This document shows, piece by piece, positions 1 through 64,000 of a stretch of 64,000 bases of DNA. Each line of letters begins with the position of its first letter. Position 1 is the stretch's first letter. This stretch comes from Lactarius indigo (Eukaryota; Basidiomycota; Agaricomycetes; Russulales; Russulaceae): the NCBI GenBank assembly GCA_025766275.1, contig JAFKAC010000005.1, forward strand, positions 682,001 to 746,000, written 5' to 3'. The translations under genes were made by a program, and so were the position numbers. The notes under the pieces were generated by a model. That model was given only the letters and a program-made list of their open reading frames with translations. It was not told where the DNA came from and ran no database searches.

Positions 1-164
1 CCATCCATCATGAAGCCCCGCATGAAAAGGGTTTTGCTAAAGTAATATGTCGGCAGTTACTAGGTACCGAAGACTATTGACACACCTATTTTCAAACTCT
101 CTCCAATCCTCAGGGAGGTTGATTCCAGGTTGTGCACACAAAGCACAGAATATAGCTGTTGATC
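1..164 (-). pseudogene. KDZ transposase, start of catalytic region (fragment beyond the copia insertion)
   Basis: Read on the minus strand, this stretch continues the frame broken at 5112. Positions 164-86 encode a segment containing FCALCAQPGINLPEDW, matching the Cys-x2-Cys plus QPGINLP block of CxC2-type KDZ transposases. A 49-nt GT-AG intron follows (85-37, containing one heptamer at 50-56), and positions 36-1 encode a segment ending in MMDG, which fits the first catalytic Asp region (usually MDGNFK). The gene runs off the left edge, so the rest of the RNase H-fold domain cannot be assessed. The copia element at 165-5111 separates this part from its N-terminus. Confidence 0.82.
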
Positions 165-368
165 TGTTATTTGTGGCTAAAGCATCGCTGTTTTCACCTA
201 TTCTGTGACTGTACATTGCCCTAAGTCGAGTTACCTTATTTGGATATGCTTAGTCAGGTTGATATATCCTGCAGAGGACGGAAAATATCCCTTTAGTCTT
301 ATATCCTCCTCTGCAGTCCCCTTCTGTCCTCTGTCACTCAAGGGCCCTCTATAGGTCGCATTCTAACA
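165..368 (+). repeat. 5' LTR of copia-1
   Basis: The LTR is 204 bp long, TGTTAT...TAACA. It contains an inverted repeat (269-278 against 307-316) built around CTGCAGAGGA. It differs from the 3' LTR by one C/T change near the start and by CCC at 289-291 where the 3' copy has GGG. Confidence 0.97.
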
Positions 369-380
369 GGTTATGGGCCC
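369..380 (+). other. Primer-binding site complementary to the tRNA-iMet anticodon arm
   Basis: GGTTATGGGCCC follows the 5' LTR directly. It is complementary to an anticodon stem-loop with CAU in the loop, as expected for initiator tRNA-Met. Copia and Ty5 are known to prime with such an internally cleaved half tRNA rather than with the tRNA 3' end. No match to a tRNA 3' CCA end is seen here. Confidence 0.8.
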
Positions 381-545
381 TGCCCTGCGACTTGACTGAT
401 CCTTGCTGTCATTCCTGCTGCTCTCTTCCCTCTCAGCTCTCCACACTCATTCCAATCACTCCAATCAACTCCATTCATTTCCCACTCTTCCATTCATCCA
501 AATCTCTCCATTCCTTTCCATTCCATCGCCCACATCGCCCTCAAC

Positions 546-1322
546 ATGTCCACATCCAGAGACACCTCCATCTCATCCATTTCTCCTCTCACAACCAAAA
601 ACTATCGCCTCTGGGCTGATGATATCAAGTCCTGGCTACAGCTCAATGGTCTTTGGCGATTGGTTTCTGGCTCAGAGAACAAACCAGCTGGAAAACCCGA
701 AGTCCTGGACTCTAAGGGCAATGTCCTCACTCCTGCTACGCCTCCAGATGAGGATAAGCTGGAGAGATGGGAGGTTAAGGCTGAAAGGGCTGCTGGAGCA
801 CTCAAGACAGCTATGTCTCATGAACTCAGGGTGCTTATTAGGGACTGTGAAGACGACCCCATTGCTATCTGGGACACCCTCAAGGCCTCCTTTGTCCAAC
901 AGCGAACTGCCCCTCGCTTCAATGCCTATCACACACTCCTATCCACCCAGAAAGACAACTCAGAGTCCCTGGAATCACTCATTAACAAGGTGGATGAGCA
1001 GATTAGGGTCATAAAGTCGCTCTCACCCTCCTCCTTCACCCTGGACAACCTCTATGACGAGCTGGCTGTCATGGCTATCATTAGGGCGCTCCCACAATCG
1101 TTTGACGAAGTTGTACGCACAATTTCGGTCCTGGACAAGTTTGACAAGCAATCTGTGATCCAATCGCTCAGAAACATGGATCAGACCCGTTCCAACCTAT
1201 CTGGGACTTCATCAGCGTTCTCAGCATCATCAACAGCGTCTAAATCACGCCCTAAGGCCCCCTCAACTCCACATTCCACTCCCTCCACTCAATCCACTCA
1301 ATCCAGCTCCTCCAGTCGCCCC
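546..1322 (+). CDS. gag: Gag polyprotein of copia-1
   Basis: The first good ATG after the primer-binding site is at 546. The product, about 259 residues to the frame change, resembles the gag-polypeptide domain of copia elements, with an N-terminal block around YRLWADDIKSWL and a central helical region rich in charged residues. It ends in a Ser/Thr/Pro-rich linker. The CCHC zinc knuckle expected at the Gag C-terminus lies in the -1 frame, starting at 1325, so Gag and Pol are out of register. The Gag frame itself stays open to 1562, but the residues after about 1322 look like a shadow. Gag would package the element RNA into cytoplasmic virus-like particles. Confidence 0.85.
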
Positions 1323-4300
1323 AATGCGACTTCTGCTCTCGCTTGGGCCACATTGAGGCCAAATGCTTCCTCAAGGACCGCCTCATGCGCCAGATCAACC
1401 CCCCTTCATCCTCCACAGCTTCACCTGCCACCATCTCGTCTCAGTCACCTCCAGAAGCTCCACAGTCCGCTTCAGCTGCATCAGCAAGTGCCCTATTTTC
1501 TGCTCTCCAGAACGACTCTCACACTTCCTGGAATGCAGACACTGGTGCCTCAGCTCATATGACATTCAATCGTCATTGGATCCGCAATTTGAAGCCGCAT
1601 AGAGTCGAGATTAGGCTGGCTGATGGGTCTGTGGTCTATTCTGAAGGGGTGGGGTCGGTCCGGTTCAATCCTGTGGTGAATGGCGAAGAAATGGCACCTC
1701 TAGAGCTCACTAATGTCCTATATGTCCCTGCACTCTGCAGTAATCTATTATCTGTGCTATATCTCACTCTCCATCGCCGTTTCATCGTCTCCATTGAGAA
1801 GGACACCCTACACTTCATCAGGGACAACAGGATTGCCTTCCAAGCGAAGACTGGACCTTCAAATGCTGCATATCTTGTGGGGGACACCATTCCAGTGGAG
1901 GAGTTCGCCTCATTATCATCTGCTACCACCCTCCCATTGGACTGGGACCTCTGGCATCGTCGCCTCTGCCACCATCACTTGGCAGGCATCAAGAAGCTGC
2001 TCTCAGGCAACCTGGTGACCGGTTTCAAGCTTGATTCACAAGCAGATCCTGATCCAGTATGTGAAGCTTGCAAAGCTGGCAAGATGCATGCAGATCCCTT
2101 TCCAACTTCGACCTCTAGAGCCTCAAAACCGCTTCAATTGGTCCATAGCGACGTCCATGGCCCTGTCAAGGTGTCTACACACCAAGGGTACCGCTATTGG
2201 GTCACATTCATCGACGACTTCTCTCGCTTCAAGGCTGTTTACCTCTTGAAGCGAAAGTCTGAGACATTTGCTGCCTTCAAGCAGTTCAAGTCTTGGGCTG
2301 AGAATGTCATTGGAGCGAAACTGGTCACTCTGAGGGATGATAAAGGTGGGGAGTACATGTCTGGGGAGTTTGAAGCGTTCTGCATTGAGCATGGCATCCA
2401 GAGGCAGCACACTGCCAGGAATCGGCCTCAGCAGAATGGAGTGGCTGAGAGGGCCAACAGGACGATAGAGGAAGGTGTCATTTCGATGCTGCATGAGTCT
2501 GGGATGCCTACAGCCTTCTGGGGCGAAGCTCTGGCCGCTTTCATTCACACTAGCAATAAACTGGTCACTTCAGCGGTCCCAGGCAGCACACCTCATGAGG
2601 CATTCATTGGGAGCAAGCCAGATCTGTCTAGGCTTCGTGTCTGGGGCTGTACTGCTTATGTGCTGATCCAGAGAGATAAGCGACCACTTGGGAGCCTTGG
2701 ATCGCACATGGAGAAGTGTGTATTCATTGGATACCCTCTAGGATACAAGGGATGGAAGTTCTACAATCCTTTGACCAAGAAGGTGGTCATCTCAGAGAGG
2801 GCTGACTTTGATGAACGCTTTTTCATGCTCCAGACTCACTCTGTACCCCATCTGCCTCCCCCTCGTCCTGATTCCCTTCTTAACACACCTCCTGCTTCCA
2901 TTTCGCTCCCAGACTTCTCAGAGGACGTTCTGGATGCTCCATTTGAGTCACAGATGCCAGTTCATGGGGGAGATGGGTCTACTGACTCTGATCTGCCCTC
3001 TGTTCCTCCCATTTCGCCTCCAAGCGTCGCTCCAGCCCCACTTCACTCACAGACACCTCAGTCCATTTATCATTCACTTCCTCCTTCATCTCCATCACCT
3101 TCAACACCTCCAGCTCGTCTCCCTCATCCTCCTCCTCCTCCCTCTCGTCCCCAGCGCTCCAGACGTCCTAGAGATGAGTGGCTGCCAGAGCAATGGGCTG
3201 TTCCAGATCGCTACAAGCAACCAAGGGAGCCCACACCAGCAATAGTCTCCTCAGACGAGGGTGATGACTCTGATGATCCCCTTGACATCATCCAGGCTGG
3301 TGCAGCATCCACAGCTGAGCCCACATCCTACAGTCAGTCCCAGCGTCGCTCTGATGCAGATCTGTGGCATAAGGCTTGTGAGGAAGAGATGGAGGCTCAC
3401 AGACTCAATGGCACTTGGGAGATTGTCAAATTGCCACCTGGGAAGTGTGCAATTGGCTCCAGATGGTTCATGAAGGTGAAGCACAATGCTGATGGCTCCC
3501 TGGACCGGTACAAGGCCAGATTGGTGGCCAAGGGCTATTCTCAGCGTCCTGGCTTTGATTTCAAGGAGACATTTGCTCCCACAGTTCGCTACTCCACCAT
3601 TCGCATTGTCCTTGCCTTATCAGCCATTGAAGACCTTGAACTTTGCTCCATTGACATCTCTCATGCATATCTCAATGGCACTCTGGAGGAAGAGATCTAC
3701 ATGCTGCAGCCTGAGGGATTTGAAGTGGGCGGTCCAGATCATGTCTGCAAGCTGAGGAAGTCGCTATATGGCTTGAAGCAAGCAGGCAGGGTGTGGAACA
3801 AGACCCTTCACTCTGTGCTCACTTCTATGGGCTTCAATCGCGTCCAATCCGACCATGGGCTGTACATCTACCTCAGGGATGATGTCAGGATCCTAATGCC
3901 TGTGTTTGTTGATGATATTACGCTTGCCTGCAAGGATGGAGCCAAGATTGATTCAATTGTCCAAGAGCTCTCTACTCACTTCAAACTTCGAGATCTTGTC
4001 CCTACCACCCAATTACTTGGCCTAGAAATCCACAGAGATCGTCCTAATCGTTGCCTTTCCATCTCCCAGAGCCAGTACATCTCCAATCTGCTTCAGGAGC
4101 ATGGCCTGAGCGATTCCAAGCCTGTCTCCACTCCTCTCAACCCTGGGACACGTCTTTCCACCTCCATGTGCCCCCAGAACGATGCAGAAGCCTCAGAAAT
4201 GCGTCAATACCCCTACATCTCTGTTGTAGGCTGCCTGATGTATCTGGCAGTCACCACAAGGCCAGACATCGCCTATGCTGCCGGAGTGCTTGCCAGATTC

Positions 4301-4876
4301 AATTCCAACCCTGGCCCAGCTCATTGGCAAGCAGCCAAGCATGTGCTTCGCTATTTGAAGGGTACAATCAACCACAAGCTTGTCTACAAGCCCTCCACTT
4401 CGCCTGAGCCATTCATCACCTACTCAGATGCTGATCATGGTGGAAACCCGGACAATGGCAAGTCAACTGGTGGATATGTGGTCAAGATTGGCTCTGGAGC
4501 GGTCTCTTGGAGCTCCAAGTTGCAGCCCCTGGTTGCCTTGTCCACAACTGAAGCAGAGCACATCTCTGCTGTTGAGGTGGGCAAGGAGATCCTCTGGATG
4601 CGTCAGTTCATGGGGGAGCTTGGCTACAAGATCTCTGGCCCCTCACTGCTGAAGATGGACAATCAATCGGCCATTGCAGTGAGCAAGAGTCCAGAGCATG
4701 ATAGCAAGATGAAGCACCTCTCTCTTCGCCTATTTTGGCTGAGGGATGCTGTTCAAGATGGTGTTATCAGTCCCAGTTTTGTTACAACACAGGAGATGGC
4801 TGCTGACATCTTGACAAAGGCTCTTGACCGATTGAAGGTTGAGAAGTGTGCTAAGATGCTTGGTTTATTCAGTTAG
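1322..4876 (+). CDS. pol: Pol polyprotein of copia-1 (zinc knuckle, protease, integrase, RT, RNase H)
   Basis: The frame has no in-frame ATG at its beginning, so it depends on Gag through a frame change. A CX2CX4HX4C zinc knuckle lies at 1325-1366. The aspartic protease motif is DTGASAHM near 1540. The integrase shows an HHCC zinc-binding region near 1950-2080 and DDE residues in HSD, RDDKGGEY and QNGVAERANR. The reverse transcriptase has an FVDD active site near 3907, a normal YVDD variant. RNase H follows, with TTEAEH near 4550, ending at 4876. Length and order match intact copia Pol. All active-site motifs expected in each domain are visible, so only the Gag-Pol register argues against full competence. 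Confidence 0.95.
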   Translation, partial: QCDFCSRLGHIEAKCFLKDRLMRQINPPSSSTASPATISSQSPPEAPQSASAASASALFSALQNDSHTSWNADTGASAHMTFNRHWIRNLKPHRVEIRLADGSVVYSEGVGSVRFNPVVNGEEMAPLELTNVLYVPALCSNLLSVLYLTLHRRFIVSIEKDTLHFIRDNRIAFQAKTGPSNAAYLVGDTIPVEEFASLSSATTLPLDWDLWHRRLCHHHLAGIKKLLSGNLVTGFKLDSQADPDPVCEACKAGKMHADPFPTSTSRASKPLQLVHSDVHGPVKVSTHQGYRYWVTFIDDFSRFKAVYLLKRKSETFAAFKQFKSWAENVIGAKLVTLRDDKGGEYMSGEFEAFCIEHGIQRQHTARNRPQQNGVAERANRTIEEGVISMLHESGMPTAFWGEALAAFIHTSNKLVTSAVPGSTPHEAFIGSKPDLSRLRVWGCTAYVLIQRDKRPLGSLGSHMEKCVFIGYPLGYKGWKFYNPLTKKVVISERADFDERFFMLQTHSVPHLPPPRPDSLLNTPPASISLPDFSEDVLDAPFESQMPVHGGDGSTDSDLPSVPPISPPSVAPAPLHSQTPQSIYHSLPPSSPSPSTPPARLPHPPPPPSRPQRSRRPRDEWLPEQWAVPDRYKQPREPTPAIVSSDEGDDSDDPLDIIQAGAASTAEPTSYSQSQRRSDADLWHKACEEEMEAHRLNGTWEIVKLPPGKCAIGSRWFMKVKHNADGSLDRYKARLVAKGYSQRPGFDFKETFAPTVRYSTIRIVLALSAIEDLELCSIDISHAYLNGTLEEEIYMLQPEGFEVGGPDHVCKLRKSLYGLKQAGRVWNKTLHSVLTSMGFNRVQSDHGLYIYLRDDVRILMPVFVDDITLACKDGAKIDSIVQELSTHFKLRDLVPTTQLLGLEIHRDRPNRCLSISQSQYISNLLQEHGLSDSKPVSTPLNPGTRLSTSMCPQNDAEASEMRQYPYISVVGCLMYLAVTTRPDIAYAAGVLARFNSNPGPAHWQAAKHVLRYLKGTINHKLVYKPSTSPEPFITYSDADHGGNPDNGKSTGGYVVKIGSGAVSWSSKLQPLVALSTTEAEHISAVEVGKEILWMRQFMGELGYKISGPSLLKMDNQSAIAVSKSPEHDSKMKHLSLRLFWLRDAVQDGVISPSFVTTQEMAADILTKALDRLKVEKCAKMLGLFS

Positions 4877-4897
4877 GAACTTAGAGCACTGCACATT

Positions 4898-4907
4898 CAT
4901 GGGGGAG
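4898..4907 (+). other. Polypurine tract of copia-1
   Basis: The run GGGGGAG directly abuts the TG start of the 3' LTR, the expected place for the plus-strand primer. Confidence 0.8.
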
Positions 4908-5111
4908 TGTTATTTGTGGCTAAAGCATTGCTGTTTTCACCTATTCTGTGACTGTACATTGCCCTAAGTCGAGTTACCTTATTTGGATATGCTTAGTCAG
5001 GTTGATATATCCTGCAGAGGACGGAAAATATGGGTTTAGTCTTATATCCTCCTCTGCAGTCCCCTTCTGTCCTCTGTCACTCAAGGGCCCTCTATAGGTC
5101 GCATTCTAACA
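4908..5111 (+). repeat. 3' LTR of copia-1
   Basis: This is the partner of 165-368, about 98% identical and the same length. GGG at 5032-5034 replaces CCC. It is followed directly by the target duplication TGATC. Confidence 0.97.
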
Positions 5112-6329
5112 TGATCCCGGCTTCTGTTCTTCATTCTCCCCATACCCGAAACCGAATCTCTTCCGGGAAATGAGTACTCTCCACTGCCGGGAGACCCTCA
5201 GCAGCTCCCGATATCGGTCCTAAAGCTGCCGATTAGTCTGCTATCGGCAGATGTGCTAAGTTCTCTTACCGGCACTGAATTTGGAAACTCATCATTTGTG
5301 AGTCTCCTTAGGCGACTGAAAAATTGGCTTGGAGTCGTCTTGCATTCAAGATTGTCCAAATGGAAGTCTTCTAGCACCCGGAAGGTAAATGCTGTCTTTG
5401 GGTTGCGAAATGTGGCTGGAAAGAGCCCTGCCATCATCAACTGCATGTCGTGCTCGGGAGCTTCAGGGCAGAAGCACCAGCTGACGCCAATCTCGTGGAT
5501 TCCAGACCTATCAATGACAGTTATTATTTGATTTCCCTCTTTATCATGACGCCCAGGTTTTGGACTGTCGAAGCCAAGGTCGGCAGCTGCATGATACTCT
5601 CTGTGGCTACCGACCTGGCAGTCTTCGTCGGCATCATAGCACCTCTGTGACTGTATTTTTTGGAATGAGATTTAAAAAATAAAAGGGTTGGCAACGCACA
5701 CTTTGAATTGGGCACAAATCCCCAGAGTGCCCAAGACGCAAGCATATCCCAACCTCCCGCAACCACGACGGCATGAAGTATTTCCCTGTCCACTTCTGAA
5801 CCCTGTGGAATGGAAGCCGGTTATGTGATTTTCGGCAGCACTCCTTGCAGAGCACCAGAGCAGGGAAGCAGTCGGTACATCTCCACTCAAATGGGGCAGA
5901 CATGCAGCCCTGGCACATTGTCATAGCTGGGACACCCTCAGAGTTGAGGAGGCAACGCAAGTAGGGGCCAATCCTAGGAATAAATTCTTCCATGTATATG
6001 TGCTGGGACTGGGAGAACATGTAAAATACTATTGGAGAAGGGCATGGATGCAAACCCACTCTAGTCTGTTCAGGTATGAATGGCTCCTCTATCCAGATTG
6101 TCTCATCAACATCCATGGACGCAGGGTCGGTTTCATCCAATATTGCCCCATGGTTGTCTATCTCCATTCTGCCAGCATCTTGTCTTGGTGTCGGCAGATT
6201 TGTTGAGGTGCCTACTTCTACTGGGATATTTCTGGTTCCTTGAGAGCCTTCTTGGGACACCCACTCAATCACCTTAGCCTTAGACTTTCTGTGGAGGAAT
6301 TTGGATGCCTTCACACCCTTGCGTGCCAT
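5112..6329 (-). pseudogene. KDZ transposase, N-terminal part with CxC2 cysteine cluster, interrupted by copia-1
   Basis: The ATG at 6329 opens a 200-residue exon with a basic N-terminus. It then has the CxC2 cysteine cluster: CQGC, RCTDC, LCKECC and a following His pair (SHNRLPFH), then a GHSGDLC block. After an intron at about 5720-5655 the frame resumes with WCFCPEAPEHDMQLM and the FRVLEDFH segment. A second, 50-nt intron (5269-5220) carries two heptamers. The third exon reads to 5112, where copia-1 splits it, and continues at 164. KDZ transposases are RNase H-fold enzymes with several Zn-binding clusters that mobilise these elements. No stop or frameshift is seen other than the insertion, so the gene was probably intact until recently. 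Confidence 0.9.
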
Positions 6330-7591
6330 GGGAAACTAAGAATGGATGTGTCGTGTGTTGCAGTATATGTCCCTGAAGAAGCAGCGCCTCCAATTAACCT
6401 GTCGGCAGCTTTGGCTGGCTGGGTATTGCGTCTGTGGATTTTGCGGTCCGGACTTGACCTGTGGTCACTCACGCTACTGTCAGTAGCTTAGATAAACCAG
6501 GTTTGGCAGCCAATCAAACCACTTTGTGCTGTTAAACTGGACTGGACTGGACCTGTGGTCACTTACACTACTATCGGCAACGACTTAAACCACTTCAGGC
6601 TGTTCTCTCATGTAGCACATATTTTATCTATTGTATATGACATGAGATACCCTTTGATAGCATGTTGCTTCGTTCATCCTCAACTGTGAAGCACAAATTT
6701 GGGGTCAACAGTTCTGTTTATGCAAAAGTGTGCCTTCTCAAGGTACCTGGCAGCGGTGTCTGTCATTATTTTAGGGTTTCTACCATTTGGTTGATTGGTA
6801 GCTACCGAAAGTGTACTAGACCATATTACCATCTCGGCAGCCTCGGCAATATAACACAGAGATAACACAGATGCCGTCTGTCTTGACAAAAAACAAGATA
6901 TTTCTCTTGTGATTGAGACAAGGCTCAATAGTATGGTCTCTAGGAGTGTGACATGAGTACACCCCATTAAGATGGCAAACAGTTTGACTTGGCTGAGGGA
7001 CAATTACCAGGAATTATCGCTCCAGAGACATTTACTGATCTACCGAAAAACAATATAATGTTGTATCTGCAAAATATCGTACTAACAAATGAGCTACCGA
7101 AGCCATGGATCCGCCATGGGGGGTATGCCCAAATATGCTGATGTAGTTTCCTAGCAGTGTAGAGCTCAGATCCTGCAGCGATAAGGGTATCTGTTAAGGA
7201 GGAAGATCCAGAAACTACATCTTCCCTATATCATAGCATCACCCAGGTCTGATGTTAGTAGCTAGCCAATGAATGAGATGTCATTGGTAATGCCCCAAAT
7301 AGAGTGTTGTCTGGCAGCTCAGGAGAGGGAGCTGAGAGAGATTTTTCATAGAGAGGGATTGTAATTTACTATGGATCACCATTTCTGTTCAAGACGTTTG
7401 GTGAGCTGCTGCAAAAATAACAATATTTCTTTGTATTTGTGAAACCTTGCACCGACAGTGAGCTGCCGAAATCATAGATATACCATAATAGCCATGCCCT
7501 ATTACACTGATTCCCATTGCTAGTGGTATCGAATTCTGGCCTTGCTAAGTCAAGAAAAGATATATAGGAGAAAGCTTTGACAGTCGCTATG
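6330..7591. other. Non-coding stretch between the KDZ and TET genes
   Basis: I see no convincing gene here. It holds heptamers at 6402-6408, 6834-6840 and 7463-7469 and several near-matches of the type CTACCGA (for example near 6812, 7043 and 7092). The first ~150 bp would contain the KDZ promoter. A 107-codon minus-strand frame (6680-7003) has no recognisable features and looks random. Confidence 0.6.
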
Positions 7592-8886
7592 TTACTGATA
7601 GTGGGCTATGTTCATCCAAGAATTCCCTGGAACCCCTGCCCACTCATGTACTCTATCCCTCATGAAGTATGCGTAGCATACTCTTTCTCCTTCAAAATTG
7701 TGCACTTCATGCTCCAGCGTCCCCCCTAACAGGCCAACTACTGAACCAGGACCATACTCCAGCGAGAGTCCAATTCCCGGCAGCCTCAAATTGCAATTTC
7801 GGTAGTGCCCAACAGACGCCAGCAAATCATACCATTGTTTCCTGGACTTTCCGTCCCGATGTGGCGGCGTGAGGCGATTACAAATGACAGAGACGCCGTT
7901 GAAAACGGATGTCCATTGACGGAGGACATCCTGTGGCTGGATCTCGGCACATTCTCTTAGCCGTTTGAAGGTATCCTGACCGGCATTATAAAGCTCCGGA
8001 TGAATGACAGCCAGGATTGCACTCAATATTGAATTGGATTGAGTGATGCAATCTAGCCAGTCCAAGACAGCTGGCTTTCTCAAAGCCGCACCAACCTGGG
8101 GGTGTGGTTGTACCATCTCAATTGAAATCAGCTGCTGAATGATAAAACATTACTGGTAGAGAAAATTCACCTCATGTCCTTGTTGGAACCATGCAGGTGA
8201 TATGTTGATCACCCCCTGAAGGCCCTCTAGCCCTGAAGGAAATATTTCTGGATCAACACGCCAAGATGTGCTACTTTGACGCTTGCTCAACAAAAAATGT
8301 AGCTTCTCTGTTGCTGCCATCATTTCACCCTAAAATACATTATATTTGATGCGGTGATCGGACAAGGTGAGTAAACTTACCTGCCGAGAATCATTCAAGA
8401 TTCCAGGAAGATGCCATGCCAATATCATTCCTTGGTTGTCAATGACAATGCAGGGCCTTGAAATGGTAAGGGCAGCTGCCGTACCCTCCAGCGGAGGATA
8501 TTGCCTCTTCAGGCTGGCCTCTTTCTGCTTGGACACCTGGGTTCCTGGATTGTTTGGCTTCATTGGGAGCTTATCTGCATAACGTGTAATATCCCAGTTT
8601 ATCTGCACTGCTTGGATTGTCTCAGGATATATGTCTGAGTGCCCAGTCTGTGTCACTAACCACGGTTCATGAATGCATCCACCAGAGTGAGTGCAATTCG
8701 ATCCAGCTCTGAAATTAGAGGCACCGGCAGCATCAAGGGAGCTCGTGGTGCCTTAGCAATGCTGATTGGCTGAGAGGAGCGCTGGTTTAACTTGTATTGG
8801 AACTGAGCATGGAGGTATTCGGCACAGAGATGGGACAGACTCAGGGGGGAGAGTGTGCACGTCTGAGGGAGCTGGAAAGCCTGCAT
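7592..8886 (-). CDS. TET/JBP-family 2-oxoglutarate/Fe(II) dioxygenase
   Basis: Four exons (8886-8661, 8574-8381, 8329-8171, 8131-7592) sum to 373 codons; all three introns are 51-86 or ~39 nt with GT-AG ends. A TAA lies just upstream in frame, fixing the start at 8886. The protein has the fungal TET/JBP layout. An N-terminal helical region is followed by CIVIDNQGMILAWHLPG. The dioxygenase core shows the iron ligands HRD (in PPHRDGKSRKQWYDLL) and a distal His in LEHEV, with the 2-oxoglutarate Arg in ERVCYAYFMRD. All ligands are present, so activity is plausible. The family oxidises 5-methylcytosine in DNA, in the nucleus. It neighbours the KDZ transposase on the same strand, as in other basidiomycete KDZ elements. 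One heptamer spans the end of exon 2. Confidence 0.93.
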
Positions 8887-9070
8887 TTCCTCAGCGTCAA
8901 GGGACTTGAATGAAGATGATTAGCTGCCGATACATGCGGATTCCGTGGGAGTTGAGCTCCCGATAAACAATCCCACGCTGCCGAGCACAAGTTGGTACGT
9001 GATATAATGCCTTAAAGCTGCCGAACCTTTAGACCTTAAGTCTATCCCTCTTGAAAAACCTACCTTCCCG
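8887..9070. promoter_or_regulatory. Divergent promoter between the TET and HMG genes with three heptamers
   Basis: The 184-bp spacer separates two divergent ATGs and holds CTGCCGA at 8925-8931, 8978-8984 and 9018-9024, all in the same orientation and roughly 40-53 bp apart. Shared regulation of the two genes is inferred from position only. Confidence 0.5.
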
Positions 9071-11456
9071 ATGCCGAACACCAGCAAACAAATGAAAAAG
9101 CCTACCAAGCCTACCAAAGAGGTTGAGCGCAAAGGGCCAGGCATTGAGTCTTCAGACTCTGAAGACCCTGATGACAGCGACTACAATTTTTGCCTGCAGT
9201 CTAACTGCTCAGATTTATCTTTCGATAGGGTGTCAATCATCTCTGGTGATTTACATGTCATCGCTCGAAGGGGCATTCCTACCGATGATGAGGAGGGAGG
9301 TAGCACAGAAAATGAGAGGTGTGTATTCTGGTCTAATGTATGACTGCTAAAATGTGACCTTGGACAGGGATTCGATCGCACCTGGTGATCTAGACATGGT
9401 CACTCAAGAGGGTGTAGCTCCCGGAAACGAAGAAAGTGATAGTATGGGTCAAGCGAGGTGGGTACACTTGTTGTTTACACAGACGCCCTCCATTGACATT
9501 GCTTCACACTCAAGCCAGAGTATTGAACTAACAGATGAACAAACCGACATATTGCAGAGGCACGTTGCTGCATTCCGAGCTGCCGACCCAGATTCTCGGT
9601 CCAAAATCATCCAAGTTTCCGTTGACAGCATCAAGAAAAGTTGGCGACAAGGCGTGGGCTTTAATAGAGATGGCGTAGAAATGGTACGTTTGCTTTAGCC
9701 TCAACAATGTTGCACCGCTCTCATATTTCGTAGTTTGTACGCCGATTCCTTTATAACAGGTGCCGACGGGAGCGAAGACGATGCCAGTTTCGTCACAGAA
9801 AATGGACATATCACGACATTTTGGTTGATGTTCACCGAAAGGAACTTGACAAGATGGCTCTCGAAATGTCTGGGTCGAAGCGGGGATCGGCAGCCTACCT
9901 TGGTTGCTACAAAAAGTCCATCAAGGTGATCAGCCAGAGATTAGATGAACATACACGGGTGAAGTACAGAGCGGAGGCGAAGAAATGGACAGAGCAACAG
10001 GCTCCCCCTCGGCAGCAGCAGCGGTACGTGCATGCCAAGCACTCTATCGTGTGGGAAGTAACTAAGTCCTATCAAGGATGTTTGGGAAACATGGTATCAA
10101 CACCATGCGAGATTTTTCTGAGTCCATGTACCGCCAATATGGTGTACGGGTTGCCATATTAGCAGGCTACTGCGACAGTGATGGCGAACCGGCGATCATG
10201 TTGTGAGTATCAAATTCTATCTACTTACAATCTAGCGACCTATTACCTAGCCATGACATCAATAACGAATTGGGTGGAACGTCCTTCAAATCGCGACACA
10301 AAGACTGGCAGAGGGACCCAATGGTCGAGGACTTCTCAAGATGGACTGCCGAGTCCTTTGGTGGGAGTCTATTTTGCTTCAAGGGAAGTGTGCTAATGCG
10401 GCACCTTTATAGGATTCCATGCTAGCGATGACAGCGAAGAGGAGGGAAAAGGGAAGGATGCAACGCCAATTATCAAGCTGGTGATAGACAAGAATGGGTA
10501 TCCCATGCTGCCGAGATGGGAAGCCATCGAACGCGAGGGTCTCATGTACAGGAAGTACCTCATCGGCAGGTTCATGGGCGAGACGTACAGTAAGTGAGCT
10601 ACAGCTTGTAGTAGACCTATCACTTATGAACTTATCAGAGATTGCCGTGGGCGGGGGAAAGGGCAGAATCCCATGGGCCAGACTGAAAGAGACCCCAGGT
10701 GACTTCATCCTTTCCAAGTACCTGCCGGCCGGTGTTACGCTCACTCAGTACCATCACATTCGCCAAGAGGATGTCAACGCATTGCTCAAACACTGGACGC
10801 AAAGGCAAGCTGCCGGCGAGATCCCATTCCGTTTCAAGATGAGAGATGTCTGGGGGCGTCAGGCACAAGGAAATGATGAAGAAACCCCTGGAGATGGAAA
10901 TGCTCTAACCAAAGAGGGGGCTGACGGTAATGGCCAAGAAGACAGCGCTGGGGGTCCAAGCGATGTAAGTAAGCTCCTTGTGTTGATGGGAGATGCTTAC
11001 CATCTTTTTCCGCACCTTAAGCCTCACCCTCACCACAGCACCAGCAGCCAAAGGCATGGAAATGGTGCCGAGGTGTGTGAGGAGCTGGGACAGGGAGATC
11101 GAGATCCATCTCCGCACCCACCCAACGCTGCACCCCCTCACACTCGCCCTCGCCCTCGCATTATCACACAACGCCACTCTACAACAGGAAGCTCAAGGGC
11201 GGATCAAGCTGCTGAGGCATCTACCACTCATAGACCAGTTCCCGACACAGCTGCCGATACTCGTCCCCCCAAGCGTCAGAAAGTCAGCAACCCCACCATA
11301 AATGCACAGCCTGAGACTCGGCGCTCAGGGCGTTCAACACGGCCTACAGAGCGGGTCAAGCAAACGCAGTAAGTAATGACTTCTTTGTTGTATCTAGAAC
11401 CTGAAGTTCCCAATAGGGGTAGCAATATGTATTCTAGGAAGAGAGCGCGTCGCTAG
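9071..11456 (+). CDS. KDZ-associated HMG-type DNA-binding protein
   Basis: A nine-exon model sums to 653 codons: 9071-9318, 9368-9683, 9734-10023, 10077-10202, 10251-10360, 10413-10589, 10639-10964, 11022-11368, 11438-11456. The N-terminus is acidic and Ser-rich. Exon 3 has an Arg-rich patch, then a helical segment (WTYHDILVDVHRKELDKMAL through KYRAEAKKWTEQ) of the divergent HMG type that accompanies KDZ and TET genes. This is followed by MFGKHGINTMRDFSESMYRQYGVRVAILAG, written here only as a region near 10080-10170, and a conserved block from IPWARL to TLTQYHHI. The C-terminus has a basic, NLS-like stretch around PPKRQK. It is probably a nuclear DNA-binding partner of the element; the precise role is unknown. 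If the last intron is not spliced the stop is TAA at 11370. Confidence 0.8.
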
Positions 11457-11612
11457 CAGTCTTTGTATCACCTTTCTCCATCCACTCTCTAATTCATGGT
11501 ATCACAAGTCCTCATTGTAGTATCTATTGTCCATTCGTCGTAGTCGATATACAGATGTGTTGCAAAAACTTATACTTGATGAAACAGAAAACATGAAGGC
11601 CTAATCAGCCTT

Positions 11613-13233
11613 TTATGCCCCACCGCCTTTCATCAACACCTCCAATTTCTCCTCGACATCCGCCAACCTCATCTCCAGGTGTTGGATCCTTTCGGCAGAG
11701 TTGTGCTCAGGAACTTCCTGAGGTGCTTGAGCTGCCGAAACCCCAGAACGCTGCCGAGAGGATGACAGAACCAAGTGTGAGGGCATTGGCACCTCCACAA
11801 CTGGCACAAGGCGTCGTGCAGGTTGCAAGCGCCGACGGAGGGAGGGAGTGATCGCGGGGGTGGCATCGGCAGCACCGGCAGCTGCAGCAGGAGCGGAGGG
11901 ACCGGCAGCTGCAGCGGCGGTAGCGGTGGCAGTGGTGTCGGTGGCAGAGGGGTTGGGAGAGGTGGGAGAGTCAGGCGCCGTGGGGGCCAGCGAAGCTGGA
12001 GACGCTGCGTTGGATGACGTGCTGTACAGCGTCAGCCCCTCAACCAACCTTGAGGCCGATGCTGCCGAGTCTGACGCCTCCGACGTCTTCCTGTATGCAG
12101 CTGCGGGCTGCTTTCCTTCCCGCACCTTGTACTGAGCAATGCGGTACCTGCGCACCACTTCCGGCTTCAGGTGGCGCCGATCGGTCTTGCCTGTCTTCGA
12201 GTTTGGCGGCATCAAGCTGCACCCCACCTTGCTGCTTTGGCAGCGCAAGCAGGGAGCTGTCGGCTGTGGCTCGCAGTGCACATTGGCCTTGATGCATCTT
12301 TCACACTATCACCAAGTTCTTTCAGCCGAATCTTAATGAAAATATATAACTACGCACCGAAAATTCATACTCGTCGTCGTCGTCGTCGTCGTCCTCACTC
12401 TCCAACTCGTCTCCTATCACTTTGGGAGGGAGTCGGACTGGCACATTCCACTTCTTGGAATGGCACGGCGGTGGTGAAGTAAGCTTGCGCTTCCTCAAGG
12501 TAGCTGCCGAACCAGCTGCCTTCTTCTTTCCCTTCTTGTGGATTGAGGGAGGCTCAGGGGACTTATGGAGTTAATCAGAAACAAAACGTAAATGGGGAAG
12601 TATTATTGCTCACCTCCTCCAGCTGGTCTACCTCCATCTCGTCTTCTGAGTCTTCAGGAGGTGGGCCCATGATGAGCGTCACCTTCGGCAGGTGCCGATG
12701 AGGAGGTGAAGGTGGTGGTGGTGGTGGCGGTGTAGGACTTGGTGCTGCATTTCCAGCGGGCACCCCCCCATCCCCATGCTCGGCAGCTGTGGAGGTTTAG
12801 ACTGTGTTTGAGGGAAAGGTGAACAGTGACTTACCAAGGTGCTCCCACCAGCGGCCCTCATTTGGAGGCAATAGGTGCGAGATGTCGGCGGGGAATTTGG
12901 CACTGGGCAGGTAATATTTGTGCTTGTTAATTGAAGGGTGCCCCCTGCCGATGTCTGACAAATCCCCCTTGGCATCGAGGACGATATACAAGGCGGCTAG
13001 CGTTGGGTGTAGCGCCGGCAGGTCCCCCGAATTTCGCCGGAGCCTCCTGAACTCTCGCGTCGTGAGGACCTAGTTCAAATGGGGATTGGATGGAAACTGC
13101 AATTGAATTAAGTACGTACCTTCTCTTCCTCAAAGCGGTGTTCCCATTCAGCCCTGTCAGCAACATCGCGAACGCTGACATAGCTTGCAACAGCGGCCTC
13201 AACCCTAGCGGCGATATGGAGGAGGGAATTCAT
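11613..13233 (-). CDS. Zn2Cys6-like cluster protein with C-terminal coiled coil
   Basis: Five exons (13233-13120, 13069-12835, 12786-12614, 12561-12358, 12305-11613) sum to exactly 473 codons. The N-terminal part is helical. It is followed by a block ending LPPNEGRWWEHL that I associate with Agaricomycete transposon-linked proteins of unknown function. Then come Pro-rich and acidic tracts (a poly-Asp run from a CGT repeat at 12370-12394). The last exon begins with six cysteines spaced CX2CX6CX7CX2CX6C (12305-12219), the spacing of fungal Zn2Cys6 binuclear clusters, with a basic tail. An Ala/Ser/Pro-rich linker leads to a short heptad coiled coil at the C-terminus. Zn2Cys6 proteins usually carry the cluster near the N-terminus, so the internal position is unusual. 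A DNA-binding role is inferred. Confidence 0.75.
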
Positions 13234-13477
13234 GGCGTTGGTGGGTAAGAAAAAAGTGTGTTGGCAGTTTACGTTGCCACATTGAAGCGAGGTCAACAAG
13301 CGGCATGCTGCCGAGCTGCCGAAACTACCGATCTGGAATCTGGAACCTGACTCAGCAAAAAACAGTAATGAATCTTGAGTGTCTCTTGCGTAATAAGCAA
13401 TCTAGATATATAGGCTCATTCCGCATCGAGTCTCCCTTATCACCGCCTCATCAAACTGTCCCACTTCTTTGCTAGCT
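13234..13477. promoter_or_regulatory. Divergent promoter with a tandem heptamer pair
   Basis: The 244-bp spacer between the Zn-cluster gene (minus) and the repeat-protein gene (plus) has CTGCCGA at 13308-13314 and 13316-13322, separated by a single base and in the same orientation. This is the tightest pair of heptamers outside 14046-14063. An operator role is inferred. Confidence 0.5.
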
Positions 13478-14424
13478 ATGTCTCGCCCTTTTCTTGCACT
13501 ATCGGTTGACACTCGGCAGCTTGTGACCGGAAGAGATGCGCCATTATCTGCCGAAGGTCAAGACGATTTTGGCATGGATGGGTCGCCCTCTCCACGAAGC
13601 CAACACAGCTTTGGCATGGATGGGTCACCCTCCCCTCAAAGTCAACGCAGCTTCGGTATGAGTGGGTTGTCATCCCCTCAATACCAATACAGTTTCAGCA
13701 TGGGTGGGTCACCCTCTCCTCAATGCCGACATAGTTTCGGCATGGATATGTCACCATCCCCCCAACGCCAACACAATCTTGGCAGGGATGGGTCACCCTT
13801 GTCACCCTCTTCGCATGGACAACGCAACTTTGGTGTGGACAAGCTGCCTTCACCAGAATCTCAAGACAACTTCGGCAAGGATATGCCAACCTCACCTGAC
13901 ATCCAAGATCAGGGGACTGACCCTGCGTCGAGGATGGAAGCCCCACTGGTTCTAGGGACTCAACAACCCAGCATTGACCCAGTGCCAACACAGGAGGAAA
14001 GATCTGGGACAGGCGTCTCTCTACCTACCGAGGCCAGAGAGACCTTCGGCAGCCATTCGGCAGCTCGCAGTAAGTCTCATTTCTACTGATTATATATGTC
14101 TCTAACTCTGCGTGCACAGCTTGGAATTGGGGTGATCGTGCCCCATCTCCCAGCAACTCTGAGATAAAGGAAGGTGAGGTCGGTCAGGAGGAAGCACCTT
14201 CAGAGCTGGTGCGCCACATTGTCAACCTAGCATAGTGAAAACTGACCATTGTTTCTTTCTAGCAAGAAGAGTACGACCTGGGAACTCGGGTGTCGATCTT
14301 ACGTGCCGAAGCTGTAAGACTTCGGCGGATCTACGTCCAAGCTTGGCGGATTTATGAGAGGGAGATTGCTTTGAGTGAGGTTGTAGACGCTATGGTAGAT
14401 GAGCTGGACAATATTGAGGCGTAG
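13478..14424 (+). CDS. Repeat protein of unknown function (14-residue repeats)
   Basis: The ATG at 13478 is preferred over one 9 bp upstream because its context is better. Three exons (13478-14069, 14120-14208, 14263-14424) sum to 281 codons. Residues ~31-143 consist of eight degenerate 14-residue repeats with consensus FGMDGSPSPQSQHS. The middle is low-complexity. The C-terminal ~55 residues form a charged amphipathic helix (around RVSILRAEAVRLRRIY). No enzyme domain is seen. The Ser/Pro-rich repeats suggest a disordered, possibly phosphorylated scaffold, which is inference. It lies inside the KDZ element between the Zn-cluster gene and the terminal array and contains four heptamers, two of them 4 bp apart at its exon 1 end. 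I do not recognise a family. Confidence 0.65.
13569..13906 (+). repeat. Coding minisatellite, eight 42-bp units
   Basis: Eight imperfect 42-bp units encode the FGMDGSPSP-type repeats. Unit 6 carries an extra Ser/Pro triplet expansion. The unit edges often coincide with near-heptamers such as TTCGGCAT and TTCGGCAA. Confidence 0.8.
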
Positions 14425-14749
14425 AACATTATATAGCGGTGTCGAATACTTAAATAGTATGCATATAGCAGCCTTGATTCAGATGCAATTTAAGTACACC
14501 CAGAAGAGATTGCTGGTTGATATGATAAAGGATAATGGGCAACTCAAATGACAAAGTCGGGATCTCCAAAAAGGACACCAGCACAATGTAAGATACTCAG
14601 TAAAGGTGCTATGAGGGTGATGTAGAGGCCATTTGGGACCGTCGGTATTATTTGCAGGAACATTGTAGGGCTTAAGTAGTCCCAGTGAGGATGGTCGGTA
14701 GCTCTCTGTGATTCAATTCTGGGCCAACTGCAAACCATCAACAGCAATT
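14425..14749. other. Non-coding lead-in to the terminal array
   Basis: No gene is seen. The AT-rich 3' flank of the repeat-protein gene passes into diverged, partly inverted copies of array sequence from about 14,530. Confidence 0.5.
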
Positions 14750-17050
14750 CACGACTATGGCCATTGGCCCACCCATTTATCTCAGCAGTTTTGCCAATCA
14801 GTGTCCATGGCCAATCTGAGCTATTCGGCAGCTCTATCAATGGGCCCACTAATGATATATACCAGCTGTTACTTGATGGGCCCACGTGGGTTTTACCTAT
14901 GTAATTGGTCTATTTACACTATTACTAGATCGTGGGTCTGTTCAATGTGTTCAGCAGCTTTCAATGAGTTCAACCCAGGCCCACTCTAAATTATTGACAA
15001 CTCTTCTAAGCTGTGCCAATTGGCCCATTCGTTTATCTCGGCAGTTTTTCCAATCAGTGTCCATGGCCCATCCTTTTATGCCAGCGGTTCTATCCATGGG
15101 CCCACTCATGATATATGCCCACTGCTACTTGATGGGCCCACGAGGGTTGATCGATGTAATAGGTCCATTTACACTATGTCTAGATCATGGGCCCACTCAA
15201 GTTGTTCGGCAGCTCTCGATGAGTTCAACCGCAGGCCTACTCTAAACTATTGACAACTCTTCCTAGCTGTGCCAATTGGCCCATCCATTTATTTCAGCAG
15301 TTTTATCCATGGGCCCAATCATGATATATGCCCACTCTTGCTTGATGGGGCCATGTGGGTTCAACAATGTAATAGGTCAATTTACACCCTGCCTGATCGT
15401 GGGCCCACTCAAGATGTTCGGCAGCTCTCTGTGGGCTCAACAATGGGCCCATTCTAATATATTGACAACTCTTCCTGGCTGTGCCAATTGGCCCATCCAT
15501 TTATCTTGGCAGTTCTATCCATGGGCCCACTCATCACATATGCCCACTCTTGCTTGATGGGCCCATGTGGTTTCACCAATGTAATAGGTCAATTTACACC
15601 CTGCCTGATCATGGGCCCACTCAAGATGTTCGGCAGCTCTCTGTGGGCTCAACAATGGGCCCATTCTAATATATTGACAACTCTTCCTAGCTGTGCCAAT
15701 TGGCCTGTCCATTTATCTTGGCAGTTTGATCCATGGGCCCACTCATGATATATGCCCCTCTTACTTGATGGGCCCATGTGGTTTTACCAATGTAATAGGT
15801 CAATTTACACCCTGCCTGATCGTGGGCCCACTCAAGATGTTTGGCAGGTCTTTGTAGGCTCAACAATGGGCCCATTCTAATATATTGACAACTCTTCCTG
15901 GCTGTGCCAATTGGCCCATCCATTTATCTCGGCAGTTCTATCCATGGGCCCACTCATGATATATGCCCCTCTTACTTGATGGGCCCATGTGGTTTCACCA
16001 ATGTAATAGGTCAACTTACACCCTGCCTGATCATGGGCCCACTCAAGATGTTCGGCAGCTCTTTGTAGGCTCAACAATGGGCCCATTCTAATATATTGAC
16101 AACTCTTCCTGGCTGTGCCTAATTGGCCCATCCATTTATCTTGGCAGTTCGATCCATGGGCCCACTCATCACATATGCCCCTCTTACTTGATGGGCCCAT
16201 GTGGTTTTACCAATGTAATAGGTCAATTTACACCCTGCCTGATCATGGGCCCACTCAAGATGTTCGGCAGCTCTCTGTGGGCTCAACAATGGGCCCATTC
16301 TAATATATTGACAACTCTTCCTGGCTGTGCCAATTGGCCCATCCATTTATCTTGGCAGTTTGATCCATGGGCCCACTCATGATATATGCCCCTCTTACTT
16401 GATGGGCCCATGTGGTTTTACCAATGTAATAGGTCAATTTACACCCTGCCTGATCGTGGGCCCACTCAAGATGTTCGGCAGCTCTCTGTGGGCTCAACAA
16501 TGGGCCCATTCTAATATATTGACAACTCTTCCTGGCTGTGCCTAATTGGCCCATCCATTTATCTTGGCAGTTCTATCCATGGGCCCACTCATCACATATG
16601 CCCCTCTTACTTGATGGGCCCATGTGGTTTTACCAATGTAATAGGTCAATTTACACCCTGCCTGATTGTGGGCCCACTCAAGATGTTTGGCAGGTCTTTG
16701 TAGGCTCAACAATGGGCCCATTCTAATATATTGACAACTCTTCCTAGCTGTGCCAATTGGCCCATCCATTTATCTCGGCAGTTCGATCCATGGGCCCATG
16801 TGGTTTCACCAATGTAATAGGTCAATTTATACTATGCCTTGATTGTGGGCCCACTCAATGTGTTTGGCAGCTCTCAATGAGTTTAACCATGGGCCCACTG
16901 TATACTATTGACAAAACTTCCCAGCTACTACAATTGGCCCATTCATTTATCTTGGCAGTTCTATCCATGGGCCCACTCATGATATATGCTCACTCTTGCT
17001 TGATGGGCCCACATGGATTTCAACAACCTGTAAGGTCTATATGCACATGG
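14750..17050. repeat. ~211-bp tandem array (about ten units) rich in GGGCCC palindromes
   Basis: A landmark of each unit, TTCTAATATATTGACAACTC, recurs near 15,450, 15,661, 15,870, 16,087, 16,297, 16,509 and 16,720, giving a period of about 211 bp. Outer units toward both ends are more diverged. Each unit carries about four GGGCCC palindromes and one or two copies of TCGGCAG or its variant TTGGCAG. Short frames on both strands are shadows of the repeat. It occupies the subterminal position of the KDZ element, where transposase-binding repeats are often found in other DNA transposons. Confidence 0.9.
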
Positions 17051-17092
17051 GCTTTTACATACACATTGTCACTAACTTGCGCCATTATGTGT

Positions 17093-17137
17093 CATAACCC
17101 ATAGCATGGACCATCCACAGAGGGGGTATGGGTTATG
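17093..17137. repeat. Perfect 11-bp inverted repeat with 23-bp loop
   Basis: CATAACCCATA at 17093-17103 is the exact complement of TATGGGTTATG at 17127-17137. It lies between the end of the array and the first LTR fragment, close to the inferred right border of the KDZ element. Confidence 0.6.
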
Positions 17138-17147
17138 AGGGGTCCAA

Positions 17148-18022
17148 CTGTATAGGACAAAGGAGTGTGCTAATGGAGAACAAGGCACAGAGAACAAAGA
17201 AAGTCCAGACTGTAATGATATCATAGTGACACCAAAATAATAAAGATAAGAAAAAAGAGAACAAGGAAACATAGTACAATAAAGAGTCTGGAGTAGTCCT
17301 GTTGATAAGTGACCCTTGCACACTTAGTGGCTCATACAGGCTGGACTTGCAGCATGGACTGCTTTAGATTAGATATACAGGACATGTAGATTAGATATTG
17401 ATCTGTACAATCTTGAATGCCTTGTATTTACTTATCTATGACATCACTGTACTATGACATTATGCAGAGTCCTCTGGACCTGTCATTGTACTACACCTTT
17501 GTTCTCTGTTTAGTTCTATCTTTATTGTGATATCATTATGATATCATCTTAGTCTGGACGTTCTTTGTTTTCATGCTCCTTGTTCTCCATCTGTACATCC
17601 CTTTTGTCCACATGTAGAACAACATCTCTTGTACTGTGTGACTTTATGTTACATCCCTTGTAGTAATGTCACTCCTGTAAACAGTATAAGTAGTGTACCA
17701 TGTACACTCCTGGTCCACATCAGTTCTCACTGCTTGTGTGCCAGACTCCCTGCTTTACTTGCAAGATCCCCTGTTACACCTCTGCTTCCAGCCACCTTCC
17801 ATATCTCACCACAGTCTACTTGTTCACTGTAAGTATGGTCTTTTTCTGTCCTGTTCATCAAGTCCATGTGATGTCATTGTACATGATGTCATAGATAAGT
17901 AAGAAGTTCAAGATTGTACCAGATCAAATCTTAATCTACAGAAATCCAATATATCTAATCTAAAGCAGTCCTTATCTGCAAGTTTTTTGAGCTGCTAAGT
18001 GTGCAATGGTCACTTATCAACA
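17148..18022 (-). repeat. Copia-2-family solo LTR (LTR-A), truncated and split by LTR-B
   Basis: 17148-17299 and 17866-18022 align, in the same orientation, with two adjacent parts of the copia-2 LTR at 18210-18832 and end with the same CACTTATCAACA. The left part of the LTR is missing. LTR-B (17300-17860) interrupts it. The sequence to its right is not the internal end of copia-2, so this appears to be a solo or broken LTR. Confidence 0.75.
17300..17860 (+). repeat. Copia-2-family solo LTR (LTR-B), inserted in LTR-A
   Basis: The LTR is 561 bp, TGTTGATAAG...GTTCATCA, flanked by the perfect 5-bp duplication AGTCC (17295-17299 and 17861-17865). No internal element sequence remains, so it is a solo LTR left by LTR-LTR recombination. 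It is in the opposite orientation to LTR-A and to copia-2. Confidence 0.88.
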
Positions 18023-18209
18023 ATGAAGTGGATGGAGAATTAGCAGAGTGGATGGTGGTGCTTATATGCACATCACAAGTGGGGTTTGATTTCTTGAACT
18101 CCACTATTGATTCATTAGTGAAGATGTCATCCTTGTCAACCCACTGATTGTTTAAGTCTGGGTAGCCCTTTTTTTTTTTTTTGAATTAATTTATATTCTG
18201 GGGCAGTAG
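18023..18209. other. Short spacer with an open minus-strand frame
   Basis: From 18166 to 18023 the minus strand stays open and reads like protein (around WVDKDDIFTNESIVEF), followed upstream by a T12 run near 18170. It may be a fragment of an interrupted exon. I do not recognise it. Confidence 0.3.
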
Positions 18210-18832
18210 TGATGAACAGCAGACATAGACAGTATACTCACAGTGGCAAGAGGACTGTGGTGAGATACACTTGAGTGCTGGAAGCGGAGGTGTAACAGGG
18301 AGGTTGCAGGTGAAGCAAGAGAGTCTGGCACACAAGCAGTGAGAACTGATATTATACATTGAGAGACAAGAGGCTTACCTGGCACACAAGCAGTGAGAAC
18401 TGATGTGGACCAGGAGCGTACATGGTACTCTACTTATACTCCTACAGGTAGTGACAATAGTACAACGCTAGTAACACTAGTCACAGAATACAAGAAAGTA
18501 TTGTTCTGCAAATGGACAAAAGAGTGGATGCTTTGAGAACAAGGGTATGGAGAACAAGAAAAATCCAGAGCTAGATGATATCATAGTGACATCATAATAA
18601 AGATAAAGCTAAGTACGGAACAAAGGAAAGTACAAAGGCGTTATACAATGCAGAGTCCGGATGTATGATGTCATAGAAGTACAGTGATGTCATATGTGAC
18701 GCAATGATAAGTCCAGATTGTACAGATCAAACAGTATCTAATCTACAAGTCCTGTATATCTAATCTAAAGCAGTCCATGCTGCAAGTCCGGTCCATACGA
18801 GCCGCTAAGTGCGCAAGGGTCACTTATCAACA
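18210..18832 (-). repeat. 3' LTR of copia-2
   Basis: The 623-bp LTR starts TGTTGATAAGTG and ends CTGTTCATCA on the minus strand, matching LTR-B. It contains two near-copies of a ~30-bp segment around GGCACACAAGCAGTGAGAAC (near 18328 and 18380). A purine-rich tract, GGGGAGA on the minus strand, abuts it at about 18833-18841. Confidence 0.88.
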
Positions 18833-18851
18833 TCTCCCCGTGATCTACAAT

Positions 18852-21800
18852 CTAAGTACACAAGAGTCCCATGTCATCGTTGTGCTTCTGCAGCAGGACA
18901 CGCAGTAGTGACTTTGTGAAGCCATCTGCAACCATATCCACAGTAGGAGTTCTAATGAGGGTGATGGTCCCCTTTTCAATGTACTCCCGAATGACATGAT
19001 GCCATATGGCAATGTGCTTAGACTGTCTCCCAGTGACAGGGTTCAAGGCCAAGTCAATGGCACCCTTGTTGTCACCATGCAGTGGGATGGGGTTGTCAAC
19101 CTCCTACCTGAGTTCTGTGAGGAAGCTCTGATACCATGCAGCTTGGTTAGCCGCGTTGGTCATGGCCATGTACTCTGCCTCAGTAGTGTTTTGGGCCACA
19201 GTCTTTTGCTTGCATGAAGACCAGCTTATTGCACCATTGGCTAGTAGGAATACATAACCAGAAGTGGAGTGGCGGTCGTCAGTCTGATCAGCCAGACTGG
19301 AGTCAGTGTAGCCATGAAGGCCATCGCCATTGGTGCCATCATAGACAATACACATATCCATAGTTCCCACTAGGTAGGACAGGACATACTGTGCAAGTTG
19401 CAGATGTTGTGGTGAGGGATTTGCTGCGTACTGCGCCAAACGTGACACAGTGAAGGAGATATCTGGCCTAGTGCCAATCTGCACATAGAGCAGACTCCCA
19501 ATCAAAGACTGGTAGTGGGAAATATCTGAGGCAGTTGCCTGCGACATATTTTTAACTAGGTGCTCATCAGCACCAGCAGGCAAGGGTGTGTTGTGTGGTG
19601 TGGCATCAGACATGCCAAAGCGTTCAAGGACATCCTTGATGTAACCAGACTGATCTATGTTCAGACAAGTCTGATTTAAGACGCTTGATTCCACTCAACG
19701 AGGGACCCAGTATAGTGATGTCATCAACGTAGACAATAATGAAGAGTGGATCATACCCCTCCCATTGAGGCATCACATATATGCCAGCATCAGCAAACGT
19801 CCGCTTAAAGCTGAGCACAGTGAGCACTCCATGGAATTGCAAGTTCCATGCGTGGGAGGCCTGTTTGAGACCATAGATCACCTTAACTAGGTGACATACC
19901 TTCGTCTCAGAACCAGTGACAGTGAAACCTTGTAGCTGCTCCATGTAAATCTCCTCGTCAAGCACGCCATTGAGAAAAGCAGACTTGACATCCATCTGAT
20001 GGATGTGCCGGTCCTCCAGCGTGGCCAACACCAGAAGTAAACGTAGCGACTCAAATCGTGCGATGGGAGAGAAGGTTTCATCAAAATCTACGCCAGGGAT
20101 CTGCGTGAATCCCTTAGCCACCAAGTGAGCTCTGTAGCGGCCATCCACTTTGAGCTTGAAGACCCATTTGGATCTTACTGCCTTGCGATTAGGTGGGAGA
20201 TCCACTAACTCCCAAGTCCCATTCTTAGCTAGGGTGTCCATTTCATACTGACATGCCTTAGTCCACTCATCTGCAGCTGCAGACTGCATGGCCTCTGCAA
20301 AGGTTGCAGGGTCTCAGCCCACAAAGGCGGCAGCCAGTAACTCCGCATACCCCAGATGCCTGCCACGCCATGCCGCATTGTCCACATTGAAGTAACACGG
20401 ATTAGGCATGGGGACACGAGTAGTGCGCCTTGGTGCATTGTCCATCTCGCGCAACAGCTGACTACGCTGTGCACGATCCTCAAATCCCCCAGGCATTTCT
20501 GGTGAGGGGGGGGGACATGGCGCATAATGCACGTTGCACTAGGACGCGGTGGGGGTGAAGTGGGAGTGGCTTGCTCACACTTAGGTGTGGTGGGCGGAGC
20601 TGGCAGAGTAGGTGGTGGTGTGGTAGGGCGTGGTTGGACTTGTGGGGGGTCTAGAAGGTTTTCAACATCCTCCTCCTCACTACTACTGGAGTGTGCAGGG
20701 GAGGGTGCTTGCATTGGTGGTAATGCTGGCGGGTGAGGCACGGCAGTCACTGTTGTGCTAGGCACAACTGGTGGTGAAGGTGTTGGGTGTGTCTCAACAC
20801 CCTGGAGGGACGGGAAGCTACTCTCGTTGAATGTCACATCCCTGGACACTTGAATGGAGCAGGTTGAGCGGTCCCAGAGCTTATAGCCCTTTGATTCAGG
20901 CTCAAACCCGATAAGCATGACCTCAATGGCCTTTGCATCCAATTTGCGACGCTTATCAGCAGGTACGTGCATGTACCCCTTGCATCCGAAGACGCGAAGA
21001 TGTGAGACATCAGGCACTTTGCCAGAGTGCCAGAGCTCATAGGGAGTGTGCCACTTAAGCCCATGGACTGGAGAGCGGTTATAGATGTGCACAGCTGCGC
21101 ACACCACATGCTCCCAGAAGCCTTTAGACATGCCAGCTGTGTGGAGCATGGACATTGCCTTATCCATAATGGTGCGGTTAAACCGCTCAGCTTTCCTGTT
21201 GGACTGTGGTGAACCCGGCATTGTGAGGTGATGCTCTATCCCTTTCTGCTTAAGAATGTCCTGCGTGACACTTGACATGTATTCGCCACCGTGGTCAGAG
21301 TGCAGAGCACGCAACTTATGGCCAGACTGGGTTTCACCCCAGGCCAAATACATTTGCAGCGACTTAGCAAACTGGTCCTTTGACTTAAGGAAGTGTACCA
21401 CAGTGAACTTAGTGTGGTCATCTATGAAGGTGGCTGTGTATGTCGAGCCTTGTAGGGACTGAGTTTGCATAGGACTGGCAAGGTCACTGTGCACAATCTC
21501 AAATTGATGAGTTGTCCTTTTGTTGGAGGACGCAGAAAAGGGTTGGCGAGTGGATTTACCCATTTTGCACCCATGGCAGACTGTGTGGGCCGTGGTGGAG
21601 CTATCTATGTCCATGCCAGTAGTGGCAGAGGGACCATGTGCCTTCAGCGCCACAGGGGAGATGTGTCCCATGTGTTGATGCCAGATATCAAGTGTGGCAG
21701 CACTTGATTTTGTATGGGCGTTGAGGCTGACGCTGGCTGCATCCAACCAGTATAGGTTGTCCTCAAGGTAGCCCTTGGCCACACACTTTTGGTTGACGGA

Positions 21801-22061
21801 TATTGTAAATGAGCCACTGTCAAAGGCAATCTCAGCACCCTTTTGTGCTACAGCACGCGTCGACAAGAAGTGCGTCTTCACCTGTGGTAGGTGTAGCACA
21901 TTGCTGAGGGTGATAGAGATACCCTGGCTTGTTGTAAAGACGACAGATCCGACACCCACTTGGTCTATGGTGGACTTATCCCCTAGGCGTACAGTGCCTT
22001 TAGTTGGGGTGTAGTCCTTGAAGTCAGACCGATGTGGGGTGATGTGGTGAGTGGCACCACT
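18852..22061 (-). pseudogene. pol: Pol of copia-2 (protease to RNase H), disabled
   Basis: The frame opens inside the protease (TSGATHH, with the catalytic Asp lost at the gypsy junction). It continues through a complete integrase with HHCC and DDE motifs (HSDL, HSDHGGEYM, NRKAERFNR) into a Pro-rich linker. Defects seen: frame changes and a TGA near 20,530-20,310; a deletion after the YVDD active site of RT near 19,690, where the usual ~30-residue segment is missing; and a TAG near 19,104 just before the RNase H segment HGDNKGAIDLALNP. The C-terminus ends at 18852. At least three independent lesions make it non-functional. Confidence 0.9.
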
Positions 22062-22495
22062 TGTCACGATCACATGACATTACAGTCACATGTCACAAAT
22101 TGTCAGCACGACTTGCGTCCAATAAAGTATGCAAACCCTTGCCCTGTTCCTTGTCTCATTGGCATGCCTTATGATGCCATTCTGATGAATTGCTTATGTG
22201 TCAACTGATTGTGACATGTCATAGAAAAAGGTATTGATAACCCCAGTCATGTATGAGTATAAGAGTAGTAGAGTAGACAAGTAGTTACCTTTGTCTACTC
22301 TTAGTCCTTTGAAACCAATCTACAGTTGTCTCGCCTTCCCTTTACTCAGTTTCCCCTCTCTTGTGCGATTGCCTTCGGCTTGAGCCACGATTACCCCGAC
22401 TTCAACTTAGTCATTGACTAAGTTCCGACCCTATCCTGCCCCTGCCTTGGGCCCAAACTTGAACGCGTCACAGACGGTCCATTGGTACCGTGACA
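22062..22495 (+). repeat. Putative 5' LTR of the gypsy-like element
   Basis: The 434-bp segment starts TGTCACGATCAC and ends TACCGTGACA, giving 7-bp inverted ends. It is placed at the exact break of copia-2. It contains a pyrimidine-rich promoter-like stretch near 22,290-22,370. A matching 3' copy is absent, so the right edge is inferred from the inverted ends only. Confidence 0.6.
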
Positions 22496-24028
22496 TAAGA
22501 GTAGACCTCTTACCCTGCCACAAACGAGGCGCAAATTGTTCTCACGAACTACAGGACGAGACAATTGATCTCCCCAGTAGCCTGAACCTCGAGTTGCTGC
22601 AGGAAAGGACGATAGATTCTCCCTGCACGTGCGAACCCCAGTTGCCGCAGAACAAGGTGAAAAGCGTTCCCTGAAACCAGAACCGTGCGTGTAACAGTCC
22701 CGAGCGGACACATAGCACACCAACACTCAGTATGATCGACACTGCGAGTCACCAACAAAACCCGGAACCCGGTTGCCACTGGACAAGGCATAATGCGTCC
22801 CCACGAAACCAGATCACGATGCATAGAACCGAAACTGCTGCCAATGGACGAGGCGAAACATGTCCCCATGAAACCACAACTTGTGCGCATGACAGTCCCC
22901 ACGCAGACGTGCAGCACCCAGAGCCAGGACACACAATGGATAACTTGAGACAATTCGCATATATTGAACCAGTGAACAGACATGACATAGAAGGTACAAC
23001 AGGTAAACCGGAACTGCCACCCTTCACCAACAAGGGAGGTAACCCCCGACACTCCCGAACTGCGCAAATATACGGTGCAAACGAATGATCTACGGAACAG
23101 ATCAGCAGGACACAGACGACCCATGAGATGAGCATGAAACGACTCAACGACACAAGAGTCGAAGCAAACACCAGACGACTTGAGCACTCAGATACAGAGT
23201 TACGCAGCAACTGTGAAAGAACATGAACGACAGAGCACAGGACCCTATGCCACAATAAAGGCCGACAAAACCCCGAAATCGATTACGGATCCCCACGGAA
23301 AGAGTCAGTGATACTCAAGCCACCCACGATACCAGTGAATGAACATGGACGATTCATGGAACAAGCGCAAAACAATGCAATGACACAGAACTTAAAGAAC
23401 CCCACGCCCAACGGATCAAACAAACGGGCACCTCCGCGCACGAAACCTATGAGGGGACACGTAATCAAGCAACACAGCACAGAACCCATAGGAACACTGC
23501 CCAGAGATCACGACAACTGGATGAACAGATGTCAGCAGACAGAAAGATATGACAACGACATGGAGAAGCAATGCACAGACGTACAGAAATCAAGGAATGC
23601 CTCATTGATGACCAAGGATCATCTTCCGCGCACAAACCCAGAACGGACCCCGACAGATGATAGACAGCCAAACAAATGAGATTCGCGGGGACACAACCCC
23701 TGGAAAGAACTACACGAACTCCGAGAGGAGTTGAGCAACAACGACATGAACTTGGTTGATCGATATCAGCACAACAGAACCAGAATAGACTCGTGTACTG
23801 ACATACACAACACGACATGCTTAGTCAACAAAAGAGATGGGAAATCAATGACATGGGATCACACCTGATCTGCGAACTTCAAATCACAATTGATCACTTC
23901 TCAGCCAGAAGCACGACGAGACCCTTGATCAGAGATCCTGATAACAGGTAGCAAAACAAGAACTAGGAACCCTGGTGACGACAGGCTACCGGAGGAACGA
24001 ACTTCAAACCGATACATGCGCAGTAACC

Positions 24029-24270
24029 AAGTTGAAGCCCATGTAGAACCACTACATGAGGAGACGCAAAGAATGATGCATGAAAAACGACCAAGTCGAA
24101 GCCTGTGTAAGATTGTTACATGTGGAGATGCACTGGATGACATACGCATCAACCAGATAAGACAAAGCCCGTACCGACAGGGTGTATGAGGAGACGCACT
24201 AAATAATCAAAGAATAAGCCGAAGCCCGTGCAATACAAACACATGAGGAGACGCACCGGACAACCAAAGC
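24029..24270 (+). repeat. Degenerate minisatellite, about four 55-69 bp units
   Basis: Four units share GAAGCCCGTG ... ACATGAGGAGACGCAC with variable spacers, inside the gypsy-like element upstream of pol. Confidence 0.65.
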
Positions 24271-25233
24271 ACTACATCCGTCGAGACGATGAACATAAAC
24301 AGAAATGAACTATGCTTTGAGAAATTTGAAAGTGAACTCCCACTGAGAAAAGTGTCTCAATCATCACAAAACAACCGGGCTGAGTCGAGAGTAGCCAAAG
24401 ACTCCACCACATTCATACCAAGAAAGCTTATGACACAAGAAGCGTCAGGACATGAACAAATGTTGCCAGAACAGATTGCGACCAAAATTCGAAGAATGGA
24501 CACCACTGCTAGGCAGAAAATAATCGCGCAAATACTGAACGTTGATGAGCTCACACTGAAACAAATTGCGACCAAACTCCGAGGTGCGGACGTCAGTATG
24601 TGACAAAAAGTGGTATCACAACTTGCAGAAAAACTGGAAAACAAATGGAAGGATGAGAACGCTGGAAGCGATGAGGGTACAGCAGTAAAAGCACTCACAA
24701 TTCATATGCCCATGAAAGAACACCACGACAAAGTTGCTAAACTCGCGCTGGAGACGTTGAACAACCCCGACAACCAAAGCAAAAAGAGAAACGAAACCCC
24801 GGATGGACACATCAAAATCCACGAAAGTACGTTGACTAAAGTGATTGTGACACACAGAGAAGAACATCGAGACGACGCAGTTGCAATGAGCGACTCGGGA
24901 ACCTTGGGCAGAGTCACCAATCACAGTAGGAAGGGGAGATTGAACCTCGAACTAGAATTCTGCGAACTTCGCCCCATCACCAGTATAAGCGAAGCATCGA
25001 ACCAATGAGACGACATAGTTCTTGCATACCGAGAAACGACCCAATGGGAATCACTCACCTACACAACACCTCCATACGCCATGAATAGAGGAGGAACTCA
25101 CCCAGTCATCAACCAAATCGACAAAGAAATACCAGAAGTGGAACGACACATCACACTGCAGTGAGTCACCAAGATCGGCACCACCGCACCGCTGATAGAG
25201 GAACAACTCCGTGGGAGAGGGAAGGGATCGTCA

Positions 25234-26946
25234 TTGAAACAACATACAAATCAGACATTTTCGGGAGAAGCCGTACGAAAGTCCCCAATACAACAAACAA
25301 ACGATCATGTGACCACATCAAGACCCGATAGACCAACAATCACATCAAATGAAATATACTCATTCGAATTCTTGAACGATTCTATGACAGAACGCCTCAC
25401 TAAAGACTGCCTTCGCAAACCTCAGTCACCCCTCTTATGCTCGGAAGAGAAAGGCAAAAGTCAACGACTGCGACACAAATCAATACATCGAGTAACAACA
25501 TGGAGTATGCATACAATCCTACTGATCTCAGACATCCTAGATCAACTAACCGGGAAAACACCCTTCACCGCGTTTGACATATGTCAGGCAGACAATGTCA
25601 CTCACAGTCATCGGCACAGTCGGAAACAACACCAGATTATGATTGACACCCCCAGAGGACCGTCTGAACTAACAACCGAGCCATCTCGATGGACTGATTC
25701 CCCAATAGTCTCTGAACGAATGACGAACCATGTCTCCCATTCCATGTTTCGAAATAACCCAACGAAACTGACCACAGACACATCCAACTATGTGCAACAC
25801 CAATTGTTTCATAACCTCGATGTGGACGAGGTAGACTACCTCAACACGACAAACACAAAAGCGATGACTCGTCGTATAGAGAGTACCAGACCTCACGACT
25901 GGCGACAGATATTCCCCGACATTGGACGAATTTGTAGTACCTTTGGAATTCCTGAACCTCAATGTCCAGTTACTCCGATGTACGTCATACCTACCCGACC
26001 ACTCACGCAATCTCATGAAAGAGACAGCTCTTCTCTATGTACCGTTGAGCGCACCATGCTGCCCAACACCCTCCCTCACATCGTCTACGAGCGCCTTGCA
26101 CTCCAACAACTTGCTACCCAAACTGATACATTATGCAGTCCAGGAAAAGCACAGACCGAAGCCCTTGCAGCAGTACACGCCTGCGAATACTGGCAAGGGC
26201 TGCTTGACAATATTCGACACTCAGTCACCATTCGTATAAACCACCACAGACACCACGACCATTACATTCGCAACCTCTTGACTATGATGCACAGTCTCGA
26301 ACCCTGGCGACCTCTAGTCGCCTGCGCTGCACCATTCATCGTGATCCTCGCTGACCCTCCAATCCTCCTGCACTGCCACTCCCAGCAACCCCTCGCCAGA
26401 TGCACCCCGCACCTCGCTACTCGTCTCACAGCCCACCTTGCCAACCTTACACATCGCGTCGACAGCCATTGGCTTCACAGCCCCGGTCTTGTGATCGCGG
26501 ACGATCCCCTTCTGAGGAGGGGGGTAATCCAGTTGTTTCACGACTCAATCACCGCGAAACACCCAGACACGGCAAAAACACAACTCCCCATTCAACGGTG
26601 CTATAGTCGACCAGCTTCGAAAGGAAATGGTAATAATTGCACTGCAGGATACCTAACGTGCCAGACCAACAAAAACTTCTCCACACACCCCTGTGTCCCT
26701 GCAACACCAACATTTGTCAGACAGACAACACCCCCATTCAAGATGATCGCTCAGAACTTTATCGTACAGTTACCCAAATCCCACGGATTCGACGTTGTTC
26801 TCATGATCGCCAAACGAAGATGCTCCAAAGCAAGTGTCTTTGTACCTGAGAAGGAGAACCATGTCGCCAAAGAAATGACTAACGTGTTCAATGCATGCCA
26901 CGTACTACCATGCTATGAACCCACGAATGAAATGACATCCGATTGA
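25234..26946 (+). pseudogene. Gypsy-like pol relic with open but inactivated frame
   Basis: A 570-codon frame has weak RT-like similarity around TGKTPFTAFDI (near 25,550) and a clearer integrase relic from about 26,490. A zinc-finger-like stretch (LFHDSITAKHPDTAK, then a single Cys where HHCC has two) is followed by FIVQLPKSHGFDVVL. At the places of the first two catalytic Asp residues I read Asn (QNF) and Lys (AKRRCSK), so the integrase core is dead. The corresponding late-core segment reappears in another frame near 27,000-27,070. Long openness despite lost active sites fits old decay in a T-poor sequence in which stop codons are rare. Confidence 0.65.
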
Positions 26947-27080
26947 CACCTATGTTACACGATCGCCCTCACGTACACCTTCAACAAAGCACTCAGCATC
27001 GACATCCATGTTGACTACCAACCGGAAGAGAAAACAAAACGACTGCCACTGTGGGCAGAGTATAATGTTGTGTGAATTTT

Positions 27081-27737
27081 TATGTTAATTTTATGAGAAA
27101 CATATTCGAGAAATGTCTAAAATATTGACATGCAATACAGTGTGAACTTATTTATGATGTACTCTACAATAAAGAAAGGGTTATGCCATCAGATACATTG
27201 TAAATATATTGTAAATATATTTACTTCTAAACTTTCAATGTGCTTCGCACATTCATTGCCAATGAATTCGGGTTACTCATCCTGGTCACATAGTGACTCA
27301 TATTCCTAATATAATATCCACTAATCCTCAGATTTCATTGAGGAGACATTCAGCCCGACATCCGATATCAGAACATCGCAAGTTAACAACTGAAGACATC
27401 AAGAGATCTCACCATTACAACACACGACATCCATCTAACATCAAAACATCCCAAGTCAATGTCTCGGAATACCAAGTCAAAATCTGAACAAACGACAACC
27501 GTACAACAGACACTCTTTTCCTATGCTCCACAAACGAGTCAGGATTGTGTGCGAACTCCCAACTTCCTTTCCCTACTCGTTCACCACCCCCGACCCCACG
27601 ACTTGTCATTACAGTAGACCTGCATCACTCCCACTCAGTCCCGCTTTCCTTTTGCCACAGGTCTGACACCTCCCAGTGGTGACAGTACGGAGTTGACCCC
27701 CTCCCCACCAGGGGCAGCAGGTTCGCGCGGTCCAATA
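27081..27737. other. AT-rich non-coding spacer
   Basis: No gene is seen. A short tandem of GTAAATATATT lies near 27,200 and the sequence stays A/C-rich to 27,600. The last 100 bp become GC-rich before repeat C begins. Confidence 0.5.
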
Positions 27738-29193
27738 CCAAGCTTGCCAACGCGGCTCACCGACCGATAGAGCCCATTCGTAAACAGCAGCAGGTCAGAG
27801 AAGCTCGATGGTCGCACTGCGGCGGCAGCAGAAGGGAAGGTACAGAGTAGCACTGGCCTCGGACCTAGAGACCTGTAGGTGCAACAAGGAGTTGCGTGGA
27901 AAGAGGAGAGGTCGCGTAGACGACGTCGAGAAAAATGAGATGGATACTCACCTGCTGACCTCCATAAATGGAGTGAGGCATGCCCGTGATGGTCCGCGAC
28001 AGAGACCAGGCGAAAGGTGAGTGTCAAGTAACGAGCAACCTTCCACCAAAGCAACCAGACAGTGCGTCGAGGCCGCTGGCGATAGGCGCCGTACAAAGAG
28101 AGTGGTAAAGAAGATTGCGGACACCAAGAAAGGAAGGTCGGGGAAGCACACACTCCCATTGAGGTAACCAGATGGCGCGTCAAGGTCGCTCGCGAAGGCC
28201 ACCGGACCACCTCAAAATATGCTGCGACAGTCGTCTCCATACATTCAAGGATACGCACCCACCGTCACATGTACAATCCCCCGCCATCGTCCTTGAGGTC
28301 ACGCGGGAGGGGAGGGGTCGGGGTCACTAAGCCGAGATGTCAGAGGCAGTGTATAGAAAAGTAATGAGAGCGTTCACCTGGACATTACCAGACAGAGGGC
28401 TAGACCTACAAATGTAGCGAAACTCCTCACTCGCGCCTTACGACAAAGCATGCATGAGGAAGGAAATGGTTAAATTTCAGGCGAAGGCATACCGATGGTT
28501 GGGGCCGCGAGCTGCAGTGACAACGGAGGACCGAGAATTTCTTTCTGAGACTTCCTGAAGGGAGACGAATGCCTAGCAATAGAGGAGTCAGATACAGCAG
28601 CCATTAGCGAGAAAGTCGGGATAGAAGGAGGGACCCACCGAGCAACCGACGGCAAGTCAAGTCAGCCCGTGAGGGACGGCGTGCGGATGTGGAAAGATGG
28701 GTCTTGAAGGTGGGAATGGGGGAGGACAGCAAATACCTCCGTTGTGTAAAGTTTTGGCAACCAGACGACCATTCGAAGCCAACCCACAAGCAAGAAGTGC
28801 GTTGCGGATAGAGGAGCACCCAAATCGGAACCAGGTCGAAAGGGGGGGGCATCAAACGCTCCCACCAAGGCAACCAGACAAAGAGTCAAGGTTACCCCGT
28901 GAGGGGCGGCGTGTGGGAAGAGGGAGACATTGCGTTGGACACTGTGGATACCAAAGAAATAGGGAGGTGGGGAGGTAGAACATGGGAAAAAGGGTATGAC
29001 TTGTGGGTAACGTGCGGTGTGGTGGAAATGCGGGTATCCAAATTCAGTCGCCTCAAAAAAAACATGTGACTTACACGTGATGTTACAGTATTTCTAATTT
29101 CATACGTCGGTAATAAGTTTTTTCGAGAGATTTGATTGAAACATTGCTGAATATAACTAAATATTACTATTCAACGATTACACTACAGTACAC

Positions 29194-29690
29194 CATGCGC
29201 AGACAACGTGTATTTGTCAAAGTGTCCCGACGCTGCGGCGAACGTGAAGCGACGTCGGCGCTCATTTCTGCGCCGCGCGTCAACGCCGTTTCCAACAATT
29301 CTCATCATCATCGTCTTCATCGTCTCACTCGTCTCTTTGCACGCACACCACACCTACTATCACAGTAAGTCCTCAATACATGTTGTAATGCGTTAACTCA
29401 CCGCTTTTAGATGCCCTTTGAATATCTTCGTTCAATCACTCGAGTCGCTTGGGATTGGGTGCGCACCGTGGCTATTGAGCCGGTAGGGGGCTGGGTAAGT
29501 CGCCGATTCACTGATCGAATGCCGCACTGACTGTTTAAAAGATGCGGCACATGGGTCTGCGCACAGAAGTAGCCGTGTTGGCACGCATAAGGATCTTGTC
29601 TGGGGCGGAAGCAATCGTCGACCTGGCGGTGCGAATCACGCTCCCTCGCGGCACGGCCACTGTCCAAGGCGAAGATACTGAGCAAGTTTA
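29194..29690 (+). CDS. Possible small single-pass membrane protein (copy C)
   Basis: In one frame (from about 29,200) the sequence encodes an Arg-rich stretch (VKRRRRSFLRRAS) followed by a hydrophobic segment TILIIIVFIVSLVSL and a His/Tyr-rich tail, a type II-like membrane topology. Good splice sites follow (GTAAGT at ~29,365, TTTTAG at ~29,409; GTAGGG at ~29,483, AAAAG at ~29,541) and link it to exons starting MPFEYLRSITRVAWDW and MRHMGLRTEVAVL, ending at a TAG near 29,690. The only nearby ATG (29,194) is in a different frame, so the start is unclear. The same arrangement exists in copy D on the minus strand. The call is weak. Confidence 0.35.
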
Positions 29691-30299
29691 GGGAAGGGGT
29701 GGGTCAGTCTGTGTTGGAATGTACATAGAAACATATCAATCACTTCTCTGCTTGTTTTCGGCACAAACTTGCTGTGTGCCGTGTGAAAGCGTGTCCGAGC
29801 GAAGGCTGTATTCTCGCAGCAAATATGCGATATCGTCTGCACACTCAGGCGAATGTGTGAAGCAGTCAAACGAGTGATCAGGTGGATCCAAGGCGATGAC
29901 GCGAGAATACCATGCTATCCGTCCTCCTGTTCGTAATCACAGTGGCGTCGTCTCGCGCACTCGGGTGAGGGAAACCTCCAAGCAATTGCAATTCCGTACT
30001 TACTATGAACAACTCATCACGCGCGGTGGTATAGGCGCGTAACGTCTTTGGTATTTGCAGTGCGACCTAGCCGTGTCAGGCGTTGTACGTACATATCGAA
30101 CACCAACATTATAACAAGCATCAGCATGAACATTTCAGGACTCTAGTAAATAGAAGTCAACCAAAAGATAAGGACGGTAACTTGGAATTTGCTTACACAA
30201 CTCCAGCACAGAGTAATAGCAATCACCCGGACACAACCTCATTTTCCTCAAAAAAGGTCTCATCACGTGAGTTTCGGCTAGTTCTGTCATCCTGCCCAA

Positions 30300-30802
30300 G
30301 CGTTTCAAGTGACGGGGACTGTGAAAAAGAGGGCAAGACTGACCTCCGGAAGAAAAATGGAGGCAGCTATGTGATCCTGCATATCAGGGATGGAGACACC
30401 GACGCGGTCCATGAAACAGTGTAACCTACCCACCATGAAAGTAGTACTAGTTACGCTCTCCTCTATATTGGACATCTGCTCCTTGAGTACTTGAAGGGTG
30501 ATCTCATGCTCTTCAATCTTCTGTTTGACCAAGCATTTCTCAAGGTGCAGGGAACTACTCTGTTGCCAGTGGTAAACGGAGGTGTTTTTTTTTTTTTTTG
30601 GCAAACCCAAGAGTGGGAGGAGGACAGTGGCGATGAGGTGTTTCCGCAGAAGATTCCTGCAAAGGTTGCTTTAGGGTAGCCCTCGATGTGTAGGGTGAGG
30701 TCGGTGGTGAGGGCGCCCATGAGGAGAGAAAGACATGCTCTGAGTCTGAGGACATCATGATAAAGTTTTGTTGGTTGTGTGACTTCTGTGACATGTGACT
30801 GG
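30300..30802 (-). pseudogene. Coiled-coil protein remnant (copy C)
   Basis: The ATG near 30,800 opens an N-terminal frame (SSDSEHVFLSSWAPSPP). A 15-base homopolymer (30,585-30,599) follows, and then, in another register, a clear heptad-repeat helix (around LEKCLVKQKIEEHEITLQVL). The N-terminal frame ends just after the homopolymer here. Copy D has 16 bases in the homopolymer and a different joining of frames. I do not recognise the protein. Confidence 0.4.
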
Positions 30803-31072
30803 TTGGACGAAGCATCGAATCGGGAAGGAGTCTGCAATGTAACTTACAGTAGTTATAATATCTACAGTACTTCAATAGTCGTTTCCGTATGTTCAAGGGT
30901 ACATGCGCACATATCCATTCCTGTCGGTCTCTTCCCACTCAACGTACTAACCTTCACTTCCACACTTAATGCCTCACGTATACCACTCAAATAGCCTCGA
31001 CGCGTTGTCTGACTGACTTGCTCAAGAAGGGACGCAGTCATACTCGGGATGCTCACCTGATGGCAACTTCAC

Positions 31073-34000
31073 TCACCTGTTGAGTCGTCTACTTCGGTGG
31101 TGTTTTCTGTGTGCATAAAAGACATCTGCATGAGCTGGTGGTAAAAATCTCTCGCCATAAGTCGTGTTGCTCTTAAAAACTGGAGCGGAACGTACCCTGT
31201 CCATAGGAAGAATATGTAGCACTTTACTTCCACTGATATCGAGTGGCGTTACCGCAACGTGAGAAATGATGCTCGAGGGTTCAATGATGATGGGTGGCGC
31301 GAGCTCGTTCTTGCACAAAAAACCACCGGCGAAACCAAATTGTCTATACATTTCGTCCAAGTTGCTGAGCTCTGGACTGAGTTGAAGAGGAGCATAGGGT
31401 TGCACACAGAGGTAGATAGATGGGGGGGGTTGACCTGGAGAAACGGGCACGTGGGAATGAAGAAAGATGTGTGTGACCTGGCCTGGCTGGGGTGTCTCGA
31501 ACTCGGGCTTGGGAGATCGGAAAAACACATGGCTATCACGTGCTCGACAGGTTGCTGTTGAGTATTGGACACCGCGGAGGGAGAACTTGTCCAGGAACTT
31601 TGCATTTCGAGATGGTACAGCAGTAGAAGAACTCTCTGTATCTATTTCCATGAGTACTGGACGCTTGCGATGTAAGAATTGGTTGAACACCGCCAGTACG
31701 GCATCGGGAAAGCTTGATTCGCGGAGACGGTTTCTATCATATGCAAAGTCTAGTGTTCGTTGTGTCAGATGTGCTGTGTCAATCATATGGGCTAAGCGGG
31801 TTCCGCAGACATCCTCGGCAAGGATATTCTTGTATGCTTCCACAAGGTCACCAACATGTGAGTGCACCTCACTGTTGTCTGTGAGTATTGCTTGTAGATT
31901 TGCCTCCCTTGTGGAGCTACGCATGAACATTAGCTCGATTTCGCCTAATAGGAGAGCAATAAATATGAGGTAGGTTAGAAATGAAATCAAGCTACAAACC
32001 TAGCTTCATGTTGTGATTTTTGCTTTGCATGGAGTGGATGTACCGCTCATAGAATGCGGCGCCATGTGTGTGCGCAGGCCCAAACCCCCTAAGGACATCC
32101 CCATAGTGTAGGGAAGCGTGATGGATGGGCTTCACCTTCGCGAGCTTATATAGTGACTTGAATGTCATCACGTAGCGAAAGATGTATTTCTTGTATAGTT
32201 CAATCTCTTCCCAAGAAATTGAGCATAGGTTTGCAATTTGAACGGCACGTACTAAATCCATAAAGTTCTCCAACTTGGCTTTCCGGTCATCAGGTACATC
32301 GTCTCCTCCCCAAAGTCGGATCAAAGTAATAGGGAGATGGATTGTGCAGATAACTCTCCAGTTGTTCGTGCTAAGTTTTCCCCGTGCCGCAGTTCCCCAA
32401 TTTGAAGGGGCTTTTGTAACCCAGGATGGAAGTTCAGTAAGAACCATGTCCGCCCAGATAGCTTCCATAACGTCCTTGCCCAGAAATGCACCATTATTAG
32501 GGGAAGTTCTTTGCTTCTGGGAAGGATTCTCTTGAAGATGGACGTTTGCTTCTACCTAACTCAAAATGAGGTGGAGCAACTAGAAGAAACGCACAGCACG
32601 CGCACCCAAGCTACAGCTGCGGCATATAATTCTTCTTTATTCCTAAGACCATTCAGCTTCTCGTAGGACATTTTGCAGTAGTCTTGGCAAACAAATTGAA
32701 GCACGATTTTTTTAGCACGCAACACAGTATTCCGGGCAGCATGACCAACGAGCTGTTCAATGCACTTTTCTATAGCCTTCTGCTCATCCTTTGAAGGAAC
32801 TCTGTCTTCGCTCAGAGAACAAGTTGACGCGACCTAGAAAAGGCTCAAGTCGTGTATATAATTCAGACATATAGGCACCGTACCGAATCATCGGTAGTAA
32901 CACTTCCCTCCCGGACACTTTGAGTTTCAACATCAGTCTCAGGGGCCAGGAAATCTTTAGAAGTGGCGCGCGGTGTTTTCTCGGTGGACGGGGATGTCGG
33001 TAGTTTGATCATTTCAAGCGGTGTAACCTGGCGCTGCATCCAAGACTGGTTCATCGTTTTCATTCGTTAAAGTGCATAAAACGCTCACCCATTCGGCAAT
33101 TGTCCCAGCTAATTGCCACTTGTTACCTGCACGACGCAAGTTATGGTCATTGCAGATATGCCAGAGGGTATCACGGGCGCAACCGTTTCCATTGAGCTGC
33201 TCACGAAGACGTTCGTACTGCTGAGTCGCGCGTATGGTGTCGTACCACTTCTTCATCTCAGAGTCCAAAGGTCTTGGAATTGTTTTAGTGTTCGAGGATG
33301 CTGTCCCATCACCGCCTAGAGCAGATGTGTCGATACCCCAGACTTGCCGACAATGATTCTGGAAAAGCCTGGCATCAAAAAGGTGCATAGGCTCAATAGC
33401 CATAAATTGAATAGGGTTCCAATAAGGCAAATCAAGGAGCGGGGACCACCTGAGACCATGGTTTTTGAAAAGGGTTTCTTGCTCGTGAAGACTTTCTGCG
33501 TCGCGCCATTGCTTTGCAATCTTGATGTGTTCAACGACGTCTCGTCGTGGCCAACTGTCTTTGTCTAGATTTTCAATGTCTTGTACCTTTAAGTTGCAGT
33601 GCGTGCAGAAGTAAGTCGCTGTTGGACTCGCAAACCCACCAGCCTGTCGTGCAGCCAGCATATCCGAGACGACAGGAACAAGTATTGCCCGAACTCGGCA
33701 ACCCTGCTTATGTCTTGCCGTTCGAGAATACAGGACGCCAGGGTCAAAGAACTCTAGTAAGACGTTGATAAGAAGTTTTAAACTATGGTTGACGTCAGAA
33801 AGCGAGGGCTTCCTGGGTCCAGGAATGATGCCAGCGAGAAACATATTTTCAGGACGGTATCGCAGGTGAGGGGGAAGATTAAGCATGATCAACCAAATAG
33901 CAGTGGATGAGACAGTTTGTTTAGCTTCTTTCATGTGAAATGGGTTAAAGCTATCCATCGAGAATGAAAAGGCTAGGCGCATCTCGTCCACTGGCCCAGG

Positions 34001-35129
34001 GAGAAAACGTTCACCTTTCTTGAGGAGAATCTTGCACAAGTGTCCCGCATCCCACATGTCCTCCATGTATTCTTTGCGAGGTCTCCGAAAGGCCTTGAAA
34101 ATGTTGTCTTTGATGGTGGGCCTGGAGAGTAGTTGCCCAACCCATTGTTTCAAATCTTGCACCTCATATTTGCATAGAGGAACAGTATACGACTTGGCAT
34201 TGATAATGACGGTATTAAATAAGGGTTCACCGCAGGTGGGGCCGGTGCGAACCCGACGGTGTGTACAGTGTATCGGGATGGAGACAACAAGCTGGGTATC
34301 TTCTGCCATTTCGCTGTCGGCCTTCTTCGGATGGTGAGGGTCGTTCAAAGAAACGGGCGAATTCCTCTTCCTTGTACCAGTAAGGGAGTATTCATAGAGA
34401 AAATAGCACGAAGGGCAGCAAACATAGCTCTGGGTGACAGGATCAAGGTCATACATTGTCAGGAGCTTTTGCGGGTCCATCGGTAGTTCGCGTGCCAAAG
34501 AACGAAGAGATGCCTGACTGTTCAAAATGCTCCTCATACCAGCAAGTAGGATGGCCACGCCGCGACGGGGAAGACAGTATAGAACATACATGGCCAAAGT
34601 CGTCACGTAGACAGCAAGAAGAGTCAGATTCTTAGGATGTCGCGTCACAAAATAGCTTTCTGGGTAATTGTCAGCGACAGTAACAAGCAGGGATATAGAC
34701 GTAACCTGTGTTAACTATAGCGTCCTTGATGCCTTGCTTGCTACGTTGGCCAGACCATTCGATTCCCTTTAACCTATTTATTCTGATCAATTCCTGGAGG
34801 ACACAATCTTCCGCACTTTCCTTTCTATCGGTGACATCGATTGATTTGAGCATATCCAGAATGTCGCAAAGGCGGGCTTCGTGCTCAAGATAAAGTTGAT
34901 TCTTTTGAGCCGATGTTAATGCGTACAGGCCGACATTGGGGTGCCTGATTTGCTTAAGATCTTCGTTCAGGTAAGGGCCACTCTTGAGAGGGTCATTGAC
35001 AAACTGCAAGGAGCCGATGTTGGGCATCCACTCAGAACGCGCAGAGAGCTCGGCATCTAGAAGGGGGAAAATCTCCATAGGCATAGGACCAGATATCGAC
35101 TCGAGAGGAAAGGAGATATAAGAGGGCAA
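31073..35129 (-). CDS. Tnp2-family (CACTA/EnSpm-type) transposase
   Basis: The gene reads from 35129 leftward with several short introns (for example GT...CAG at ~34,710-34,665, ~33,090-33,055 and ~31,990-31,935). The large exon (34,660-33,090) carries the Tnp2 hallmarks: LAMYVLYCLPRRGVAILLAG, VCCPSCYFLY, an Asp-containing FSMDSFNPF, the NLPPHLRYRPENMFLAGIIPGP block, SDMLAARQAGGF with a C-x2-H/C zinc motif (YFCTHC) and IEPMHLF. Downstream exons contain the WGTAARGKLSTNNWR segment, HTHGAAFYERY and a C-terminus ending HILPMDRV. All usual regions are visible except a clear N-terminal zinc segment, so it may be intact or nearly so. CACTA transposases cut at short TIRs; I could not find convincing CACTA/TAGTG ends. 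Confidence 0.85.
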
Positions 35130-35739
35130 ATACTTTCACGGAATAAGAGCGTCACGGACAAAGAACAATAGCTAGATTCTGGCAATCATTCCAGTCTAAT
35201 ATGAAAAATCAGATATCATCATTATCGAATTTGTCCGTTCGTTGAGAACGACGGCACATCACCATTGTAACCTACTTCTGGGTAGGGGGTCAGAATCCAT
35301 AGTGATACTTTTTAGGGCTAGCCTTACTGGCCTTACGTGACTACGTGAGCGGGCGCTCATGGCAATGATAGCCATCGTCGTTACACCCCTCGTCGGAAGC
35401 TCATGGCACAATTTTCATTGCCGGGGTATTGAGAACAATAAGAGATAAGAGAAGTATGTTATGTTATAAGACATTACAAGTCAAACACCTGTACTCACAT
35501 TACAACGTATGGTACCGCAGGACCAGGTCAATCACCGCAAACTCATCTATATCCGTCTCCACTCTCTCCGACCCTGTGACCATCGTTTGACTGACCTCAA
35601 ATTAGTTGGCCCTCGTGAAGCTGAACCAACCTTTGGTCCCATTGGCGGACACCGCGGTCCAATCCAATTGTGTCGCGGCCAAGAGGATTACTAGGCTGCA
35701 TGTGATAGAAAGAATCGAAACAAGTGTCTGTCAGGAACG
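35130..35739. other. Non-coding spacer containing a terminus-like motif
   Basis: No gene. 35,268-35,345 (TTCTGGG...GGGGTCAGAATCCATAGTGATACTTTTTAGGG, given in parts) resembles in order and spacing the ends of repeats A and B, followed likewise by a GCCTTAC...ACGTGAC stretch. It points rightward, like the left end of such an element. Confidence 0.45.
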
Positions 35740-37171
35740 TTAGTTACTGTGCAAGAAGGTCTGAGATGTCTGTCTGACATATCCGGTGAGATATGCCCGG
35801 CCTCGTCCAATCTCCCTTTGTGACTTCTGTTGTGCAGGCTTTTTCGAACCACTTTCCTGAATCCAATACCGAATCACCGATCCGGCAGCCTTCTCAGAGA
35901 CACCTGTAACAATTTGGCGAGCGTCTCCCGTACTGGAGTATGCCTGAGCGACGCACAGAATAAGTGATATGCGAGGGCATTTCTGTGTGGCAATGCATAC
36001 CAAGGCTTGCACAATATCTCCTGCTATTGGAAGAGCTCTCAATCTCAGCTTTTGCTCAAAAAAAACAAATAACTCACGGTTATGTCGAAGCCTCTCCCCA
36101 AGTGCCCACTCCGTTACAGTGGTGATATGAGCACATCCATCAGATGTGCCAGACAACACCACGCTGTTGCCATGAATGAAGGTGATGGGAAGGATGACAT
36201 TGTCGGGGATTGGATGAGTTGTGGTGTGCTGATAAGAAGCATCCATAAAGTGATTCGAATCTAAAGAATACCAATCGATGCCATCATAAAGATTGGTCAG
36301 TGCAAGGATCTTCTCATTGTGAGAGACAATAGAACAGCCTCTATATAATTGATAAGCAAGGTTGGCACTGAAGACAGTTGATTATACATTTTGCACGTGC
36401 GAGGGCGGATACGCCACTTGATTTCAAGGGTCTTCAAGTTCCATGCACTACCAATCATTGGTAAGATCGAACTTGACAAGCTAGCAGACGGACAAAGACT
36501 TACATCACACCATGATCCAGGTACGTTACCAATAACAGTTTACCACCATTTAAAAAGTGAAGGGAACGTGCCATAGGTTCTGGGAGTTCTCCATCTAGCT
36601 CTGGGAACTTGATGGGATCTGGAAGAAGACGGGTGCATTCCCAAGTAGCTGTAAATTATTTGGGTTACCACAGTTCCCTTGCAACCAAGAGACAGAACAC
36701 ACACCAATCGTTGCTTGCTTCACCAACTGAATGGCCTTTCCCGAGCCAATAGCTAGCCAGATGCCATTCTCCGCGATGCAATGAACGGGGCCAGGCACAC
36801 AGTTGATGGTATGATAGTATGGGTTTCCCTGTAAATGAGACGCTCAACAGAACATTCAACACTCGACTGGACCAAGTCCGGTGTCGGGAGACGCTCACAT
36901 TAGTTGAACCGTTGAGGCTTATTGTATGTACATCACCGGCTGCATCACCAGCGAGTAGTGTGTGGCCAAAACGAGAACGCCATAACAATATTGTCACTGG
37001 GGCTTTTACTTGAAACCGACGAACTTTGCGGCCACTACCATTCCCCAGGAAGACGATAATAAGGCCATCATCGGCTCCACTGGCAAAAAGCGCCCCATCA
37101 GGAGAAAATGCAAGCGCATTGATAGAGTCGTGATGTTTCTGAATGGTTTTCTTCAGCAAGTACTGACCCAT
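35740..37171 (-). CDS. WD40-repeat protein
   Basis: The ATG at 37171 is chosen because the WD40-like sequence starts right after it (HHDSINALAFSPDGALFASGADDGLIIVF region). At least four short introns interrupt the frame (first GTGAGC at ~36,898 to ACAG at ~36,830). Later exons read GPVHCIAENGIWLAIGSG, then a PDPIKFPELDGELPEPMARSL segment near 36,590-36,540, then IPDNVILPITFIHGNSVVLSG with SDGCAHI. This is a WD40 family frequent in Agaricomycete genomes; the repeats are divergent and the partner unknown. The C-terminus (around QESGSKKPAQQ) ends at 35740. It stands between the Tnp2 gene and repeat A. No lesion was seen, though exon borders were not all checked. Confidence 0.7.
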
Positions 37172-37452
37172 GTTATGAGATAGTAATAAGGATGGGATAG
37201 TTGGAAGCCACCCTTTCACCTCATTTAAATACATCAGGGTATGATACGGCAATCATGGACAATAGGCCTGTGTGTGTTTCCATTTAGGGTGTACAATGGG
37301 TGACTTCCCGTACGAATCTGGCGGACTAGAAAATTATTAAAACGGCTGTGACCGAAATGTGTAAGCAGGAAAACAAAACCCTGGAGAACGACGAATGACG
37401 CGTGTTAGAGGGATCAGGGGTACAAAAAAACAAAGACATCTCTTACAATAGA

Positions 37453-40245
37453 TGCACCGAATATCGGAAGTAGTCTTGAAAGCAAAGATCGTGCAAACTC
37501 GATCAAAAATATTGAACACGATTGAGTGGTCACTCGCGTATGGAAATTCGGCATTGCACTGCGCCGCCTCGGTTCCTGACATTCGTTAGAGCAAAGATTG
37601 TTGGAGACAAAGAAATGAATGTGACGCCTACGTGCTACGGGATCAGACGCATCAAGACCAGCCAGGGCGCCATTGGCCCAGCAACGCGTGGAGTGGTGTC
37701 AAAGCTTGCCTACGCGGCTCACCGACTGATAGAGCCCATTCATAAACGGCAGCAGGTTGGAGAAGCTCGATGGTCGCACCGCAGCGGCGGCGGAAGGGAA
37801 GGTACAGAGTAGCACTGGCCTCGGACCTAGAGACCTGTAGGTGCAACAAGGAGTTGCGTGGAAAGAGGAGAGGTCACGTAGACGATGTCAAGAAAAATGA
37901 GACGGATACTCACCTGCTGACCTCCATAAATGGAGTGAGGCATGCCTGTGATGGTCCGCGACAGAGACCAGGTGAAAGGTGAGCGTCAAGTAACGAGCAA
38001 CCTTCCACCAAAGCAACCAGACAGTGCGTCGAGGCCGCTGGCGATAGGCGCCGTACAAAGAGAGTGGTAAAGAAGATTGCGGACACCAAGAAAGGAAGGT
38101 CGGGGAAGCGCACACTCCCATTGAGGTAACCAGACGGTGCGGTAAAAACATACGAGGCCCGGGGACATCAAGGAGGCTTGAAGCTTGAAGAAGCGTGGTC
38201 ACGTGAGCATGACTTACCTTTTCCGGAAAAAGGCCGAGTCCACCGCACTACGCGTCATGCACGTTACCCACAAGTCATTCTTTCCCCCTACCCTTTTTCC
38301 CATGTTCTACCTCCCCACCTCCCTATTTCTTTGGTATCCACAGTGTCCAACACAATGTCTCCCCTCTTCCCGCACACCACCCCTCACGGGGTAACCTTGA
38401 CTCTTTGTCTGGTTGCCTTGGTGGGAGCGTTTGATGCCCCCCCCTTTCGACCTGGTTCCGATTTGGGCGCTCCTCTATCTGCAATGCACTTCTTGCTTGT
38501 GGGTTGGCTTCGAATGGTCGTCTGGTTGCCAAAACTTTACACAACGGAGGTATTTGCTGTCCTCCCCCATTCCCACCTTCAAGACCCATCTTTCCACATC
38601 TGCACGCCGTCCCTCACGGGCTGACTTGACTTGCTGTCGGTTGCTCGGTGGGTCCCTCCTTCTATCCTGACTTTCTCGCTAATGGCTGCTGTATCTGACT
38701 CCTCTATTGCTAGGCATTCGTCTCCCTTCAGGAAGTCTCAGAAAGAAATTCTCGGTCCTCCGCCGTCACTGCAGCTCGCAGCCCCAACCGTCGGTATGCC
38801 TTCGCCCGAAATTTAACCGTTTCCTTTCTCACGCATGCTTTGTCGTAAGGCGCGAGCAAGGAGTTTCGCTACATTTGTAGGTCTAGCCCTCTGTCCGGTA
38901 ACGTCCAGGTGAACGCTCTCATTACTTTTCTATACACTGCCTCTGACATCTCAGCTTAGTGACCCCGACCCCTCCCCTCCCGCGTGACCTCAAGGACGAT
39001 GGCAGGGGATTGTACATGTGATGGTGGGTGCGTATCCTTGAACGTACGGAGACAACTGTCGCAGCATATTTTGAGGTGGTCCGGCAGCCTTCGCGAGCGA
39101 CCTTGACGTGCCGTCTGGTTACCTCAATGGGAGTGTGTGCTTCCCCGACCTTCCTTTCTTGGTGTCCGCAATCTTCTTTACCACTCTCTTTGTACGGCGC
39201 CTATCGCCAGTGGCCTCGACGCACTGTCTGGTTGCTTTGGTGGAAGGTTGCTCGTTACTTGACACTCACCTTTCGCCTGGTCTCTGTCGCGGACCATCAC
39301 GGGCATGCCTCACTCCATTTATGGAGGTCAGCAGGTGAGTATCCATCTCATTTTTCTCGACATCATCTACGCGACCTCTCCTCTTTCCACGCAACTCCTT
39401 GTTGCACCTACAGGTCTCTAGGTCCAAGGCCAGTGCTACTCTGTACCTTCCCTTCTGCCGCCGCCGCGGTGCGACCATCGAGCTTCTCTGACCTGCTGCC
39501 GTTTATGAATGGGCTCTATCAGTCGGTGAGCCGCGTAGGCAAGCTTTGACACCACTCCGCGCGTTGCTGGGCCAATGGCGCCCTGGCCGGTCTTGATGCG
39601 TCTGATCCCGTAGCACGTAGGCGTCACATTCATTTCTTTGTCTCCAACAATCTTTGCTCTAACGAATGTCAGGAACCGAGGCGGCGCAGTGCAACGCCAA
39701 ATTTCCATACGCGAGTGACCACTCAATCGTGTTTGATATTTTTGATCGAGTTTGCACAATCTTTGCTTTCAAGACTACTTCCGACATTCGGTGCAGTGCG
39801 CGCTTCGCCTGGCTCGGATTGCCATCAAAACCCTAGCAACTGCAATCGCCTCACGTACACCCGACCCACAGGTCAGTCCCCGTAGATTTGGTGAACGTGC
39901 CTTGTGCTCAATGCGACCAAATAGTGCCGACGTCGTGCGTTTGTGACTCGAGTCTTTCGTGGTCACGTAAGCCCATCCCAAAACAGTATGACAATGGACT
40001 CTGACCTCCGACCAAGAAGTAACACTAACGATGTGTGGCTGTGCATGTTCAATTCGTACAGTTGTGACTCGAGTCGAGTTTTGCCAATGATATCTACCGT
40101 GGTCACTAGCGCCGCGACTCACCCGTCACAGTAAGGCTTACCCAAAATAGTATAACAATGGACCCTGACCTCTCGATCTTGAAGCAGGTGACAACGATGA
40201 CGCGATGTTGTGATAGCCGCCCAGAATTGTACTACAATGGACCCT
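37453..40245 (-). mobile_element. Repeat copy A: long-TIR element, left end truncated
   Basis: A is the reverse complement of copy B. The right arm runs 39,111-40,245; the left arm (37,453-38,137) lacks the outer ~440 bp. The ~970-bp middle holds several direct copies of a GTCTGGTTGC-type motif. The three outer motifs of the right end are at 39,977-40,006, 40,141-40,170 and 40,219-40,245. The many frames on both strands are not supported as genes, because the arms read open in opposing frames through both copies. No transposase is encoded, so it is probably non-autonomous. Confidence 0.82.
39111..40245 (-). repeat. Right terminal inverted repeat of copy A
   Basis: It matches 52,021-53,155 (same orientation) and the reverse complement of 49,931-51,047. 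It ends in three spaced copies of GGGTCCATTGT-N-TAC-type sequence (read on the minus strand). Confidence 0.85.
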
Positions 40246-40636
40246 AATTTCTAACAGAGAGTCGGTCAATGATGTTGTGATATGTGCGAGTACGCGAACC
40301 TAGAGTAGAGCTTATTCAATTACCACGTCGCGATTTGGATTCCGAGTTTCGCACACTGCACACGATTTACAATGCAATATTATCATTCTAGACTTGGTGA
40401 GCGTGGTATTTAAGATCCATCTCTGAAAGATCTATCTCTGGACTTTGCACTTTCCCACTTGTCGGTCTAACTGGTGGCATATTGGTGACCCAGCGATTGC
40501 GAGTGGTTTGGTGCTAATCACACTGATCTTCCTTAAAACTTCGCAGTGGGTCATGTTACCGTCTTCAATTTTTTCACCTGCTCATGCATGTCCACTCTGT
40601 TTAGTGTCCGAATCACGTAACTACCGTCAATATCCC
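40246..40636. other. Spacer between repeat A and the next gene
   Basis: No gene is seen. It would contain the promoter of the gene starting at 40,637. Confidence 0.4.
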
Positions 40637-42997
40637 ATGAACAGTGGCCACCATCACAACGATGATACAAGCGCACATGACCAAACCATGATGGAGGGTA
40701 CACTGGCTGATGACGAAGGAGAAAACATCAGCCTAGATGGTGAGTGTCGAAACCATATATTGTTGTAAAGTTCTCAGGATGTGCACGCAGAGGGTTCCAG
40801 CGTCACAACATCTCTGAGGTGTGCAAAGCGACGCGGTTCCCAATCTAGCGACCGTAATGCCCCGCGCTCGTTGTCATACTGAGTGTGTTTGTTGATGCAC
40901 CTATCTTCGCCACAGACTTGAGGCCAATCGAAGAACATGACAGAACACGTAAGTTCTATACTTCCCCTGTCGCATGGGTACGATTTTCACATCCTCCAAG
41001 CCCGAATGAGGAAGCACCAGTGCTCAGATACCCCTGGAAGAACCAGCCTCGGTGAGAAGCAGAAAAAGGTGCGCCGTGATTTTTTTTTGCCTTACGCAAT
41101 GGCTTTTTGAAGGGAAATCTTAACTAACCATTTGATGAGATCCTGACCACTCCACGAGCGGTACTGATTAACTGGCATCCAGGCAGAGGATGGGCAGCTC
41201 TTAGTTCTCATGCGAGTTCGAGCAGTCAAGATGAGTGCTGTTCCCAGGAGGAAAGTGCAACTACTTTACATGCAGTATCGACATGGTCCTCAGCCTTCCC
41301 TTTCATACAGGCAACTATTCATACAGCATCCAAAGGAAAGCAGAAGGATGTTAACGACCAAAGCTCAGTCAAAGTAGAGCAGCTCTTGCCACCAGTCGAG
41401 CCTGTTCATGATCCCCGAAACTTTTACGCTTCTGACTCCCCAATGATCAAAGACCCTGACTCGGATGAGGAACTATACAAATCAGCTGAAGAAGACGTGG
41501 AAAATATTAAGTTAGACGGTCAGGGTGATGGCAAAGCCAATGAAAGTAATTCAGGGTCAAATGTGTGTTCCTTTTCTTTGTCGCGTTTACCGTTGCTAAC
41601 AGGTCCGGAGCAGCGTCGATCCCCTGGGCCATCCCAGCAGTTATCTTCACGCTCTGCCCCCCTTTCCCATCTTCCATCGTCGCGGGTGTCACACCTGCCG
41701 CTCCGGGTTTCCTTGGCACTTCCTCAAAATTCAGATAGAGCAGACCATTGCCAGGGTGAACTCGGTGGCTACTCAGTATGCGGATGATGCCTGACAGGTC
41801 TTTTTGTTTGAGTTGTGCACACTCTTCTCAGGGGACCAATGACGTCCAACAGGGAAGCCAAGCATACATCATTGATTTACTCAAACGGATTGCCAGGAAC
41901 ACTGACCCTACTTGTGGTACTGGGAGTCGTGGAGATCGGAAGGTGCACGGCAGGCGTGGGAGGAGCCCTGTGCGTCGTACAGCCGAAGACAATGCTCTGG
42001 CTGTCAGTTCTTGAGTCCTTATCTCAATTTGTCTAATGGACTGACTTGATTTCCCTGCAACCAGAAATTGGTTCGAGTTGAACTTTCTTTACTCTTAAAA
42101 GACAATCCACCTTATGGTTGCACCCCCTCACCTTCTCGGCTTTCCACATTCATGTCTGCATGGGAGAGCAGTGGCCATGGCGCAACAGCCTGTGAAACTA
42201 CAACCGCAGACTTTATGGTCGACATAGCAGGCGATCCGAAATCACCATGGAATGTTTCTGCGGGTCGGGCTTTCACTGATTATTTTATTGAGAAGACCGG
42301 ACGTGATGATACGCCAGAAATGAGAAGGGCAGTAGAGAAGGCCTTCGATACCAGGATCAGGAGCTTGAAATCATGTTGGAAAAGAGACAAGCTTCCACAG
42401 GCAGCAAAAGTTGCAGAGCGATCTAAACATAGCCGGAGGCAGTGCAAATACCAAGTAAGTTTTTGTATTTCTAACCCAGGAATGAGCTTATCTGTGCTGC
42501 AGTTATTCCAACGTCGCCGTGAGATCACCAAGCTTTATGATCCACTGAAAAGGCATCTCGGCGTCTTGGATGTGTTGGGAGTGGATGGTATGTCCTCGGA
42601 TGAATCTTCCTTTGATCCTCACACGAGTCAAACAACGTACACTGTCATCAAGCCAGGCTGGCGACATCCTGACCTGCACCATTGGCTCAAAGTTTTCGAT
42701 GAATTGCACCACCGAAATCGTGCTAATGGCTGCATTCTTGACAAACGGGGCATGTTTACTCACATCCGCGCAGGCTCCCAGAAGATTCGTCAAACAAGCC
42801 GTGCCCCTCCAAATCTCCCACTCAATGCATATGACCCCGGGTGGCTCAAAAGCAGGGAGGGCCTTTATGTGAAACACGAGTTGCATCCCATCAAAGATCC
42901 ATACATTTTCAATCACCCTTCTGATGTCATCGCGTTTGTTTTCCTATACTATTTTCGAGGTGGTTTTCTCATCTTGATCACTTATATAGACTCTTGA
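40637..42997 (+). CDS. Agaricomycete protein of unknown function (DGMSSDE-type C-terminal domain)
   Basis: The ATG at 40,637 begins an acidic exon (NSGHHHNDDTS) spliced at GTGAGT (40,741). Middle exons are acidic and low-complexity (EPVHDPRNFYASDSP). The C-terminal half (from ~41,840) reads YIIDLLKRIARN, then ELSLLLKDNPPYG, a helical region with RRAVEKAFDTRIRSLK, and after an intron a conserved block RRREITKLYD ... LGVDGMSSDES ... KPGWRHPDLHHWLKVFDELH ... NAYDPGWL. I associate this block with a family expanded in Agaricomycetes, with no known function. One upstream exon (around 41,600-41,760) can be read in two frames, so the model is approximate. It lies between repeats A and B with the kinase-like gene. 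Confidence 0.6.
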
Positions 42998-45061
42998 TCA
43001 CGCATCCACCTTGACGAGTGCCATGTTTGTTTACGTATTCCACTGCACTATGAGACATAGGTGCGATTCCTATTTACATATGTCTCCATGTAAGAGCACT
43101 TGTGATGAATGAAACGTGGGTTTCCCACCCCAAATCGAGCCCCGACCTTGGCCCCGACATGGCATGGGTCGGCAAGCGTGACGGATGCCAACTTCGCAGC
43201 ACAATAAAATAGCGTGTGTTAAGGAGGCATGCATCATATATTTAATTTGGTAATGATTGGGCTAGAAATGAGTGAGAAACGACAGGTGTCCAACTGATGG
43301 GGGGGTCCGAATGATACTGTAGTAAGTTATGTATTTCCGAGTCGAGCTGCTGCTGAGGTCATCAAGATTTGATATCAAATTTCCGTTCTGACTATGCTGT
43401 CATTTGTCTCTGGCCCGGGCGCAGTCATGGGCACGCTTGTGGGCACGGTTTGATTTATTGTTTCTATCGTTTACTAATCCTTTGCAATGCAGTGCTCGCG
43501 CTGTCGTCAGTCTCGGCGCCGGCCCCCATGGGCCCTATTCATCATATCACTGTCATATCTCATTGTCTCGGATTCGGCTCCCTTGTTTCGTCTGACTAAA
43601 ATTAAAACAATCTGAGCTCGAATACGAGTCTTCTTGGTTCCTTGGAACCTTCCTTTTTGAAGGTGTGATTCCCTATGGGAAAATGGTAACTGTCTATTGA
43701 CGTGCAGTGGGCACAATTGTGACGCGAAGCTATCTGAGCCAGTGTCTGGGAGCCAGCGTCGACCGATGACTGAGGGTGAACTCTGATTTGTTACAAGGGG
43801 CCCCCTGTTTTGGATTTCGCCGTAGGATATGTGGCGCATGTTGTAATTTCTCGCGTAACATTGGCGATAGCGGTTGTGAAATTAAAATAAAAGGAACCGA
43901 GAAAATGAGAAAGCGAACGTATGCGAAGTCTGAGAAGTCCAAGAAGATGTCGTCGGAAAAGAATCGGTCCTAACCGGCAATACCACGAAGTCGGCAGACG
44001 CCGATACATACCGATTATGAGGCATGTTCTGACCAAATACGAAGGAATAGGGGCATGCATCCGGACGTTGAGCGATAATCTCAAGAAGTGGTCAAGCACA
44101 TTATAAAGAAATACACCTCTTTTTTTGCTTGCTGACTTGCTGCATCTGCACGCTTGCATGCGTCATTAAATTTTCCGTTGAACAGAACACGTTTCCTTTT
44201 CGTACGCATTTTCTGATGGAAGTTGTTGCCACATTGGAGTATTAATCGCTACTTTAAATGTCTCCATGGGGGAACGTTTGTCACCTGGTAACACAGGGGA
44301 GTGTTAAATACCTATGGATGAACCAGTAAAGTAGAGGGAAGGGGAGGTAAGAAAGTAGGTACAGTAAGTAGGTAGCAAGAAGGACCACGAGCAAGATTGA
44401 AGTGATGGCGAACACAAATAAAGCCCTTCCCATTCAGTAGCAACTTCTTCGCACCTTCCTGTTTTACAACGTGATTCTGGAAAAATGACAGTCTTGGCGA
44501 TGGCAACTGACCTATCTTTGGCGGGGTCGGCAAGTTGCCGAAGAATGGATATCGGAGTTCCAAAGGGATCCTGAGAAGGCCGGGAGTTCATCTTCCACCT
44601 CGCATCCTTGATAATGGTGTCTAAAATCTACAATGAAAAATGGCTTTACTCATGCAACAGTTGATGTTTAAAGACATGAAGACGACTTTGGGGCACACGG
44701 AAAATGTGAATCTTGCCTCTGACCTGATGTGACTGCCGATTTTGGCGTCCCAATTGGCGTCCCGTCGTTGGGGTATGGTTGCAACCTGACCAAAACTATG
44801 GCACAGTTAGTTACGGGTGACGTAACAAGTTAGAATGGGGTGCAGTGCAATTCCTGTAACTATATATGTACATCTCGATCTCATGACTATTCAATTGATC
44901 TCAGTTTGATCTCAGTACAGGGTACAATAGTATCGCCACTTATGGAACAGGCACCGTTCGTTCTCAGTATTACGGCTATACAAAGCTATCGCATCCACCC
45001 ATTGTCCGCTTTCGTTTGATCCTCCTCTTTCATTATCACTGTCACTGTCGTGCGACAAAGC
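42998..45061. other. Non-coding stretch
   Basis: I see no supported gene; short frames near 43,507-43,839 and 44,304-44,591 lack domain-like content. It has two isolated heptamers (43,991-43,997 and 44,733-44,739), which are about the chance expectation. Confidence 0.5.
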
Positions 45062-47580
45062 TATGAACAGCATCACCAACGATATCACCAGCCTCCGCTG
45101 CATTATAATCGACCATTGACTCCAAGTCCTTGCCAGGCCGTTCCAGCTAGCAGTACCACGACAAGAGGGTTGTGGCATAATCCTTGCTTACTTGAGAATC
45201 GCTGCCCCCTCACTAAGGGACAAGGATCCATCGATATTCTGCATTCACAAGCCTCTTTCAACCATCACTGGCCAGCCGACTGAATTAAACGAAGCACAAG
45301 TCGACCTCAGGGATTGCGTGGACACATCGGCTGAAGTCCAAACCGAATTTCCGCTCAGGTGAGGAACCAAAAGTATCAGCCACATCAACGCCATTATTAG
45401 TGTGAATGACACAGGTCAGGATACGTTTCTACCCACTGTCCGATAAAAGTCTTTAATGCTTTCCCAGATGCTTTCCCAGAGGGAGCTATTCGCCTGCAGA
45501 CCACATGATTATGAAAGGGCCCGCTTCCTCTCATCGTGATCAAATTGAGAGTTGGGGATGATATCCGATCACCTAGGCTCAACATCTGTGCTGAAAACAA
45601 TATAAGTCTAATACAGGAAGCAAAGCCAGATTTTGTCATCGCATTTGATGAGGGGTTGATGCAGAAGCGTTCCATTGGGCCTGACGTGAGTCTCACAGTC
45701 TCATCTCTCATATTTCTACTAATCCATTTTAGATACATCCATTGTATCTGCAGCTTGTGCAGTCTTCCTTATTGGAGAGGTTTGACGAATATTTTACCAG
45801 CGTGCCGGACACACACACTGCGACGTACCTGGAGTTCATCCATTACAGTGATATACTCTTCGACAAGCAAATCCTCAATCCTGCTGCCTATACTGTTAAT
45901 AAGGAGTCACATGTGTATGGTCTACTGAGGCGTATCACCTCAACATTCTCCCAAGAAAACAACAATGCTTTCCATTTGTGAGTGACTCATGATTTCCGAC
46001 TTCCCCCAAAGTTTAGACATCTTTCATAGCAACAGGCCATGGCCCCTCCATCTAAATATAACCATGCACAACAAGTCATATCGATACACACCCCGCAGCG
46101 ACTTCTCTATCACCGTGAACAGCCTCCTGGTCCTTCTTCTTGAGGTGTCTTCCGATTCAAGTGGTGCCGACGAGCGCCGTATGCTGTTGCAAGCTGCCTG
46201 CCTTGTTCACCTAGGCAACTCGCTACTTAAAACTACATCCCGGAATTACCTTGTCAAGGCAATATACATTAATCCACACTACCAGGCAGTCGAGCATACG
46301 TTATTTCAGAGGGATACCCGCGCAGGTCACATATCAGAGGTAATTATTCCACTTATTGCCATTACCGAATGACAAAACACTGACCGTCACCATAGAGTGA
46401 TGTCGAATATTTTGCTACTACGATCGAATTAACTGATAAACTGCAATCGTTCAAGTTCATTTTCCGCCTATACAATTTCCTGGAATCAATGAAAGCTCTA
46501 TCCGAGAAACTTTCAAAAGATTTTCCCCTGGTGGCATCGTCCCTTTTCAACCTTATCGCCCCGTTGGATACTCTCGGTCCAAGGTCTCGCCATAGTATGG
46601 GAACTGGCCCCCCTTCAAGGCAGCAACCAAGCGCTCCGCGTTCGGCGCCAGGCGGCCACCATCGGGTACTTATCACAGCGAAAGGATATCAGCTCACAGT
46701 AAAAGACAACCTGCAGTCGGAGGCAATAAAGAAAGCTACTAATAAAGATGGCTTGACCGTCGCATTGAAATTTCTGCACGGTGCAACAGACGAACTAGAC
46801 ATTTTGAGGTACCTTCAAAGCTTCGGCGCTGACAGTAATCATGTGATTAGGTTGCTCGAGACCATTGTCACTTCTGACAATGTTGCCATCATCGTTATGC
46901 CATGGCTATCACCCCTGGATGATTTCTTGTGTGAGCGCCCTGATGTGGCGGATTCACTGCAGACTCAGTTGTTGGAGGGCGTTTGTTTCCTGCACGAGCA
47001 TAGCATCGCTCACCTTGACTTGAAGCCCGCAAACATCCTTGTCGGTGGGTCATCATTACCACAATTGTCAATTATAGACTTCGGCCTGTCTATCCGAGTT
47101 GAGGACGAATGGACCCTGGTAGAGGGGTATCGCGGAACTCAGTCCTGGACTGCACCAGAAGTCGGAACGGAGGACGAACCCGGATTCAAGTACAGCGTGA
47201 TCCTGGCCGACCGGTGGGCCTGCGGGAGGGTACTTCAGCACATCGCACAGTCCCTTCCAAGCCACGTTGTCTCGGTGTCTAATCCAGAGTTCGATTACGC
47301 ATGCACCCAATTACTCCACTCTGAGCCAAGCAAACGCCCTCAGCTGAACAGTGTACTTCAGTTACGGAGTCCTGCGACAGCGGGTGCACAAAAACACAGT
47401 GGTGATATGGAGGTACCTGCGCTGTTGAAGCGGCACCGTAAAAGGACGACATCAGCCTGGTATGTCCGCTTTTTCTGTCATGTGTCCAACATCGTCCTCA
47501 GGTTTATACAGCGTGAGCGAAAGCCAAATACAATCGATGGCACACGACGACATCGCAATTGCGATATGACTAAATCATGA
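45062..47580 (+). CDS. Kinase-like protein with upstream nuclease-like region (possible pseudogene)
   Basis: The 3' exon (46,396-47,580) encodes a protein kinase-like domain. It shows a VAIK-type Lys in VALKFL (~46,765), a catalytic loop HLDLKPANIL (~47,011; the usual Arg of HRD is Leu), DFG (~47,078), APE (~47,153) and DRWACG. No glycine loop is evident. Upstream exons (from ~45,547) read HYSDILF, NKESHVYGLLRRITSTF and SNRPWPLHLN ... PRSDFSITVNSLLVLLLEVSS. The D-x(n)-E-V-S pattern is reminiscent of PD-(D/E)XK folds, which occur fused to kinases in fungal Crinkler-like proteins. That link is only a suggestion. The splice at ~45,978/46,017 is out of phase by one base and the 5' exons before 45,547 contain stops, so the gene may be damaged. 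Confidence 0.6.
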
Positions 47581-48976
47581 GGAGCCCGAGCTCCAGTCGC
47601 TCTCGTTCGCACTACGCCTGTGTCGCAGGATAGGAAGCACTGTACCAGCTTTTTTCTATTTGATATACCCGTTTACATTATTCTGCGGTACGTTTGTCTA
47701 GGGAATGGTCGAACTTTGATTTTTCTTTTTTGGGTGTTTCCATCATGTGTGTTGTGTTTCATACCGTATGTCTGTACTCTCTCCGCTCGTTTCGAGTTTT
47801 CTTGCTTTGTAAAACGATGTTGCTCTCGCTGTAGGGTGTACGCCCTTTAATAGCTTTTGTTTCTGCCAGTGGAGTGAGCAGACTTTGAACTTAAATTGGA
47901 CGGTGCTCGTTGCTTTGCTTTGCTTTGGTATGTTACGTGCGTGAGTAAACGGAGGCAGAGGGTGGAGAAGAGGTTCAGGCCTTCAGGGGTTGAGTGCATC
48001 GCCTTCTTCGGCCCAAAGAAGGCGACAAGTCGGATGTCTTCAACTTGAGACCTGATCCAAAAAGTTGTCAAATCACAAGAGGACGAGGTTGAGTACGGGG
48101 GCAATCGACTGGTACATTCAACGCGCGACCCCGAGAGCCTTTATACAAAACAATCAGTACCTAAGGCAAACGGGAATCGAAATGTTTAGGTCGAAAGTTG
48201 TGAGGGATAAAAGTCCAGGTGGGGAAAAGTAAATGGAAAGATGTAGTTACTAGAGAGGGTGTCAATGAAACAGAAACACGAGGTAAACACAAGATGGGAA
48301 ACACGATGGTAGGTGAAAGTGGGGGAGTCGTTAAGCAGAGGCGCATGGCTGGGGAACAGCGCCGATGATAACGACGACGCACACCAATAGTACAATCCAA
48401 ACGTTAGAAAGGAAAGATGGGCGTGTCTAATGCCCGAGACAAAGAGTGCGAACTAGAAAGATCCAACAAGAAAACAAGGTGACGAGATAGGTGACACGAT
48501 GGGAACGAGACGGAGAATGAAGGCATGGTATACTTGAGGCCATCGGCATCGCAGTTATCCCAACACAGGTAAGGTGTGGACAATCAAGAGGCATTTGACG
48601 ATGGCGCGAAAGACAGGGTTTCAATGAGGCAGGAAGTGGCTGAGATGAATGAAAGCGCCTAATTTCGGGGCCAAGGGCCGAGCTGCCCTTACAACATCAT
48701 ATGCACCTGTTCATTTTAAAAGTGCGTTCATTACTGTAATTATTTTAACCGCTCATTTAAACGTTTTGCACCGCCTGACTGCCGTGTGCATACTGGCCTC
48801 GATTTTGAACATAACCATGGCTCACCTTCGAAGGCCAGGTCAACTCTCAACTCGACTTCGACAGGATACGCATGATTTCCATAATAGAACAATTACATAT
48901 CTACGTCCCAACACAGCTTCAATGGATTGCAAGGGCGCTTACACCTCAGCTACTAACACCTAGGCCTGGCCAAATG
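47581..48976. other. Non-coding stretch
   Basis: No supported gene. A T-rich 3' flank of the kinase-like gene (47,640-47,860) is followed by mixed sequence without recognisable features. Confidence 0.45.
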
Positions 48977-49730
48977 CTAGGGGAAATGATGATGGATTGT
49001 TCCAATGCATGAGAGTGGGACAAACCTCTTCATATACGATGGAAATGGGGATCCAATCTCCACATGAGCGATGCAAGCCTGCATGTATCTGAACGAAGTT
49101 AGAAATGGACAGACAATGAGAATATAAAATAAAAACTCACTGAACAATGGCAAAACGAATCAAAGACTTGGGTGGCGCACGAGAAATATAAGGCCTCCTT
49201 TTCCCAATGAACAAAACAGCTATTTCCCCTTTCCAGGGAATGAGAGGAAAGTCATGCTGTAGGTTTGGGTTTGGACCAAGGCGATTGTCAAGGTAGCCAG
49301 TAATTAAAATCTTGTGGCCAGCAACATGGATGAGCGTATCAAATACTTCAGGCGGGAAAGCCTTTGGTAAGAAAAATGCAGCTTTGATATCAATGTAAGG
49401 GGGATCTGTCACATCCCTGTGAAGAGGGAGGACTGCATCAAAGGTGGAAGTAATACACCGGCAAGGCCATCTTGACCACAAATAACCAGATACTGCAGAA
49501 GGTCTGGTCTGAAGTATCAAAAATGAAAACTGGTTACTTGCAGAGATGAAAACAGTAAATACTTGCAGGGACGTTAGGCGGTGTGCGACGGTGGATGACC
49601 ATTGCCTATGTAGGTGAGCAAACAGATAGAGGCGAAGGGAAGGCGAAGGCAGAAGGTGAACGCTCCTGCGTACCCAAAACTTGCCCGCATGCGCCTTAAA
49701 TGCCGCGTCTGCCAAGCCTGACGCATACAT
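48977..49730 (-). CDS. Small Agaricomycete protein of unknown function
   Basis: The ATG at 49,730 (MYASGLADAAF) is the first in frame. A 54-nt GT-AG intron near 49,565-49,512 is in phase and stop-free. The conserved block is FPPEVFDTLIHVAGHKILITGYLDNRLGPNPN, given as a region at ~49,360-49,270, and WKGEIAVLFIGKRRPYISR. A second intron (49,140-49,089) joins exon 3, which ends at a TAG at 48,977-48,979 (IAHVEIGSPFPSY). The protein is about 190 residues. The family (GYLD...LFIGK...ISR) recurs in Agaricomycetes near transposons but has no known function. It is flanked on the right by repeat B, 200 bp away. Confidence 0.6.
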
Positions 49731-49930
49731 TTTAAAATGTACGAAGTGCGTAATACTTGGAAATGAAATCACAAAATAGTGGTTGGCTGAATGTCCAACA
49801 AAGACCTTCGTGATACGGAGTCACTCACATCAGACAAAAAGGATTCAAGATTACGCCCGGCGCTCCTGGCATTCAAAGTTGCCTATTTCGGAATGAGCTA
49901 ACGGCCATTGTGCTGCGCACCAATAGTCCA

Positions 49931-51047
49931 GTTCTGGGCGGCTGTCACGACATCGTGTCGTCATTGTCACCTGCTTCAAGGTCGAGAGGTCAGGGTCCAT
50001 TGTTATACTATTTTGGGTAAGCCTTACTGTGACGGGTGAGTCGCGGCGCTAGTGACCACGGTAGATATCATTGGCAAAACTCGACTCGAGTCACAACTGT
50101 ATGAATTGAACATGCACAGCTGCACATCGTTAGTGTTACTTCTTGGTCAGAGGTTAGAGTCCATTGTCATACTGTTTTGGGATGGGCTTACGTGACCACG
50201 AAAGACTCGAGTCACGAACGCACGACGTCGGCACTATTTGGTCGCATTGAGCACAAGGCATGTTCACCAAATCTACGGGGACTGACCTGCGGGTCAGGTG
50301 TACGTGAGGCGATTGCAGTTGCTAGGGTTTTGATGGCAATCCGAGCCAGGCGAAGCGCGCACTGCACCGAATGTCGGAAGTAGTCTTGAAAGCAAAGATT
50401 GTGCAAACTCGATCAAAAATATCAAACACGATTGAGTGGTCACTCGCGTACGGAAATTTGGCGTTGCACTGCGCCGCCTCGGTTCCTGACATTCGTTAGA
50501 GCAAAGATTGTTGGAGACAAAGAAATGAATGTGACGCCTACGTGCTACGGGATCAGACGCATCAAGACCGGCCAGGGCGCCATTGGCCCAGCAACGCGCG
50601 GAGTGGTGTCAAAGCTTGCCTACGCGGCTCACCAACTGATAGAGCCCATTCATAAACGGCAGCAGGTCGGAGAAGCTTGATGGTCGCACCGCGGCGGCGG
50701 CAGAAGGGAAGGTACAGAGTAGCACTGGCCTTGGACCTAGAGACCTGTAGGTGCAACAAGGAGTTGCGTGGAAAGAGGAGAGGTCGCATAGACGATGTCG
50801 AGAAAAATGAGATGGATACTCACCTGCTGACCTCCATAAATGGAGTGAGGCATGCCCGTGATGGTCCGCGACAGAGACCAGGCGAAAGGTGAGTGTCAAG
50901 TAACGAGCAACCTTCCACCAAAGCAACCAGACAGTGCGTCGAGGCCACTGGCGATAGGCGCCGTACAAAGAGAGTGGTAAAGAAGATTGCGGACACCAAG
51001 AAAGGAAGGTCGGGGAAGCGCACACTCCCATTGAGGTAACCAGACGG
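49931..51047 (+). repeat. Left terminal inverted repeat of copy B
   Basis: It is complementary to 52,021-53,155. The inner edge is CAGACGG, where the arms stop matching. Confidence 0.85.
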
Positions 51048-52020
51048 CACGTCAAGGTCACTCGCGAAGGCCGCCGGACCACCTCAAAATATGCTGCGAC
51101 AGTTGTCTCCGTACGTTCAAGGATACGCACCCACCGTCACATGTACAATCCCCCGCCATCGTCCTTGAGGTCACGCGGGAGGGGAGGGGTCAGGGTCACT
51201 AAGCCGAGATGTCAGAGGCAGTGTATAGAAAAGTAATGAGAGCGTTCACCTGGACGTTACCAGACAGAGGGCTAGACCTACAAATGTAGCGAAACTCCTT
51301 GCTCGCGCCTTACGACAAAGCATGCGTGAGAAAGGAAACGGTTAAATTTCGGGCAAAGGCATACCGATGGTTGGGGCTGCGAGCTGCAGTGACGGTGGAG
51401 GACCGAGAATTTCTTTCTGAGACTTCCTGAAGGGAGACGAATGCCTAGCAATAGAGGAGTCAGATACAGCAGCCATTAGCGAGAAAGTCGGGATAGAAGG
51501 AGGGACCCACCGAGCAACCGACAGCAAGTCAAGTCAGCCCGTGAGGGACGGCGTGCGGATGTGGAAAGATGGGTCTTGAAGGTGGGAATGGGGGAGGACA
51601 GCAAATACCTCCATCGTGTAAAGTTTTGGCAACCAGACGACCATTCGAAGCCAACCCACAAGCAAGAAGTGCATTGCGGATAGAGGAGCGCCCAAATTGG
51701 AACCAGGTCGAAAGGGGGGGGCATCAAACGCTCCCACCAAGGCAACCAGACAAAGAGTCAAGGTTACCCCGTGAGGGGTGGCGTGCGGGAAGAGGGGAGA
51801 CATTGCGTTGGACACTGTGGATACCAAAGAAATAGGGAGGTGGGGAGGTAGAACATGGGAAAAAGGGTAGGGGGAAAGAATGACTTGTGGGTAACGTGCA
51901 TGACGCGTAGTGCGGTGGACTCGGCCTTTTTCCGGAAAAGGTAAGTCATGCTCACGTGACCACGCTTCTTCAAGCTTCAAGCCTCCTTGATGTCCCCGGG
52001 CCTCGTATGTTTTTACCGCA

Positions 52021-53155
52021 CCGTCTGGTTACCTCAATGGGAGTGTGCGCTTCCCCGACCTTCCTTTCTTGGTGTCCGCAATCTTCTTTACCACTCTCTT
52101 TGTACGGCGCCTATCGCCAGTGGCCTCGACGCACTGTCTGGTTGCTTTGGTGGAAGGTTGCTCGTTACTTGACGCTCACCTTTCGCCTGGTCTCTGTCGT
52201 GGACCATCACAGGCATGCCTCACTCCATTTATGGAGGTCAGCAGGTGAGTATCCATCTCATTTTTCTCAACATCGTCTACACGACCTCTCCTCTTTCCAC
52301 GCAACTCCTTGTTGCACCTACAGGTCTCTAGGTCCAAGGCCAGTGCTACTCTGTACCTTCCCTTCCGCCGCCGCTGCGGTGCGACCATTGAGCTTCTCCG
52401 ACCTGCTGCCGTTTATGAATGGGCTCTATCAGTCGGTGAGCCGCGTAGGCAAGCTTTGACACCACTCCACGCGTTGCTGGGCCAATGGCACCCTGGCCGG
52501 TCTTGATGCGTCTGATCCCGTAGCACGTAGGCGTCACATTCATTTCTTTGTCTCCAACAATCTTTGCTCTAACGAATGTCAGGAACCGAGGCGGCGCAGT
52601 GCAACGCCAAATTTCCATACGCGAGTGACCACTCAATCGTGTTTGATATTTTTGATCGAGTTTGCACAATCTTTGCTTTCAAGACTACTTCCGACATTCG
52701 GTGCAGTGCGCGCTTCGCCTGGCTCGGATTGCCATCAAAACCCTAGCAACTGCAATCGCCTCACGTACACCTGACCCACAGGTCAGTCCCCGTAGATTTG
52801 GTGAACGTGCCTTGTGCTCAATGCGACCAAATAGTGCCGACGTCGTGCGTTCGTGACTCGAGTCTTTCGTGGTCACGTAAGCCCATCCCAAAACAGTATG
52901 ACAATGGACTCTGACCTCCGACCAAGAAGTAACACTAACGATGTGCAGCTGTGCATGTTCAATTCGTACAGTTGTGACTCGAGTCGAGTTTTGCCAATGA
53001 TATCTACCATGGTCACTAGCGCCGTGACTCACCCGTCACGGTAAGGCTTACCCAAAATAGTATAACAATGGACCCTGACCTCTCGATCTTGAAGCAGGTG
53101 ACAACAATGACGCGATGTCGTGATAGCCGCCCAGAATTGTACTACAATGGACCCT
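52021..53155 (-). repeat. Right terminal inverted repeat of copy B
   Basis: It is complementary to 49,931-51,047 and collinear with the right arm of copy A. Confidence 0.85.
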
Positions 53156-53480
53156 GATATCCACGCAGGTGATGTCTGGATAATATCACCATTGTTCCCC
53201 GGATCCAGAGAGTGAATTCTCTCTCTTGATGCCCGTCCTTGTACATCATGTAATGGAATTCGTTAATTCACTTGTTTCTTTGCAACGAAATTTGACCAAA
53301 ATCTGGTGACAATACAACCCCCTGATGGTATGCTGCGAACATTGACGTTATTGGTGAGCTACTCTTGACTCACCATCACCCATTGTCTGATCACGTGTAC
53401 AAATAATTAAAACGTTCATGTGGACTGGTTGCGGTAATCTTCTTAAATTTCCACCCAGATACCTGAGTTTGCAAGCTCCC
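53156..53480. other. Spacer between repeat B and the next gene
   Basis: No gene is seen. It contains the presumable promoter region of the gene at 53,481. Confidence 0.4.
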
Positions 53481-54596
53481 ATGGATCCTTCAGGTAGCGA
53501 CGACGACGAATGCCTCTCAGTTCAGCTAGATGGCAGTTACATGGCCCCGAATGCTGCAAAGGTTATCTTTCATTATCTTGATGTTGGTACTCACCTCATT
53601 CCACACCGACTAGAACGTCCTCCGACAGAGGTTTCCAATGAGGCGTTATTATTTGGAGCCCGATGGCCGGCTATCGAACTTGGCGAAAGTAATGGAGTGA
53701 GTCGCGTGCGCTTTACTCTGTGCTCTCAGGTATGCTGAACCGGGTCATTGTTAGCCGGTCTGTTCACCAAGTTGCTCCTTGCATGATGGCCCCAGCAACC
53801 AGGTTGTCCTCCCTTTTTTCTGCGGTGTTGGTTCATCTGACACGTATCCAGTGGAAATACCCCTGATACTGATACCGTGCATACAATGACTCAGTCGATC
53901 TTGGCTTTCCTCCACCCACACACCTCCTCTCCCTCTACGCCCCTTGTTGCCCGTGCCATGACCAGTCTGATGGCAAGTGATTTCGGCGAGGAGGAGCTTA
54001 ATCAGATTTTGAACACTCAGCTTGACTCGTTGGCTATATCCCCACAAGCCAAGCAAAATATAATTCCTGGTCTTCTTAGCATTGCAAAGCTGGCTGCCAG
54101 AGTGCAGTTGCAGGGGTATGTTTACGTGGCACTCATTCCGGTGTTTGATTCTCAGTTTTTGCCTATGTATAAGTGCACCCGTATCGACATTGCCATCACA
54201 AGCTATTCTACCTGAACCCAAGTCTGAGCTCATACACATGAACACCGACACCTCTTATCAGATGCACCAGCGACCTTTCTCTTCTCAATCTGGAAGTGGC
54301 TACACAATCTGGTACTTTAGCAGGTCAAATTTGAGTATTCTAATGCCACCCACTGTCCCCCAAGTCAAGACTGGACATCTTTATGTTCACCTTGACGCTT
54401 CTAGGGATGTCTTCCAATACTGGATTTTTACTAATCGCTGGGAGCGTGTTCAATTGGGGGCGGAGTATCCTTTGAACCATGATCGAGTTCTTGCCGTCCG
54501 TGCTAATGGAGAACCAAGTTGGGTTACTCGTGCGTCGACCGTCACCACAAAGACGAGGAAGGAGAAGGAGATTCGAGAACAATCGGTGCAAGGGTG
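53481..54596 (+). CDS. Agaricomycete protein of unknown function (C-terminal RANGEPSWVTR block)
   Basis: The ATG at 53,481 starts an acidic exon (MDPSGSDDDECLSVQLDGSY). A middle exon near 53,875-54,115 encodes helices around NQILNTQLDSLAISPQAKQN. After an intron at about 54,117-54,202, the last exon reads SGYTIWYF, KTGHLYVHLDASRDVFQYWIF and then ELNHDRVLAVRANGEPSW-like sequence, ending TGA at 54,594-54,596. The first splice junction cannot be placed without a phase problem. I recognise the C-terminal block as a recurrent Agaricomycete family without assigned function. The start exon resembles in style (acidic, ISLDG/VQLDG) the first exon of the gene at 40,637, just outside the opposite repeat. 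Confidence 0.55.
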
Positions 54597-55679
54597 ATGA
54601 CCATGGGCGTGATTATGTTGGCTGGATAGACTCTGTCGTGTATGTAAATCTAGCATCTGACTAGGCTTTTGCAATCTACCATAACTTTGATCGTTTTAAT
54701 CAACTGCCCTCTAGGCCGCCCACTTCTGTTCTCACACGACCTCTTTTTGCCGCAGACGGAGTCACTCGAGCTTTTCTGAGTTCTTGACTCGGAGCCAATC
54801 TACTGCAACTGAGTGGAGCACGTCGTGCTCTAGACTCCTTCCCTTGTCGATGCGCGACTATGGTCACACTTCACGTGTTTTTTTCCTACACTCACCTTCC
54901 TTTTTTATTGTAACTTCTCGTCTTGTTACACTCTGCAACCATGTTCTTCTAACTTACTGAGCCCACCCTGTTCCTGACAACATCACTCGTCAAGATATGC
55001 GTTCCTCGATTCGAGTTGACTCATTCGACCAATACTTTGACACCAACAAGTAGCTATTCTTCCACTGTTCCCTGGTTATTTACTACTTCTCTCGTTCAGG
55101 CCATGGCAGTTCACTGGTATCGTTTTCTCTGCATACATCCCATTTCTATGTCTTACCTTTACGATTAGTCCTCCGGTCCCAGAACATGGGCATGCTGCAC
55201 CTAGAGAAGTCCTGGCGGCCCATTACCACCTTGGAGGTTGACGGTCAGCATAGGGATGAAGTCATGCTTGGCATCAACGGCCAGAACCCAAATCAGAGAG
55301 AAATAATGCTTCTGTATGTTCTAATTTTGGGTTCCTGGTTGGTGACCTGATGTCCTGCAGTCATCATGCACACAACCAAATGCAGATCAAGCTAGATATC
55401 TGGCACAAGCCGCAGAGTAAAGCTAAAAGTTGGAAGCGTCGGCACCTCGTGATGTCCACCTCGATGGCCCTTGGCGATGCGATAAAAAAGCAGGGTATAG
55501 AACCACGTGCGCTGCCCCCACTTATCCCTCTATACGTGCGATGTTCATCCAACCTCCAGTCATAGAGCTTCGCTTTTCTGGCATCCCTACTGCACCAAGC
55601 CTTTCCTACCCTCACCGACTGCAAGACAGCGATCCATCACAACCAGCATCAGGTATGAAGAGCGACACGCACATAAGCC
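54597..55679. other. Non-coding stretch
   Basis: No supported gene. Pyrimidine-rich, with short frames near 55,350-55,565 that look random. Confidence 0.45.
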
Positions 55680-57150
55680 CAACAGCTGAGCGCATGTGCA
55701 GAGGCATTAGCAAGTGAGCCACATCTGCGTGGGCTCCCACATCACGCATACACCCTTGTGATGACATTCCGAGCCACTGAGCGCACTTACAAGGTCTGCA
55801 GCACAATACACAACCCAAATTCGTGAGAAGCGATGTTTAACAAGAGGCCTCAAATACAAACCCAACCGCGAGTGCGCCACGGTCATGCACTAGCTCATAT
55901 GTTGTTCACAGGCCATGATTGACCTTGCACGTTGACAGTAGCGACTACAGGTCCTGTGGCAGCGTGCGCAGATAAGTGCGACGGGGTTCTTCCAAGAGTG
56001 ACTCCCGGCGCAAAGAGGAACTCAAACACGAGGTTCAGCAGCAGTGCCACTTGCGCGTGCATGTCCGCGGCGAACTCCAAGATCGGACACTGCTACCAGA
56101 ACACGCGACAGCATTTACAATACCCCTGGAGACGTGCGCGATACATTCAGATTGACTCGGCCAAAATCAGCACGTATCAAGACATTCTAAAGTACATGCA
56201 CGGTAGTGAAGCGCCACATGCGCGCGGACGCCCGCGGTGCGTCTAAAACTTGGCGACAGCATATGACGCTCGCAGTACATATACAAAATGCGCGGTGACA
56301 CACGCGACACCCGCAAAACGGCAGTGACATGCACCAAGGACGATCGCAAGTCCGTGTACAGCAGCAACAGCGCCAACACCGCGGACCTTCACGGCTCGCA
56401 CAACGGTTCTGGACATCGAGAACAGCGTTTTCAAATCTTGCAAATGTGTGCACAGCAGTGCAACTTCACATTGGGAGAAGAATTAGCGATTTAGCAATGT
56501 ACCTCAAGCATGCTCAGGCTAGCGTACCAGCAACAGCGCCACAATCGCCCAGCCTTTGGCAACTCTGCTAGGCGTCAAGGATGACACCACGTACCAGCAC
56601 ATGCGTTTACAACTCTCATGACAGCGTGCCCAGCGAACGTGACTCGGCCCAAGACATTGGTACTACCGCACAAGATAGTTTCAAGTGCACAAGGTGTAGC
56701 GACTTAGCCACGCCCGCGTGGACTCCCACGACTCGCTGTGAGGACTGTAGATGTCCAAGGAGAATTTTAGGCACCCAATGCGCATGCGCGGCGACACACG
56801 CTATTGCCGCGCTTTAACACTGACATTGTCACCCTCTAGCAGACTGCACTGCAAAATGCCTAGTGATAGCCGCTAAACCACTAAGCCACAGACTGCCACT
56901 TTTGGTTAGAAGTATGACTGCGACCCTTAGCAGCTGCAAGAGCGATCCAGAAGACCGCAGAACCGCATGCAGCAAACGTGCGATGACATTGCCCACTGTA
57001 CACGCAAGACCAAGATGCACATCGAAGAAGGGGCCACAATTGCATCATGCCTGACTCGGCGACTCACGTACCACATGTTTAAGACACCCACAATCGGCCT
57101 GTGCACCACATACGAGCGATTGCGGCGCACGCAGATAGCTGAGGACAGTT
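55680..57150 (+). repeat. T-poor, CpG-rich degenerate repeat block
   Basis: The plus strand is strongly T-poor and CpG-rich. Similar phrases recur about 470 bp apart: GACTCGGCC followed by AAG or CAAGACATT (~56,156 and ~56,641) and ATGCGCGG-GACACACGC (~56,288 and ~56,782). It looks like a diverged repeat or relic of a retroelement; short frames in it are composition artefacts. Confidence 0.5.
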
Positions 57151-58662
57151 AGTATTTCAGTGGGGAGGAGATAATACGACTGTGCTCTCCCTAAGCCCTG
57201 AAACTGCGACTTTCACACTCTGTAATGCCCTCTGCTTGTCCGCGCTTGCCCATGCTCTCCCGCGCTTTCGAACTCTTTCTAAGCACCACATTCCCGCTCT
57301 CTGTGCGCACTTGGCCTCCCACTTGTTCCGGACATTTTCCCTACACGTTCACCATTCCCCTTGGTCCCCTGGTTACCTAATGCACCCTCTTTCCTTAGCC
57401 CATATACCCTATGGCTCATGTAATCTAACCAGAAAAAGAGAATAGTAGACTTTCCCCTCCAGATTTCGGACTTCAGATCAAGGTTTCTGGAACTGAGATA
57501 CTGTCTTGAGCAGCAAAGTTGACAGAGTTGAGCTCGTAAGTAGACAACGTGTGGCTCATTCATCGCGTTCCTCATTCATGCCACACTCACGCGCGGCTTA
57601 GCGACTCGAACCCGACGCGTTACTAACCAAGGTAGCCACCTTTGCAAAGTTTCACGCCACGCAGAAGCGTGCGCAACCGTTTGCGATCACTTGTGATCAT
57701 CCGACCTTCAGGTTCCGTGTAGCCTCTCTCAACCCTGCCGCAGTTGCGCGCGGCCTTATCTTTTTGACACCGACGCGTCCACGATCGCTGCGGACCTATA
57801 TACCACAGCTCGCGCTCCGCGGAGGCCTGCGTGACACTGCAACGCTTCACACCCCCCAAACACTGCACATGACTCCTAGCGATTAGTAAAGGTTTAGGGT
57901 ATCAACGCATAATTCAATGGCCTCGCGTTCTAGTTGAGTACCCGTGTTCAGAGAGGTGACAAAGGACGGTAATGAGTTCAGGGCGCATCTGTACTGTGCA
58001 CAAAGTCCACTAGTAGTAGGGTTTTTGCCTGGATTTTGGCACAAATTAAATTTATTTAGATCGGTTCCCCAGTCCCTGCATTTCCCGAATCTGGAACCCC
58101 CCAAAAACCCCGAAATAAGTTTGACAGCTTACTGAAGGATTTAAGAACAGGCAGTCTTTATTATACTTTGAGATAGAGCCCAGTCATTGTAATGAGATTG
58201 GGCTTCAGTGCTCGAGGGTCTCAAATAACTAAATAATATATTCCCAGACTCACACATCTACGATTAAAAAATACAGAAACCAAGACGAAAGAGATGACGC
58301 CAGGAAACACCAAAGACACGTGTCCCCAGTTGGTGCGTAGGTTGGGATACAAAAGGAAGTTGGATGTGGAAAACACACGTGATTAGGAATGTCTGACCGT
58401 CTTGGGCTCATTGGTCTGTTTCCGTCTCATTTTCGATCCGCTGTTGCTGATCTTCCACCTCCTCTGCACATGTTCCATCTTGAACAGCTTTGAAGTGTTT
58501 TCTAGCTATATTGTGTGGTTTGCCGTTGCCCCTGTTTCCATCCCAGAGTCGATACGTCTCAAGGCCGAAGTACTTGTCTTCCTGGTTACTCTTTTGTGTC
58601 TTTCCGTCGGTATCCTGTTTGCTATCCCCCTTTTTTGTGCACTGATTCTAATTGATTCTTAG
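57151..58662. other. Largely non-coding stretch
   Basis: No supported gene. A tRNA-like B box on the minus strand near 57,615 was examined and rejected. The frame at 58,402-58,662 encodes a very hydrophobic stretch but has no gene-like start context. Confidence 0.4.
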
Positions 58663-58977
58663 ATGAATAAACCTATCCCCCCTCCTCCACATCTTATATA
58701 TGCCTGCTGGGCCTCTGCCGACGAGTGGCGACCTGGATTCGTAATACTAGGCACCAATGTCGACGCTCTTCCCGCCCCCCCTCCCCGGTCTGAACCAATC
58801 GTCAGCGTGGACGGCTTCTGGGGACCTCACGAGTGGATTCTTTACCCACAGCCGTATCATCGTGCATTTCCCTACCTCCCCTGGATCCCTATACGCCATC
58901 CAAGTTCTTCCGTCCCATCTGATATCCTTACTCGCCCTGTTGAGAAGACAATGTGGCGAACTCATGGCCATATGTAA
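58663..58977 (+). CDS. Possible short protein, unknown
   Basis: A 104-codon frame with an ATG start is Pro- and Trp-rich (ACWASADEWRPGFVILG, GFWGPHEWILYPQPYHRAF) and reads more like protein than the surrounding frames. I do not recognise it. It could be an exon of a larger, partly lost gene. Confidence 0.35.
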   Translation: MNKPIPPPPHLIYACWASADEWRPGFVILGTNVDALPAPPPRSEPIVSVDGFWGPHEWILYPQPYHRAFPYLPWIPIRHPSSSVPSDILTRPVEKTMWRTHGHM

Positions 58978-59158
58978 CGTTGTCACGACGTTAGCTCGAC
59001 CTGAGCTCGATAGCGGCGGTAACAACTTAGCAAATGTCCTGACACGATGACGCGAAGGTCCGTGCTCTTGCCTTAGTGAATACACGGAGGTACACCAGCA
59101 AGACTTGATATCTTTGTACTAAGTCACAACAGAAGTTGGACGCAATTCTGCAGATTTC

Positions 59159-59159
<1 letters not shown>

Positions 59160-59192
<33 letters not shown>
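59160..59192. repeat. (GA)n microsatellite
   Basis: A GA-dominated run with one AA interruption. Confidence 0.85.
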
Positions 59193-59193
<1 letters not shown>

Positions 59194-59609
59194 TAGAAAG
59201 AAGTGACAATTCAAGAAGACCAAGATGGCGTATCTTGGTCTTCACAAGACAGTTTAAATACAAGTCGAGCAGGCTTTGAAGCACTGCTAGGAGTCACAGT
59301 AAGTAAGCGTCCAACGTATCGCGTAAGTACCTCAAACCCTAGTACTACTAGTACTAGTATCGGTGGCGTCCATCCTCAGTCAGCCATCAGTGCCGTATCT
59401 CCTATCGTGCTACCGTATCACCGCGCTATTGTAGATAAGTCCGTCACTAATATACCTTACCGCCGTAGTGACAACCGGTACAGTAAGGGTGCTTGGCCGA
59501 AACATGACACCATAGATCCGATTCTCACGTCATTAAGGCTGATTTATTGGACAAGCTCACAACCAAGTGGAAGTCGATCAAGGCGGCCCTAGAGGAGTCG
59601 TTATCCGCC

Positions 59610-61254
59610 ATGTCCTCCCAACCATCGCTTTCTTGTGTCGAGCAGCCAATGAAGGCGTATGTCAGGGCTTTCAAAGCCCTTGAAAGACTCAGGGGGAATT
59701 TCGAGGCTTGGCGCGATTTCGTTGTGGTTTTTCGAAATCTGCAGAGGTGTCTTCTGGAACTCTCCGCTTTCGTGGACTGGTGGAAGGATGTTCACGCTGG
59801 AGACGCCTTTCAGCCCTCTCTTCGTGCGCCAACTCGCGGCGCCATTTTTGAAGACAAGCATTTGTACGCCAATCATGCGCGTTGGTCCGTGGCAGCATAT
59901 ATTCTCGTCCCCAAATCAACCTTTGCGCTCGATCTCGCAAGGGAAGTTGTGTTGGCCCCACGTAAGTTATGCAGTACACAGCCCATGTCTCTTCAGCCAC
60001 TTTTCCACTCTCTTCATCAATGGTACTACCCGCCACTCGTGGATGATGTCATGGCGAACCTGGAGACCGCTGCTCGTGGCTATCTCAAATGCTTGGACAC
60101 CTTCAGGCCAACAAAAGGGTTCAAGCGTACTCTGGACAAAATAGAAAACAAGAAGAACGACGAAGGTCAGCATATTTTTCACTTGTCCTTGAATCAGACT
60201 AACGTCCTGTACGTGTACAGCTCGCTGCATGGCCAAAAAGGCAAGGATGAGTATGACTTCTCAGATCCCCCGGTTGGAGAGTGTGGAGCTTAGATGCCTC
60301 ACCGATGCTGGGGCAGCGCCTGAATGGTTTCTGAAGGCCCAAGATGTCTGGCTTCATGCTATGAGCCACGTTAGCCACCTCGAACTCGCTTCCTCCGCGT
60401 CACCTCGTCGGTTCTACATCCCCCCCATTCACCTCTTCTGGGGTGGTAACGAAGAGAACCAGCGAATATATTACTACCATTTCCACATCCTGCGCCACGA
60501 AATCCGGGAATGGCCCATGCGCGACCTCCCGCCCCTCACCACAAGCGAATGGAGGTCAATCTTGGGAAACTCTTACTGGAAGAGGCAGTTGCCCAACCGA
60601 GACTCTCCATCGCCTGATGAAACGTTTGACCCCAATGTGTTCTGGAAGTACGGGGGCCCTCTTTTTTTTGGCGACCAACAGAGTGCAGATGTCGCTGCAG
60701 GACGTTATAAGATCACAACCTCGTTGCCTTGCCACTGTGACGTCCAGATGACTATGGTTGATGACACAAACATTCGTCAGGTGGTTTTATACTACTTGAA
60801 TTCGTATCACGCCTTTGAAGAAGTCAAGGAAATGGAACGCATCCAGTTCCCAGCCACTTTCGAGAAGCGGTGGAAAGATCAAGAGATGTTTATCTACATG
60901 ATAGTGGAGATGTGGGACGCAGCGGGGGGTGGCACCAACTTCAAATTTTTCGACAACAAGGAGGTGTGGAGAAATTGGCTTTGGGCGGTATGCGAAGTCG
61001 CCATGGGCTGGGATGGCGTCGATAGCTGGGACTGGGGTGGGTTTTCGAACGTGAGAACCCTGCCCATCAATGTGCTATCTGCCCAGGACTTTCACAGGTT
61101 GTCCGTCCGTCTCCTCACATTTTTTATCCATTCTTTTGTGACTCGCCTAGGCTACTATCTGTCTCCCATGCTTCTCCCCCCCCTTCTCGATACTGCCTCT
61201 TGTACTAATCACCGTCGGAAGTTTGGCCATGGGTCGAAGTTAATCATCATGTAG
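59610..61254 (+). CDS. Large Agaricomycete protein of unknown function
   Basis: Two exons are clear: up to 60,165, intron 60,166-60,220 (GTCAGC...TACAG), then 60,221-61,254. The first in-frame ATG is at 59,610, but the same frame continues upstream to 59,508 with conserved-looking sequence (LLDKLTTKWKSIKAALEES), so an upstream exon may supply the start. The protein (more than 520 residues) is rich in Trp and aromatic residues. It has conserved blocks PPIHLFWGG, EWRSILGNSYWK, FWKYGGPLLFGD-like, CHCDVQ and FFIHSFVTRLGYY. I associate it with a multi-copy Agaricomycete family of unknown function. No catalytic motif is evident. No stop or frameshift is seen, so it may be intact. Confidence 0.75.
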
Positions 61255-61639
61255 TACATATCATACTTTTTAATATCATACATATTCGTCTATTCGAGGC
61301 ACTGGCTACAGGTTTGTGAGCGTGTATGGGGGACCTAAATTTTTTGATGTCATTGTCGGAATTTTCCCTTTTATCATATACTAGCGGAAGAGGACGGCCC
61401 ACAGGCCATCCTCCGCTGGCTTGCCGGATTTTGCAGATGGAGTATCATAGGGATGTGTGCGGGTGAGCCAGTTTCATTTGATGAGAAGAGAGGAATAATG
61501 TGAAAATGCTGTTAAGATTAGGTGAGGACGGCAGCTCATGTAAGTGAGGTTAGGTGTAAATGGGATGGGAGTTCTGGAGTAGAGCGTATACTCCTATCTC
61601 CGCAGTTAGTGATTACATAATTGACCAGTCTGGCCAACT
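61255..61639. other. 3' flank with an imperfect hairpin
   Basis: No gene. Near 61,384-61,421 AGCGGA-AG-AGGACGGCC can pair with GGCCATCCTCCGCT, an imperfect stem that may lie in the 3' UTR of the preceding gene. Confidence 0.35.
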
Positions 61640-61688
61640 GTTACATTGCAGACTCCTTCCCGATTCGATGCTTCGTCCAACCAGTCAC

Positions 61689-62179
61689 ATGTCACAGAAG
61701 TCACACAACCAACAAAACTTTATCACGATGTCCTCAGACTCAGAGCATGTCTTTCTCTCCTCATGGGCACCCTCACCACCGACCTCGCCCTACACATCGA
61801 GGGCTACCCTAAAGCAACCTTTGCAGGAATCTTCTGCGGAAACACCTCATCGCCACTGTCCTCCTCCCACTCTTGGGTTTGCCAAAAAAAAAAAAAAAAC
61901 ACCTCCGTTTACCACTGGCAACAGAGTAGTTCCCTGCACCTTGAGAAATGCTTGGTCAAACAGAAGATTGAAGAGCATGAGATCACCCTTCAAGTACTCA
62001 AGGAGCAGATGTCCAATATAGAGGAGAGCGTAACTAGTACTACTTTCATGGTGGGTAGGTTACACTGTTTCATGGACCGCGTCGGTGTCTCCATCCCTGA
62101 TATGCAGGATCACATAGCCGCCTCCATTTTTCTTCCGGAGGTCAGTCTTGCCCTCTTTTTCACAGTCCCCGTCACTTGA
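61689..62179 (+). pseudogene. Coiled-coil protein remnant (copy D)
   Basis: It is the counterpart of 30,300-30,802. The homopolymer is A16 at 61,884-61,899. The heptad-repeat helix (LEKCLVKQKIEEHEITLQVL) and the following GRLHCFMDRVGVSIPD segment are open here in the frame that begins without an ATG near 61,646. The ATG frame (MSQKSHNQQNF) runs into a different tail. Confidence 0.4.
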
Positions 62180-63075
62180 AACGCTTGGGCAGGATGACAG
62201 AACTAGCCGAAACTCACGTGATGAGACCTTTTTTGAGGAAAATGAGGTTGTGTCCGGGTGATTGCTATTACTCTGTGCTGGAGTTGTGTAAGCAAATTCC
62301 AAGTTACCGTCCTTATCTTTTGGTTGACTTCTATTTACTAGAGTCCTGAAATGTTCATGCTGATGCTTGTTATAATGTTGGTGTTCGATATGTACGTACA
62401 ACGCCTGACACGGCTAGGTCGCACTGCAAATACCAAAGACGTTACGCGCCTATACCACCGCGCGTGATGAGTTGTTCATAGTAAGTATGGAATTGCAATT
62501 GCTTGGAGGTTTCCCTCGCCCGAGTGCGCGAGACGACGCCGCTGTGATTACGAACAGGAGGATGGATAGCATGGTATTCTCACGTCATCGCCTTGGATCC
62601 ACCTGATCACTCGTTTGACTGCTTCACGCATTCGCCCGAGTGTGCAGACGATATCGCATATTTGCTGTGAGAATACAGCCTTCGCTCAGACACGCTTTCA
62701 CACGGCACACAGCGAGTTTGTGCTGAAAACAAGCAGAGAAGTGATTGATATGTTTCTATGTACATTCCAACACAGACTGACCCACCCCTTCCCTAAACTT
62801 GCTCAGTATCTTCGCCTTGGACAGTGGCCGTGCCGCGAGGGAGCGCGATTCGCACCGCCAGGTCGACGATTGCTTCCGCCCCAGACAAGATCCTTATGCG
62901 TGCCGACACGGCTACTTCTGTGCGCAGACCCATGCGCTGCATCTTTTAAACGGTCAGCGCGGCATTCGATCAGTGAATCGGCGACTTACCCAGCCCCCTA
63001 CCAGCTCAATAGCCACGGTGCACACCCAATCCCAAGCGACTCGAGTGATTGAACGAAGATATTCAAAGGGCATCT

Positions 63076-63300
63076 AAAAGCGGTGAGTTAACGCATTACA
63101 ACATGTATTGAGGACTTACTGTGATAGTAGGTGTGGTGTGCGTGCAAAGAGACGAGTGAGACGATGAAGACGATGATGATGAGAATTGTTGGAAACGGCG
63201 TTGACGCGCGGCGCAGAAATGAGCGCCGACGTTGCTTCACGTTCGCCGCAGCGTCGGGACACTTTGACAAATACACGTTGTCTGCGCATGGTGTACTGTA
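63076..63300 (-). CDS. Possible small membrane protein (copy D)
   Basis: This is the inverted copy of the frame at 29,194 onward, with the same Arg-rich stretch and hydrophobic segment and one substitution (KRRRR to KQRRR). Further exons run left toward about 62,800. The start is unclear, as in copy C. Confidence 0.3.
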
Positions 63301-64000
63301 GTGTAATCGTTGAATAGTAATATTTAGTTATATTCAGCAATGTTTCAATTGAATCTCTCGAAAAAACTTATTACCGACGTATGAAATTAGAAATACTGTA
63401 ACATCACGTGTAAGTCACATGTTTTTTTTGAGGCGACCGAATTTGGATACCCGCATTTCCACCACACCGCACGTTACCCACAAGTCATACCCTTTTTCCC
63501 ATGTTCTACCTCCCCACCTCCCTATTTCTTTGGTATCCACAGTGTCCAACGCAATGTCTCCCCTCTTCCCACACGCCGCCCCTCACGGGGTAACCTTGAC
63601 TCTTTGTCTGGTTGCCTTGGTGGGAGCGTTTGATGCCCCCCCCTTTCGACCTGGTTCCAATTTGGGTGCTCCTCTATCCGCAACGCACTTCTTGCTTGTG
63701 GGTTGGCTTCGAATGGTCGTCTGGTTGCCAAAACTTTACACGACGGAGGTATTTGCTGTCCTCCCCCATTCCCACCTTCAAGACCCATCTTTCCACATCC
63801 GCACGCCATCCCTCACGGGCTGACTTGACTTGCCGTCAGTTGCTCGGTGGGTCCCTCCTTCTATCCCGACTTTCTCACTAATGGCTGCTGTATCTGACTC
63901 CTCTATTGCTAGGCATTCGTCTCCCTTCAGGAAGTCTCAGAAAGAAATTCTCAGTCCTCCGCCGTCACTGCAGCTCGCGGCCCCAACCGTCGGTATGCCT

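What the first reader, a model, noticed from the sequence alone, without database searches (positions are those of the whole stretch)
1..17050. Heptamer TCGGCAG is scattered across the whole KDZ element and marks its extent
By eye I count about 45 copies of TCGGCAG or CTGCCGA in the ~12 kb of KDZ sequence; one or two would be expected by chance. Copies include 50-56, 5226-5232, 5244-5250, 5580-5586, 5832-5838, 6191-6197, 6402-6408, 6834-6840, 7463-7469, 8381-8387, 9580-9586, 9887-9893, 10508-10514, 11251-11257, 11692-11698, 11732-11738, 12062-12068, 12685-12691 and 13513-13519. They lie in exons, introns, spacers and the terminal array, on both strands. The inserted copia element has none and the other 47 kb about three. 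Each copy holds one CpG, the substrate context of the TET enzyme the element encodes. Such dispersal through coding DNA suggests selection for an element-wide recognition signal rather than ordinary subterminal repeats.
Basis: partly seen in the sequence, partly recalled or inferred. Interest (0 to 1): 0.88.

Follow-up and report, generated by a model that had tools for sequence, protein, structure and literature searches.

The report
Transposon-wide seven-letter address tag
A 21,000-base jumping gene of a milk-cap mushroom repeats one short DNA word through all of its genes, introns and spacers, and comparison with relatives shows that selection keeps the word in the DNA itself, probably as an address label that lets the element's own proteins, perhaps including its DNA-demethylating enzyme, recognise its own DNA.

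Summary
In detail: TCGGCAG/CTGCCGA occurs 45 times in 1-17,050, never in the copia insert, 3 times in the other 47 kb. The window holds most of a KDZ transposon of Lactarius indigo; an intact copy (20,969 bp) has 93 heptamers. They are as dense in exons as elsewhere: 36 in 10.2 kb of coding DNA against 2.7 under synonymous-codon shuffling (maximum 9 of 1,000), 18 sense and 18 antisense. A related family (74% identical where aligned) keeps 19 of 43 sites against 18% for matched 7-mers and has others elsewhere: selection on DNA, with turnover. TGGGCCCA is confined to the terminal arrays (64 of 65), so ordinary subterminal repeats are separate. New here: the word marks the TET-bearing KDZ clade, which nearly always carries a Zn2Cys6-like protein; three of four TET-less KDZ families sampled carry another body-wide word, TCCGGA. 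Best reading: clade-specific self-recognition tags read by an element-encoded DNA-binding protein, comparable to VANC/VANDAL but extending through coding DNA. Guidance of TET is plausible and unproven; heptamer CpGs are not protected from mutation.

The parts
1..17091 (.). KDZ (Kyakuja-type) TET-bearing transposon, family A; continues 6,861 bp to the left of the window (contig C237:675,140-699,091)
   Evidence: Shared ends GAGCCCATGACG...GCGCCATTATGTG and 7-bp duplication TCATAAC; copies 98-99.7% identical over long stretches at C13, C24 (two) and C46
50..16781 (.). 45 TCGGCAG/CTGCCGA tags. + : 50 5244 5580 5832 6191 6402 6834 9887 10009 10563 11692 11866 12685 12780 13513 14046 14057 14825 15038 15206 15418 15630 15929 16052 16264 16475 16775. 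- : 5226 7463 8381 8924 8978 9018 9580 10346 10508 11251 11732 11751 12062 12504 12945 13308 13316 13548
   Evidence: coding and noncoding tests on the intact copy
165..5111 (+). Retrotransposon insert (named copia in the finding; domains not tested here) that interrupts the transposase gene of this copy; holds no heptamer
   Evidence: Absent from the intact copy at C24; lies within a conserved transposase exon block; zero heptamers; CpG o/e 0.36
5112..6335 (-). 5' exons of the KDZ transposase with the CxC2 cysteine cluster (5201-5671); the catalytic KDZ exon lies left of the window at C237:681,252
   Evidence: Pfam CxC2 3.8e-26 on 5201-5671; KDZ 3.3e-31 on the exon from another copy
7595..8886 (-). 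TET/JBP dioxygenase gene (catalytic exon 7595-8149)
   Evidence: Pfam Tet_JBP 7.5e-19; exon homology to family B
9065..11369 (+). Gene B: accessory protein found near most KDZ copies, HMG-box-like plus GTF2I-like fold (predicted, middling scores)
11613..13233 (-). Gene C: Zn2Cys6-like protein with C-terminal coiled coil; cysteine cluster C-x2-C-x6-C-x7-C-x2-C-x6-C at about 12219-12305
   Evidence: Pfam Zn_clus only 0.035, below cut-off
13478..14424 (+). Gene D, no Pfam match in the long exon; contains a 42-bp minisatellite
14763..17010 (.). Right terminal array, ~212-bp units with TGGGCCCA and about one TCGGCAG (or TTGGCAG) per unit
17092..17098 (.). 7-bp target-site duplication TCATAAC

Best explanation
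The heptamer is the exact core of a slightly degenerate binding word, roughly [T>C,G]CGG[C>T]AGCT, that this clade of KDZ transposons keeps at about 3.5 copies per kb through exons, introns and spacers on both strands. It works as a self-recognition tag. An element-encoded DNA-binding protein reads the word, coats the whole ~21 kb element and brings other element proteins to it. Two readers are plausible: the Zn2Cys6-like protein (gene C), found near almost every TET locus, or the HMG/GTF2I-like protein (gene B), found near most KDZ copies of both clades. In TET-bearing families the most likely cargo is TET, giving demethylation of self DNA much as VANC proteins do for VANDAL elements. Shown here: the enrichment, its independence from protein coding, its conservation with turnover, its restriction to the TET-bearing clade among the families sampled, and an analogous word in TET-less families.
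For: Coding DNA: 36 against 2.7 (sd 1.6, max 9 of 1,000 synonymous shuffles); internal noncoding 20 in 5.6 kb against 0.64; all three frames, 18 sense and 18 antisense. Top 7-mer of all in coding DNA, z 21. Families A to B, main block (74% identical): 19 of 43 ungapped sites kept exactly against 129 of 730 for 7-mers with one CpG and five G+C, p 5e-5; over both blocks 21 of 56 A sites and 21 of 61 B sites are exact. Enriched near-misses change mainly positions 1, 5 and 7, not CGG. Genome: 37 of 39 TET loci have gene C within 30 kb, 1 of 89 TET-less KDZ loci does. The diverged C112 element (TET 63%, gene B exons 43-58%, gene C 39% identical to A) still has 19 heptamers, five of them within about 2 kb of its gene C. 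CpG o/e: TET-bearing A 0.59 with heptamers masked, B 0.59, B' 0.69 against TET-less KDZ 0.32-0.44 and the insert 0.36.
Against: TET-less families L032, L033 and L034 also have a body-wide word, TCCGGA, so the tag is not TET-specific; L035, of a family with gene B relatives nearby, has no such word. 12 of 49 gene C matches have no TET within 30 kb. Heptamer CpGs are not significantly protected, and CpG o/e does not rise near heptamers. The C112 element has TET but CpG o/e 0.38. Copies of family A still mutate mostly at CpG (127 of 156 substitutions), so any escape from methylation is partial. In family B a few near-misses inside CGG are in mild excess (TTGGCAG 8 against 3.2, TCGCCAG 5 against 1.6). 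Gene C scores below the Pfam cut-off and its model is poor (pLDDT 42). No binding data and no other species' DNA was available.
Confidence: 0.6

Rival explanations
1. The word is a transposase-side signal: it is bound by the KDZ transposase or gene B across the whole long element to compact it, synapse the ends or protect it during excision, and has nothing to do with methylation or TET.
For: KDZ and gene B are common to both clades (73 of 89 TET-less and 42 of 44 TET-bearing KDZ loci have gene B within 30 kb); three TET-less families carry an analogous word TCCGGA; the words found have a CGG core.
Against: Transposase signals are normally terminal (recalled), and here a separate terminal-only motif TGGGCCCA exists (64 of 65 copies). 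TET-bearing families A and B have higher CpG o/e than TET-less ones.
Confidence: 0.25
2. A mutational or conversion process, such as seeding from the terminal arrays or biased repair, scatters the word without selection.
For: The two ends hold 37 of 93 copies, and the word extends to TCGGCAGCT at many sites.
Against: Flanking similarity stops at about nine bases; many sites present in one family face one- or two-base differences in the ungapped alignment with the other; sites are kept about 2.5 times more often than matched 7-mers although CpG is about 56 times more mutable than other positions.
Confidence: 0.07
3. The word is an RNA-level or protein-level constraint (splicing enhancer, peptide repeat, codon bias).
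For: Some sites lie in Ala/Ser-rich coding stretches.
Against: 18 sense and 18 antisense, all frames, same density in noncoding DNA, and 13-fold excess over synonymous shuffles.
Confidence: 0.02
4. The word is a host-imposed mark, a site that host silencing machinery uses to find the element.
For: The CpG in it is mutable like other CpGs of the element.
Against: A site that harms the element should be lost, not kept; it is absent from the retrotransposon insert and from the four TET-less KDZ families sampled.
Confidence: 0.04

Closest known systems
VANDAL transposons and VANC anti-silencing proteins of Arabidopsis (Hosaka 2017, PMC5735166, passages read; Sasaki 2023, PMC10398659, abstract read)
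   Same: A short family-specific DNA word, dense in the element and rare elsewhere; a transposon-encoded system that lowers DNA methylation; words differ between families.
   Different: VANC words lie mainly in noncoding tandem repeats, and the coding-region probes tested, which lack the word, bound much less efficiently; here the word is equally dense in exons. VANC is not a TET enzyme (recalled). Binding is shown for VANC, not here.
TET-bearing Kyakuja transposons of Agaricomycotina (Kojima 2025, PMC12730594; abstract, section 3.2, part 1 of section 4 and term-search passages read)
   Same: KDZ transposase, TET/JBP gene, 7-bp target-site duplication, no evident terminal inverted repeat.
   Different: No element-wide word is described in what was read, and the terms zinc, HMG, subterminal and Lactarius do not occur in its main text. 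[quoted passage not shown] Termini here read GAG..GTG rather than CA..TG.
Spm/En of maize with TnpA (recalled only; a search, listed two soybean CACTA papers that were not read)
   Same: Transposon protein that binds a short repeated motif and counteracts methylation of its own element.
   Different: Motif is subterminal, not in the coding body.

Membership tests
KDZ / Kyakuja TET-bearing DNA transposon | KDZ transposase domain | tested here: met
   Pfam KDZ 3.3e-31 on the exon from the intact copy; same exon at C237:681,252 left of the window
KDZ / Kyakuja TET-bearing DNA transposon | TET/JBP dioxygenase encoded in the element | tested here: met
   Pfam Tet_JBP 7.5e-19
KDZ / Kyakuja TET-bearing DNA transposon | 7-bp target-site duplication | tested here: met
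   AGGACAT, TCATAAC and CTCAAGT at three copies; the C13 copy shows none, and the ends of the C46 copy were not found in the stretch fetched
KDZ / Kyakuja TET-bearing DNA transposon | 5'-CA..TG-3' termini reported for Laccaria Kyakuja | tested here: not met
   Termini GAG..GTG. A Kyakuja subclass label is therefore left open; membership in KDZ with TET stands
VANC/VANDAL-type sequence-specific anti-silencing system | Family-specific word at high density in the element, rare elsewhere | tested here: met
   genome-wide the plain 7-mer is 1.6 times its reversed control
VANC/VANDAL-type sequence-specific anti-silencing system | Word mainly in noncoding tandem repeats | tested here: not met
   36 of 93 copies are in coding blocks and 20 in internal noncoding DNA, 37 in the end regions
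VANC/VANDAL-type sequence-specific anti-silencing system | Element protein binds the word and lowers methylation | not testable with these tools
   No binding or methylation data available
Zn2Cys6 fungal DNA-binding proteins (gene C) | Six-cysteine spacing C-x2-C-x6-C-x5-12-C-x2-C-x6-8-C (recalled) | tested here: met
   Kept in family A, in family B (P0014), C112 and a Lactarius tabidus homologue; six of the ten aligned gene models (P0007-P0009, P0011-P0013) lack it and P0016 has only part of it
Zn2Cys6 fungal DNA-binding proteins (gene C) | Pfam Zn_clus above curated cut-off | tested here: not met
   14.6 bits against 21; 10.6 for C112. So called Zn2Cys6-like only
HMG-box protein (gene B) | HMG fold | tested here: inconclusive

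The most novel reading that the evidence does not exclude
KDZ transposons carry a switchable self-address: a short CGG-core word kept by selection along the whole element, through protein-coding exons, with different words in different clades (TCGGCAG in the TET-bearing clade, TCCGGA in TET-less families). An element-encoded reader paints the full element, and in the TET-bearing clade guides a DNA-demethylating enzyme to self DNA only. That would be a natural, transposon-encoded, sequence-addressed TET system.
Probability: 0.35. Interest if true: 0.92.

Novelty: new variant of a known kind. Interest (0 to 1): 0.8.

Why it matters
How a transposon-borne TET enzyme could tell its own DNA from the host's is open; the one paper read on it speculates that it does not (PMC12730594). 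A dense, selected, clade-specific word gives a directly testable answer. The same word is written into the exons of several genes, so coding sequence doubles as recognition DNA over 20 kb. The contrast between clades with different words in one genome gives natural controls.

Tried and rejected
RNA or peptide function: rejected by equal orientation, all frames and synonymous shuffles. Regular spacing, for example by nucleosomes: spacing is indistinguishable from random (CV 0.89, P 0.27). Protection of the heptamer CpG: not seen. Local rise of CpG near heptamers: not seen. TET-only explanation of tagging: set aside after TCCGGA was found in TET-less families. A first impression that TET-less families have only clustered motifs beside the transposase gene (CTCGGAC, AACGGAA, TCCGGAAA) was corrected by the codon-shuffle test. 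The window-gene control did not run (every frame was rejected for its stop codon) and was repeated. Pfam gave no name to gene B or the long exon of gene D. The PDB sequence search with the gene C cluster gave only a chance hit. The gene C model is too poor to search. Genome-wide, the plain 7-mer is only mildly enriched (14,431 against 8,828 for the reversed word) and TCCGGA hardly at all (17,693 against 16,434), as expected if these elements are a small part of 90 Mb. PDB fold matches of gene B are middling (best Foldseek E 0.4), and other folds are not excluded. A search for Lactarius indigo genome papers found none.
Full report
What was checked. The heptamer TCGGCAG (either strand) occurs 45 times in 1-17,050, 0 times in the retrotransposon insert and 3 times in the remaining 47 kb; all 19 coordinates given are right. 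The raw top 7-mer of the element is GGGCCCA, but it sits in the terminal arrays: in the intact copy TGGGCCCA occurs 20 times in the left 2.4 kb, 44 times in the right 2.7 kb and once between. In 5112-14,762 TCGGCAG is the commonest 7-mer (34, against 3 in the 47 kb outside).

More than chance, and not from the proteins. The intact copy has 93 heptamers: 22 in the left end, 15 in the right end, 36 in coding blocks (10.2 kb) and 20 in internal noncoding DNA (5.6 kb), that is 3.5 and 3.6 per kb inside. Shuffling synonymous codons gives 2.7 (sd 1.6, maximum 9 of 1,000) for coding DNA; an order-2 Markov model gives 0.64 for noncoding DNA. Sites use all reading frames, 18 sense and 18 antisense (three coding blocks had to be re-phased there). 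A second run with a slightly different set of blocks gives 35 against 2.53 (maximum 8 of 300), z 21, first of all 7-mers. Long open frames elsewhere in the window (11.4 kb) contain none.

Selection with turnover. Family B (C1:442-469 kb) is colinear and 74% identical in the main aligned block. There, of 43 ungapped sites in A, 19 are exact in B, against 129 of 730 for 7-mers of matched CpG and G+C content (p 5e-5); among the 17 7-mers with nine or more places it ranks third, behind two words, one of which overlaps it in most copies (CGGCAGC 19 of 37, GGCAGCA 6 of 12). Over both blocks 21 of 56 A sites are exact, 4 fall in gaps and the rest have changed; of 61 B sites, 21 are exact in A, 19 face gaps and 21 face a different sequence. 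The second block (56% identical) is poorly aligned. Within family A, 127 of 156 substitutions are at CpG, about 56 times the rate elsewhere; heptamer CpGs mutate about as fast (9 of 570) as other CpGs (118 of 5,202), one-sided p 0.18; other heptamer positions show 0 of 1,425 against 29 of 72,010, p 0.57. So sites that contain a CpG are kept over the A-B divergence against a strong mutational drain, without sign of local protection between young copies.

Shape of the word. Near-misses enriched in internal DNA of A and B are mainly TCGGTAG, CCGGCAG, GCGGCAG, TCGGCAC and TCGGGAG, which leave CGG intact; in A no near-miss that changes CGG is clearly enriched (TGGGCAG 6 against 3.4), in B two are in mild excess (TTGGCAG 8 against 3.2, TCGCCAG 5 against 1.6). 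CT follows most exact copies. This is what a binding site looks like. In the terminal arrays the commonest near-miss is TTGGCAG (24), a CpG-decay form.

Who carries it. TET loci number at least 39 and KDZ matches at least 175. Gene C lies within 30 kb of 37 of 39 TET loci (the exceptions are at a contig end and a partial match) but of only 1 of 89 TET-less KDZ loci; 12 of 49 gene C matches have no TET within 30 kb. Gene B relatives lie near 73 of 89 TET-less and 42 of 44 TET-bearing KDZ loci (133 of 175 KDZ matches used). All TET-bearing copies read carry the word (five of A; C1 and C22 of B; a close relative B' at C50, 37 in 10 kb; the diverged C112 element, 14 in one block and 5 in a second one beyond a copia-like stretch, taken as one element by inference). 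A fragment at C159 with a degenerate gene C and no TET match has 6 in 6 kb. In a tree of transposase exons from eight copies the TET-bearing and TET-less families separate with full support.

The turn in the story. In TET-less families L032, L033 and L034 the palindrome TCCGGA is in excess in transposase coding DNA: 7, 8 and 12 against synonymous-shuffle means of 1.33, 1.55 and 2.05 (maxima 5, 6, 7 of 400). It is the first 6-mer in L033 and L034, and second to poly-A in L032; L035 has none in its coding DNA. Genome density is 0.2 per kb. It is kept 7 of 10 times from L033 to L034 and 7 of 15 in the other direction (all 6-mers 0.34), 4 of 7 from L032 to L034 and 4 of 15 in the other direction (all 6-mers 0.14), with family-specific sites besides. 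These numbers are small and the three families are related, so this second word is less secure than the first. It implies that tagging is a KDZ habit older than, or independent of, TET, with the word changed between clades.

Methylation footprint. CpG o/e is 0.59-0.69 in families A, B and B' (0.59 in A with heptamers masked), 0.32-0.44 in TET-less KDZ, 0.36 in the insert and 0.78-0.91 in seven of the eight bins right of the element. The first of these bins, 17,092-23,091 (0.43), holds further transposon-like sequence. The diverged C112 element has 0.38. This fits partial escape of TET-bearing families from CpG decay but may also reflect age, and it does not depend on distance to the nearest heptamer.

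Mechanism. Most likely the word is read by an element-encoded DNA-binding protein to mark self DNA along the whole element. Gene C is favoured by its company with TET, and because classical Zn2Cys6 proteins bind CGG triplets (recalled, not tested). Gene B is favoured because it occurs in both clades. Directing TET to self is the natural use in the TET-bearing clade, comparable to VANC/VANDAL (PMC5735166), but that link is inference.

Literature. Searches for Kyakuja/Dileera/Zisupton (20 of 68 papers listed), VANC/VANDAL, TET with fungi and transposons and dispersed short motifs listed no title or abstract start describing such a word in KDZ elements. In the Kojima paper the term-search passages mention no such motif. 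In PMC8889193 the passages found with the terms tried give no sequence motif. Two PNAS papers looked for by DOI were not held, so absence from print is not established.

Noticed in passing
window 14763-17010 and both ends of the intact copy (C24:1,396,711-1,417,679): TGGGCCCA is confined to the two terminal arrays (64 of 65 copies), a candidate transposase end signal separate from the element-wide word.
   Followed up: yes
five family A copies, internal 15.85 kb: 127 of 156 substitutions between copies are at CpG (2.2% against 0.04% elsewhere): strong CpG hypermutation in young TET-bearing copies.
   Followed up: partly
L032, L033, L034: TET-less KDZ families carry a body-wide TCCGGA word in coding DNA, besides clustered family motifs (CTCGGAC, AACGGAA, TCCGGAAA) beside the transposase gene.
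   Followed up: partly
window 165-5111: The retrotransposon insert interrupts the transposase gene of this copy; it is CpG-poor (o/e 0.36) and has no heptamer.
   Followed up: partly
window 17092-23091: CpG-poor stretch (o/e 0.43) right next to the KDZ end with open frames on the minus strand that look copia-like by eye; not tested.
   Followed up: no
window 13567-13799: 42-bp minisatellite in gene D encodes repeats like FGMDGSPSPQSQ.
   Followed up: no
L033 2-2509 and L034 353-2431: Other mobile-element open frames (a gypsy-like polyprotein in L033; a long transposase-like frame in L034; labels by eye and recalled) lie beside the KDZ copies.
   Followed up: no
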